DNA from: Membranipora membranacea
Lineage: Eukaryota; Bryozoa; Gymnolaemata; Cheilostomatida; Membraniporidae
NCBI GenBank assembly: GCA_914767715.1
Contig: OU612067.1
Span: 33,080,162 to 33,144,161 of the forward strand
Length of the DNA stretch: 64,000 nucleotides
Direction: 5' to 3'
Shown here: positions 1 to 64,000 of the stretch, in pieces
How the letters are laid out: each line of letters opens with the position of its first letter
Numbering within the stretch: position 1 is the stretch's first letter
The notes under the pieces: model-generated
The model's database searches: none
Seen by the model: only the letters and a program-made list of their open reading frames with translations
Told to the model about the DNA's origin: nothing
Made by a program: the position numbers and the translations under genes

Positions 1-147
1 ATTGCTATTTACCTTATATAGTATAAGCCTTTACAGTTCTAGTCAATGTTATACAATTGGATTGGCATTGTATTCAATGAGTTTGTATTTAGATATGGCA
101 CGAGGGGCGGGTGCCTTGACGATTAGCGATGCTCATCAACACACAGG

Positions 148-155
148 GGCGGCTT
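148..155. repeat. Left 8-bp target-site duplication (GGCGGCTT)
   Basis: The 8-mer immediately precedes the CATGGG terminus of the left inverted repeat and is repeated exactly at 24016-24023. Because CATG also follows the right copy, the shared direct repeat is slightly longer than 8 bp. Starting the element at CATG gives symmetrical ends and the 8-bp length expected for P elements. Confidence 0.85.
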
Positions 156-705
156 CATGGGCCCCTGGGACTTACATGTCTTTACTTTGCCAATGTCCAC
201 TAACAACCACCCAAAAAACACCAAACAGGGTAAGACACAAAAAAAAATTTGTTACAACCTACCTTGAAATCTCTCGCACTAACTCAGCCCTCCTTCCTCT
301 TTCATTTGCTTCAGGTTTGAAGGTTCTAGCACAAACAGAGCTGAATTTATAGACCAGAGGAAAATATACTTGTACAAAATTCACAAAAACCTGAATGGCA
401 GAAAGGTCAGCACAAGACTGCAGTTAATGCTCACAATCCAACATGATTATTGTACAATTTTTTTTTATTGCACTGAATTGCTTCTTTTTACACTCATATA
501 TGATTTCTTAATTATATTCAGTCTTTTAATGCTCCTAATAAACTATTATTTTTTTAATAATCATAGTTTCCTTCTGATTTTGTACTTTTATACAATAAAA
601 GAAGTTGGTAAACTAGTCTCAAAATAATTTTATAGAATCCCGACACTAAGCGCTCCCGTTGGCTGAATTCGTCACATGACCATACACACATTCTTTGGGA
701 AATCC
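156..705 (+). repeat. Left long terminal inverted repeat of the giant P element
   Basis: About 550 bp that match 23474-24015 in inverted orientation with roughly 15 substitutions and a few indels, including about 8 bp near 610 present only here. The arm begins CATGGGCCCCTGGGACTTAC and ends near GGGAAATCC at 697-705. The short open frames within it look non-coding. A roughly 30-bp subterminal stretch around ACTTTGCCAATGTCCAC recurs at 956-985 and 6470-6530. Confidence 0.9.
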
Positions 706-955
706 CTGTTTGGAGACCAGCAATTCACTCAGTCTTTACACTTTCAGAACAGCACATGGATACTATCAAATTAAGCAGTTCCAAAGAAGGTTTTAATTAA
801 CTGGCAGTGCAGCCCTAGCAACACTACATCATATAAAACTAGTAGTTCATCGTAATCTGTACATGGTCTTCTTTTCTTAAAACTAAACAAGTGAGTACTT
901 TTCTTATCAGCATATACAAACCAGACTGCAGCCTTGACTGAGAGTTCAGTCTTCA
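706..955. other. Internal region next to the left arm, no gene seen
   Basis: This 250-bp stretch lies between the left inverted repeat and a foldback sequence. Short open frames exist on the minus strand but show no family resemblance or codon structure. I see nothing else in it. Confidence 0.4.
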
Positions 956-1017
956 CTTTGCCAATGTCCAGTATCAACCACCAAAAAATGGTGGTTTGAT
1001 ACTGGACAATGGCAAGG
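956..1017. repeat. Foldback related to the P-element subterminal sequence
   Basis: A nearly perfect hairpin with arms of about 28 bp separated by five or six A residues. The left arm reads CTTTGCCAATGTCCAGTATC and closely matches the subterminal part of the giant P element's inverted repeat. It resembles two P-type ends joined back to back without the outermost CATG part. It sits directly beside the 3' tail of the LINE remnant at 1142-2590. Confidence 0.6.
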
Positions 1018-1141
1018 ATTGGTTTATTTTGTTTGTTTGTTTAATTTATGACTTCTCATCCGAGAATGCTTACATAATAAAAGTGGTGTGCTTTCAAAAA
1101 GCCCCTCTAAAAATATATGAACAAAAATAAAATAAATCATT

Positions 1142-2590
1142 TCAAACGGCATAAAACTCAGGATTGGCAAAAATTCCACATTTTCTCTTCTCAGTTCGAC
1201 ATTTAGGCATACTAATGGTGCCCTCAGAGTTTCGGGTTGAGCGTCTGAGTCTGGTTTTATTGAGCGGAAGTCGATTGTGTAGGGGATGGTTATCGTCAGA
1301 TAAAATACGATATACGTATTTGTGGCATATGCCGTTTAGTAAGTCATTTAGTGGTAGCAAATTCGCAGCTGCAAGTCGATCATCATAGTGTTCGAGGTCA
1401 GAGAAAATAATCCTCATAGCAAGCCGCTGACATCTCTCAATATCATTCCTCAGACATTCGGTGGCGTAAGGGTACCAAGCACCTGCAGCGTGGGTGATAG
1501 CTGCGACTACTTGGGTTTTGTACATTAGTACTAGGCTTTTTTGGTTTACTCCGGACTGTTTTAATACGAGCAGACCGTGACATCTTTTGTTCGCTGACTT
1601 AGTGATGTTAGCCACATGCTCATTGAATCGTAGATGTTGGTCGATGGTAAGACCGAGTAGTTTGGTAGAAGCTACGTTGTCTACGTTGTATGATTGCTTC
1701 ATTGTGAGAGTTTTCAACATTATCATCTGTTTCTTAAGAGAAAGGTTCAATGTCTTAGTTTTTGTAGCATTCAGTAGCATTTCGTTGTCGTGCGCCCATT
1801 TAGTACATTCATCGATAAGCTGCTGACTGACGGGTGGAGGTTCAAACTTGACAGCGTTGTAAGTATTGCTTATTATTTGAAGATCAGCTTTCTGGAGAGA
1901 CAGGTAGTTGGTTGTGTCATCAGCGTATTTCACAGTGCTGGCAGTGGAGAATTGAAGCGAATCAACAAACGCCAACCATAGAGTAGGTCCACACAAGGTC
2001 CCTTGTGGAACGCCTATGTTGGAAGATGCAGTGTGAGATTTCACTTGGTGCTGATGAATCACTACTTGTTGTTTTCTGTTTTCTAGATAACTCGCGACTA
2101 AAGCCACAAGGGCGTTTGGGAGCTCAAACTGTCCTAACTTTTGTAGAAGAAGAGTGTGATTCATAAGGTCAAAGGCCTTGCTGAAATCATATAATATCAT
2201 CTGGGCCCCGATGTTGTTACAATTGTCCATGGCCTTGGTGACGTCATCTAGAACGCTAACAAGAGCATCTGTGCATCCTACACCCGGCATATAGGCAAAC
2301 TGGTTGCCTTGCAGCTTGGGGAGGATATGGGTACGGATTCGTCTGTTTATGAAGTTTTCAGCAACTTTACCTACATGCCATAGAAGAGATATTGGGCGAT
2401 AGTCTTTACAAGTGGATGGAGAGTTTGTTTTAGCTATCGGTATAACTTCTGCAGTTTTGTAGAGTGCTGGGAACTTTGCTTCTCTTTGTGAATGCTTGAT
2501 TATATCGGCTATCGGTACACAGAGGTCTTCGTGACATAGTTTGCTTATCCAGGGAGGATAATCTTTACTGTGGACGGACTGGAAGGACAC
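1142..2590 (-). pseudogene. CR1-like LINE reverse transcriptase, 5'-truncated
   Basis: This open frame of 482 residues is the C-terminal half of a LINE ORF2. It shows the fingers motif YRPISLL (about residue 65), the palm aspartate in YDFSKAFD, the NIGVPQGTLCGP motif and the catalytic box KYADDTT, followed by the thumb and a C-terminal tail ending in a cysteine-containing segment (SMPKCRTEKRKC). The endonuclease half is missing, as is usual for copies cut short during target-primed reverse transcription. Downstream on the minus strand is an AAAC-rich tail at about 1025-1056, consistent with the LINE 3' end. The tail segment PKCRT.KR is shared with the LINE at 45135-47910, so both belong to related families. 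It inserted into the giant P element after that element arrived. The frame itself is uninterrupted. Confidence 0.85.
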
Positions 2591-2619
2591 AAATATAAAG
2601 TATGCTGCCAGACTTGAGG

Positions 2620-3115
2620 GGAGTTACTAAAGAGAATCGTTCATGAAATCTTCACCATCATGTATGAGCTGCGACACAAAAGTTCTGGTACATTTTGCAA
2701 TGACAGAATCTAGATATCAAATATTGTGTAAACTAGTCTGTCACTCTGTTTGAACAATTGTCTCAGAGCTTTCTTATCTCGTGAATAAATATGATTATAC
2801 AAAATAGGTGGGCAATAGGTGAGAATTGATACAATAAAACGTTTGACTAACACTCAGACTAAAGGCTTTGTACAGAAAAGTTCTGATGATAAAAATCCTC
2901 TGGACTTGCTTAGGTTACAACTTTGTTTACACAACTGTCGAAGCATAATTTTCGTATCTTATTTAGTGGAGAAAAGTATCTTTCGTGTCTTTGTAGGATT
3001 AAGGAATAAGTTTTTCACATCGACTAGAAATGCTTTCGATCTCATTGAAATAATTTGACAACTCATTATAATCAGAAATACAGCCAGCCATGTCATCAGC
3101 ATATTTCAAAATTCT
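2620..3115 (-). pseudogene. Degenerate LINE reverse-transcriptase remnant, different family
   Basis: Read on the minus strand, 3000-3112 gives a catalytic box LKYADDM followed by the spacing expected of a LINE palm. After a small frameshift comes an N-P-T-K-T stretch (about 2960-3010), which corresponds to the conserved region after the YADD box where LINEs read L.N..KTK. Further 3' only patchy resemblance remains, with many stops. The sequence differs from the neighbouring LINE at 1142-2590, so it looks like an independent, older insertion. It lies just upstream of the first helicase exon. Boundaries are approximate. Confidence 0.5.
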
Positions 3116-3652
3116 CTGGAGGATAAATCACCAAGTCATTGGCATATTTATTCATTTCTAGAAACTGATAATGAACACAGAGCAGCAGGCAGCATTGGAT
3201 ATGGCGCTATCTGGCCACAGCTTTTTACTAACTGGAAAAGCAGGTAGTTATCCTTATTTCTCATATCAGATTACTAGTGTCACACAATCAGCAACCGCGG
3301 TTTCTGGATAAACCTTAAATTCTAATGCAGTATCAAAGAAAATTGTCTATAATAAATGTTACTGTGTAGTTTAGCCGCTGTTAACCAAGGTGAATCACCC
3401 TTTAACTCTATAGGTAAAGCCGTTCAGAGCTTTATAACAAGGGAGTTCCCCTTGATTATACTCCTTGATTTAAGATCATTATTTAATCCATACTGAGGGC
3501 GGATTATAGATAATCTTTCGGTTGAACATTACATTAAAAAAGTGATATAAAGGTTTTCACAATAATATAGATTTAATAACCTGCGGATAAGGTAGCCCAA
3601 TTTATTCCTAACCATTTTTAATCCTTTGTCTACATATCGTTTCTTGATTTAG

Positions 3653-3827
3653 GGACAGGGAAAACCTATACACTAGGAAAGATTGTAGAGGGGATGGTTC
3701 ACAGAAACCCTCCAACTCCAGAACTCTTAATTTGCGGAGCTACAGGGTTGAGCAGCGTCGCGCTGAAGGGGAAGCTTACTGAGACTGTGACTACCTTACA
3801 TTCAGCATTTTGTCTGATGGACGGAAG
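3653..3827 (+). CDS. Helicase exon 2: P-loop (Walker A)
   Basis: The acceptor is GATTTAG and the donor is GTAAGT. Joined to the exon ending at 3243, phase 1 restores the P-loop GKAGTGKT. The exon then runs through TYTLGKIVEG to LICGATGLSS and TVTTLHSAF, the segment that in PIF1 proteins contains motif Ia (T.H..F). It ends in phase 2 and is continued by 4110-4178. Confidence 0.75.
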
Positions 3828-4911
3828 GTAAGTTGTCATTCAGTGATAGTTCTATTTTCTGGTTCTAAATCTGGTTTTTGCTATCTCATAGGTCTTGACT
3901 GATTATTTTGAGAATCCAAGAGCAGCATCTGCAATCTTGAGTTAAATGTCAAACAGAGCACATAGATTTGCCAATTGTGTCATATATTAGTTTCCAACTC
4001 TGCCAAATAGTGTATCATTAATCAGCCTTTCCAATAATCTCCCAAATGGAACTATTGCTGACTTGTGTAGCACACAAGCTCATAGTACTCAATGCTGATC
4101 TGCCTACAGGTTCTCTGCAGATCGCCTCGTAGAACTCTTCATGGGTGAAGACGAATACTATATAGAACGAAGAGAAAGGTGTGTAGATATTTTATTTGAT
4201 AAACCTTTATATTAAATCGGAGATCCCTACTGCTGACTCATATTTACAAGCACACAATTTTGATCTTCCCATAAATTTATTGATAATCTAAGCTTGTATT
4301 ATTGTCAGTTTGTCTACAAGACGTTTACCAGTCACCACAAATGATGCCAGTAAATGTAACTGGAAACCACAGACACAGCATATAATCTGAGGTGTTTCCT
4401 TTTGATATCTTTATTATGTAATTCTTTTACTCAAATTGGATTGCCGAAAAATCCAGACAATGGCCTTGCTCCTGTTTGATTTGATAAATCATGAGGATTT
4501 TTCTGGTCATTCCATTAAGTCATTATGTATGAGTTGTCAGCAAGTGACAACAGGTTATCATCACACAGAGTAAGGATATACAGAGGGATACTTCTATGAT
4601 AGCTATAGAGCCTGTGATATTGTCACCACAAATTATGCCTGTAAATGTAACTGGAAAACTTTAATATGTAATTCTTAATCTCAAATTGGATTGCCGAAAA
4701 AATCCAGACACTGACTTTGCTCCTGTTTGATTTGATAAAATATGAGGATTTTTCTGGTCGTTCCATTACGTCATTATGTATGAGTGGTCAGCAAGTGACA
4801 ACAGGACTGGTTATCATCACACAGAGTAAGGATATAGAGAGGGACGCTTCAATGATAGTTATAGTGCCCGTGATTTTGAATTGAATTCTTTACTTTTTTT
4901 GGTAATTTTAG

Positions 4912-5164
4912 GTTGAGGAAGGCAGATGTTCTCATTATTGATGAGATATCGATGATCAGCTCCCACACACTAAATGTAATACACACCCTGCTACAAGTTG
5001 TAAAAAAAAACAAGCTGGTAATGGGAGGTATTCAGAGGATATTTTGTGGCGACTTTCTTGAGCTCCCTCCGATCGCCAATTCTAGGTCTGATGATGTTGG
5101 AGAACCTTGTGTTTTGTCGCCTGAGTTTGAAAAATGCATGCCGCATAAAATCATTTTGGAACAG
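4912..5164 (+). CDS. Helicase exon 4: Walker B and motif III
   Basis: The exon opens after a TTTTAG acceptor and closes at a GTAAGA donor. It encodes RKADVLIIDEISMI (Walker B with the DE pair that activates ATP hydrolysis), then FCGDFLELPPI, a motif III variant of the PIF1 signature GDFLQLPP. The reading frame is intact. The length of 253 bp and its phase agree with the flanking exons. Confidence 0.8.
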
Positions 5165-6453
5165 GTAAGATTCTTAGCCCTAGCGCTGAAAGGCTTCATC
5201 AAAAACCAAGACTTCTTGGTAAATCTCCTTCATCTGATCAATCAATTATTTTCCTTATTTTTTGTCTGGTCAAAACTTATGTTATTTTTTTACTTTTGGC
5301 GCCAAAGTGTCAATAAATCAAAAAGTGATAGGTGCTGTGTTTGTTGCTGTCACCACAAATCATAGAAATCTTCACTTTTTTACCATAACAGAGGGGACAA
5401 TTTGTGAGAACTTTGTGATGGAGCCCTTCAACATTGTGACCCTCCCTGGTGAGACATTATATAAATGTGTCCAGTGTCATCTCAATATTATATCTATATC
5501 AATAATTATGCATTACCATTGATTTCTTCAGATTCGACGAACTTCAGATGCAGTTCTCTCAAGATCAATCTCAGAGATAAGTGAGGGTATATGCTCTGAT
5601 GAGACACTCCATTTCATTGAAGCATGTAACCAGCCACTCAAAGTTCCAGATGGTAAGAATTTAACAGTTTGCCTCTTGTCAGAAAAGCTGTATGCATAAC
5701 CAGTATGGCACTGTAGTATGCAGACTCTACATGCGCTGATACAATAAAACGTTTCCATGCAAATTACATTACCCATTTACCTATCAGGGGGAGTGTTGAA
5801 ATACACGGCTAAATATAACTGACCTGAATTTAAAATAACTCGGAATTCTAGGCGGCCTGTCGCCAGCCTTTTATATCTTATGTCACAACAAACAATTACT
5901 GTTATCATACACTGGTGGAGGGATGTGTCAATACTTTTTTGTCAATCATATGATTCCTTTTTATACATGTGCCTAATTCCAATCGGTATCTTAGCTAATA
6001 TCTTCAGTCGTGTTGAATTTGGCTTTACATATTGAGATATGTGTTAATTCTTGTGCGTCATGAAGAGAAGTTCAGACGATTCAACAATAACCCAAAAAAA
6101 AGCTATTCCATATCGATGCTGGAAACAGATGTTAACATTGATTATATACGCACAAAAATAGCATCAGGTGCTGTGTTGTGTTATTGGTAAATCCGGTTGT
6201 GCATGGATAGCGCTTGCATCATAGACTTTATTATTGCGAAATTAGAATTGGTCATTTTAGAGCACTACTAGTCGTTTTCTGAAAATTCAAATCGTATCGC
6301 TATGAAAATTGCTTGCATGTCATTTCTGTAGCAATGAGTGGAAAATTGATCTGTCAAAAACACATCATTTTAATTTACAACTAGGGCTAGCTAATTTTTG
6401 CCACCATCTTAGATGTGTCCTGTCTCTCTTACTCATTTGTTACACACTCGGTG

Positions 6454-6539
6454 CATGGGCCCATGGGACTTACATGTCTTTACTTTGCCAATGTCCACTG
6501 GTTGATAGTGGATATTGGCAAAGTAAAGACATGTAAGTG
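6454..6539. mobile_element. 86-bp P-type mini-element with its own 8-bp duplication
   Basis: The sequence begins CATGGGCCCATGGGACTTAC, like the giant element, and is almost entirely a palindrome centred on CACTGGTTGATAGTG. It is flanked exactly by ACTCGGTG at 6446-6453 and 6540-6547, an 8-bp target duplication. The right end lacks the mirror of the outer CATGGGCCCATGGGA and stops at CATGTAAGTG, so the ends are unequal. It is a MITE-like derivative mobilised by P-type transposase, lying in an intron of the helicase gene. Confidence 0.75.
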
Positions 6540-7093
6540 ACTCGGTGGGCTAATTTTTTACTGTGTAGTACTGGTTACTGGCATGATTTATTATTACATT
6601 ATGTACAAGTAGCCTGTGGAAAAACAATTGCAGGTAAAACCATTTGCCAATGCTTGATTTATAGTAGCATTTTACACAATTTTCAGATCCTAATTTTTTT
6701 ATACCGAAATTTAGGAGTTTATGATTTGTAATTTTGGCCAATCAGTCGTTAAATCTAGCAGTCCCGAAGTGTGGAATGCGGTTGAGATATTGGCTTTTTT
6801 CAATGGGCAAACACGCAAAACTTTTACTTCTACCGATAGAGAAATTACCTGCAAGTGAAATATATTGTGCTGCGTTGCATGAAATATGTTTTGAAAAAAC
6901 AACTCTCTGGTGTTTTGGTCAATACACCGCTGAGTACGTGGTTTGAGGCCCATCCTGGCCAGAATTTTACCATGTCAACTCTGGCTGCCAGTGCCAACAA
7001 AATCTTATCCTAACCAAAAATCATTTCTAAAGACTAAGATAGAGAAATCACACAGGACAACTATGGTAGTAATTAAATTGTTTTCTCTTCCAG

Positions 7094-7240
7094 ATCAGAA
7101 ACTTGTGCTCTACAGCCAGAGAATAAATGTAGACATGCACAATGCTGAGTGCTTATGGAGGTTGCATGGTCAGCTACAGATTTATGAATCGCAGGATACT
7201 GTCGACAAGTCAGGATTTCCAGCATATGCTAGCTGAGAAG
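7094..7240 (+). CDS. Helicase exon 6: VD-HN segment, frameshifted
   Basis: The acceptor is TTCTCTTCCAG and the donor GTGAGT. The exon encodes the segment in which PIF1 proteins read a R..VD.HN motif, here RINVDMHNAECLWRLHG, followed by IYESQDT. A single-base shift in the TTT run near 7217 introduces a stop; past it the frame FQHMLAEK leads correctly into the next exon. The shift shows the gene is decayed. Confidence 0.6.
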
Positions 7241-7832
7241 GTGAGTAATATGTAAAACTTCTGTCTATACTTTTGAAAAATCTGATGTACTGCTGGCGAA
7301 GCCCAAGACAGTGTCCAGGCAATCGCTGCTGGAAACATGTATGGTATGATATGTAAATTGACTTCATTCATCATGCGATTGTGAGTGATTATCCTCAGTA
7401 CCATTTGTGAAAAATGATCCCCAAACACAGCTCCAAGGTCATAACTGGTCCCAGGTTTATCCCCAACTCTTGATAAAGCTTTTAATCATAGAGAGAAAAA
7501 CATCCTATGTGGCATGCATATGTCATTATGGATTTACAGACCTGGAATTTTTACTATATAAATTTGTATTTCTTTGCTCTTGATGTAATGGAATAATTGC
7601 ATACATCCAACTCCCAGCAGCTACATAGTTTCGATGTTGGTGCATGTTTTCTTTGTTTACTGAACAAAATAACCATCCTGATTCTCAGTAGATGAGCAAT
7701 CCAACAATATAAACACATATATCCTCTGTGATTTATACAATTTTATTCCTGTCAGATCATTTGAAGCCATGGTGCTGCTCAAAAGAAAATGTGATAATAC
7801 ATCATTTTACTTGTTTTCTCAACTTGGGCACA

Positions 7833-7862
7833 ATTGGCACAGCTGGCACAGCTGGCACAGCT
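7833..7862. repeat. Short 9-bp tandem repeat
   Basis: About three copies of GGCACAGCT occur in a row inside a helicase intron. A nearby segment (7885-7950) repeats CTTGCATCAAG-like words several times. Both look like simple slippage repeats without known function. Confidence 0.6.
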
Positions 7863-8092
7863 ATGTATCTTTGAGAACAGTAGCTTGCATCAACTCCTTG
7901 CTTGCATCAAGGAGTTTGAAAACTGATTGTAACTCCCTGCTTGCATCAAGCAATGAAATCCCTGGAGCTAGTTCATTACATCAATTGTCTTTGTCCACTG
8001 TCGATTGCATGATGTAATTATTAACACCCGTAAATCTTAGATAAACATTCTGCACAGGATTTAGTATCAGTGTATTCCTAATTGATATCAAA

Positions 8093-8160
8093 GCCCACAT
8101 AGCTCAGTTGTTAAGTTGTTCATCCCAGCGGAAGAAACCCCAGTTCACTTCTGGCCAAAG
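8093..8160 (+). repeat. Possible decayed tRNA-derived SINE head
   Basis: The stretch TAGCTCAGTTGTTAAGTTG resembles a tRNA A box, and about 40 bases later CCCAGTTCACTTCTGG resembles a B box. The spacing is close to that of a tRNA. Cloverleaf pairing is imperfect and the copy sits in a helicase intron, so it is most likely a worn SINE rather than a tRNA gene. The 3' part has no recognisable tail. Confidence 0.3.
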
Positions 8161-8398
8161 GCAGTTTTTTTTATAAAAAGATATAAACTTCATAATGTGC
8201 TGGAACACTTTGATTGTACCCCCCTTCCAGCCAGCCTTGTAATGCAGCTGCAAAAAAAAACTTGCCACATGACAAGACCTTCCAGGCTGCTCCCATTTTT
8301 CAAACAACAGTAAAGTGCAAAGGCCATAATATCCATATCCTGTCATGCCAATCAGTACCATGACTAATGTATGTACTATAATATTTCTATTTCTTTAG

Positions 8399-8565
8399 AG
8401 ACTAATGCTGAAGGTTGGCGCACTGGTTATGCTGATAAAAAATCTTTCTGATACGCTGGTGAATGGGCTCCGAGGAAAAGTTGCAAAATTAAAACAAGAA
8501 GAGGTGATAGTTCACTTCCCAAGTCTCTCCAGGAGTCATACATTTAAGGCTGAAAGGTTTACCAG
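8399..8565 (+). CDS. Helicase exon 7: 2B/SH3-like region
   Basis: The exon follows a TTCTTTAG acceptor and ends at a GTTAGC donor. It encodes LKVGALVMLIKNL and LVNGLRGKV, the conserved block of PIF1-like and RecD-like helicases in which L..GA.VM...N is followed by NG..G.V. The frame is open and the exon fits its neighbours in phase. Confidence 0.75.
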
Positions 8566-8873
8566 GTTAGCTTTTTGCTCTCATAATACCACAACAAAAC
8601 CAAACCTCATCAGAATATACCAAGAACCATGCTGAAAAATCATAATAGGTGCAATCTATTATTGTGAAGTTGGGTATCAGTACTGTCGATTATATGTAAG
8701 GTCGGAGTTGCATGCACATTACATAGGTTATGATAACTATGAAGCTGTGGTCAATGAGGAAAATGCAGCAGAATGAGTTGTAAATACTGTTGGTAGCCAA
8801 AGACCACATATTGTTCAAGTACAAACAACAGATGATCTGAGAGAAAGTTATTCAATTTTGTTTATACTTTTAG

Positions 8874-9951
8874 GTATGACCATATCCATAAGTAGGAGAT
8901 CTCAAGGAACCAAATACCCCTTCTACTGTGTTACGCCACAACAGTTCACAAGTCACAAGGCCTGTCAGCTGACTATGTTGAAGTACATGCAGAAGATATG
9001 TTGTACCCCGCATTATTGGCTGTAGCTGTCAGCAGAGTGACAAGTCGTTCTGGCCTTTATGTGACAGGTTTCTCCAGGAAGTCAGTTCTGAAGCCAGCAG
9101 AGACGCTTCTCAACGCCATGAGCAATCCGGGGCAACCTGTTTCCATTTCGTTATTTGAATGCTGTCAGACAGAATTTGACATCTCTGATGACTATGGTTT
9201 TACGGACAGCGAAGATGAAGAGTTTATGTTTTCAGACAAAAGCCAAGTTCCCGAAAACCCTCAGCCATCAACTTCGAATATGTCAACCTCATCCCCTAAT
9301 TCCGTTATTATCAAGGATCTCCTTCTTAAACAGACAATTCTTGCTCCTGTAAGACAAGAGCAACAACTTATCAATCAGGAAGTTTTTTATCTAAAGAATG
9401 ATATTGACTTCAACGGCATCCACTCCTATCTCAACCAACGGCTGAATGCTTTCTATACAGACGCTATAGCTAACAAAATCAAACCAGACAATGCTGCAAA
9501 TGGAATCATATTCAGCAGCCTTTCCAAGCATATAAACGAGTTTTTAGACAAGGAACTAACCTCTTACCTGCAATAAGAATCTCTACCTGAGAAGTATCAT
9601 AATTACATTAGGCAGATGATGGGGGACATGATGACAGATCTGTTCGAAGCGGAAGCTGCCAAGGCTGGAACTGAGGCTATAGCTGTCCCATACAGCTTCG
9701 AACAATTTCACATTTCATCTGATGCTGGGAGAGGTGTGATAAGAAGAGTAGGTGGCAGAGCAGTATATTTGGCAATCAAAGAACAGACAAAAAAGATCAG
9801 CACCCTTGTCAAAAAAAACCAAACCCTGAGCCCTGAGTACAAGGATCTGAAACGTACAATCAAATGCCTGCAAGCCATGAAGGCTTCGGAAGAGGAAGTT
9901 CTCTTGGGAAAATACCCGGAAACATCAGCTGAGACCTCCAAGGAGAAATAG
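8874..9951 (+). pseudogene. Helicase last exon: motifs V/VI plus long C-terminal extension
   Basis: One continuous frame runs from the acceptor at 8872-8873 to a TAG ending at 9951, broken by TAG at 8893-8895 and TAA at 9574-9576. The first part encodes ATTVHKSQG (motif V) and VAVSRVTS (motif VI), ending the PIF1 core near residue 75 of the exon. The rest, about 280 residues, is an extension not found in minimal PIF1 proteins. It has an acidic, serine-rich linker with SEDEEF (9208-9225) and then helical, lysine- and glutamate-rich sequence. I do not recognise the extension. Its preserved frame across 1 kb suggests it was translated. Confidence 0.65.
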
Positions 9952-9977
9952 GCGAAACATCAATATTATGCAAATTT

Positions 9978-10325
9978 CAGATGAGGTTTATGAGTATTTT
10001 CATGTGTTAGAAAAAAGCCGTGATGCCTGCCATACCGTAGGTGAATGCCTCTTGCATGGTGATGAGGTCACCAAAAACACACCATTCGCTTCTTTTGAAT
10101 ATTGAGATAGAGCAGAAGTTGCAGGATGCGATGCCAGGTGCTGACCAGATACTGCTGGAAAAAATGAACAAACTCTTGATTAAGAAATACCTGCCTGTGG
10201 GCAATAATCAGTATAGAAAAACTCTCGTTACGCACTTTGAGAAGTGCAAAAAAGCTTTCATTTTTTCGCACTGCTACCTTAATATAATTTATTTCGTGTT
10301 AGTCAACCATATATATCTCTTTTAA
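9978..10325 (+). pseudogene. Frameshifted coding remnant between helicase tail and PHD exon
   Basis: After the TAG near 9951 the reading moves between two frames. About 9966-10103 reads ISDEVYEYFHVLEKSRDAC onward, and about 10095-10255 continues in another frame with a lysine- and leucine-rich helical stretch. Both have coding-like composition and no intervening stop within their own part, so this is probably a continuation of the helicase extension broken by indels. An AG acceptor follows at 10332-10333. I recognise no domain here. Confidence 0.4.
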
Positions 10326-10333
10326 ACATACAG

Positions 10334-10588
10334 AAAACCACAGGGGGTGCTCCACAAAAGGCCAAGGATGAAGATGAGGAATGCAGGTCTAGATCATGTG
10401 TTGTGCGCAGATCTAAGAAAGCAGCTGAGTATGACTGGATTTGTTGTGATTACTGTGAGGAGTGGTATCATGTGGTGTGCACCAGCTTGGATAAGGGCTT
10501 GAGGACAGATGAGATTGAAAAACTGACATGGTACTGCATCTTTTGCGACCAGGATACCAGCAACAAGGTTGGGCTGAAAATAATATAA
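10334..10588 (+). CDS. PHD-finger exon in the giant P element
   Basis: After a CATACAG acceptor the exon encodes an acidic, basic-patched lead-in and then a PHD zinc finger of the C4-H-C3 type. The ligands are visible: C-X4-C in CRSRSC, CCDYC, the histidine and cysteine in WYHVVC, and the final pair in WYCIFC. The tryptophan before the last cysteine pair is typical. PHD fingers commonly read histone H3 tails, which could guide target choice or chromatin association, but that is inference. It lies on the same strand as, and 380 bp after, the helicase extension, so it may be the last part of the same protein. The frame is open up to a TAA at 10588. Confidence 0.75.
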   Translation, partial: KTTGGAPQKAKDEDEECRSRSCVVRRSKKAAEYDWICCDYCEEWYHVVCTSLDKGLRTDEIEKLTWYCIFCDQDTSNKVGLKII

Positions 10589-11202
10589 CTTTGCTTGCTC
10601 AGACATAAGATCATGTTACACAGAACTTGTACTCACAGGATAGGCAGAACATCTTGAATGAAAATTTGAATATCGGGCTATTCAGTGATTGATCTGAATT
10701 GCCTGGAGACAATCCTGTGCCCTACATGATATTTTATCCTGTAATGCCCTACAGCAATGATTGAACTGAGAAGGATTTCTGGATATCTCTACAAGAAAAG
10801 TAAGATGAGAGGCCCCCCCCCCCCAAACCTTTTTGTAGAGCTGGTTAAGTCTGATGCTGAGTTATTTTCCACTTTGGTTTGATTCAGTAATTGTGTTCTC
10901 TTTGTATCTCTTCATTGAAAACCTAGTTAAAATGGCATGTGAATCTTATTTGCCGTAACAGCTCATCCCATAGCTGAAATTATATGAATTACCTACACAT
11001 GTGTGATGGCAAAAATCAAGGTTGAATGGGTGTCAGTGATGCAAATCATACCTCAAATTACCAACATAAGACTGCTAGTCTACCTGTTAGAACTGTTACA
11101 GCTCGTCTATCTATTAATGTCCTTAATTCATTTTGGCTTGTGTCTCAATGTTAGCTGGCACCTAATTTTGGCTAGCTGAGGTCTGTATAAAGTAAAGAGG
11201 GC
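10589..11202. other. No gene seen; C-run and BEL insertion site
   Basis: This 0.6-kb stretch separates the PHD exon from the BEL 5' LTR. It holds a run of C residues near 10811-10823 and AT-rich sequence with scattered stops in all frames. The last five bases, AGGGC (11198-11202), are the left target duplication of the BEL element. Confidence 0.5.
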
Positions 11203-11853
11203 TGTGGCTGCTTCACGGCGGCTTAGATCCTTTGCCATTCACTGGGAGTTGTGCCTAATTGGCCATAGCTGCATGGCTTTGTGCGGTACCGGGCTATTGT
11301 GTTGTGTGTCCAATTATCTGTACTGATGGATTAATTTGGCGAGAAAATTCCTCAAGCCTTTAGTTGCCCTGTGAGCCTTGGTGTTTGAGGTTTTCCTCAC
11401 AGGCTCAGTAAACTTGAGTTGTATAAACTTGAACAATATTTATCTATTTTTCTGGGCTAAGGTAATATTTGGGGATTTACTAAAGGAGCAAAAAGGTATG
11501 TTATAAATTAAATTCTATTTTCTGTAGATTGAAATAATTTGACTCCAAGTTCACTTGACTTAATATCTCTTTTATTTCTCGGTACATTCAAAATTAATTA
11601 ATAGGGTTTAGATTTGTGTTTATTTGATCTTTGAGTATATTGTTCCTTATAGTTTGCGTTAAATTGAATGGTTAATTATTGACGGCATTTTTATTGAACG
11701 AGGCACATTTTTATGCACCACATTAATTGCACCATGTTCTTTTCCAGTTTCACGGAACCTTCGGGGATAAAAATAAACCTGTGATCCTGTGATACCATCA
11801 GTAATCTCTAAAATCTAATGCAAAATAATCAAGAAGCCTTGTGGTCCCGAACA
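11203..11853 (+). repeat. BEL element 5' LTR
   Basis: The LTR runs from TGTGGCTGCTTCACGG to GAACA and matches 18024-18674 over its full 651 bp. The leader 11854-12597 follows without recognisable coding sequence. Confidence 0.95.
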
Positions 11854-12597
11854 GTGAAACTTTATTTCTGGATAATGTCTAGTGCTAGAAGCTGACTCAA
11901 CACTCTCGCCAACCCACACACCAACCATTGAGCAACTCACTCCAGCGTCTACACTATCTTGACGCCTACTCTACCAGTCAGCTTGTGATGCTGTACAGTT
12001 ATACCTCAGCTAGCCGAGCATTCAGCTCCCTCAACATACTCTGTACGTCAACATCAGAGAGCCACAGGATTCGTACTGCTATACCACCTAAATCCTGTAC
12101 TGCTAGCACAGCACACCTAAGCACTAGTCTCTAGATACAGCTGTCGTTATACCCCGCTGTATCCTCTCGTCTTGTGTGACGACTACCCCCTTCTCGTCTA
12201 CGCCACGTTACTCTACTGCCGGTGATCTCGCTGCTGATGCTTGCTAAACACTAACTGTAACTGTATATGATAACCTCTTGGATTATTTATTAATCCACCC
12301 TGTTGCTGATGGAGAGCTGCTGGAGATACTTTTTACACTTCACTGATACCAGGTGCGTGCCTCGTTAATTTTTACAGCCGTCAATTTTTTGTACTAGGAC
12401 TAGGTTAGGGCTTTTTGTGCAAGCTCGCCTTTTTCATCCAATAGTGCAGATTTTTTGGCTCATGCACTCTAGTTGCTGGGCTGTACTCCGTTGTGTGGTC
12501 TTGGTTGTTGGGTATTGATTTCAGTGTGTGTCTTGGTATCTTGCCTCTGTGGAGCAGTTGTGTTTCTTGCCAATAATCTTTGTAGGTTTGTCTCAGC
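11854..12597 (+). other. BEL element leader, no gene
   Basis: This 744-bp untranslated leader lies between the 5' LTR and the first gag start codon. The primer-binding site should lie just after 11853, but I do not recognise a matching tRNA 3' end. Confidence 0.6.
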
Positions 12598-12870
12598 ATG
12601 GAGGGCTTTAGTATCTCAAGGTCAGAGCCCGATAGGTTGGGGGCAAAGGCGCTCAGGGATATGTTGAAATCAAAGAAATTACCGGTTGGTGGCAGAAAGA
12701 AAGTGCTTATTGATAGAATTATTCAAAACTCCTCACGGTTTCGAATCGATTCAACAGGAGGTGATTTTGAAATGGCATCTCAATCTAGATTTTTTCCTGC
12801 TGCTCATAGCACTGACCAACAAGCCAAAGTATTTTCATCAGGCATTGTACAAGTGAATCAAGGCTCATGA
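12598..12870 (+). pseudogene. BEL Gag N-terminus with SAP-like domain
   Basis: The ATG at 12598 starts a frame whose residues about 13-45 match the SAP motif pattern: LGAKALRDMLKSKKLPVGG followed by RKKVLIDRI, two helices with the conserved G and K-L-I spacing. SAP domains bind DNA or chromatin, and an N-terminal one on a retrotransposon Gag could help nuclear association (inference). A frameshift near 12860 ends the frame in TGA. The next frame continues with glutamine- and asparagine-rich sequence, has a TAG near 13028, and leads into the ORF at 13070. Confidence 0.65.
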
Positions 12871-13069
12871 AATTCAGCAACCAGCATCACAACATGATGT
12901 TAGGGGTCGGCAGCAATCTGATAATGGTTGCAAAGACCAACAGATGCCTGGTGGTAATGATTATAATGATCAACATGTGCAACAAGGTCAAAATCATAGG
13001 CCGCCCAATGGTAGTGTAAATGGCGAATAGCAGCAAAATCAAGTAGGATCAAATCAATCTGCCGCGCCC

Positions 13070-15055
13070 ATGGATTTTACATGCCAGCAAGATGGTAGGA
13101 TAAGCATGCATATTTTTCCATCCAATGCTATTCATCAAAACAATGGAAACAATGGATGGCTTTTGAATGGTCAAGCTGTGTCATCGGGACACTCGTTTCA
13201 GGCTAATCAACCCAGACCAGCTTTAGCTTCCACCAGTAACAATGAATGGCTTATTCGTGACTCAAGTAATTTAGCTTCAGCTATTCATGATGGACCAGTA
13301 AATAACAATGGGTGGCTATCCAATAGACAAGCTCAATCTAGGAGTAACATGCATGGTCGTAATAATGCTGCTCATGATACACAGACTGTAGCTTCCACTG
13401 CTGTTGCAGCAGCTGTCAATAGTAACCCATGGTTGTCACATGTTAGTATTGCTGTACCTTCGCATGGTGTTCACTTTAGCTCACCTCCACATGACATTCG
13501 CAGACCACCATCCCCTATCATGGACTTGCATCAAAGTCGTATATCACCCCAGTTAACCGAACCAAACTGGCATTCTAGTACATATGTAGTAGGGGACACA
13601 ACTCCAAATATAGAATCAGATTATGCTATGTCACGTAGACAGGAGTTGGATTATGCCATCGCAGAGTCAATAGAGGCTAGTAAAATGCCTCTGGAGGAGC
13701 CATCAGTATTTCAGGGTGATTTGCTCAAGTACAATCGCTGGGCCAAGTCATTTGATGCTTTTATATCTAAGCGAAAATGGCCAACATCAAGTTCTAAGCT
13801 TTTCTACCTGGAAAAGTACACTGATGGTGATGCTAGAGAGCTAATCGAGCATTATCTAACCAGAAATTCTGAGCAAGCATATATCGAGGCATGGAAAGAC
13901 CTCAATCAGACATATGGTAATTCTTATCTCATTGCACAGGCATACAAGAAAAAACTGTTTACCTGGCCAAAAATCACAAACAGAGATAATGTCAGTATCA
14001 AAAAGCTGGCAAATTTTCTCAAGCAATGCCTAGCAATGAGAGAAGAAAACCCACACTTTGGATTTTTGGAGGAGTGTGATCGTAATCAGGACATAGTCAA
14101 GAATCTTCCTGATTATATGGCATTACGGTGGAACAATAAAGTAACAGGGTATCAACTATCTCATGATCAGGTGTTCCCACCGTTCTCTCAGTTTGTTGAG
14201 TTCATGGTTTTTGAATCCCACTCAGCAAACAATCCAGTTACTTCCCAGAATGCTTTGAAGGGTGTGGGTAATGTGGATTCATCAGCTAAGAGTGATCAAT
14301 TGAAACCTAAATCAAAATCTAACCAAAGTGCCGACAGTCAATCAATTTCACAGGATGATCTGAAATTTCTCAAAATTCTAGATGATGGTATTCAACAAGA
14401 CAGCTCAGGTTACTATGTCATGCCTTTACCGTTTAAACATGGTGAGACAACTTTCACATCTAGTAAACAACCAGTCTTGAAGAGATTTTATGGTCTTTTA
14501 TCACAGTTCAAAAGGCGAAATGCAGAATTCAGACAGAAATATACTGAGTTCGTAGAAGGTATAATATCTAGGGGTGAGGCTGAACTAGTGCCAAAATCAG
14601 AACTCGAAAGCCGGGAGGGTTGGTTTTTACCTCATCATGGTGTTTATCATAAAAAGACCGGAAAAATCAGAGTCTTATTTGACTGTGGTGCGCAGGCTAA
14701 TGGTGTCAACCTGAATGATGAGTTATTACAAGGCCCTGACCTAAACAATTCTCTGCTGGGAGTGATATTGAGATTTCGGCAAAAACCAGTAGCTTTATCT
14801 TGTGACATAGAGAAGATGTATCATCGCTTCAGGGTAGTAAACGAGCACCGTGATTATCTTCGGTTCTTTTGGCTTGATGATCAGGGTAATCCAGCTGTAT
14901 ATAGAATGTGCGTCCATATTTTTGGCGCTAGATCGTCTCCCAACTGTGCCAAATATGGTCTCAATAGGCTAGCAATAGACTATGGTGAAAATTACCCACT
15001 AGCTCAGGAGTTTATTCAGCGTAATTTCTATGTTGACGATGGTTTATGTATGTAA
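13070..15055 (+). pseudogene. BEL Gag (DUF1759-like) fused to reverse transcriptase
   Basis: Residues 1-190 are low complexity and asparagine- and serine-rich. Residues about 210-380 match the Gag capsid region of BEL/Pao elements (DUF1759 type), starting near FQGDLLKYNRWAKSFDAF. From about residue 450 the frame enters the reverse transcriptase, with LSCDIEKMYH (motif A aspartate), FGARSSP (motif B) and FYVDDG (motif C). Only about 70 residues separate capsid from polymerase. The CCHC zinc knuckles and the aspartic protease that normally lie there are missing, evidently through an internal in-frame deletion. The frame ends early at TAA 15053-15055 because of a small deletion just after the YVDD box, and 15046-16308 carries on. 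Confidence 0.85.
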
Positions 15056-16308
15056 ATACCAGTGATGAAGCCATCGAACTTCTGAAACAAACTAGGTCAT
15101 TGTGTAAAAATGGCAATCTTCATGTACACAAGCTTCTATCCAATCAACCTCAGGTACTGGAAGCCTTCCCTCAAGAGGATACAAATCTCAAACCACAGAA
15201 AAATATTCAGCTGCTCGACTCAACAGAGCGAGCTCTAGGCATGCTATGGGCCTTGGACTCGGATTCATTCACTTATAAATATCAGCCTGTACCTGCTAAG
15301 AAAATTACTAGGAGGTCTGTGTTAGCTAATGTAGCTTCGGTATACGATCCTATGGGTCTCATAAGTCTTCTTATTCTGCCAGCTAGAGTAATGATACAAA
15401 ACTCATGTAAAGACGGTTTGAGTTGGGACCAGGAACTTGATCAAAACATGTGTGATAAGTGGAAAATCTGGGACTTCGAAATCTCCAAAATCTCCAGTCT
15501 GTCCGTTTCCAGGTGTATTCACCCACACTCGTTCATGCCAGTCAAACAAGAAATCCATACATTCGCAGATGCTAGCGAGCTAGGGTATGGAGCATGCTCA
15601 TATGTTAGGACATTTGATGAAAATAATGCTGTACATTGTAGTCTAATGCTAGGAAAAACTCATGTGGCTCCGTTAAAGAAGCGTATTACCATTCCTAGGC
15701 TAGAGTTACAAGCAGCATTACTAGCTGCTAAGCAATGTAATTCTCTCAAAACTGAACTAGGCATACAGTGTGATAGTTATCTCTGGTCAGACTCAAAAAT
15801 CGTCTTAGGCTATATCAATAATGACTCGAAACGGTTCCAAACATTTGTTGCGAATCGTGTGACTCAAATCAATGAAATCTCGTCGAAATCCCAATGGGAT
15901 TATGTGAATACTAGTTTGAATCCTGCAGATATTGCATCCCGTGGATTAAGCACAGTAGAATTCCTGAACAATTCTATGTGGTTTCATGGACCCAACTTTC
16001 TGTGGGAGACCGATCCATTACCTAGCTCAAACTGTTCATTTATTGTTGATCCTGATGACTTGGAGCTGAAAAAATCAGCTGTCACTCTAGCTACTGACTC
16101 AAAATCACTGTCAGGGTTTGATGAAATAGTTTTGGGTTTGGTGAATAAATCATCATCATGGAATAAAACTGTCAGATGTGTAGCCATGTTACAAAATATC
16201 AAGTCAAACCATTCATTTGATGGGTGCGGGAAGGTTGTCTGCTCAGCATACCCAGAATGCATCAAACTACATCATTTCGCTAGTCCAGAGTCTCAGCTAT
16301 CAGAATGA
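15046..16308 (+). pseudogene. BEL reverse-transcriptase thumb and RNase H
   Basis: This frame continues the polymerase after the frameshift. Residues 1-170 are the RT thumb and connection, including SVYDPMGL, a phrase conserved in BEL/Pao polymerases. RNase H follows with the acidic residues visible in TFADASELG, RLELQAA, WSDSKIV and NPADIASRG, the complete set expected for an active site. The last part leads toward the integrase but loses frame near 16265-16300. The first ATG is not a true start; the part is translated only as Gag-Pol. Confidence 0.85.
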
Positions 16309-17605
16309 AATTCAATCACTCCAGTCAGGGTGTGCAATCGATAAATCTAGTCCATTAGGGAGAATGGATTGCTTCGTTGATAGTGATGATCTGTTACAAG
16401 TGGGTGGTAGAGTAAAACTGTCGTCTCTGTCATTAGCAGACAAGCATCCCATTGTCATACCAAAACAGTCAAATCTCAGTAAACAGATTTTGCAGCATTA
16501 TCATGAACAAGTAGCTCACCAGGGACGTACTTCTACCATGTCAGCTGTGAGGTCTGCTGGATTTTGGGTGGTTGGTTTGAGTAATGCGGTCTCATCTGTG
16601 ATTTACACAAGCTCATTTTGTCGTCGACTCAGGAGGCCAGTAGAAAGTCAGAAAATGGCAGACCTCCCACCTGAGCGTGTTGAAGTCGTTCCCCCATTCA
16701 CACATGTAGGATGTGATGTTTTTGGCCCCTTTCCCATAAAAGATGGTCGAAAACACATGAAGAAGTATGGTCTAATAATCACATGCTTGTCCAGTAGAGC
16801 TGTACATATTGAAACTCTACTCTCTACTGACTGCTTCTTGCAGAGCTGGCGCTGCTTTGTGGCTCTAAGAGGCAATGTCAGTTCTGTGCGTTGTGACAAT
16901 GGCACTAATTTTGTTGTTGCAAACAACGAAATTCTGAAACTCTATGATGAAATGTCTCAAGATAGTTCATTCAGTAAATATCTACAGGAACACCACTGTG
17001 AGTTTATTTTCAATACCCCTCACGCTAGTCATATGGGCGGGTGTTGGGAAAGAATGATTAGGACAATACGCTCTGTGTTCAATGGTTTGACACCACATAT
17101 GCATAACTTCAGTAGTACATCACTGCGTACTCTACTATATGAATGTATGGCAATCATTAACAGTCGCCCTCTGACGGATGTCAGCTCAGATTGTAAACCT
17201 TTATCACCGAATGATTTACTTCATATGAAGTCCTCTGTTATTCTACCTATGCCTGGTAATTTTGATGATGGCGACATCTATGCCAGAAAGAGATGGCGTG
17301 CAGTACAGCTGCTAGCCAATAAATTCTGGAATAGATGGCGTAAGGAATATGTGCAAAATCTTCAGCAGAGACAGAAATGGGTACAATCCAGAAGAAATCT
17401 CGCAATCAATGACATCGTTATTCTCAGTGATAACTGTGGTCGACGTTTTTGGAAACTAGGACGAATAACCAAAGTTTTATCTAGTGTAGATAATCTAGTC
17501 AGATCTGTCAAAGTTCTGCGTTATGATGTAATCAGTAACAATCACTCAACATTCACTCGCCCAGTTAACAAACTGGTGTGCCTAGTCGAATCTGAAGCTC
17601 TGTAA
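16217..17605 (+). pseudogene. BEL integrase
   Basis: The frame holds the zinc-binding N-terminus (HEQVAHQGR) whose second cysteine pair is damaged: only one cysteine remains in SSFCRRLRR where C-X2-C is usual. The catalytic core is intact, with D in HVGCDVFGPF, D in RCDNGTNF and E in MGGCWERMI. The C-terminal region KVGD-type fold (IVILSDNCGRRFWKLGRI) follows. Integrase joins the cDNA ends to host DNA and generated the flanking 5-bp duplication. Positions before about 16290 are out of frame with the preceding RNase H frame. Confidence 0.85.
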
Positions 17606-18023
17606 TAGGGATACAATGTAAATACTAGTCTTTTATCAGGACTCATGGAGGAGCAACTCCAAATTGTTGCTTTTTCATCCCACCCCATGGTGTTTATTTA
17701 TCACTTGTTAAGCTTTGCTCTGCTCTAAATCATTATTGTATTGCATTGCATTTGTTATCATTTCACACAGCGATAGGCACTTCTCAGTTGTATTTATTCT
17801 CGATAGTGCCAGTCGCTGCCTCAATAACTTGCCGTTTGTTAATTAATTTGTTTGCTCGATCAAACCTCTCGCATGTCAGTTTTTGTATTTATGATTGGGG
17901 TCGCTAAATGTTTGGAATGGAATGAGAAATATCCTAGGCTTCTTTTTCTCTTTCTGATCAGTTCTTCTTTGCGATCTTCAGTCATGGTTGATGGGAGAAA
18001 TCACAAGGTGATTTGGCCGGGAG
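17606..18023 (+). other. BEL 3' untranslated region, no gene
   Basis: This 0.4-kb stretch lies between the integrase stop and the 3' LTR. It has no coding features, and stops occur in all frames apart from a short open frame at 17852-18079 that runs into the LTR. Confidence 0.7.
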
Positions 18024-18674
18024 TGTGGCTGCTTCACGGCGGCTTAGATCCTTTGCCATTCACTGGGAGTTGTGCCTAATTGGCCATAGCTGCATGGCTT
18101 TGCGCGGTACCGGGCTATTGTGTTGTGTGTCCAATTATCTGTACTGATGGATTAATTTGGCGAGAAAAGTCCTCAAGCCTTTAGTTGCCCTGTGAGCCTT
18201 GGTGTTTGAGGTTTTCCTCACAGGCTCAGTAAACTTGAGTTGTATAAACTTGAACTATATTTATCTATTTTTCTGGGCAAAGGTAATATTTGGGGATTTA
18301 CTAAAGGAGCAAAAAGGTATGTTATAAATTAAATTCTATTTTCTGTAGATTAAAATAATTTGACTCCAAGTTCACTTGACTTAATATCTCTTTTATTTCT
18401 CGGTACATTCAAAATTAATTAATAGGGTTTAGATTTGTGTTTATTTGATCTTTGAGTATATTGTTCCTTATAGTTTGCGTTAAATTGAATAGTTAATTAT
18501 TGACGGCATTTTTATTGAACGAGGCACATTTTTATGCACCACATTAATTGCACCATGTTCTTTTCCAGTTTCACGGAACCTTCGGGGATAAAAATAAACC
18601 TGTGATCCTGTGATACCATCAGTAATCTCTAAAATCTAATGCAAAATAATCAAGAAGCCTTGTGGTCCAGAACA
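18024..18674 (+). repeat. BEL element 3' LTR
   Basis: This LTR has the same length as the 5' copy and about seven substitutions relative to it. It is preceded by a G-containing purine-rich tract (GGCCGGGAG) that may be part of the polypurine primer site, and is followed directly by the AGGGC duplication. Confidence 0.95.
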
Positions 18675-18811
18675 AGGGCGAGTTAATGTTTGCATAGCCT
18701 TTAATTTAGCCATTTCAAGTATTTATGAAAAGATAATTTTTCCTTCCTTCCTTCCAGGTATACAATATCCTCAAATCTACCTTGTGCCACATCACAATAT
18801 GGTCATTAGGA

Positions 18812-19322
18812 TTATGAACTATTGAGGAACCTGAACAGCGACTCTTTGGTCTTGTTTGGTGGCCTTGAAAAAGGCCGATTTGTGAAGGGAGTTACCAGAG
18901 GGCGGACTGACAGTCGACTCCGCTCACGCGCTGACACTCTGCGTAACTTCAGCTTCTTGATAGATATGGATTGGACATCAGTCATCTTCTTTTCTCTGAA
19001 CCCCTTATCAGCTAAGATGGTATACGGCTGAGCATGTCCAACAGCAGAGTCTGTGCCCGCATTCCTCTTCCTTGATCTCGTACAGTCCGTCGTCATGATG
19101 ATAGTGTTGATCGACTTGCTGTATGCTAGCACTGTTGGGTTGGTGTTGGCCCCATTACAGCGAGATCGCTGTGAAGAGAACATGTTCTCCATCACATCTG
19201 AGTTCAGCAGGCCTCCAACTACTCTGGCACCAGGGTATTGCTGTAAGATGAGTTTGATGGAATTCTCGAACGCAACTACAGTAGAGTTGAGATCATCATA
19301 GGCCTCCTTAGTGATGAACGTC
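18812..19322 (-). CDS. P-type transposase last exon
   Basis: The exon opens after a TTTTGCAG acceptor and ends at TAA 18812-18814. Its first third has the diagnostic S-D-V-M-E-N-M-F-S-S-Q-R-S-R-C segment followed by NTNPT, which matches the C-terminal catalytic block of P transposases (typically D..EN.F...R....NPT). The remainder is a basic tail rich in arginine and lysine (KKLKLRRVSARERSRL), a likely nuclear-localisation or DNA-contact region. Confidence 0.8.
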
Positions 19323-21698
19323 CTGCAAAATTATAAATTGAACATGTAAATATTTAGGAACTAACTGAGCAGTGTTGATATGCAGATCGCACATCATTTT
19401 GTAAAAAAATTGTCTTTGTTATTATTTTGTCATTTTGACATCAAATGCAACAATGGTTATTAGTCTAATAACTAAGACCAGATCGGCAAGCAACGTTATA
19501 CTAATGGCGTCTTATCATGTTTAACTAGACTAGTTTATTTTTATACAGCTGATTGTAGGTTTACGCATGCATTGATTTTCCTTGGCATAATTCGGAGAAT
19601 TCTTATAGCAACTGTCCACAACAATTGAAATGAAGTTTATGTGGACTCTTACTTCGGATCTGGTCTTGAGCGTGTGTGCCATTCCCGGAAGAAGTTCAGT
19701 GCGGCCATATTTTCTGCTAATCTGGTATCATCTGCTGTGGTATAGGGTTGGGAAGACAAAAGGTTCCGTGTAAGGATAGCCATGTTGGTGAGGATTTTGA
19801 TGGTCAATCCTAGATCGGTCCGGCCAACTTCCTTCTGATATTCCTGTAATGTTCAATTAAATCATTCAGTGAAGGTAGCAGTATATAAGCTCTGCAATGA
19901 CCTGCCAAAGAAGATGGTTTACCCTGTGAAACCTCTATTTACCTGTTTTAAGAAGGATGCAAACAAGTTGAAGTTATCTAAACGATAGCAATTTGTTCTG
20001 CCTGCTTGACCATCTGTTCACCCTAAATTATGAAAGGATGTGTGTATTGGATTGGGAACCTTGTATTTTCTTGGAAAAACATCTCTTTCCCTATATCCTA
20101 ACATATTGTTTTTTTTATAGAATGAACTCACTGTCATAAGATGAAGCATTTCGTCATTCATCACTTCGAAAGCCAGATGGTTCCTCATGTTCCCTGAGTC
20201 TGTGAGGAAGATGTGGTCGTCGGTCAGCTTCCGATGGATAGGAAGGGAGGTGAACATGTGGTCCTATCTGTAAGCATCCTCCCAGTGGGACCAGAAGCTG
20301 AACTCCCTTCCTAATCGCACTCTTCTCTTGCTGTCATAATCCTTGGCTGATGCCAAGAATGAGTTTCTGATTTTTCTAATACCATGCTACAAGTACAAAG
20401 ACAGAAAAGTTATTTATTTAATGGGCACAAAATTGTCTAATATATTTTGCATAGCTGTAGCTTTCTACATTATAATAGTCACATTGTGATTTTTTCTGTA
20501 CAAGCTTCATTAATTAGTCAAAAATAAATAATTCATACCAGGTATACAGTGGTGTAATGAACATTCTCATTTAATTTTTGCAGTTCATATTTGGTGTAAG
20601 TTAATATATCGAACGTAATAAATAACGCCACAGCACCATCACAAATCCAAATCATCAAAAGGTTTACAAACTCAGTATGTTAACTTACACAAGGATCCAC
20701 CATGATGTGCTTTCTGGTCCTGCATGGAGCTTGATGAACTTCCTGTTGTTTGAGCCCCCATCCATTAGCATTCCATCACACTGCAATTATTACAACAGCT
20801 AGTATATTTGTATGTATCACTGGATCTCAGATGGCAAAACATGACAAACATGCAAAAGCAAAGACATAAACAGTAAAACATAAATTAGGTTTTGCTATCA
20901 CCTTTAGGGTGTATCCCACAATGCAATTTTTTGGCACTCCAAGTGAGGTCAGGTCAGTGGTTGACCTAACTGTTATGAGTTATTCAGTAGCACAAATTAA
21001 TTTCTTTATTACCTCGAATCCATATGTCTCCAGGGTGTTGATGACCTTCCACACAATAATCATCAACTCGGCAGCATGAGTTTCGGTAGTCGGATAGTAG
21101 GCTACCGGCCACTTAAAACCAGTGTGCCCCAGAAAAATAAACTGAAGAATGTGGGTCGCAAGAGTGTTCAAGCCACCTAAAAGGATTAAATAGTTTAATA
21201 GATATTGGAGCATTACAATTACAATCAATATTTGATCAATTTGTGATTAGAACAATGCTTGATTTATAAGAGTCCAACGGGTCTTATGAAAATAAAATTA
21301 AAATTCTCGGTTGCTCCTTGTTGTAAACCATTGAAGCCTATAATGCAATGCTTTGTGAAAAAAGTTTGATGACCATGATAAACCTTACACGCTTGTTTTG
21401 AGGCAACTGCCGTATGTTATAAACACACCATATTTCCTTAGTTTGTGAAGACCTTGCGCTTCACCGTAATCTGTCATCCCACAAAGTTTACTGTCTGGGG
21501 CAGCTGACTCCAACTGAAGGTCTTCCTACAACAGCCAATATACTGTTAATGTAATGATCAACACAGAAAGGCCAGCGGGAATAAATTGGGCAGAGTATCA
21601 TCACATATACATGTGATTACTATCAGGACAGCTTCATAATCATCTCATTTGTTTGTAGACTATACATATACAATACAACATAAAATGATGATAAATAC

Positions 21699-21933
21699 CT
21701 GAATCTGTATTTCATCAAATACAATAAAGCCGCTTCTGCCTCTCTTAGAAAGTCCTCTCCGGTCTGCTTCGAGGAGCATCCAGTGCAGGTTCTCTGCACA
21801 CAGTCCTGGACTTTGGTTGACAAAGTTCTTATACCTTGTAAGCTGCCTAGGGCTTGGTAGTTTGAGCACCTTTGCGAGGTTGAGGTAAGCTGTCGCTGAT
21901 CTAGTATAGAGATCCATAGCAATCTGGATAATG
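21699..21933 (-). CDS. P-type transposase core exon with first catalytic aspartate
   Basis: Bounded by TTTTAG and GTATTT, this exon encodes LKLPSPRQLTRYKNF, NQSPGLCAENLHWML and GFIVFDEIQIQ. These correspond to the start of the RNase H fold in P transposases, where the first catalytic residue sits in a V.DE sequence. The exon is open throughout. Confidence 0.8.
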
Positions 21934-22563
21934 CTAAAATAAGCAAAAAAGTAGTGTTAGAAGACACACCAGGAGAAAGTTTCTGACCAGGTAATATTTG
22001 ATGCTTCGCTATATTTAGTGTGAGGGATTTTCTGATGATACTCGTTTGTAGTTATTACTTGACTAGCAATGGTTCAAGCCTGTACCATATTGAATGCTAT
22101 ACACATAATCATGTTTGTTGCTGTGATAGGCGATTTTGTCATGTTGATTTTTACAGCATGAGATGGAACACAAAACACTGGAATACTATTTGACCATGCA
22201 GATGAGACAATTGGTGTCAACAAAGACAATCAGCTTCTGACAAAATCCAACAGTGATGTATGACTAGAGAAAACCATACCTTACTTCCCATCTTCTGAAC
22301 TTGCCAGAGTTTTCTAGCTGCTGTTGGAAAAACTCTATCCACACCTTGTCACTTTTTAAACTTTCTGGTAACAAACCAGACCATTCTGCTCTAGGGGGAG
22401 GAGTGCTGGGCGGGATTTCCTCTTCTTCTTCTTCATCGTCAGGTGTATAGGTAGGACCATGCTCATCTGGTGGCTGTTCTAGCTCAAAATCTACTGGAAT
22501 TGGCTCCCGTCTTTACTTACTGGGGGGTTTGTTGGTTAGCTCTCCTAGTGCTGGACGACTACA

Positions 22564-23473
22564 CTACAAAAAATATGACTTCTCATGGAATACCACTTAG
22601 CGCGAGTTGTAAGGTGTAAGACCTAAAAGACTGTTATTCCAACCTGTATCAAAACATGGACTTCTTTCAAAATTAATTGTCTTATGCTGCATGTACAAAC
22701 CAATAAAACTGACACTCACATTGCAAAGTAAAATTATTTGCCTCGCAACACTATTTCAGAGATATTTTATAATTAAAGCCTTTTCACTTACCTAGGAGTT
22801 ATGATCGACAGCTAGAGACGCACAGTGACAGTCACAAAAAATCAATCAATATTCCACCATATCTTTCATCATCCGTCACCATGTAACCGGAATCATTATA
22901 TATAGCATGTATTCTTCTAATATGCATCAACAAATCTCAACAAAAGGCCAAGTTGGAACTGGTGAGAACTGCATACCACAAAGAAATCTTTTTTTTGTGA
23001 TAATGTTATGCTCAACATGCATAGATTTGGATTATTTGACATGGACAGTGCAAACAACTTCAAAGGCGCGCCCTCCCCAGCGCAGCCTGCATCCACACCC
23101 ACAATGAAAGAGGTCCACCTAGATCACCGTTTACAGGTGTTAACAGATAAAAAAAATATATATACCTGTTTATATATTGCCTGGTTGTATAGCTAAGGAG
23201 TAATTTCTATATACATGTACTTGTAGCTGTCAAATTAATTAACCAGCTGAGAGTTTATTTACTTATTGCCATTTATCAGCCCTTTGTGCAGCTGTGCTTG
23301 AGGATTGTAGCACAATTACTAACTAGTTTCTATATCTTACCAGTGTTTGACAGATATCTTATCTCTCTGTTGTCTCTTATAAGCCATTTCAATTAAAAAT
23401 CAAGTACAAGAACCGTGACGTTACTTTTAGACAATAGCTAAGCATTCAAAAAGACCGGGCTGCTAGTATATTA
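22564..23473. other. Upstream region of P transposase, no gene confirmed
   Basis: This stretch should hold the promoter and first exon of the minus-strand transposase. Short open frames exist near 22907-23196 on both strands, but no C2CH THAP signature or other domain is visible. The right inverted repeat begins at 23474. Confidence 0.4.
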
Positions 23474-24015
23474 GGATTTCCCAAAGAATGTCTGTACGGT
23501 CATGTGACGAATTCAGCCAATGGGAGCGCTTAGTGTCGGAATTCTATAAAATTATTTTGAGACTAGACTTCTTTTATTGTATAAAAGTACGAAATCAGAA
23601 GGAAACTATGATTATTAAAAAAATAATAGTTTAATAGGAGCTTAAAAAGACTGAATATAATTAAGAAATCATATATGAGTGTAAAAAGAAGCAATTCAGT
23701 GCAATAAAAAAATTGTACAATAATCATGTTGGATTGTGAGCATTAACTGCAGTCTTGTGCTGACCTTTCTGCCATTCAGGTTTTTGTGAATTTTGTACAA
23801 GTATATTTTTCTCTGGTCCATAAAGTCAGCTCTGTTTGTGCTAGAACCTTCAAACCTGAAGCAAATGAAAGATGAAGGAGGGCTGAGTTAGTGTGAGAGA
23901 TTTCAAGGTAGGTTGTAACAAATATTTTTTTTGTGTCTTACCCTGTTTGGTGTTTCTTGGGTGGTTGATAGTGGACATTGGCAAAGTAAAGACATGTAAG
24001 TCCCAGGGGCCCATG
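23474..24015 (-). repeat. Right long terminal inverted repeat of the giant P element
   Basis: The arm is 542 bp, the inverted counterpart of 156-705, ending in CCCAGGGGCCCATG. The match includes internal A/T runs and the GACACTAAGCGCTCCC block near its inner end. The 8-bp duplication follows at once. Confidence 0.9.
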
Positions 24016-24023
24016 GGCGGCTT
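24016..24023. repeat. Right 8-bp target-site duplication (GGCGGCTT)
   Basis: Exact copy of 148-155 directly after the right terminus of the giant P element. Confidence 0.85.
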
Positions 24024-25145
24024 CATGCTGCTGGGGCCGGCCATGAGGAGGTTGTACTAGAGAAGGCCTCGAAACAGCGCTTGACTCGTGGTTTCTAGCT
24101 GAAGACCTATGTGTTGTGCAGTGGTACGCGCACCACTGTATGTTGTATCTGACCAGGCAAGATATGCTGTAATGAATAGATATTGCTGTGCAAGGCAGCA
24201 TCAAAATCTATATTGCGGCAGGCCCAGGTTCAAATCCCCGCCGGGGCAAATCTTTTCTTTTCATTATGATGGAAATTGAAAGCATTCTATTCGAATTGTC
24301 GGCTCACAATTTTTGTAAGCACAGAAAACTCTTAGTGATGAGTATGATGATCCGACCAAATATTTATGTTCAACTCTTCTGTGTTGTACCATACCCTACG
24401 TTATATTTTGTGCAATCCGTTAATATTGGCAGCAACTGCATAAATAGAATACATCAGCTAAACTATGCTTGCAGAATTATCAGAAAACTTTGCTACTAAT
24501 AAAAATGTACAACATCGCTCACCAGATGAGCGAGGAATAACTTTGTATCAACTGTCCTACATGCCTAAGTGGAGAGAAGTGATATGTGAATGAGGCCATA
24601 TTTTTCACAGAACCACTGACTACTGAAAATATGCTGACTGATGCTAAAACAAACTCAAACTTGGTGTCACAGCAAGCAGTAGGAGTACTGATTATTGGCA
24701 TAGTCTAAACTACACCCCTTGTGATTATCAAGAGTGAATGGCTTTCAGCTATTTCTCTTTGTTGGCCAAAGATGCTCTGAGCATGGAGTTAGCTCTGAAT
24801 GTTATGGTACGTGGGCTGAGGGAGGCAATGGTAAATCAACTATCGTAGCCTGGTATATATTCATTACCTGTCTACAAAGGAGATCTTGATGTTATACTAT
24901 GTCATCTTAGTTATAAGGTACAGGAAGCAATTTTGGCATTTTTCTCTTTCACTTTTGGATGGTAGTTCCCTAGTAGGTGTTGCCACTAGTACATATAGTA
25001 TTGAAATGTTAGACTAGTGACAACACCGTTTAAAGTAATAAACTTTAATCTGTCAGCCTGAGTGCCACAAGCGGGGAGGTTAGCCATTAACAGGCATAAT
25101 TACATAATTACCTTGATATCCTTGTCAACATTTTTAATTGTACAA
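24024..25145. other. Intergenic; possible tRNA-like remnant at 24110-24246
   Basis: A B-box-like GGTTCAAATCCCC lies at 24228-24240 with a tRNA-3'-like CCGCCGGGGCA after it, and an A-box-like GTGCAGTGGTACGCGCA lies at 24117-24133. The boxes are about 110 bases apart, too far for a plain tRNA, so this may be a SINE or a tRNA interrupted by an insertion. The rest shows no coding signal. Confidence 0.3.
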
Positions 25146-25149
25146 TTAA

Positions 25150-25526
25150 AGGGCAACCAAGGTTTCAAACATGTTCTCATTGATTTATAGCAGATTGCAC
25201 CTTCTGCATATAGGGTAATAGGGAATAAGACCAAATCTAATTCGGATGATTATTCAGCCAGAGTTATTGGGAAACATTTCATCCATCAGGTACTCAAACT
25301 CAGCTAAAATAGAATACCACAGAGCAGTTTCCTGTTCCTGTTATTATTTAGCCTGTACTCTATCATCATAACAGCAATGTCTTGGAACCTCCCCTAAACT
25401 GAAGTGTTACCCAGTTTAGAGTCAGCAACTACTTTGGGTTTTGCGTCGCGTAATGCACAAAGCTGATGCTGCCTAGCAAATAATTTACTACCCATTAATG
25501 CATCGCTGCGAAACCATGGTTGCCCT
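25150..25526. mobile_element. TTAA-flanked MITE-like element, 377 bp
   Basis: The ends are inverted copies of AGGGCAACCAAGGTTTC with one mismatch (the right reads AGGGCAACCATGGTTTC), and TTAA flanks both at 25146-25149 and 25527-25530. TTAA duplications belong to piggyBac and Kolobok transposons. The interior is non-coding, so this is a non-autonomous copy. Confidence 0.75.
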
Positions 25527-25530
25527 TTAA

Positions 25531-26891
25531 ATATAATTATCACTGTTTGTTAATCCTTCACACACATTCCATTGCACTTGTAACAAGTCATCATGACACA
25601 GTTGTGGAATCAGAGAGACAGGAGTCATTGTAAGCTGACCTAACTTCCCGTCTTTTGCTGCTGATAATGAATGCGGTGAGTTTTTAATTTCTCGAATATT
25701 CATTTTTATAATGATGGTTGTTTGGGTGTAAGTGCAATCATGATCATTCTTTGACAGAAGAGTGAGGGGGCGGGAAGTTGTAACATTTTATGCAAAATAC
25801 TAGATAATGGTCCAAATTCCATTTGTATCTCTTTATCAAATTATTTCACCAAACTCTGCTTCAAAGCTCATCATTGTACAGGGTTATTATGCCAAGAATG
25901 AGATTGCTTCACAAAAAACCTTAATTCTCTGGCGCCCTTATTCTCCAGTATTTGCAAAAAAGTTTCATTGATTTTCCGCGCTTCTTGGTCAACTTCAAGA
26001 GTTGAGCCAGCATTATATGATAATCTGTGTGTTTACCCACAGGGTTGTCCATTTTTAAATCTACTGGTACCTTATAAGTTCTGTGAAGGTTGTCTATGAA
26101 TGCCAGTGTAAACAAAATGAACATTCTGACTGGCTTATCTTGATTATGACTTCATGGGTAAATAACTTGGATACCAACAATACATCCAATTATGCTTGGC
26201 TAAAGTTGTAGCTACACAGGGCGATTTTTACATCGATTTGGGGTCACGAGGGGTTAATCGGTGGATCTGCACGAGTGATTACTCGAGTTGAGTTGACATC
26301 GAACTTGTTGGTCTTTTGCCCGAGTGATCTGGACGATCCTCTATGCTGATTGGTTGTTGATTGCTTGCTTCAATAATTACGCAGTTAAACACGTCATCTT
26401 TCAAGTCGTGACAGGCTATCAAAATTGGAGGAGTTGATAATATCTGTAGTAAAATCACATCCTCCTATTTATGATAAAAAAAGACCATAACTACAAAGAT
26501 AGGAGTGGTGCTGTAGTGAACATATGGAAGGTAATAGCTGTATCACTTGGAAATGGAAGCTGTCCTGACGTGACATCCATAGTATAGCATAGGAAAATCA
26601 ATCTTACAGAAGACTGAAATTTTATTTGGTGAAGAATCAAAGTGACAAAGACCCGGATTTAATATGACATCTATATCCGGTCATTTGTTAACACGCCCAT
26701 TAAATATCATTGGGCAATCGATTGAACTGAGGGAGTTCATTGGTCAATTTAGGCACCTGATTTATGACCCCACTATGACTCACTAGACCATCGTGTACTA
26801 ACTCATAGGCCTGTCATAGCAGTGTGAGATCGGCTGAGCATGTCTAGACATGCCATCAGCCTGTGATTACATCGCTCTGTATACCCACAGC
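25531..26891. other. Intergenic, no gene seen
   Basis: This 1.3-kb stretch has only short open frames in all six frames and no recognisable repeat boundary or RNA gene. Confidence 0.5.
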
Positions 26892-26895
26892 TTAA

Positions 26896-27437
26896 CGTGA
26901 TATATCGCCTTTTCAGTTTCTCGGGAACTACTTGTCCCATCTCAAAAATTCTTTCACTGACACGTTGCTAGTAGTCTGACTTATGTTTAACATCCCAATT
27001 TTTTTAAACCCCATTTTATACTTGATTAATTGTACATCAACTAAAATACATTGAAAACATATGGTATAATAAATTAGAAATTTTAGTTTCTGCATTATTG
27101 GGTTCACATGTAATGAGGTGTCCGAAATGGCCCTTTTACTATTGCAAAAATCAAGTTTAAGTCTCAAAGACAGGAGGCCTAAAAATATGAAGTTTCACCA
27201 AAATGTTGCTCCTCTAGTGTCATGCCTCCTCTTATGGTGAAAGCAAAAACTAATCAAATACCTCAATAGCATGGCACAGAGGGCTCAATTTAAAAATGGC
27301 ACTTTTTGCCCCAAAATGAACTTTCAGTGGTCACTGCGACTCAACGTCAATTATTTGGGAGGTTTCAACTGTGAAAATAACTATAAGACATGATCCCCAA
27401 TACGATATTAAAAAGTTTTAAAAAGCGATATATCACG
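26896..27437. mobile_element. Second TTAA-flanked MITE-like element, 542 bp
   Basis: CGTGATATATCGC at the left end is perfectly inverted at the right end, and TTAA flanks both sides (26892-26895 and 27438-27441). TA flanking would also fit a mariner-type MITE, since TTAA contains TA. The terminus differs from the element at 25150, so it is another family. The interior is non-coding. Confidence 0.65.
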
Positions 27438-27835
27438 TTAAGATGTTGATGTCAAGTGAAAGGTAAACAATTGGCAAATGACACTGTGAGAATCTTATTC
27501 AAATTCAATAAGCTAATCTCATTGAAAATGATCAGGCAGATTGAACTGTACATTGTAGCCATTAATTGAATTTTATGGCATATGGGTAGAGAGAAGCAAG
27601 AGTAAATCAAACAGGCCTATCATTCAATGGCACAATAGAACTTGTTTGTACAGAATGTCTGGTGGTCACTTTAAATTCTAAATTTATCAATGCAGCTGAT
27701 AATAATAATCTGAGAGGTTTGAAAGATTATTTGCTTAAAGGCTATCCAGGCAATTATTTATCGCTTTAAAATTTAACTGCTGTAATGGCCCTGCAAGCCC
27801 CTAATCTGAATTTGTTGAAATTGTTTGAATTTCAG

Positions 27836-30616
27836 GATCTGTATGCTGGATTTAATTCTGCGTGCGAATGTGGGCAGACACTCTCACTCGACAGCTCACC
27901 CCTGCTTGAATGTGGAGAATGTGCAGGAAGAAAATAAATATATGTAAAAGATGGTTTGTCGTTGTCGGCAATAAACTATACGCAACTAAATATTTGATAA
28001 ACAATCATATTGCCAATGTTCTTCAAAATTAAATTGAATGAATACTACAATTTCATCTAGGTCAACATAAAATCAGTGTGGGGAAGCTTGAAAGCTGGAA
28101 TTGGAGCTGCTAAGCTCAATTCAGTTCTAGTTTTCATTCTAGTTTTCTATATTTCCCTTTTCCGTCCAACTATATGAAATTTGAATTGTATTAAATTAAA
28201 TTTTCAGTTTGGATATCATCTATATTCTTGCATGACAAGGCTTTGTTCCAACTCGTCCTGTTTATTTTGTTCTGCTTTACCTGAATTGTTGGTGCTGAAC
28301 AATCATGTCTATTGATTAAAAAATCATTTTATTTTTTAGTCTATAATAAGGACAGAATCTCGGCCATGGAAGAGTCAGAGGATGTGAAGCTGACAGGGTT
28401 GGCAGTGGACAATATGCAGGCTTGAAGAAGCAGAGAGAGGGACTTAGTAGACACCAACAATGCAGATGGTATTGGTCATTGGTCATTGGTCATTGGTGAT
28501 GGAGGTTGGGGCAAAAGGAGCCTTGGCCACTCTTACAACTCATCCACTGGTAAATACAAACTGGTACATTTGTTTCCTTGTGAGAGGTTGCTTGTAGTTG
28601 GTATCAAACAGCTGATTATACCATAAGAAGATGAGAACAAACAACACTGCATTGAGACGAACCAAATGTATGAAGTAATTATGTCCTCCTTAATTTAGAG
28701 AATACAACTACGAAACATTTGGGAAACCCGTGCCAGAAGTTGCTTTTACATGTGAAATACTTTGTAGGTTGTGCTGTCCTTGTTGGAAGCTCAACCGAGA
28801 AGGTCCTGGACCTTTCTGTGAAGAAATAAAAGTTGAACTCCGTGCAAGAAAAAACAGCCTCATAGTGTATAGGTATAGGAACTTCACAGGAAGCAGCGGG
28901 AGCATGGAAGCAGCAGGCATTGTTGAGATGTTTCAGAGATCAGAGGCGGACCATCTTCGATACACAACATTCATAGGCGATGGAGATAGCTCGGTGGAGA
29001 CAGCGCTGAAGAAAGAAGTCAAGCATGGTGGAATAATAGAGAAAATTGATTGCATCACTCATAAAGTAAAGGTAAGCTGAGTCATGATCTGTTTTTTACT
29101 TATAAGCTATTGTGCCCTCTGAGAAGGGATTCTTCACCATTTTTGTCCAGGTTAGTCTCCTGCTACGCCTTCAAAGAATGAACTGCATAAACAGAAGAGT
29201 TGGCAGCAGCTTGAATAGTACAATTTATCAACAGTGAGATATTCCATTGGTCATAGGCAATCAATACTTGAGGTTTGTTCAGAATGAGTGTAAGTTTGAT
29301 TTAATACAGCTTTATCGGTACTACCAGCACGGCTAAAAATTATTTCATGTTGAAACCTATTTTAGAATCTGAAGAAGTCATTGCTAAAAATGCAAGCTGA
29401 AAAAGTTGTAAAGAAAGTGCTAACTGACACGAGAGTGAAGAGAATATGCGCATCTGTTACATCTGCCATTAAATTCAGACGGGAGCAGGGTAAGTTGAAT
29501 ATCAAGTTTAATGACAGTTCAAGACCCTTAAGTGAAAATATATCAACACAATTTTATTGCCTGGTTCTCTCAGCTGAAACTAGTTCAGGGTTTCACTATT
29601 TTGGTTGACTAAATACCCTATAAAACATCCTTGTCATGACACTTGAGACTGTTTTGTTTGCAATGACAACCAGGAGCCATGAGATGAATGTATTTTTATT
29701 TAGATTCATTTTATTTCCAGGCACGAGTGCCTCGACTATACGGGTATCAAACATGACATCAAAAACAGCATTCAGCTCATCCTAGGCCATCACGAACAGT
29801 GTTCGAAAGACTTCTTGTCGTGGTGACAATGGTGATGATGTTGGGATACTCCCTAGCACTATTCTACTAAAGATCAAGGTAAATTGTTCTACATTCACAT
29901 TCATCAATCACTCAGCAACTTCACACATATATTCAAACCCTCGCTTCATACAGGGATTTGGAGGTTTAAATCTTGATAAATAATAATAATAACGGTGATG
30001 ATGATAAGACCAGTAAGCAATTCACATTGGTTTTTCAAAAAAAAGTATTCAGATCTTGAAACAAGCTATCACAATTTATCTTTTATCGCCTATAGGTTGC
30101 ACTTGAAAGGTTTGCTCAAAAACCAAAGAGCCTGCTAGCCGTGGAGACGTCAAACTTAGCCGAGAAGTTTATGAGGATAAGGACCAACTTCTATGGTAAT
30201 AAAGCTGTACACCGCGGCCAGAAGGGGGCATGGTCCCACAGATGCCATGCAGCTGTCCTAAAATACAACTACGGGCCTAAGTGGATGTGCATAGCATTGG
30301 AGAAGCTCTACAAGAATATTCTTCCAACAAGCACCAGATGCTACTTCAGGTAAGCCTTTTTAACTACTATGACAATCAGTTGACATTCAGCCTTTTATTT
30401 CAATTTGAATGACACTCATTTTGGAATATACAAAATAATCTTGCATGGTTGTTTGGTCTTGATATTTCCATAATTGTTTCCCCACAACTTTATTTTAACA
30501 TTAAATTTTAGATCCATAACTGAAAGTCTGCACCAACAGAACAGCAATTCATCCAGCCATGAGTATAAGGGAAGGAAAAACTAGTATGGGGATAAGGAGG
30601 ACAAAGAGTTAGGTTT
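27836..30616 (+). pseudogene. Mutator-like DDE transposase, spliced and degenerate
   Basis: Candidate exons are 27836-27941, 28340-28549, 28699-29071, 29366-29489, 29721-29878, 30096-30349 and about 30512-30616. They show the order of the animal Mutator-like transposase domain: DGGWGKRSLGHSYNS (first aspartate), GSSGSMEAAG followed by TTFIGDGDSS (second aspartate), HDIKNSIQLILGHHEQCS, and SNLAEKFMRIR with HRGQKGAWSHRC (third acidic residue). The transposase would cut and paste its element by DDE chemistry. Damage includes a TGA near 28424, frameshifts in the exons at 28699 and 29721, and a tripled 7-bp word (GGTCATT) at 28471-28491. A cysteine-rich piece (CECG...LECGEC) at 27860-27930 may be a zinc-binding N-terminus. 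The nuclease locus at 30798 follows on the same strand. Confidence 0.75.
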
Positions 30617-30797
30617 GTTTCACATTTTTCAAGTTTAGTCAGGTAGTTCCATTCACTAAACCGCGAGGTAAGTCGTGTATGTGTGTTAAAGACTATGGAA
30701 CATACCAGAAATCAATCGAACCCTGCAATAACCATCAAAAGAAAACGGAGCATGTTGTTATTAATATTCACAAGAAAAATTGTTGTCTGTTTTGTAG

Positions 30798-31788
30798 CTT
30801 TAGACTATGGTCCCAAGTCGCTTCGACCTCAGCGAATCTTTACTAGTAGATATGTGCCGGGAGGCGTACATTAATATGGCTGATCCGGACAGTACAGCAT
30901 CACAGACCACTGTCGAGTGGTTGGAGTAGCCTAGAGACAGGGTGACTGCCTCTCACTGTGGCAAAATTGTCAAACGGAAGGTTAGTTTCAAATGATTGGC
31001 ATGCGCTGATGGGAATTATTGGCTCATTCGCTGTGAGAAAATAATTTTTAAAACTTTCATTTGGTAAATAACTCTGTTATTTGATTGAAAGGCATCATGC
31101 TTCGGGTAAGTACTGCTAATACAATTTGATCTAAAACAAGTTATTGTGCACGACTTATCATCTAATTTCAGAAAGCTGAGCCATCAGGACTGGAGAAATC
31201 TATCCTTTACTCTAATTTCTCTGGTAATGAAGCAACGAAGTACAGACATGACATGGAGAGGGTCCTGGAGGATTGGTATATCACCGAGCACGCTGAGGGT
31301 GTAGTGGAGGTTGTTCACCTTGGTCTTGTTGGTCACCGTACATTTAACTATATTGCAGGGTCTCTTGATGTGATTGCAATCAACAGGGTTAGGGATGAGA
31401 GGTTTTCTACTGGAATTCAAAGCCCCCTATGGACTTCAAACACCTGAGACATCTATTTTTATTGCCCCTGATTTGAAACCATCATTTTTTCTAGCAAAGA
31501 AGGATGGCCAACTGATTCTAAAGAAGCGTCATGATTATTATTACCAGATCCAGGGATTGCTTGAAGTGTTTGATTTGTCGTACTGTATGCTTATGGTGGG
31601 TGGTCATGAGAGCAAATGTGCTGTGGCAGTAGAGCGAGATAGTGAAATGTTTTTTTACAGTAATGCTTCCTAAACTACGTGAGTTTTATTTTGGAGCGAT
31701 TCTACCTGAAAGACTGTATCCTATGAAGCGACGTGGAGGTTTGCATAGTTGTTTGATGCCTATAGATAGAATGGATTTTGTTGAATGA
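30798..31788 (+). pseudogene. YqaJ/lambda-exonuclease-type nuclease next to the Mutator-like transposase
   Basis: Exon 30798-30980 ends with W-L-E, a TAG, then PRDRVTASHCGKIVKRK. This matches the N-terminal helix of YqaJ-type nucleases, where a W...R..R.TAS..G pattern is typical. The second exon, from 31172, gives VHLGLVGHRTFNYIAGSLDVIA (catalytic aspartate region), then after a one-base shift LLEFKAPYG (the E-X-K of the PD-(D/E)XK fold) and HDYYYQIQGLLEV (the conserved Q). A further shift in a T run near 31645 leads to LREFYFGAILPERLYPMKR, ending at TGA 31786-31788. Such enzymes resect double-stranded ends 5' to 3' in phage recombination. Here it may be the C-terminal part of the same transposon protein or a separate gene. 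Confidence 0.75.
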
Positions 31789-33009
31789 GTTGATCTGGGA
31801 ATAGCAATGGGGGTTTGTCTATGCTATGACATGTTGGGGGAAGGGGGTAGAGCTAGACTTGATGTTCTTTTGGATGTTGGCTGTCCTTCAAACCTCTTTA
31901 ATTTGATAATGATTGTTTTTATACACTGTTTCTACATGTAAATAAATATAATATTCAGCTTCATCATGACATATTTAGCACCTGTGATCTTAGCTGCATG
32001 TTAACATCCACTTATTTTTGTCCTTTTGATTGAGTTACGTAATGGTAAAAGACAAATAATACTCATAACAACCGGATCTAAGCTATCAGTTTTTTACTGA
32101 TGATTGATAGGTCAAAATCACAATAGGTTGTCATATGATTCACCAAAAAATATAAATATATTTGTTATGAACACTGCTGAGCATTGAGGAGAAGTGAGAT
32201 TGTTAGTCATTGCTGTCTGTCAGAACGTTGCATATTACTCATTGTCTTAGCAACCCCATATCAACGACCCCTGTGCAGGAACGGAAAAACCAAACACTGA
32301 AATCTCAAGGTTTTGGTCCTAAATATTGTCAACCCTTAACTCCCCAGGAATAAAAGTTCAGAATCCTATTTTTTTGGCAATCTCTCTGATGTGCACAGAA
32401 AAAGAATATCTAAGGTATTTTAACTTCTTTGTTGGTCTTTGACATTACCTTAAACAAAAAACTACAGGTTCTGGATAAAAGCCTGGGACCAACTGAAAAG
32501 CTATGAAACACTTTTTTTTATAAATACTCTAATTTTTAATATAATTTTTAGTAACCATTTTTATCATTTTATATTTTCCTGCTGTGTATTTTACTTTTAC
32601 TTAATTTTTTTCTCCAGTGGAATTCACTCCGGTACATCGCACTGTTGATTTTAGGAGGAACAGAAATACAAACATACATACATACGTACATAATCTGTAT
32701 TACATGCAAATCATGAATATGGCATACCACATGCTGCCTGCCGTTGAGGACAACTCCTGCTCCGAGGATGTGAATGAAGAATTCACAGCTTCTGAGCAGG
32801 CACTGTAGGTCAACACACAAGTATATCATAGGACATGCATATTTCTTTATTAAATTAATTAAATCAAGGCTTCTCATAATTAATTGTGTTTATAACAGCA
32901 ATAAAAATATCTACCAGCTTCACTCATGTTCATTTTAGAATATAAATGCATTTGATGACAAAAATAATATAATATACGTCTTAATGACCAGATTAGGTAA
33001 TTCACTTTG
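31789..33009. other. Intergenic, no gene seen
   Basis: AT-rich sequence with a short CATA/CGTA simple repeat near 32666-32690. Open frames at 32569-32877 overlap on both strands and have no recognisable domain. Confidence 0.5.
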
Positions 33010-33290
33010 GTATTTTTACTAATTGAGACCAAGTTTTTTACTAATTGGGGCCAAGTTTCATTACATGGGGCCAAGTTTTGTATTTGGGGCCAAGCCTTAC
33101 TAATTTGGCCAAGGTATACTAATGGGGACAAGGTATACTAATTGGGACAAGGTATACTAATTGGGGCCACTTTCCATATGATGGGGCCAGGTTTTTGTAT
33201 CTGGGGCCAATCTTTACTATTTCGGCCAAGTTTTACTAATTACAGACAAGTTTATTACAAGGGTCCAAGTTTAGTATTTGGGGCCAAATA
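33010..33290. repeat. Imperfect minisatellite of a GGGGCCAAGTTTTACTAATT-like unit
   Basis: About fifteen degenerate copies of a 17- to 20-bp unit containing GGGGCCAAGTTT and TACTAATT follow each other, with some copies changed to GGGACAAGGTATACTAATT. Copies vary too much for recent slippage, so the array is old. Confidence 0.75.
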
Positions 33291-33727
33291 CAATGGAATT
33301 CAATAATGATTATTTATAAACATACTACACAGGACACGACTCCTTGTACTTACTTGTACTGTATAATGCCTTGCAATGAATTGTATTGTGCATTGTCTCA
33401 TTGACTCTCCTTAGATATTATTCATAATATCACCATCTAACATTATTTTACAATGGTTGGCTATTTATAAATACCTTCCAACTTCCAACATGGCCGGGGT
33501 TTCATTGCCTATCGAGATCTCAGGGTAGTTTTCTGCCCTTTTACCTGCAAAAGCCCCAGCCAAGGCTTGGTAACTAATATGTTAATACATCTATGTGGGA
33601 ATCACTAATATGTTTCTCTACTACTACAATCACTCTCTTTACAGACAATCTATATGTTACATCAATTTTTTTCGAATCTCATACAACATGCATAATTTCC
33701 TCATGACATATTCAATTTAACCATTTT

Positions 33728-34255
33728 ATGTTGTCAAACCGCTCAACCTCGTTTGGCAGGTTGAAGGAAAAGGTCGGGCACAACAAGGACCTTACATTCA
33801 AAACAAAGTGCTCGGTATACAGAGCAGTTGTCCTCTCTTCCCTTCTGTATGACACAGAGGCTTGGCCAGTGTACAAGCTGGCGGCACATAAACTAAACAC
33901 CTATATGATGAGACACCTGCGACAAATTCTTAATGTCAAATGGTGGGACTTCATCTCCAATGCCGCAAATCTTACCAGCGTGTATGAACTCCTAATTCAG
34001 AGAATCTTGAGATGGGCTGGTCATATACACAGGATGGATGACTCCAGACTACCCAAACAAATCCCGTATACTCAACTGAAAGGAGGTATACGTGGTATTG
34101 GCAGACCCTGGCTGAGGATCAAGGACACGGCGAAGAGAAACCTCGAAGATAAAAAGATTCCTGTTGGTAGCTGGCAATCCCTCAGCATAAACGGATGCCA
34201 ATGGAGAGACATGGTTCACAAGAAGTCATCTTCGGATACGAAGGACAGCCAATGA
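33728..34255 (+). pseudogene. LINE ORF2 C-terminal fragment
   Basis: The 175-residue frame holds the end of a LINE polyprotein: a helical stretch with TKCSVYRAVVLSSLLYDTEAW (after the thumb), then LIQRILRWAGHIHRMDD and GRPWLRIKDTAKRNL, a C-terminal pattern common in animal endonuclease-reverse transcriptases. It is followed by a short ATG/GAT-rich tract (34248-34262), which may be the simple-repeat tail of the element. The catalytic part is absent, so the copy is strongly 5'-truncated. Confidence 0.8.
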
Positions 34256-34265
34256 TGATGATATT

Positions 34266-34401
34266 ACGGTAATAAAATTATCCCTGAATGAAATTAATTG
34301 TTATAAAAACAAGCCAAAAAAAATCCGAATCAGTCATTGAGCTAAATTTTTATTTTTTATTCTGCTTATTCAGCTTATTATGTACTTTTATAAATCTGTA
34401 C
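34266..34401 (+). repeat. 136-bp dispersed repeat, copy 1
   Basis: Starts ACGGTAATAAAATTATCCCT and ends TAAATCTGTAC. It matches 34812-34949 in the same orientation at roughly 93 percent. It lies directly after a LINE 3' end. Confidence 0.8.
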
Positions 34402-34627
34402 AAAGAATACTAACTATAGCCTACTAACCACTAGTCACCAGGATTTTACTCTTAGTGTAGTATACCGAGTGTGAGACAGCCAATCTGAATCTGAGATTTT
34501 ACTCACATGAACGGATATGAAGCAGGACATGCTGTCAAATGTATATCCTTGTTTTAGCAAGAAAGGTATGAGGGTTGGTACATAGGCCTTCACAAGCCTG
34601 TAGAGAGGCTCATCATGTCCTCGGGCC

Positions 34628-35995
34628 TTGATAGGCAACTATATTATATTTCAAAAAATTATAAAGCATGTTATCTCCCATAATATTAACATTTTCCTTC
34701 ACCGTCAAGATCTACTTTCACATTGCCAACACGGATTCAGAAAGCATCGAAGCTGCAACACTCAGCTACGTAGCACAGTCAGCGACTTTATTGACTCATT
34801 TGACAATGATCACGGTAATAACATTATCCCTGAATGAAATTAATTGTTTTAAAAAAAAATGCCAAAAAAAATCCGAACCAGTCATTGAGCTAAATTTTTA
34901 TTTTTTATTCTGCTTATTGAGCTTATTATGTAATTTTATAAATCTGTACTTTTATGTACTTTTATAATCTTGACATTGGAGTGCTTGATTTCAGCAAAGC
35001 ATTTGATGTAGTATCCCATCCCAAACTGTTATTTAAAGTAAGGGCCATGGGTGCCCACCCTCCCAATGTACCTGGATTGAAAACTGGTTATCCAACAGGT
35101 CACTTTTAGTGACAGTACATGGGTCTAAATCTTCTCCTAGAAATGTCACCTCTGGAGTGCCACAGGGTAGTGTGCTAGGTCCCTTATTGTTTTTATTCTC
35201 CACAAGCGATATGCCGACATGTATAAACTCATGTAATCTTCGCTTATTTGCTGATGATTCTCTTATTTACAAGCAGGTGCAAACCTCATTGGATGAGTTT
35301 CAACTACAAGATAATCTGAATAACTTGTCGGACTGGGCTCACACTTGGCTGATGTGATTCAATGTGTCGAAGTGTGAACACATGAGAATCGCTCGAAATA
35401 GTACCACTACACCCCATCCTTCAATGACAGTAACCTCTCACAAGTTACATGTGTTGAGTACCTTCGTGTTCTCATTGATTCACGATTATCCCTTGACAGG
35501 CATATTCAGGAAGTTGGCAAGAAAGTCACAAATGTCCTACACCTGCTTATGAGAAACTTAAAAAAGGCTCAACTGAAAACACGTATGACAGCCTATAAAA
35601 CAATATGTAGACCAACACTTGAGTATGTCACCCCGTCATAGTCACCCTTTAAGACTATGCATATTTATGTTCTTGAGGACATCAACAAGAAAGCGTTTAG
35701 GTGGACCTTCAGCAAACACAAACGAGAGAGAATATCGGACCTGATGAATCAATCCGGATGGCAGACCCTTGCTGAACGAAGGCATCATGCTGATCTGAAT
35801 TTGTATTTCAAGATTATTTCAGGTAATGCTGTGGTCGATTTGGAGAAGGCAGTGGCTTCCAACAAATCAGAGCATGACACTCGTGTCGGGCCTATACTGC
35901 GTCTTTTGATCACCGATGTGAAAAATTACTCCTTCAAATATCGAGTTCACAGGTACCTCAACCGAGTACACATAGATTCTCAGACCTCTAAGTGA
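34628..35995 (+). pseudogene. CR1/L2-like LINE reverse transcriptase, broken
   Basis: The pieces in order are: QHGFRKHRSCNTQL (about 34720-34765), the palm D in GVLDFSKAFDVVSHPKL (34978-35028), SGVPQGSVLGPLLFL (35151-35196), LFADDSLIYKQ (35247-35280), a thumb segment with a TGA at 35355, and a C-terminal region (35657-35995) with GWQTLAERRHHADLN. Several frameshifts and the 136-bp insertion at 34812 break the frame. The family differs from the CR1-like LINEs on the minus strand. The C-terminal .LGWQ.L..RR pattern is common in CR1/L2-group LINEs. The 3' end and GC-rich tail (about 36160-36290) may belong to its 3' UTR. Confidence 0.8.
34812..34949 (+). repeat. 136-bp dispersed repeat, copy 2, splitting a LINE
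   Basis: The direct repeat of 34266-34401 sits inside a reverse-transcriptase frame, between a segment ending in DFIDSFDND and one starting DIGVLDFSKAFD. It therefore looks like an insertion of a small element into an existing LINE copy. No clear inverted ends are visible. Confidence 0.75.
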
Positions 35996-35999
35996 CTCA

Positions 36000-37334
36000 A
36001 ATGGACTGACCTGACAGTATATCCAGCTACTGACTTTCTTACAGACTCACAGCCCTCGTACTACATTTTTGATATCATATCCTTCAAGCACTCGGAACAG
36101 GTGCGTCACATCTGTCAATCTCTTACTGGGCGGTTTTGAGGTTATGATTAATGTTAGTCCTTTGCTGCTATGTGTGCGGTGGCACCGGGGAAACACACAC
36201 TAGCCACTGTCGTCGTGGCGGGCGTCGCTGCCCAGGGCGGTCTCATTGTCTGCTTTGCTGGCGATGGGTATTTGTGCTGGTGCGGATCAGATTACCAGGA
36301 CTGATCAGCCATTCCTGATAGCCGTAACGTAACATGTGACATAACGTGTTCTTTCCTGAGCTGTCAATTTTTATTGCAAAAACAAACAAGCAGTGATAAT
36401 TATTTCAGGTTTCTGGAGAGCTGTGAAAGAAGAGATGTCAAGTGATGTGTCAATGCATGGCTGTTGATTCCATTGGGCGCAAGCTGTTGAGCGAAAGATT
36501 AAATAGCTTGGCCTATACACTGACTTCAGTAAGAACCATGATGCAAAACCCTCTGCAATAGTTGTATTGCAGAGGGTTTTAGGGCTACAGTTTCTGCCTG
36601 CAGCACATATACAGCCGACTCTTGATGATCTGAAAACTAGAACAGAGGATACAATGTTGCATCAGCTGGTGGACAATAGCCATAGTCACAATGGCTGAAG
36701 AGATGGGACCCGAAAGGCTGGTCACAGTTTTATAGAGTTGTGAGAACAAACAATGAAGTAGAAGGCTGGCATTACAAAATGAACAACAGATAATATTGCA
36801 AGCTCGTTTTTATATCTGAAATTTGTACTTTAATGTTTATTAAGATTAAATGCAGGAGTGCAAATGGAAAGTCATATTTTTTTTTCTATTGTTTATGCTA
36901 TAAAATTGGTTTAATCAAATAAAATAATTTGGCGTATTAGTAAATAATACAGATAAAAGAAAAGCAAGGGCTCAGCCAGATAGTCCGAAGACTAGAGTGC
37001 CGACTGTCCCGATGGTCACCCATGAAATTTCTTCCGTTGGATATGTTTATGATAACTTCAATAATCTATATTCAAAAATCATTTTTAAAGGCATAATTTT
37101 AAGTTTTTCAAAATATGTGGAAACATGTTCTCCAGGCGTTATGCGAACAATGACTCTGAAAGCAGCTTTTGTAAAATTTGTATTGGTTTTAAATTTGTTT
37201 CACAAGCATGGCCCCAGAACTCAATGCTTTATATAAGATGGGGATAAAAAAATGTGTAGTATATATCAGTCAATGTTTTATCATCTAAAAATGGCCTAAC
37301 TGCTCTCATCATTAGCAGGTTTGAATGTAGCTTT
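36000..37334. other. No gene seen; one 15-bp perfect hairpin
   Basis: The first part is probably LINE 3' UTR. A perfect 15-bp stem (AAAACCCTCTGCAAT and its complement, loop AGTTGT) lies at 36545-36580. Remaining open frames are short and unsupported. Confidence 0.45.
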
Positions 37335-37702
37335 TTAGCCAACCCTTTTGAGGTGCGATTTAAAATCTACATTTGAATCCATGGTTAAACTAAGAAACTT
37401 TGTCTCTCTATTTATTTCCAAAATTGAAGAGCCCATCATCAGGTTATAGCTTTGGCTATCGTACTGCATTTTAGGGGCTTTGAATAAAACTTGATGGGTA
37501 TTCTCATAATTTAATACGAGTCTATTTGAAATGCACCATGTCGATTCACAAATTGAAGTTGACATACCATCAACTGGCTATCTGTACTAAGGATACTGGT
37601 ATCATCAGCAAATAAGACATAACACAAATCTGGGGCTGCATAAAGAAGATAGTTTATATAGATTAAAAATAAAAGAGGCCCAAGGCCAGACCCCTGGGGC
37701 AT
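37335..37702 (-). pseudogene. LINE reverse-transcriptase fragment
   Basis: On the minus strand, MPQGSGLGPLLFLIYINYL and VLFADDTSIL (37511-37702) are the G.PQGS.LGP and FADD motifs of LINE polymerases. After a frameshift, 37335-37565 carries the next block with W...NRLVLNYENTHQVLF, where LINEs read L.LN..KT..V.F. The rest of the element is absent. Confidence 0.8.
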
Positions 37703-39280
37703 ACCAATTTAGCATTGGGATGCGTCCAGCAGTCAAAAAATAACAGTATCAACTTTGCTTAACAAGGCAGTTCGGGCTGTCAAACGTTGACTTTATGACA
37801 GTGATGACTGTGATGGTAGTTATTGAACCAGTAAAGCTTTTATGATATTCCTCATAGTATTTATTCGTGTCTACGCATTGTTTTTCATGATAGCACACCT
37901 GAGTAACCTAAATATGACATTCAGTCAATTTTGGTTTCAGTTGAGCGTTATGTATGCGATTTAACTAAGTTTTGATTTTAAGAATGTGTAATTCATAACT
38001 CTCAGTACCTGAAAATTTTGTATTTACTTCTCTTCTTAGTCTACTGGTATTCTGGGGCTTTTGAGCAAACACATAATAATTTTGCAAGACAGTAAAGGGA
38101 GGACTTTTATGTCCAGTGCAGCTTGACCCTTTCATCACAAACAATAGTCACAATTATATATCATAGTGAATTCCATGCATATATATATATACATCCTCGT
38201 GTAGCAGTAACATGAATACAAATTGTGGCTGGATGAGCCGGACCAGACAGGAAGGGAAGGGACTACAGATATGATAGATATCCAGAGAGTCAGCGGTGCT
38301 GATGAGGTAGCTAATTCTGATGGGCTCTTGCATGGCAATGAGATAGCATGTAGTGCTGATTATAAATTAGTATATCCACAATTGAAAAGAACATACAAAT
38401 CAATCACTTTGAGCACACAAACAGCAGTGTCGTATTGACATAGTTAGTAATTGTTAAGTGGTCATGTACACTAACTGCATGCTTCAATACTGTCAGAATA
38501 ATAAAGACACTTACTAGACAAGTAATGTATTAGGTTATTGGACAAATTGATATGTGGCTACTTTTAGTGCTTATTTACCTTGTAAAACGGAATATAATCT
38601 CTATTCATGATATCTCCACAGAAAGGCTGGTAAAGAGATGAGCTGTGCTGCTAAAAATGTTAATTTATATTATGTTATATTATATTAGAGTGTATTTTAT
38701 ATTATATTATATTATAGTGTATTTTCTCCATGATTAACCTTATCCATTACCTATAAAGTTAACCTATAAAAATAAGTGTTTTATTTCTATGAAAAGTGTG
38801 GAATATGCACAGACACCTCAAACCTATAATACAGAAACGATCTGAGGCTTTACTGGGGCGATCTCTCACACCTTATTTAATTGGTTGGGGGGGGGGAGTC
38901 TTCCGAGGTGAGATCTCCTCGAGGCGATATCTCATTATACCACACTCAAGCGGCTGGCAACCACTCTGTAGTAGTATCGGTTTATTTTTTTCTTCCTCTT
39001 CGGATGCCCTGGAGACCGAGAAGCAGGAGGTCATCTCCCTAGTGATTGGCCACCTTACTGCGGAGTTAATGGTTTGACTCTACCTCAAACGAGATATCAA
39101 CACAAGCCTTAACAATGGCAGTGTGCAGCAACCATCACAAACATGTTGTCAACTCTGGATCGGAAGACTACTTCAGCTTATAGCACAGTGGTGCCTGTCA
39201 GACCCCAGTCGCAGATGAACACGAAGCACTGACCTTTTGCGGTGATAATATAAATTGAATTGAAGGCAAGATGTGTTACG
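37703..39280. other. Intergenic with simple AT repeats
   Basis: A TA run lies at 38176-38192 and TTATA-type repeats at about 38663-38724. A G run (38886-38896) lies in an otherwise unremarkable stretch. Short open frames show no family resemblance. Confidence 0.5.
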
Positions 39281-39324
39281 TCATAAGCTGAGTAAACTGG
39301 AAGAAAATAAGGCTGCTGAAATGA

Positions 39325-39812
39325 CAGGGTCAGACAACTCAAAAGCGATAACTCCCTGACAATACTGAGGATCAGTGGAATACCTAAAATCCATTACGGG
39401 GATCTCACATACATTGATTCTAAGTTAGCCCGTCAGATATCCTGCTCCCAAATCAACAAGTCAGACCTGGAAACTGTATTTAGACTGAAGATTTAGCTCA
39501 CTGATCAAACAAGATTAATTATATGTGTGCAGAAAACTACTAGGTAAAAACAAAAGAACAGTTTCGGTGAGAACAAAATATACATCAATTTTCAACAAAT
39601 CCCTAAGAAAAGCTGCTAACAAACCATTCTTCATTGCTAGACAATGCAAAAAATATCTCAACCATACCAGTACGTCTGGACCCACCACGGCCATAACGTC
39701 ATGCGCAAAACCAAGGAGTATGACAGCCAAGTTCACTGATGACACAATCTCTGTCCTAGTCGTTAATTCGTCTCAGTCATACAACACTCGACCTGAAAAT
39801 GATTTAAAATGA
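39325..39812 (+). pseudogene. Possible LINE ORF1 remnant
   Basis: The frame from 39351 reads LRISGIPKIHYGDL followed by a helix-forming stretch and DLETVFRLK. This resembles the RRM-like part of LINE ORF1 proteins, in which a L.I.GIPE phrase is followed by a D.....R motif. A stop near 39496 and a frame change precede a basic frame (39525-39812). Similarity is short, so the assignment is tentative. Confidence 0.35.
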
Positions 39813-41340
39813 GTAATAGTCCTCCAAAAGGCTTGTGTAAGAGTAGTTTAAGAAAAAAACCAGAGATATGTTTCAACTCTTTTTAAGACTTTTAATATAA
39901 TGCCTTTGAATATGTTATTCCAATACTGCTCTTTGAATCCATTTTTTAGAAGATTTTCCAATATATTCATCAACTCTCTAAAATCAGACTATGATTATAA
40001 AACTAGATCAAAAATTTACGTACGAAAGGCCAAAAACAGGCGAGGTGAGAGGTCCCTGTTGTGCCATGGTGTCAACCAGTCCTGTACAACAGGTACCTTA
40101 TGGAGGAGGCGGTCCGATTTTATGCAGGCTGCAGATGTTTCGATTAGGCTTTCAGGCAGGAGAGTGTGACGTTGAGTGTTCAAGCCAGGTTTCTGATCTT
40201 GTCCCATCTGACTGTTCAATCGCCTTTGTATACTTATTCTAGTTTTTATAGTAAGCAATAAACACATCAAAAAATATATATCTGCTGCCAAGGTATGCCA
40301 TCAGAGGAGAAGCAGCATAATATGGGCCTGCTTGATATGCCAACCTCTCACCTGCCCTGGCCCTTGACTTTGTCTCATATTAACTTGCTCATATGAAACA
40401 ACCGATAAGTGAGTGACTCAGAATTTGTGCTGGTATAATAACTCCCTCGTACATGTAAACCATGCTTCTATAGGTCTTATGCGATGACTAGCAATGCTTA
40501 TCTCTTCTGAAGGTGATCAGTGTCCATAGATCAGTGGAGATCTCTTGAGTCATGAATGAGGTTTAATTAAACTTAGATTGTTTAGTTTTAGTGTTCAGGT
40601 CTTGACCTCAACCCAAACGAGAGGCTACGGGGTCAGTATAGCTGCGGTCAGATGACACAGCTTCGTGAAAACACTGCTGAACAAAGCGGGAATAAAGATA
40701 AAATTCGAATTACTCGTTACTAAGTGAGACATGTCTTCACAGAAAAAATAAGACATTATATTGATACGTCTATCCAATAGCTGAAGTTATTGCTCTCATG
40801 GCCGGCAAGCTAGCTGACCACTTCCCAGCCATGCGAGACTTTGAATCGACAGCTGAGTGACCCACCTTTGTAAGTCAAGTGCATTAAAGGTTGATTTTAA
40901 AAATCTATATAAACCAGTTATTAACAAACAAGCAAACTTTTGAAACTAGGTCATAACTCATTGGCAAACTCTCTGAAATTTTTTTTTTAAATTGAGGTTT
41001 GGTTTTGACGTCCCTCAACCATAGGCTGCAAGTCTGCGGTCGGGGCTATACCATGAAGAGTTTTGGATGATAGGTATCTTTTTTTTGTTAGCATTGTCTG
41101 ATATCCATTACCTGCTCCTCTGATTTCTGCAGGGAGATAAACCCTGGAATTACCCCATGGTGTCATTTCTTCTAAAATTAGGGCACCAAAATCTCCTATT
41201 TATTGTAAGAACATCCGTGTTTGAATTTAAGAATACTTAAAATTCTATGCAAGGTTTAGAAGAGTTAGTAACCCTGTTAAAAAATTGCGCAGTTGGGATT
41301 TATTAGTACTGGGCTTGAGTAAAACTTCGTGTAAATTTTA
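39813..41340. other. Intergenic, no gene seen
   Basis: Overlapping short open frames near 39900-40291 on both strands lack recognisable domains. I see no RNA gene or repeat boundary here. Confidence 0.45.
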
Positions 41341-41346
41341 TTTCCT

Positions 41347-41895
41347 ATGCTTAGAATGAGCTTACAACACCCGCTAGAAGGATCTGTATATGAATGCTTT
41401 AAGAACTCAATTCGGGGACTGCCTGAGGAGTTCATAATGAGGAAGAAAAAGTCTGCAAGAGTGACAGTAGAGGAACCTCCCCGGAAGCTGCCCGACACTT
41501 ATGCTGGGCAAGGTAATGATCTTTTTTTATATGTAAGTTTGTAGCTATTCAAATGACTGCTAAAATATGAGCTCAACACGTGTCAGCGTAATAATTCAAG
41601 TTCATACTGAGCTTTGCTAGCTGGCAATTGTATTTTAAGGGATTGAATGTCGACTGCCACTTGTCAATAGTAGACAGATTTCTTCATTGACCCTAAATAA
41701 AATTATTTAGGGTCAATGTAGTAATTATCTTTGTTTCTATTAGTGAAAGAGTTAGAGACCGCTGCTCCAGAGAGGAAGAAGGCCGTTATGGAGCTTACAT
41801 ATCAGAAGAGAAGGCTATGGGTCACATCAGAAAATGGACCGCAGATCTGTGACAAGTTTCTAGTGTTACACATTTACCTGACCGAGTCAAGATGT
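41347..41895 (+). other. Two possible exons of an unrecognised protein
   Basis: Exon-like segment 41347-41513 ends at a GTAATG donor and encodes RKKKSARVTVEEPPRKLPD. Segment 41744-41895 encodes KELETAAPERKKAVMELTYQ followed by a RRLW segment and resembles a helical block seen in unannotated SAM-domain-like animal proteins. Between them is a 34-bp palindrome. I do not recognise a domain with confidence; the composition is coding-like but the two pieces have not been shown to belong together. Confidence 0.3.
41685..41718. repeat. 34-bp near-perfect palindrome
   Basis: CATTGACCCTAAATAA is followed after two A residues by its exact complement. A 16-bp perfect stem with a two-base spacer could extrude as a cruciform, or could be the collapsed ends of a MITE. 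Confidence 0.8.
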
Positions 41896-42349
41896 TGACC
41901 TTGGTATACATAGCTGATATTCAGACCAATCTTTTTTTTTAAATGACTTTGAATTGTGATTATGTGATGAGCATCTGCTAATGAAAAAAAATTACATACT
42001 TGTTTGGGGCTGTGTAGAACAGCATTCGCATTTGGTTAGTGTATTGGCTCACATAAAATTAAATATAATGTCCTTGTTTGTAGGAAATCAGCATTCCATG
42101 GCTTTCTTTTTAGATCTATATGCTTAGGTGATTTGTGCCAATCAACTAAGAGGAGTCCTACCTCCAAATATACAACATGACATTAGACAATCTGGAATTG
42201 TTTTTTACATTCCATGCGAGCGAGTGAGTGTCTTGAACTGTACGAAAATAAACAATGTTGAAGATAATACAGCTGTGGCATTTCACAAAGAAATTAAGTA
42301 CTTATATATGTTCAATTATCATGTCTACTGAGATGCTTGAAGAAAAGAC

Positions 42350-42559
42350 ATGGAACAGGACTATCAAATCTGGTCGATGAATATGCTAGGTGATTTTATT
42401 GTCAAGAGATGGAGGGAGGATGTGCTACCTGACTTACTCAAGAGAGACAAGCCAGAGGACATTTATCAAATGGAGGAGACTGGATTGTGTTCTATCACTT
42501 GCATACAGACAAAACTCTCGATTTCCCATAAAGTATTTAACAAAACAATAATAATATGA
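42350..42559 (+). pseudogene. pogo/Tigger-like transposase fragment
   Basis: The segment with W.EDVLPDLLKRDKPEDIY and then QMEETGLCS corresponds to the start of the DDE_1 domain in Tigger/jerky-type transposases. There W....LP.LL..Y.P.DI.N.DETGLF contains the first catalytic aspartate; here that residue is glutamate (MEETG). Only about 70 residues remain, with stops on both sides. It is a relic. Confidence 0.65.
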
Positions 42560-42592
42560 CGAGTCAGATTGCAATATTTTACGCATTATCTT

Positions 42593-42718
42593 CAGGTATG
42601 AGGTATTTTGCTCAGTTTAGGAGCTACGGAGTCGTGGATTTGAGAACTAATAAGCTTCTGGATATCAAAGCTGTAACACCGAGTAGCTTGAAAGTCAGGT
42701 CTCTTTGCTGTTTTATTT
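42593..42718 (+). pseudogene. Fragment of a DDE transposase, possibly Kolobok-like
   Basis: The frame GMRYFAQFRSYGVVDLRTNKL leads into DIKAVTPSSL. It resembles the central block of a transposase family with the pattern DSPG..AKYG.Y...D....K...., which I associate with Kolobok-type elements (TTAA duplication). The TTAA-flanked MITEs at 25150 and 26896 would fit such a source. The match is short and from memory of the family pattern. Confidence 0.3.
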
Positions 42719-44225
42719 AGGAATCAGGAAGAAACTTGCGATTTGAAGAGGGAATGTATGTGCCACTTACTTTAATTGGGGAAGTTTTTGTAATTCTCAA
42801 ATCTCAAAAAGTACCTCCACGTTGCATAAAAGACACCGACGTGATCTTACATACTGTGTAAAGTTGTTGTTGCAAGTTGTTGTAATTACCCTAACTTTTC
42901 ATGTAAACAATACGCAAGTATTTTGTCGATCATGTTGGAAACCGAGCAATGAAAGAAAACTACACCACAGCAGTTAAGATTGTGAATGCAAGAGTGTTGT
43001 AATTTAGTACATCCGATATAGCAATCCCCGAAAGGGTAATCAGAAAAACCTTAAAATATTTATTTACCCAAATTATTTGATCTGACAATGTCCTAATAGC
43101 CCAAGTGGGAAGATTACATCGTAAGTTCAATGAAGTACTGCACTGATGAGAAGTTAGCTTATCGTTATAATTATTATGATTATTGTTATTACTATTATTA
43201 CATTTTGTTATGAAGAATGTGCAGTGACGGTGTTTGTATACTGCAGTTCCAATTGTTCCATCAGAGGCAGATGTATTTCAGGTCTTCAAGATGATGCCAA
43301 TACTGAGCTCACAGAGGAGGGCAACAATCTCTTTCTTGTCCTTGACATTGATCAGGTATCGTGTCTATGGAGGGTCTTCCTAATGAGTTTGAAGCTACAT
43401 TTTCTAATTTCGGGCAGTTTATGTGTGAAATTTATAATAAAGCTTTCGAGTAAGAGGTCAAGAATTCAATGACTGACGCTGTCACCATCTTTCTGAATAA
43501 AAACGGCAATCAATCTGATAAAAAAAACCAGACACCATCATCACTAATTAATGTCGATTATTAGCCGTATCACTTACCACCATTGGTGTGTGGGTATATA
43601 TATATATATAAACTGTTTATTGGTTCATCTTTGATAAAGGACATTAACCAAAGTGTAACCATCATAATATAGTTGTCTTACATCATGTTACAGTCGCAGA
43701 AATTTGATGTACTGATCGACATGCAGTCACAGTGTCTTCATAAAGTACACCAAGTCTCCGCTGCGCCAATCAAAGTGGGAATGTATAAGATATTATCTTA
43801 ATGGAATGTCCAGCTTTTGAAATACTTTGATAAAAGTACAAGGTGAGGATGACAGCCAAGTGCCACAATCTCCTGTCAAACATTTGAATAACGCTTAAGA
43901 GCGCCAAGAAGTCATAGGGAATGCGGCATGGTTATACTTCCAATGGGTTGCCTACTTAGGTTGTATAAAAACAACTTATGCAAGTTCCTGGGATCAACAA
44001 AAACGTTTTAGAAAGGACGGCGAAAGCAGCAAATAGCTAAAACATATAAATCTAAGGGTATTCTTGTGGCCTGATCCACGATGAAACCAAATTTCAAGAC
44101 GACCTAGTGATCACAAAAGGTGAAGACAGTGACATACGCATTGTCCGCTATGTGGACACCTGGCATGAAGAGAATTTATTACATTAGACTAAAGGATAGA
44201 TTAACCAAGCGTGGAATAGCAAAAC
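42719..44225. other. No gene confirmed
   Basis: A possible exon at about 43240-43360 ends at a GTATCG donor with the text EEGNNLFLVLDIDQ, not recognised. A TA run lies at 43592-43609. The rest is short open frames. Confidence 0.35.
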
Positions 44226-44489
44226 ATGATACAAATAACATTCCAGGGCCATAGTGGAGTTCAATCTCCGTTAGCACAATACCCTGGGAACATAGTTAAG
44301 GCTTCAGAACTACATGCTGAACGGGGTTTTGTCCAACTTCATGATTATTGGTTTAAGGCTGACTACATTATGATGGATGGTGGGCAAGAAAACAGGAATT
44401 ACATGAACAAAATAATGCCGGAGACCAGCAAACCATGCATATTCTTATGTGCCAGGATTTCTGCCACATTGCCAAAAAATATTCAATAA
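44226..44489 (+). pseudogene. Second P-type transposase remnant
   Basis: The frame contains ITFQGHSGVQSPLAQYP and YIMMDGGQENRNYMNKIM. These parallel two segments of the transposase at 18812-22563 in the same order (FLGHTGFKWPVAYYP and LMDGGSNNRKFIK). The second holds the catalytic aspartate. Here the two segments are on one continuous frame without the intron, so the copy is from another P family or is processed. Nothing further of the protein is recognisable. Confidence 0.55.
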
Positions 44490-45134
44490 TAAATATTGAA
44501 GTTTTATCAAGTAAGAAAAATTAGTGTATTAGAGAACACTGCAAGTCAAATAAGTGCAAGCACATCGATGCCATACAGATTGTGTTGAGGCACCCGTAGA
44601 CATGTGAACAAATGAGCCCGGAGTAATACTGGTAACACAAGAATCTGCTCAATCTGTGGTCAGACTATCCTCTGGTCAAATACATTACAACGGGTTCTGA
44701 GAATCAGTACGTATTTCTGCTTTCCATTATGTGTGTACCCTTGATATTCAGCCATAAATTTGTTTTAACAGATGTCTTCTTCAACCAATAATACATGAGC
44801 AAACCAGCGGCATTGTTTGAGGACTGTTCTACTCAAGTGGCTGCCTAACAAATCTGATATTGATTTGAGGAATGACGCATTTGAGAGCGAGTAAATATTA
44901 AAGAGGAGGACGATAGCAATGTGTGTTCATATTGTCCTGGAGGCAATATCTCATCCCTTACCTGTAATGAGTATCTAGCAAAAATTGTTTTTTCCAAGGT
45001 GCCCGGCTTCCCAAGAAGACATGGACCAGGTACATGATGTTCGATGTTTGTTTATTTAGACATTTCTGGTATCACTCCTAAGAAGGTTGACAAAATTTAA
45101 ATGTTTACATAAAAATTGATGGAAAAATATTTCA
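44490..45134. other. Intergenic, no gene seen
   Basis: No open frame above background and no repeat structure recognised. The right part probably includes the 3' UTR of the minus-strand LINE. Confidence 0.45.
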
Positions 45135-45268
45135 CTAATTGAAAAATCTCATATAGAATTCAAAAAAGCTGTTCTGCCGTTTTACAGTGCGGCATTTGCT
45201 GGGTCGGTATTTGTCGATTACTGCTTTACGGGCGGATTTTCTTTGAGTGTTAGGTCTGATTCTATTGT

Positions 45269-46597
45269 TTAGCGGATGGGTATTATCGGTTGTATTTTTA
45301 AAAAGTGTCCGCTGCATAGAGACATTAAGAAGTCGGATATATAGGGTAAGGCTAGCTTGGCCAGTCTATCAACATAGTGCTCTATGTGTGGCATCATCAT
45401 GCGTGTAGCGTATCTCTGCACTTTCTCTAATTTCTTTTTATCAGCTTCGGAGATAAACTGAAACCATACTGGGCAGGCGTAGGAAAGAACGGGTTTGACA
45501 TTGGCAGCATAGAATGTTATCAGTCCTGCGGTGTTCATACCCATGGTCTTAAGCTGCTTCATCTGATACAGTCTGCTATTGCATTTGCTCACGACAGAGT
45601 CTATGTGGTCACTAAAAGACAGTTGAGTGTCTACAGTGACTCCTAATAGTTTAGCAGATTTAGATGGGGAGATAAAAGTATCATCACTGGGGTTTACATC
45701 GAGGTTCATACCAGATCGGTCAGAAAAAGCAATATTCAATACAACAGTCTTATTTGAGTTGAGAAGCATACTCTTTTCTAAAGACCAACTATTAGCATTT
45801 GATATAGCATCAGAGACATTGTCATCGGTGGGGTTTACAATAGGCTTATAAAATGTGGTGTCATCTGCGTACTTCACACAATTAAAACCTTCAGCTTTCA
45901 AGTCATTAACGTATATCAGCCAGAGAATAGGCCCAAGCTTAGTGCCTCGTGGTGCACCAACATCAATGGGCTTGTATGTGGAAAATTGTCCAGAAAACTT
46001 GACACACTGCTGTCTTGAATTTAGAAAACTTCCTACTAAGTTGATAACATTGGAATTAAATCCTAGAGAGTTTATTTTAGACAATCAGATCAGGTGTTGC
46101 ATTCTGTCGAACGCCTTCGAAAAATCTAAAACTGCGTTCTGGACAAATTTAATGTTTGAGTTCTGATCAAGAGCTGATGTCCAGTCACCGAGTAGCTGAA
46201 GCAGTGCGTCAGTGGTACTCAGTTTCTGTTGATAGGTATATTGATTCACATCTATTATATCAGCGAGATGTGTCGCCATCTTATTAAGGATTACCTGCTC
46301 TAGGAGTTTGCCGAGATGAAATAATAGGCTGATGAGTCGGAAGTCTTTGTAGATGGTGGGAGTTTTGGTCTTAGGTACTGGAACTACTTGCGCGCGTTTC
46401 CACATATCAGGGAATGTGCCAGTGTCGAGTGAGCGGTTGATAATATCATGTAGAGGAATTGATACATCCTCAATGGTTTCCTTGGACACCCATGTTGGGA
46501 AGTCTTCGGTTGATGTAGCCTTTGAGGTGTTCAGCGTTCTCATCACCATTTTAACTTCACCTATACTAAGGTGTTGTAGTTTTGTTCTGTTTGTCAT
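45269..46597 (-). pseudogene. LINE reverse transcriptase
   Basis: The first frame (46597-46085) carries STEDFPTWVSKETIED, PVPKTKTPTIYKDFR.ISLL and LDFSKAFDRM. A stop at 46085 interrupts, and the next frame (46084-45269) continues with GAPRGTKLGPILWL and VKYADDTTF, then the thumb with YACPVWF. The palm aspartates in LDFSKAFD and YADD are preserved. The stop at the junction means this copy cannot make a full-length protein. Confidence 0.85.
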
Positions 46598-47059
46598 TTG
46601 TTGGGCAGGTTGCGGGTAACTCGTATTCCCCCGACTTCTATGTAGTAATTATTCAGTTGATGGCAGAATTCAGCGTTAGGTAGTTTGTTGTCTTCGATGA
46701 TGATATGATCGAATGATCGATATGATATGTGCTTTATTGGTGAGTTTTTTAACGGTGTCCCACCATTCTTTAGAGTTACGATTTTTATTGAGAGTCTTGT
46801 TCACATATTTTCTTTTGCTGGTGCGTACTAGTCTCTGTACCAGAGACCGTAGCATTTTGTATGATCGGCATTTGTCTTTGTATGCCTCATTTCTTGCAGA
46901 GACTGTCTTCATAATAGTGTCAGACATCCATGGTGGTTTGTCGGCTCGTACCTTAGTAGTCTTCATCGGGCAGTGCTTGTCAAGTGTTTTATTAATGATG
47001 CTGTGCATGGTGGTAACCTTGCTGTGGACATCATTAGCCTGTAAAACTGTATCCCAAGA

Positions 47060-47821
47060 TTATCTTGCTAGGTCGGCGAGTATATCGAGTTTTCGTTGTG
47101 GTGTCACTAGTCGGCGTTTTGTTCTAATATATTTAGTTGATTCTATGCCCTCTCCTTTTAGGTAGATACAGCAGTGGTCATTGTTTGCTATGGGGGCTAG
47201 TTTCTCACTTGTGCTGTATTGCGGTATGTCAGTTAATATCAAATCCAGCATAGCTTCCTCCCTAGTATTGAAGGTAACCAGGTTGGAGAGGCCAAACTGA
47301 GCAGTGGTATCGTCTATAGGTAGTCTGTTAAAATCCCCGCATAATAGGAGCTGCGCCTTGGAAAAGCGTTTCGAGTGTTTAAGTATGGTTTAGTATATAT
47401 AGACTTGAGTAGTGTCCTTATCAGCATCGGGCGGGTGGTAGAGGTAGCATACTATCAGGGGTTTGTAGCTACTGATACTAACAAGTACCCATATGGCTGA
47501 GAACGTTCTTGTGGTATGAGATGATATGGTACTAGTTGTAAGTTTCTGTGAGGTGAGAATGGCAACCCCTCCCCCGATTCGCTTTTTACGGTTGCAGAAA
47601 TGGTTTTTATAGCCATCGATGTTTATTGATTGTTCTTTGATCTCATCAAGCCATGTTTCGGTTAAGCATATTATATCCGGCTTGTAAATGTGCACATAGC
47701 CTGTAAGCTCACCAAGTTTCCATTGGATTAATGATCTGCAGTTTGTGTACAAAACGGAGGGGAGTGCAATGGCATTGGATCCAAGTGGAACTGACTTGAC
47801 GGCATTCTGACTAGGTGCCAA
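47060..47821 (-). pseudogene. LINE apurinic-type endonuclease
   Basis: The segment 47821-47390 holds CRSLIQWKLGELTGYVHIYKP, then IICLTETWLD (catalytic glutamate), RIGGGVAIL and a VCYLYHPP block, the standard start of the exonuclease-endonuclease-phosphatase fold in LINEs. After a stop near 47392 the fold continues with LLCGDFN (catalytic D and N, about 47340), then EEAMLDLILTD and PIANNDHCCI (47251-47130), which contain the final D-H pair. All catalytic positions can be found, but in different frames. Confidence 0.75.
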
Positions 47822-47910
47822 TCTATGAATGGACGGTCTGAGTTTTCGTTTGCCAGCTCTTCAACTTCGTTTAGTTTATCTATAGAATAATCCATTTTCG
47901 GTTTATCCAT

Positions 47911-50900
47911 GTTTACTTAATTGTCTCCTTTGATCTGGTAATCCTTTGTTTAATGAATGTTTACTGATGGGGTTGAAGATTTCATTGTTGATGATTTTAA
48001 ATCCACACCTGTTATATTTTTGAGAATATCCGTCCAGCAGTAAGAGATACGGTTATCCAGCTTAGATCAGTCGAACAGCAGGGTCAAGATCTATCCGTCA
48101 GTATGTTTCTGATGTTATAGTCCATGTTCTGACAGAGTAATTGCTGAAAAACTAGAGTGCAAGTTTAGGTGCAGCCTACTCTGGCGCTACCTAAACTGTA
48201 AAGATAGGCATTCAGATATTAATCCTTTAAGGAGAACAGATATATTTTTCCAATATGGACTAACAGATCAGTAAGTTGCATTGTGTAATCATTGCTGCAA
48301 AGCAAAAGATCTGTGCTTGACTAAAGCATACATGAGAAGTGGGGGGATGGAGCGAGTTGGGAACAGACGCCCAAATCAATTCCTTTCAGTGTTCTCAGCC
48401 TGCATGTAAGTTTTGGATTGTTGTTAATTTCTTATAGTAATATTGCATGTCAAAGCCTTTTCGGTAGGCTTACATACCAGAGCACCAGTAACATCTACAA
48501 TAGATATCACAATCATCTCCACTCCCACCCGCTAAAACTATCAGTTGATGTCCCAAAGACTTTACCAGGACATGTCACATCACTATTGATTGATTGACTG
48601 ATACGTTTCATCGATTTCTTTTATTTTGTGCTTTAAGATGCTAACATATTGGGGTGTAGAAAATTTCAGTTTGTCATCATTTTTGGCTGCAACAGGTAGC
48701 AAACACAGCGCAGTCATACTTTTTATGGCATTTTCAAGAACAGATCTTTGCAAAGCGAACCCATTTCCAATTGCGGGCCACCATATACCTGTGCATAGTA
48801 ACAGTGTCAATAGGAAGGTTCACTTAATTGTTTACAGTAAAAAAAAACATGTTTGCTCATGAGCCCAATTTAGTTTGGGAGTGTACTTCCGTGAGCTCAC
48901 TTCTTTGGGGGTGTATCAGAAGGTCAGTGGAAATGCATGTACCCTGTACCTACCTATACTTTCAGATGTAGTTATAAGTGTCTGTATTTGACATTTATAT
49001 ATTTTGTATATCGACTATCGAAGCTGGTATGCTGAATGGAGCATAGGTTTAAGATATGATGAACAACAGAATGACTCTATGATGATAATCTGCAGCAAAC
49101 ATCTTTGGAACTTTTCACCAAGGGACAGAGAAGTTGATTTCAACGGAATCTCGAACATTTTCATTGAATTGCTCTCCACCGGGTGTTCATATAATACATA
49201 CAGGCAAAGTCTAACAAACAGAAAAAAAAGCTACCTACCTATGTATTTTAAAATTCTCAGATCTGAAAAGAAAATGAAAAATAATAATCAAATGTCCGTT
49301 AAAGATTACTGCGGAACATGATGAATTTTTGATCATAAACTGTTTCAACTCAGACGAAATTATTATATTTTTCTGATCTCCCTACCACTTGGGTTATGGA
49401 AGTGTGCCCATACAAAAAAGCATAGGAGTTGCATATCCTAGGATTGCTGGCCAACTATCAACCATCACCAGTTTGCCTGTGTTAGCAAAAATATGACCAT
49501 GAGGATGAAGACTTGGAATGTTGTGCTAAACTATGTCATTTGAGGAGGGGCGTGAGAGAAACCAAACAACCTAACTCATTACACTGTTTAATATCATTTA
49601 TTGTCAGAGCCTGGCCTAGCCAAAGTTTAGTAAATCTCAAAATACGTTAGCATCCCCTTTGTTTAAGTGTCAACTAGTTTGGTTTGTTTAACTTACTGAA
49701 CAAATTTCATCATTTATTTATTTTGCAATTATAATAACTACCAATATTAGTTTATAAATAATAAGAATAACTTTAAACACCTGAAAGTTTTGTTGGCTCA
49801 TTAAAAATTTACGTAATCCGCAAATAAAACTTCTTCCTCGTTGCGGGTTTTGAAGAAAATATATAAGGTAAATATGATGTGTTATTTCTTCTCTTATTCT
49901 ATCATGCCCCATAAAATTTACAGAGCCGATGCAAGCCCAAACACTAGGCTAGTTGGTATGCTGAGAGATCAGAGAGAAGGAGGCAGCAAAAGGCAAGAGC
50001 TGAAATTTGCCATGTAAAAAATGATGTTGAGAAAGATAAAAGAGAGAAAAATGCCAAAAGCTCTGTGTAATCAACAAGTTTATTGAGATGGACGCTTAGA
50101 GAATAATTCATAAAAAATAAAGAGACTAGTTTCTCCACGACACAGGCATATACCTTACCCACAAACCCATTATATGCCTTGGACTAGATTATGTGGCCTT
50201 AAACTTTAGTTAGTATAGATAAGGTTAAAGTTCATACATAATCCGGTTGTCCTGATTGGACAAGAAAAAATATCCCACAGTTCCAAAACTAGAAATCATA
50301 GTGACAAGTGCAGACAACTCTATAAGTTCACACCAGTATCAGTGACCAAGGATAAGATGATGTATCTAATGGTCTTCGGTCATATCATGTTCTTTATATA
50401 GCTGGCCATGGCCGTGACATCTGCAATCATAGGTGAAACTATGCTTGTTGTACCAGGTGAAGGAACCAACCCATACTCAAACCCTATTGACCCCATAGCA
50501 TATACTTTTACACATAGACTGACCATATTGAATGGAGACAACTGTTTGCTTACATTTCAAAGGATCTTTATTAAGATGGGTTTACGCGATAAACCATTAT
50601 GAAAGCAGGCATTCTTAGCAGCTGAAAATACTCAATTTTTTTATGTTCTGAGATAAAACTATGGGAAATTGTTGTATTCCTGTTGTCGCGCATTGTATCA
50701 GATCAGGTTACTTGATTTTTTCTCATGTCAATTATTGCTGCATAATCAATCAACGGGCTGCAACTTCATCAGTTGATTCTGATATTTATTTGTACAACAC
50801 ATCAAAAACATTCCAGTAAAAGGTCATCATTTTTGAATAAAAATTATTCTGAGTAAGGTATTTTGGCGAAGAATAGGATGCCGACATTTTGGTGAATACT

Positions 50901-52786
50901 GATAACCCAAGCTGTGAAAAATTAAATGTTAGTGATTGTTAGTCACTGGCTTCAATATTGGCCTCCAAACGCAACTGTTGATCTCTAGATCATGGGGATG
51001 ATCAGCCTTCAAACAGGATAAGTAGTAGTCTCTAACTCATGAAATGAATCTCCCAAATGGTGTCAAAAGAGACTTTACTAGGGGAAAATCCGGCCATAAA
51101 ATCTCTGGCAATTTTTAGTGGTAACGAAGAAATTTCCTTCGATTTTCCCCCATAACTTTGCACTATGTCACAGTGGCCTTGATAAGTTTTCGTTAGTTCT
51201 CAACGTTATATCATCTTTTGTCACCAACAAACTGTGCCAGTCAAAACCAATGTCGTACTGGTAAGTAAACAGCTTCCTAATGTGGAAATCCTTGGCTTAA
51301 ACGGTCTTTTGGGCCAAAGTTTACTGAGTAGGAAAACCGGACCAGCCAACTTGAGGTGGTGAAAGTTTCAAATTATTCGAACAGATATTCTGCTAGATGA
51401 ACAATTTTGTCTGACATCAAAATACAGGCACTCTGGTTTGTAGTGCAGTACCCATAGGTGGTAATTGCCCATCTAGAGAGAGGAACATGGCTCAGTATCA
51501 TGGTGTACACAACACGTCCCAAGTTGGTTTGTTGGGTGAAGAATAGAAATAAATTTTTTGTCTTCTTATTCAATGGCACAATTGACCCCTCGTATCCCCT
51601 CAAAATGAGACAAGGACTGTGTGCATGTGTTTAACTTTATAATTTCATCAGTGTGAAACAGGCATTGTGGGAAACTTGTTAGTCAAATAACATGATCATG
51701 TTCGTAATATTGAAACTTTGGATCTCACAAGGAGATGAGCCGCAAATTTTGATTCAACTATGACATTAAGCGATCAGGATTTATGATCAAGAGTCATGAC
51801 GAACATGTTCCGCATGAAAAGCTCCCAATTGCAAAACTGAGCAGGGTATTTCCCATATACCTTTAAATCACTGTGTGTATTCTACGGGAATCATTTCAAA
51901 GCATATGACTAGCGGTTGATGTAAGTTTATATTTCAATTGTACCATCCAGTATGTCAATGATGGGAGCCGTTGAACAGTACTTAGCTTCAATTGTCAGTG
52001 CTGATTGTCATGTGCAGTTCCCGGAAGAATATCCGATGCTTTCTGTCCTGGTCAATCAGTGGAATGAAATAACAAATAGCTATAGTCCATCTTATTGCAG
52101 AGATATCTCTGCGCTTCTGTCAAATAAACAGGAAAGGCAGTAAAATGTGTACAATTCAGTTGTTATCCCGGACAAAATTTAAACAATGAGTTCAAATCTG
52201 TAGTTGTGCTCCATTGTAACAGGGAAAATTGAAAAAACCAGGTCTGTGCATGAAATCCTATGCCCAGCTTTTCAATCTCATATAATGAAAGGAAATCAGA
52301 TTTCCAAAGCGTACACACACTTAAGAACAATTTGCAAAATTATCTTATCAAATTACTATCCACATTGCTATGATGGTTTTGCAGTGAGAACATCACAAGC
52401 TCACTCCTCTGTCTGTATAAAGATGCCAGCGATTCTGGCCTTTCATCTTTCTCCTCATATCAGTTCTCTGTTGGTGAGCATTACCCAATAATTCAAATTT
52501 TAACAACATTCGTAAAGGCTTTTTTTTTCTTCTTCTTTAGTACATGCTTGATTAAAATCACGTTGCCAGGAAAGGACCCGATATTTTATGCTCATAGGCA
52601 CTTTACCTGGAATCTGTATTGATCCAAAGAAATAAATTATTCAAATCACCGGCTGTCAAAGTCTAAAACAATATACTAACCTATGGGGTACAATTCAAAG
52701 ACTTGACAGGTAAAAATTAAGATTTTCGTAGTACATGTGATGGAAAGCATCCTGCAATTGGGTCTTCCATTACGTTTTGACACTTA
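47911..52786. other. 4.9-kb stretch without a recognisable gene
   Basis: Only short open frames occur. A 63-residue frame at 51952-52143 with coding-like composition follows a CCATCCAG acceptor-like sequence but matches nothing I know. No LTR for the BEL element that starts at 52787 was found here, and no inverted-repeat element stands out. Confidence 0.45.
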
Positions 52787-55237
52787 ATGCAGTCAGCAAA
52801 ATCTTTGGATCTGGGGTCCAATGCTATCGCATCGCTCCCCCCAGTGAGCTCTAATGATGATGTTACTCAGTCATTAGCTACTTCTACACAAGACACCATA
52901 CATAATAGTGCACCAGTGAGCACTAGTGCTGTGAGTGATGGCCGCCAACATGTGACTATCACTCATGGTATATCTACACCAGTAAGTATAACACGTAGTG
53001 CCCTACCACCGCGTTCTATTCTACATGTAACTGATATCAATCACAATGATAGTAATCAGAGTATGGCACAGCCAGGCAATATTATGTCATCAGTTGTTAG
53101 TGCCTATGATCAATTACCACATGGCTCTTTACATTCACCCATTCATGTACCTATGGCTACCATGCAATCCAATGATATGCAATATTCTGCACAGGTTAGA
53201 CGTAAGCGTATTATTCCACCATCACCATTCACTGGTGACAGGAAACAGTGGTACGAATTTAGATCATTGTGGATGAGATATGCTAGTGTAGAGTTATATG
53301 ATGATTATGATAGGGTAGTCTCTCTCAAAGAGCTATTACGTGGTGAGGCCAAGCAACTTGTACAGTGTAAATATGCCACACAGCCCATGACATATTCTCG
53401 TATACTATCAAAGCTTGATGATCATTATGGTGATGCAGGTTTGTGTGTTGACTCAGTTCTCGAAGACCTGCTCCAGGTTCGCCCAGTAAAGGATAATGAT
53501 CGCTCTAGTTTAGTGAATTTCATCAATTCTGTGGAGGCAGCTTATTGTCAGCTAGGGGAAGTAGGACACATTTCAACTATCACCATGCCTCACATCGATA
53601 GACTAGCAGACATGTTACCCATGATGCTTCAACGGGATTGGATGAAAACTGTATCAACAATGACACCAGATGATAGGACCAGACCTTTCAGACATTTTAT
53701 GGCTTTCCTTGAGACAGAGCGAAGCATGGTCATACGGTGGGCAGAGCGTGAGAAGTCCCATAACTGTAACAACAGGCAGTCCATTCAAAAACCTCAAAAG
53801 CGTAGCGTCAATGCTTTTTATGGCGAGTCAGATCCTGACGAGTCTAGTAGTAGGTCAATGAGTGATGCCAGTAAGCACCCATCATCATACTGTGTATTAC
53901 ATAGAACTCAGTCTCATTCATTAGATAAATGTCAAAGTTTCCTAGGGTTCAATGTTAAACAGCGATATGATATCTTGAGATCTCATTCATTATGCTTTCA
54001 ATGTTTTGGTCAACACCCCAGAGACGCCTGTACACTTGATAAGCTCTGCCCCCAGAGTGACAAACAGGGCCACCATGCTTTACTGTGTCGAGGAAAGCAA
54101 GAATCAACAAGTACAAGTAGTAAATCAGGTAATGTAAAGAAGCCGACCTCAACAGGATCGTCATATAAATTTAAAGACTCATACAAAGACAAGGCGAAGC
54201 AGGAAGATTCCAAGAGTACAGTCAAGGCAAGCAACAATCATGGAAGCTTGGAAAGGAACTCTTCAGTGTTTCCCATTCAGCATGTCGGAGTTGTCAAGAG
54301 TAACAGAAAGGCTACTGTCTTCTTCGATGGAGGGTCGAATGCGTCATTTATCTCTAATAATGCTGTCAAGCGATTCGGCGCTAGGAGATTACACCAGGTT
54401 GATCTAGACGTCACAACACTAGGCAACTGTAGCAAGACGGAGTTGTCTTATCTGTACTCACTTGATTTACTCACAGAGGACAACACTACGGTTTCTATAA
54501 AGGCATATAGCATGGAGCAGATTACATCTCGAGTTGAGGAGCTGAACCTGAATACGCTCTCTAATCTATTTCCATCTATCAATGTCAATCTACTGATGAG
54601 AGAAGATGGTCAAGTCGACATTCTGGTTGGTAACGACTATTTTGGGCTGCACCCAAAGAACGAAGTCGCGACAGCCGGAAAACATCTGAGTGTACTACGG
54701 AGTCCGTTTGGGTTGTGCCTACAAGGAAGTCACCCCGCCCTGTCTAATATGAGCTCTCATTCTTCTATATTAGCTCATGCCACTATCACTGAACGCATTC
54801 AACCAATCTCACCAATCAGTCCCCAGCATATCCTGTTTGATAGAGTCATCACATGTTTGACCAAAGCTGAGCGAGCTGCTCTTGGAGATTTCATGAAAGG
54901 TGAAGAACTCGGAATAGAGATAGAGCCTAGATGTGGAGCGTGCCGCTATGGAAAGTACCCTACCAAAGGTCAAGACTTCTCCTTCAAAGAAGAACAAGAA
55001 CTACAGATGATCCAAGCCAACTTGAAGTATGATGAAGCTAACCAACGACTTACCACGGCTTATCCCTGGCTGATTGATCCTTCAACTCTTCCTGACAACT
55101 TTTCTTCAGCTCTTGCTACTTTACGCAGTACAGAGACAACTCTAGCGAAAGACAAGCAATGGGCTCAAATCTACTCGGATCAGATCCAAGATATGATCAG
55201 TAGGAAAGTTGCTCGTAAACTCACTCAGGACGAGTAA
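52787..55237 (+). pseudogene. BEL Gag and aspartic protease
   Basis: Residues 1-140 are serine- and threonine-rich. About 140-320 is the DUF1759-type capsid, starting at PPSPFTGDRKQWYEFRSLW. About 365-440 holds zinc-knuckle-like cysteine clusters (LCFQCFGQHPRDAC is the clearest; the last one has lost a cysteine). About 500-620 is a retropepsin-like protease with VFFDGGSNASFI, where the usual D-S/T-G core reads DGG, and VDILVGNDYF. The last part is the linker to the polymerase. The frame ends at TAA 55235-55237 by a frameshift; the polymerase continues in another frame from about 55230. Confidence 0.85.
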
Positions 55238-57912
55238 CTCAATGGAAAGGGCCAGTGTATTACATCAGCCATCTCGCAGTGCAGAATCCCAAATCCGAAT
55301 CAACACCCGTGAGAATAGTATTCAACTCCTCCCAGCTATACAAAGGAGTCTCACTCAACAGCTGCCTAGCTTAAGGGCCAGACTCATATTTGAGTAACAT
55401 TCTTGGGATACTTCTCTGATGGAGAGAAGAGCAAGTCGCTGTAGTAGCGGACATTACAAAGATGTACAATTCAATATTCACTGGTGATGTCGAGCAACAC
55501 ACACACAGATTTCTCTTGCGTAACTTTGAGCAGAGGAAACCAGATGTGTATGCCATTACAAGAGTGAATATGGGAGATCGACCGGCTGCAGCGATAAGCT
55601 CGGAGGCCATCAAGAAATCTGCAGAGATTTTCCAAGGACAATACCCGAGGGCTGCTCAGCTGCTGAAGAGCAACACTTATGTTGACGACATTATCGACTC
55701 ATTTCCATCGAAAGAGATAGCTGAAACTACTGCTAAGGACACAAAGACCGTACTGGAGCTCACTGGATTCAGGACCAAGTGTTTTATCTTTAGTGGTGAA
55801 GATGGAAAGAGAATTGATTTGAGTGATGTTCCTGTGCCCGGAGACCAGCCTTTCAGCATGCAAGTTCTCGGAGTGCACTGGATCCCTCTACATGACAAGA
55901 TTACATTCACTACCAGTCTCAATTTCTCGCAGAAGAAGCGGGGTGTCTATACAGAGCCTAATCTTACTATCGGCCAGATACCTCAATCCATACCTGATTT
56001 GCTGACTCGCAGGATCGTGTTAGAGCAAACTATGAATGTCTACGATCCGCTTGGCATCCTGTGTCCATTCACCTTCAGAGCTAAGTATCTTCTACGTGAA
56101 ACTTGGTGCCTAGACTTAGCTTGGGACCAACACCTATCCGCAGACATGAGAAAGAAATGGATCCAATTCTTCCAGGAGATGTTTCACATAGAGCAACAGC
56201 AGTATGACAGATGCTTAAAACCTGACAACGCGGTAGGAAAACCATCACTGATCATCCTATCTGACGCTAGCCAAGACGCATATGGATTCTGTGCTTATGT
56301 TCGATGGAAGCTAACTGATGGAGAGTATTGGTGCCGTCTGATTATGGCCAAGTGCAGAATCGCTCCTCTCAAACAGAAACTGAGTATACCCCAAATGGAG
56401 CTCAACGCAGCTGTCCTGTCCAAGCGGGGCAGAAAAGTCATTGAGGAGGAGACTCGCTTTCAGTATGAAAGTATCCATCAACTGATAGATTCAGCCACTG
56501 TCCTATGTATGCTCAATCGCAAGTCTATCAGGTTCAAGCTCTATGAGGGAATTCGTGTGGGAGAAATACAGAACGCTACAAAGGGAGATCTGTCGAGCTG
56601 GAAGTGGATCAAAGGCACAGACAACACAGCAGACTGGCTCACTCGTGGAAAACCAGCTAAGGACATCGGACCGGAATCAGAGTGGTGGCGTGGACCTCCA
56701 TTCCTCTATCTACCAGAAGAACAGTGGGGTACAAAGAGTGAAGTTGATCCTGTAGTAACACTTCCTGGAGAAAAGAAGATCTGTAATGCAGCTGAAGTTG
56801 CTCCTGTTGTACAGATATTCAACTATGCTAACTTCAAGTCGCTAAAATCTCTGCTCTGGACTATCGCTCGACTAAGAAACCTGGCTAAGAGAGGGAAAAG
56901 GGAAGATGGACGAGTCGTCAATACTTGTGTTCAGGATCTTAAGGATGCTCTGCTCTGGATCGTGAAAGATGTACAGAAGGAGATGGTGAGAGATCTGGAA
57001 GACAAAAAAGGACGCTACTGGAAACTCAACCCTATCAAGACTGAAGAGGGGGTATGGATCATGGGTTCTCGGCTCCTTAAGAGAAATCCCATGACTGCTA
57101 TCAAGACAAATCTACAGAAGTTCCTACCATCATCTCATGAGTTCACAAATTTAGCTATCAGGCAAACTCACATCGACTCCGGACATAGAGGTCGTGACGC
57201 GACGCTCGCTCGACTCCGAGAGGAATACTGGATATCTCAAGGCATAAAGATAGTTGGTAGTGTTATCCATGGATGTCAACACTGCAAACTCCACAATCCG
57301 GTACTTCTCAGTCAGAATATGGCTCAGCTACCAGTGGAAAGATTAACAGCTGGACCACCATTCAATCACACAATGCTTGATTTATTTGGACCCTTTGTCA
57401 TCAGAGGCGAAGTCCAAAAGCGCACATCCGGCAAGGCCTATGGAGTGCTCTTTACAGATCTGGTATCACGTGCTGTGCACATTGAGGCAGTGTTTGGATA
57501 CAGCACAGAATCCTTTCTACTGGCACTGAAGAGATTTGTTAGTGTGAGGGGATGGCCTAGACTGATATTCTCGGATACTGGAACTCAACTTGTGGCTGCT
57601 GAGAAGGAGTTACAGGATGTATGGAGGAGTCTCGATGAAGTGAGAATAAAGAAAGTTGGTATAGAGAATGGACTTGAATGGCGGTTTGGACCTGGAGATA
57701 GCCCCTGGTACCAGCGCGCTGCAGAGTCTCTTATCAAGACTGTAAAGAAGTGTCTGAAACCTTCAGTCGAACACAATCGTCTGTCTGCTAGTGAGTTTAT
57801 GACAGTCTGCTATGAGGTAGCAAATCTAGTCAATGCGAGACCATTAGGCACTCTACCCTCAGAGGATTCCGATGTGTCGATACTCACCCCGAACTGCCTT
57901 CTGATAGGATGA
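55238..57912 (+). pseudogene. BEL reverse transcriptase, RNase H and integrase
   Basis: From 55238 to 55461 the polymerase start is read through two stops (TAA near 55373 and TGA near 55418); motif A is VADITKMYNS. The long frame from 55462 has NTYVDDIID (motif C), VYDPLGIL, RNase H residues in LSDASQDAYG, QMELNAAV, IDSATVL and TADWLTRG, the integrase zinc finger (DSGHRGRD with HGCQHC) and the catalytic core with D in TMLDLFGPF, D in FSDTGTQL and E in RAAESLIK. The catalytic set is complete. A TGA at 57910-57912 replaces a sense codon, and the C-terminal tail continues in the same frame. Confidence 0.9.
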
Positions 57913-58305
57913 CCATTTTCACGAAACCCTGGAGAGTGGAGAGATGATGACTCCCTAAAGAACAGACTGAATCTGGTGGTGAGCATTGTAGACGACTTTT
58001 GGCGAAAGTGGATGGAGTTATATGCACCGACCTTGGCAGCTCAGAACAAGTGGCACAAGCAGTCTAGGAACTTCAAGGTAGGTGATACAGTTCTCGTCAC
58101 TGATTCAAACCAACTCCGCAAACAGTATCGCCTAGCACGGGTACAAGAGGTGTTCCCCAGTGCAGATGGCCAGGTAAGAAAAGTTGCTTTATGCTAGAAG
58201 AACTATAAGGTGCAAGGTAAGACCATTGAGTATTCAGGTGGTGGGGACACGATTATTACAAGGAGTGTACATAGACTAGCACTTCTTGTCCCCGTTGATG
58301 GTTAA
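57913..58305 (+). pseudogene. BEL integrase C-terminal tail
   Basis: It continues the integrase frame after the TGA: DDFWRKWMELYAPTL, KWHKQSRNFKVGDTVLVTD, then a TAG at 58195-58197 and ITRSVHRLALLVPVDG to a TAA near 58305. The KVGD.VLV phrase and the final R.V.RLA.L.P are the typical end of BEL integrases. Confidence 0.8.
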
Positions 58306-58373
58306 GATATAACCAGGTGAAACCGCAGTAGATAAAAAGGGTAAGTTATCGGGACCCTCTCTGGTTGGAGGGA

Positions 58374-59480
58374 TGTGAACTGTCTGCTGTGGGTGGGCGG
58401 CCACGCATCATTTACTGTTTTTTCTTGACTCGCGCCGCGCTGCTATTCGGAGCCATTCATCATTTGGCTTCGGACATGAGCCTTATTTCAAGTAGCTTTA
58501 ATTATGTTATACTTTTGACAGACATAATCTGTCAAAACCCTAGGTATGTGATGTATCAGTATATTCAGAATATCTGATTCTAACCATTTTACACTTGTAG
58601 CACCATAATTACTTAGCTTTCTTTTATCCATACACTGTTACACACCCAGTCATATGCAGCAAGGCAATTATGTGCTAGTGTCAATTTAGCCACCGAAGTG
58701 GGCACTCTAGTGTGTACGTCACCATCACACCACTGATTTTATGAGATACAATATCTTACATCAGTACAGCAGACGCTGACTTTGTTACTATGTCAGCAGA
58801 TCATACTCAACATTCTATTTAACCGTACTGTTTTCTATTCTACCAAACGGATAACATCTACAATTATAGTTGTAAGTGCAGCTAGAATATTTGTTTGATA
58901 TGATTATTTTGCTCTAGTAGTTTTTTGTCATCTTCAATACTTGAGGACAGATTGACAGCACGTCAGCAGTAAATTCACCTTTACCAATTATTGTTGCTTT
59001 TCAATTAACGCAATGTGTTTGATAATACGATACTTGAATTGATCATTTAAAACACTGAGATTCACTTTGTATTTCTGTGTAAATTTATTGCGCTTACAAA
59101 TAAGCATGTATTTAGGATTTGTAACCATTTCTTTCAGATAAAGATCTACATCTATACGTTAATCATTAGACCAGATCTTAACTATTTATCCTACCTACCG
59201 TATGTTAACGGAGGGGCAGTATTTTTGTAAGTGTAATAATAATTATCATGTAACATCATTCTTTGCATTCAAATGTTTCATTCAATATGAATCGAATCGA
59301 ATAGCAAGCAACACCTAACGTTATTGACAGCATAATAATTAATAATATCAAATTGTATTTCGCTGAGGCTGATTTTTCATACATATAGCACCTTTGCTTT
59401 GTATCATCACCACACTATGCCAGTTTTATTATTTACTTTGAATTTTATCATTCAGGGTACCAGCTCGTGATATTACACAA
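58374..59480 (+). other. Probable 3' LTR start and AT-rich sequence
   Basis: TGTGAACTGTC follows a purine-rich GGTTGGAGGGA, which fits the start of a 3' LTR after a polypurine tract. The 3' boundary cannot be set without a second LTR. Nothing coding is seen. Confidence 0.4.
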
Positions 59481-59521
59481 ATAAACGTCTGTGTTGCTAA
59501 AACTCTCCTGATATATTAACA

Positions 59522-59645
59522 TACCGGTACAGGTACCTATGTTGTCACAAATTGTTGTACCCTTTTTAGTTCCCTTTTTAGTACCCTTTCAATGGTACGG
59601 TCATGAACCACATTTTATTCCAGGAGCTGTACCCACCGGTACGTG
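59522..59645. repeat. Small GTACC/GGTAC-rich cluster
   Basis: About eight GTACC or GGTAC words occur in 124 bp, similar to the larger array at 62392-62683 on the other side of the zinc-finger gene. It may be the left subterminal region of the same element, but no CACTG terminus is visible on this side. Confidence 0.4.
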
Positions 59646-60058
59646 TTATTATGCAACATGCAGGAATTAGCAATATTATTATAATATTCTGAATTACATA
59701 AATAAACAGAGCTAAGATGGGAGACAATTTATTTACACTATAATAATAAGTGCTGAAATTAGCAAAGCAATACAAGAAAATCAATCAATAGACCAAAAAA
59801 AGGCATGCCGACTTCCATAGTTCAATGCGGAATAGAAAGGTGAGTGTGTAAGTTTTGTTATTGGGCCTATTCATTGCATTGAATTGTCAAGGGCATCGGC
59901 ATGATCTGATATTAGAGGAAAATTGTACTAAATTCTGACCGTAGACAGCTTAATCATAATAAAAGACATTAAAAATTACAAGAAATGCAAAAAAAAGAGT
60001 TGTTTTGTGATAAAATTTTTACTCCAGGCTATTCCATTACAGTAGACAAAGACTAAAG

Positions 60059-61498
60059 TTAATAAATTGATGCAGAAAGCGACAACTTATCGATAAGAGT
60101 TGTGACTGCTGCCACTTTGATTTTTGACTTACATTTTAAGCCTGCACAATATTCTAGCAGGGTCATACAGCTTTTTGGCTGGTAATGTATTGCCAGAATA
60201 TGGTGCAGGCTGAAGAATGCAGCAAGAGCTTCTGCCGGTGTCGACCTCTGAATAATCTCAGTTCTGCTGAGCGATATGGTGATGCTGTTCTCGTGTATTA
60301 CTAGCACCAGCTTCTTGGACACATCTTGCAGCTGCAAAACAATCACACAGAAAATGTTAATATGTAACAAAAACTCACGTCCATTTATAGTCTCGATACC
60401 CTGTGATACCGTGTGAGAAACCATGTTGTTGTTTGGTTTTTTTTGTCTCAGTATCAGTACGGGTCTACTACAAATAAGTGTTGTTGATACATAATAAGCC
60501 TTTGCCAAAGAGGCATAACAGAGACTGTGTCAGTGAAAGGTTATAACATGTACCTTTTCATCTAACCAGGTAATATAAGTATTCAAACACACTTGCCCCT
60601 TCTAAAAATCAGGGTTGAATGCGGTGAATGCTGTTCCATCAACAAAATCTCTCAATATTGATTCATGAGGCTGAACTGACATATAGCTTAGGATCTCTGA
60701 TAGCACGTTTTCGTTGGCTGTCAGTGTGCGTAACGTTTTACGGAGAGGAATAATATGCATATCTAAAGACTTTCTGTTTTCGGTGGCAATGTCTTCATCA
60801 AGCGGGGAGATTCGATGGGCAACTGGAGCTACATAGTATGGGCTTTTCTCAATATACTGAGTAACATGCCAATCACTGCTTACATTGGAGAATAAACTCT
60901 CAAAATATTGATCCCCTAATATTTGACTCTGTTCAGGTGACAATGTTACATTGCCGACTAGCTCTGTGAAAAATCCTTGGAACACTGATGCTATTTCAGA
61001 AAATATCCCTCTCGCTGTGGATTTTGGTAACATGTATTGTTCCTGCGCTTTGATAAATGTATTGGTGATTGCATCAGATGTTATTTGATGTAATTCTGAT
61101 AGATTTCTACATTGATTTTTATCAGGAACTTCAGAATTTTCAGTCACAACATTTTGAGTGGTTTCACATTCAAAATCAAACTCAAACTCAGGCTGCGTTA
61201 ACATATATTGCTCGCGGTGTTCTTGTTGAACAATTTCCCCCTCATGCAAGACCGAATCATTGGATGAAATGCCACTTTGCTGCCTGGTAGCATCCCTGTG
61301 TTTCCTGTAACCATGAACTCTGAAGCTAGCGCTGCTTGTAAAAGTTTGACGGCAACCGTCAATTCCACAAGTAATTATAAATGGCTCTCCAGAATGATTG
61401 GTTGCCAGATGTGTGCAAAGGCACCTAAAACTCAAGCAAGATATGCCACACAGACTACATGTAAACCTCAATGAGAATAATGATACTGATACGGTCAA
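60059..61498 (-). CDS. C2H2 zinc-finger protein, two or more exons, unknown function
   Basis: The main frame (61498-60602) begins near the N-terminus with two C2H2 zinc fingers: C-X2-C-X12-H-X4-H in residues 15-36 and C-X4-C-X12-H-X4-H in residues 44-67. An acidic linker and a helical region follow, and it ends at LRDFVDGTAFTAF. A downstream exon (60331-60059) starts after a perfect acceptor (GATTGTTTTGCAG) and encodes a helical segment with AEALAAFFSLHHILAIHYQP and a final SLSASIY. Zinc-finger proteins of this layout recur in animal genomes as multicopy, unnamed genes, perhaps transposon-borne. A TAG (60603-60605 region) precedes a possible donor (AAAAG|GTACAT near 60555), so the joint is uncertain. 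It lies beside GTACC arrays and a CACTG end. Confidence 0.65.
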
Positions 61499-62391
61499 AT
61501 TATAAGAATAACTTACCGATCTCTTTGCTGGATATTCACTGTAAATCTGTAATTGTGTGAGTTTCAGTGGTGTTCTCTGTGTGCTCTCTCTCTCTGAATG
61601 CTTATAGCCAAGTAATGCTTAGTAAGAATTATATCAGTTTTATATAACCCCTCTCATTCATTCATAGATTGGGATGGTCATTTGCATAAACAAGACTCCA
61701 CAATATATTTGTTTTGACAGCAAAGGATTATCTTGTTTTGGTTTTATTCAACCAACATGTTGACTGATTCATGGATGAACAAAAAGAAATTCACTGGAAG
61801 AATCTCACACTAACCTACAATATAATTGCTCTGACCCGGAATGTTTACTATATTTTGGTTGTACTCAACCAACATGTTGACTAATTCATGGCTGAACAAA
61901 TAGAAATTCACGGGAAGTAGCTCTCACTATCTGATAAATTTGTGAGATGCTATATAATATGAATAGAGCCATGAAGAGATCTGGTAAGCCTTTTCATAAA
62001 TACTATGATACAGGATGTGCAGTAAATGACGTTTCCATGCAGCTGTTGCCAACCAGTTTGATTATAATGAGGTTTAAATGTTAAAACAGGTACATCTTTT
62101 AATTCCTGTACAAAGATATCCTCTATACTGCTATTTTACACATTGCAGAATATACACTGAATAAGGTAGTGTTTTTAAATTCTAATTACCCAGCGACAAT
62201 ATTCAGTACCATTACACTTCGAAAAGTACTTAGACAACAGCACTAATATTTTTACATAACATAAGCACATACATATTATACATTATATTTAATTTAGACC
62301 AGTTAATACCAGCCATCCAGGCATTTGCTCCATAAGTTCTAAATTTATTGCCTACAAGCTACAAGGTCCTAACCCATTTTTGTCCCATTTA
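61499..62391. other. Upstream region of the zinc-finger gene, no other gene seen
   Basis: It should contain the promoter and any first exon of the minus-strand gene. A motif CAACCAACATGTTGACT occurs twice (61749-61765 and 61866-61882) with similar flanks, an old local duplication of about 117-bp period. Confidence 0.45.
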
Positions 62392-62683
62392 TGTACCATG
62401 AGACGTGTACCACAGTTGTACCTTTCCTGGACCTTCATGGCCATTTCTGTACCTTTTTCTAACTTGTACCCTTTATAACACTTTCACGGACCATATTCGT
62501 ACCTCTTCAGAGGGTTACTCGGCACAATTCTAGAAGATGGTGCATGATTGTACTATTTCTACTGACATGTACCCCAATTAATATGAATTGTACCCTCTAG
62601 GTACCATCTAACGCCACTTTAATGTACCCAGCAGAAGTCTGTACCTTTTTTGTACCATTATAGTACCTTTAGTTTTTACAGTG
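62392..62683 (-). repeat. GTACC subterminal array ending in a CACTG-type transposon terminus
   Basis: About thirteen GTACC words are spread over 290 bp and stop exactly at TTTTTACAGTG (62673-62683), which on the minus strand reads CACTGTAAAAACTAAAGGTA. Short subterminal repeats plus a CACTG/CACTA end are typical of CACTA/EnSpm-group transposons. It lies about 0.9 kb upstream of the zinc-finger gene. Confidence 0.6.
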
Positions 62684-63660
62684 TACAGGGCTCTTTGAGC
62701 CAATTTCATAGCTTACACAAGTTGTTCAACATGCTTAGGTAGTTCTACCTTCAAACCGAAAGCCTTTCAGCTCAATTTTGCAAGCTATACAGGTCTCGCT
62801 TGAAAGCTCAGCTACAAACATCCAAGTTCATACCAGGCCAATGTATGCAACAATGGGACAAAGCTTCCAAATGATCTAAACTCTGTTGGGAGGATCACTT
62901 AAACATGGCTGAAAAAAGTAGCAATACATGATATTTAACTTAGCTTTCTGGTGTTCGTTTGTAAATGTTCTTATCTCGCCTCAATCGTCTGTTTGGAGCC
63001 CCAATTGCCTAGCATTACGTTATATCATAAAATTATCATAGCCTCTATCACCATATACCAGTGCTGTCAAACTCTTGTGTTGTCCTGGTTGACTCACACC
63101 AAGTCCACGGGCAGTCAATTGCGCTGAAATAAAAACTGGAAAGCAGCAGCAAAGCATCCACTTTGGTGGTGACAATTAACTGGAAGCTTGCGAAAATGAT
63201 AAATATAGGCCTATTGTGTTCATGGATTATCAGCCACCGGGGAAGGCAGACAGAGTAGCCGATTGTGGTTGTAATGAAGAAGCCTCAAGATGCCAAACTA
63301 TGGTTTTATGCTGAAAAAATCATAACCGTACTTCAATGAAATCTACTCAGGGTGGTAAATTAAATGTTACTTATTTATCAACAGAGATAAAGACCATACT
63401 ATCATTATTCCCAAAAGATAAAAAAGAAACACCAACACACTTTTAAAACAAAATTTATCCCCAAAACCGCAGGGCGATTTTTTCTTGCCCAGGCATAGGC
63501 CTACCACATACCATGTTTACTTTGAGACTAGCATCCAAACCAACATGCAGATCCCAAATCACTAACAAGCAGCATTCTAACAGCTTTGTCTGTGCATATT
63601 TTTCCCCAGCCACAGACCCTGTAGATCCCTAAACTTGTGTTCATGATTTGCCTTCATGCA
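62684..63660. other. Intergenic, no gene seen
   Basis: No recognisable coding or repeat feature. Confidence 0.45.
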
Positions 63661-63671
63661 CTATAAGGCAG

Positions 63672-63920
63672 GCAGGGTGGCGTAGTGGTTAGGATTCGGG
63701 CTTCTCTATCTGAGAGTTGCAGGTTCGAATCCCGGTCACTACCCATTCTGCTAAAGGAGGTGAGCTCTCCGAACCATAGCCTAGCAATAGCCTAGCTAGC
63801 TTGCCCACTCCTACCTTGTACAGGGGTGCGCTACATAGATGTGATGAATCTTATGTAAGCATATTCTCATTGGCCTGAAAGGGCATTGAATAGCAAATAA
63901 AAGTTTATATTATTATTATT
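63672..63920 (+). repeat. tRNA-derived SINE
   Basis: The head GGGTGGCGTAGTGGTTAGGA has an A box (TGGCGTAGTGG), and GGTTCGAATCCC near 63721 is a B box, spaced as in a tRNA and followed by CACTACCC, which can pair with the 5' end. A non-tRNA body follows and the copy ends in a TATTATTATTAT tail (63909-63920). These are RNA polymerase III promoter elements of a SINE. A free tRNA gene is unlikely because of the body and simple-repeat tail. Confidence 0.75.
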
Positions 63921-64000
63921 ATAAATCTGGTCTCTAAGCCTCTCATCTTAAATGCATCATTGCCCGGCCGCCAAGCTATCAACATTTTCATGCTGGGCCC

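Follow-up and report, generated by a model that had tools for sequence, protein, structure and literature searches.

The window, a stretch of 64,000 nucleotides from the bryozoan Membranipora membranacea, contains a P-type element in which a PIF1 helicase gene and a transposase gene lie tail to tail between inverted repeats of about 550 bp that have CATGGGCC at their ends (Table 1). Without its nested Pao element, the element measures about 16.4 kb. A preliminary description had placed a spliced PIF1 helicase between P-element ends, on the strand opposite the transposase, and this arrangement is borne out by matches to PF05970 and Pif1_2B, by seven introns and by an 8-bp duplication.

Table 1. 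Features of the element, in positions of the window
Feature	Positions	Strand	Basis or remark
Left target-site duplication GGCGGCTT	148..155	.	
Whole P-type element	156..24015	.	23,860 bp; terminal inverted repeats and 8-bp duplication
Left terminal inverted repeat	156..705	+	starts CATGGGCCCCTGGG...
Subterminal fold-back repeat of terminal-repeat sequence	949..1015	.	
LINE fragment	1033..2587	-	RVT_1 match
Spliced PIF1 helicase - extension - PHD gene	3171..10588	+	broken in the window copy
Helicase gene exons	3171-3243, 3653-3827, 4110-4178, 4912-5164, 5532-5652, 7094-7240, 8399-8565, 8874-~9942 and on	+	
Core of the PIF1 helicase, from exon 1 into early exon 8	3171..9070	+	PF05970, Pif1_2B; inner border by eye
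86-bp fold-back built of the element's own ends	6454..6539	.	inside helicase intron 5
Extension common to PIF1-PHD proteins of bivalves and others	9071..10253	+	tblastn, profile search
PHD finger exon, Cx4Cx15Cx2Cx4Hx2Cx18Cx2C	10334..10588	+	PF00628, solved PHD relatives, pattern
Nested Pao/BEL LTR retrotransposon	11203..18674	+	DUF1759; Pao/BEL name from open frames, by eye
P-superfamily transposase, about 8 exons	18812..22512	-	first exons outside model; D, D, E kept
Right terminal inverted repeat	23474..24015	-	95.5% to the left one over 551 columns
Right target-site duplication GGCGGCTT	24016..24023	.	perfect 8-bp match to the left copy

Two genes of a decayed copy

The composite helicase protein matches the PIF1 core family PF05970 at 63.3 bits (cut-off 25.9) and Pif1_2B (PF21530) at 38.2 bits (cut-off 23.9), and the introns of its gene model have GT...AG borders, the seventh AG lying at 8872-8873, with exon 8 starting from 8874. 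The core is followed by an extension that had been described as unusual and 280 residues long; the extension stands, while its length comes to about 420 residues when counted on the composite, and tblastn aligns it with relatives P0001 (53%) and P0002 (45%). The PHD finger reported for the gene is likewise supported. Specifically, its exon frame alone matches PF00628 at 26.3 bits (cut-off 24; 23.7, just below the cut-off, within the composite), the window copy shows the Cys4-His-Cys3 pattern, and PHD fingers of PPS, ALFIN-like, KDM5 and Dido are among the nearest solved chains. The eight zinc ligands were matched in six of eight copies, with both subfamilies of the element represented, and the pattern was unmatched in two. 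No splice donor was found ahead of the PHD exon in the window gene model.

The transposase matches TNP-like_RNaseH_N (PF21787) at 45.6 bits (cut-off 24.6), its profile finds the P transposase structure 6p5a at an E value of 2e-14, and it contains the motifs FDE, MDGG and NSDVMEN, which we take to be the sites of the catalytic D, D and E. The GTP-binding insertion domain PF21788 was seen only in relative P0121, at 19.2 bits (below the 24.8 cut-off), and not in the window composite protein. A P-homologous transposase with D-D-E, an 8-bp duplication and ends beginning with CA (CATGGG or CATAGG) place the element in the P superfamily.

The window copy is dead. Its helicase gene bears at least five lesions (a frameshift near 7220, TAG at 8893-8895, TAA at 9574-9576, and frame breaks at 9943-9973 and near 10080), its transposase has one in-frame stop (20264-20266), and two insertions interrupt the element: the Pao/BEL retrotransposon, with LTRs (11203-11853 and 18024-18674) that are 98.9% alike and a duplication AGGGC, and the LINE fragment, which an alignment break shows to be missing from the sister elements C1 and C7 (6.14 Mb). 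The 86-bp fold-back, bordered by ACTCGGTG at 6446-6453 and 6540-6547, is found in the C1 and C7 sisters too. That the subterminal fold-back is a transposase-binding site is a guess. Elsewhere in the window, a decayed P-transposase relic lies at 43898-44417, with no convincing PIF1 match near it.

Joint movement and joint evolution

Ten other PIF1 neighbourhoods were compared in the 339-Mb genome, in a sample that was located via the helicase, comprises, with the window, 11 of the 51 PF05970 matches of the genome and, for the neighbourhood comparison, rests on three of six queries. Seven hold both genes in convergent orientation, one is a tandem twin of the window element that has been cut down to the helicase part, and two are helicase exon-4 fragments without a transposase. 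Ends were sought only where both genes had first been recognised, two of the seven yielding no pair of ends, and perfect 8-bp duplications, all different, flank every one of the six elements read to both ends (the window element and five of the seven). Members of this family are giant, at 16-25 kb, and their ends define two subfamilies, CATGGGCC and CATAGGCA, with the same split for helicase and transposase; the inverted repeats of recently inserted copies are up to 99.8% alike. Both genes have thus been co-inserted at six sites with six different duplications, and therefore helicase and transposase move together. Their predicted co-occurrence between CATGGG-type ends is upheld in what is a small sample of six complete elements from one genome and two subfamilies. 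None of the copies compared was found to be wholly intact. The aligned exons of two copies of subfamily 2, which both lie on C10, are free of stops, in counts that include exon-edge overhang into introns, yet the alignment of their helicase shifts frame over 8 nt close to residue 390.

The helicase phylogeny had also been expected to follow that of the transposase, and the distances agree with this at r = 0.997, a value that stems mostly from the two-subfamily split and is drawn from 15 pairs of six copies (those of eight with both stretches), the window copy not being among the pairs. Both genes have evolved under purifying selection, because silent sites are saturated between subfamilies (pS 0.75-0.89) and replacement sites are not (pN 0.23-0.42). 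Between subfamilies, pN/pS is 0.36-0.53 in three helicase stretches and 0.28-0.33 in three transposase stretches, which is to say weaker constraint on the helicase than on the transposase; for each stretch, these ratios come from a selection of at most seven pairs, with a smaller number wherever a copy is without it, and the window copy enters no comparison of the PHD stretch or of exon H of the transposase. Within subfamilies, few changes underlie the dN/dS values, which lie between 0 and 0.71; in two stretches the window copy compared with its sisters gives 0.6-0.7, as does C5 compared with C7 in one. The helicase-PHD gene is most probably integral to these giant P-superfamily transposons.

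Relation to known transposons

The family shares with the Drosophila P element, THAP9 and zebrafish Pdre its 8-bp duplications, ends starting with CAT (CATACC in Pdre2) and a TNP-like RNase H transposase with D, D and E. It differs from them in its 16-25 kb, its inverted repeats of about 500 bp, and its second gene, PIF1-PHD. Nor was a THAP domain found, either among the scanned open frames that precede the transposase in the window, C1 and C10 copies or in P0121-P0128, the first exons lying outside the models. Helitrons likewise carry a PIF1-type helicase, and the Helraiser structure 7lcc matches relative P0129 at 4e-14. They are, however, rolling-circle elements with a Rep to which the helicase is fused, and are not known to have inverted repeats or duplications. 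Both are present in the window element, which is thus no Helitron; among 25 of 28 families listed for the window composite, none was a Rep domain.

That no P element with a helicase had been described accords with the open-access literature, where none appears among the matches listed. Galileo, another member of the P superfamily, resembles the family in its long inverted repeats of up to 1.2 kb and differs in its 7-bp duplications (PMC2775673); in the 12 of 18 places covered in that paper, the word helicase denotes a host gene. KolobokH is a DDE transposon with an acquired helicase, which lies on the complementary strand in Kolobok-1_CCri (PMC9587614). Because this RecQ case is already described, a helicase-carrying P element is a variant of a known theme. 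KolobokH itself, unlike the window element, combines a RecQ helicase with a Kolobok transposase and is found only in fungi, and the term PHD is absent from that paper; with PIF1 and a P transposase, the window element was not assigned to it.

RAG-like transposons (RAG1L-RAG2L) also have two convergent genes between inverted repeats and a partner protein that ends in a PHD finger, and the window PHD spacing falls inside the invertebrate RAG2L pattern of PMC7204232, with that of subfamily 2 just outside it (x17 versus x14-16). They differ in having a kelch protein rather than a helicase, and their RAG1-like transposase and 5-bp duplications led to the rejection of an assignment to them; the likeness is a parallel in layout.

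What the helicase may do

P elements are textbook cut-and-paste transposons, and they multiply because host repair refills the gap with the sister chromatid as template. The best explanation as a whole, to which we give an even chance, is an integral helicase that rebuilds the element at the donor gap and a PHD finger that binds the H3 tail; we infer that the helicase restores the element through gap repair, with the PHD finger doing the aiming. Specifically, the transposase would excise the element and leave a break at the donor site, whereupon the PIF1 helicase would drive long processive DNA synthesis, through D-loop migration and a gap repair that resembles break-induced replication and is templated by the sister chromatid. 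Such synthesis would rebuild the 16-25-kb element at the donor and thereby let cut-and-paste movement raise the copy number. An element of this kind may be self-sufficient, as had been proposed for it earlier. In turn, the PHD finger, by binding the histone H3 tail, would keep the incoming element, or else the machinery, at open chromatin of the promoter type. PIF1 acts in break-induced replication (PMC8998199), Drosophila PIF1 promotes it and is required for efficient P-element-induced gap repair when POL32 is absent (PMC8951532), and P elements prefer insertion around promoters and replication origins (PMC7776569).

A possible but less probable role for an integral helicase is in transposition itself (opening the ends, disassembling the strand-transfer complex or clearing the target) or in escape from silencing, rather than in donor-gap repair. 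The same linkage and selection data speak for it. To our knowledge, Drosophila P elements move although they carry no helicase themselves, which speaks against such a role. Among the activities of PIF1, several at forks and barriers would suit it (PMC8998199), whereas the documented part of PIF1 in P-gap repair fits repair better (PMC8951532).

That the helicase is a host gene picked up by chance and merely carried seems improbable. Large DNA transposons do capture genes, and the window copy has decayed, but the helicase groups separately from PIF1 of the host type, with branch support of 100/96, and has been kept, at the pN/pS given above, in two subfamilies with saturated silent sites. Least credible by far is a separate mobile element nested in the P element: although PIF1 helicases are typical of Helitrons, the Pao element and the LINE are nested here too, and two helicase exon fragments lie without a transposase, the tested stretches contain no bounding inverted repeats of at least 13/14 (nor does any of 8 shuffles), which agrees with a helicase without termini of its own and leaves room for shorter ones, the introns argue against retrocopying, and two subfamilies share the layout of the genes in both order and direction.

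The gap-repair reading of the integral helicase may extend further. More tentatively, a whole P-superfamily branch across marine animals might have made gap repair its own step, in which the transposase would cut, a dedicated PIF1 would copy the 16-25-kb element back, and the PHD finger would tie the machinery to H3-marked chromatin. If so, the proteins of Mytilus (PIF1 with PHD) and of Mercenaria, Ruditapes, Solemya and the acorn worms Glandiceps and Ptychodera (helicase and/or extension), known here from proteins alone, would be members. The layout of a transposase and a PHD partner is a parallel to RAG1-RAG2, and the recently inserted copies make the idea of an own helicase testable. If true, an element with its own PIF1 would be a transposon that takes over a repair step thought to be left to the host.

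A helicase and a transposase inserted as one unit

The preliminary description placed a PIF1 helicase and a PHD finger within a P element, on the opposite strand to the transposase, and the co-occurrence of both genes between P-type ends holds in all six elements with both ends read, namely the window element and five of seven two-gene loci. Each carries inverted repeats of ~495-554 bp (95.5-99.8% identity) and identical 8-bp flanks. The helicase and transposase inserted as one unit. As ends were sought only at loci with both genes, the 6/6 says nothing about how frequently either gene occurs alone.

Window features, left to right, and complete elements elsewhere in the genome
Feature	Location	Strand	Length	Duplication	Remarks
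Window element, single P-type insertion	window 156-24015		23,860 bp	GGCGGCTT (8 bp, perfect)	subfamily 1; inverted repeats
LINE fragment	1033-2587	minus			RVT_1
Helicase-PHD gene	3171-10588	plus			
Nested Pao/BEL retrotransposon	11203-18674			AGGGC	LTRs 98.9%
Transposase	18812-22512	minus			
C1 element	contig C1		15,863 bp	GTTCTGGG	subfamily 1
C7 element	6.14 Mb		15,822 bp	GGGAGCAG	subfamily 1
C5 element	contig C5		24,693 bp	GTAGCAGT	subfamily 2
C10 element	4.50 Mb		24,765 bp	CTAATACT	subfamily 2
C7 element	10.49 Mb		23,691 bp	CTCTCATT	subfamily 2

The repeats of the window element measure ~550 bp (95.5% over 551 columns) and begin with CATGGGCCCCTG; the end types are CATGGGCC in subfamily 1 and CATAGGCA in subfamily 2. 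Once the Pao element is removed, 747 bp separate the two genes, which are arranged tail to tail. Both the LINE and the Pao element are missing from the C1 and C7 (6.14 Mb) sisters and are thus later insertions of the window copy. Helicase intron 5 holds an 86-bp fold-back made of the element's own ends (6454-6539), with both ends complete in these sisters and one end 14 nt short in the window. Both genes are also present at C10 (4.35 Mb) and C7 (20.1 Mb), in copies that match subfamily 2 on alignment; no end pair was read for either, and no subfamily-2 repeat was found in 24 kb at the C7 locus.

The window also holds a strongly decayed second P-transposase relic (43898-44417) matching the transposase relatives P0122, P0123 and P0127, with no inverted repeats in 30000-64000 and no convincing helicase match close by. 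A Mutator-like transposase fragment (28694-29080; PF20700, 58 bits) is present and, by eye, 45269-47860 (minus strand) resembles another LINE and 52781-57912 a second Pao-type coding region.

Helicase loci across the genome

PF05970 matches the 339-Mb genome (18 contigs) at 51 places, the window gene included. Ten of the others, picked because they hit the PIF1 profile over the stretch that window exon 4 covers, were fetched with about 10 kb on each side. Several exons of the helicase-PHD gene occur in eight of the ten, seven of which also hold a convergent P transposase. The one without it repeats the left part of the window element in tandem (99.97% against window 1-9755, where it stops). 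This head-to-tail twin of about 14 kb (G000:C3:33061989-33075955) matches window 1-9755 together with the 4.2 kb preceding the window at 99.97-99.98%; either the region underwent segmental duplication very recently or the assembly has duplicated it. The last two loci, near C5:18.89 Mb and C8:7.05 Mb, have an exon-4 fragment only, with no transposase among the matches listed. Near an isolated exon-4 fragment lies a short fold-back with CATGGGCCCC ends and differing 8-bp flanks (G000:C5:18893282-18893384). At G000:C2:27678022 and four like places, PIF1 matches fall within open frames that are 1,892-2,222 residues long; judging solely by this length, they are probably Helitrons.

Two genes with a common history

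In the gene model, eight exons with seven introns encode the helicase together with most of the extension between PIF1 core and PHD finger. The joined protein scores 63.3 bits against the PIF1 profile and 38.2 against Pif1_2B, and the PHD exon scanned alone 26.3 bits; the window gene has at least five breaks. The full layout recurs in P0003, P0004, P0129 and one Mytilus edulis protein, and relatives with whole or partial layout occur in Mercenaria, Ruditapes, Solemya and the acorn worms Glandiceps and Ptychodera. The database relatives P0001 (53%) and P0002 (45%) cover the extension, and because their match begins near the start of exon 8, a common intron position is suggested. A maximum-likelihood tree calculated from 24 helicases has a branch (100/96) that separates eight PIF1-PHD rows from five host-type PIF1 rows; the window row falls in a well-supported group of seven PIF1-PHD rows. 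The PHD ligand pattern is present in 6/8 copies, both subfamilies included, with first spacing Cx4C; in relatives P0003, P0004 and P0007 this spacing is Cx2C or a variant.

The profile of the window transposase and eight database relatives, two from Branchiostoma, matches the P transposase structure 6p5a (2e-14; second-ranked solved chain, 0.016), and residues D, D and E are retained in the window. No THAP domain was found in the exons covered, which do not include the first ones. A missing N-terminal exon may lie upstream of the C1 transposase (L109:1326-1600 of the fetched sequence), where short open frames match no Pfam family above its cut-off.

Both genes show the identical two-subfamily split, and their distances correlate at r = 0.997 (15 pairs, 6 copies), mainly due to that single split. 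Comparison of the two subfamilies gives pS of 0.75-0.89 and pN of 0.23-0.42. In the helicase (exons 4, 8, PHD) pN/pS comes to 0.36-0.53, in the transposase to 0.28-0.33; these values are upper limits because silent sites are saturated. Purifying selection acted on both genes, less tightly on the helicase.

A family of P elements and a proposed mechanism

Helicase-bearing DDE transposons are already known, as KolobokH with its RecQ helicase is described in PMC9587614, whereas the present family carries PIF1-PHD. No P element with a helicase was found in the open-access literature searched, and we regard these elements as a family of P elements with a PIF1-PHD partner, a new form of an already known theme.

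The two genes form one mobile unit and were inserted jointly more than once, with constraint on both proteins. The PHD finger may bind H3, as its nearest solved structures include chromatin proteins and the PHD finger of sea-urchin RAG2L recognises methylated H3K4, as described in PMC7204232. PIF1, in turn, would power long repair synthesis. In Drosophila, as described in PMC8951532, PIF1 promotes break-induced replication and is required for efficient P-induced gap repair without POL32. An element of 16-25 kb would rely on long repair synthesis more than the P element of 2.9 kb (length as given in PMC7776569).
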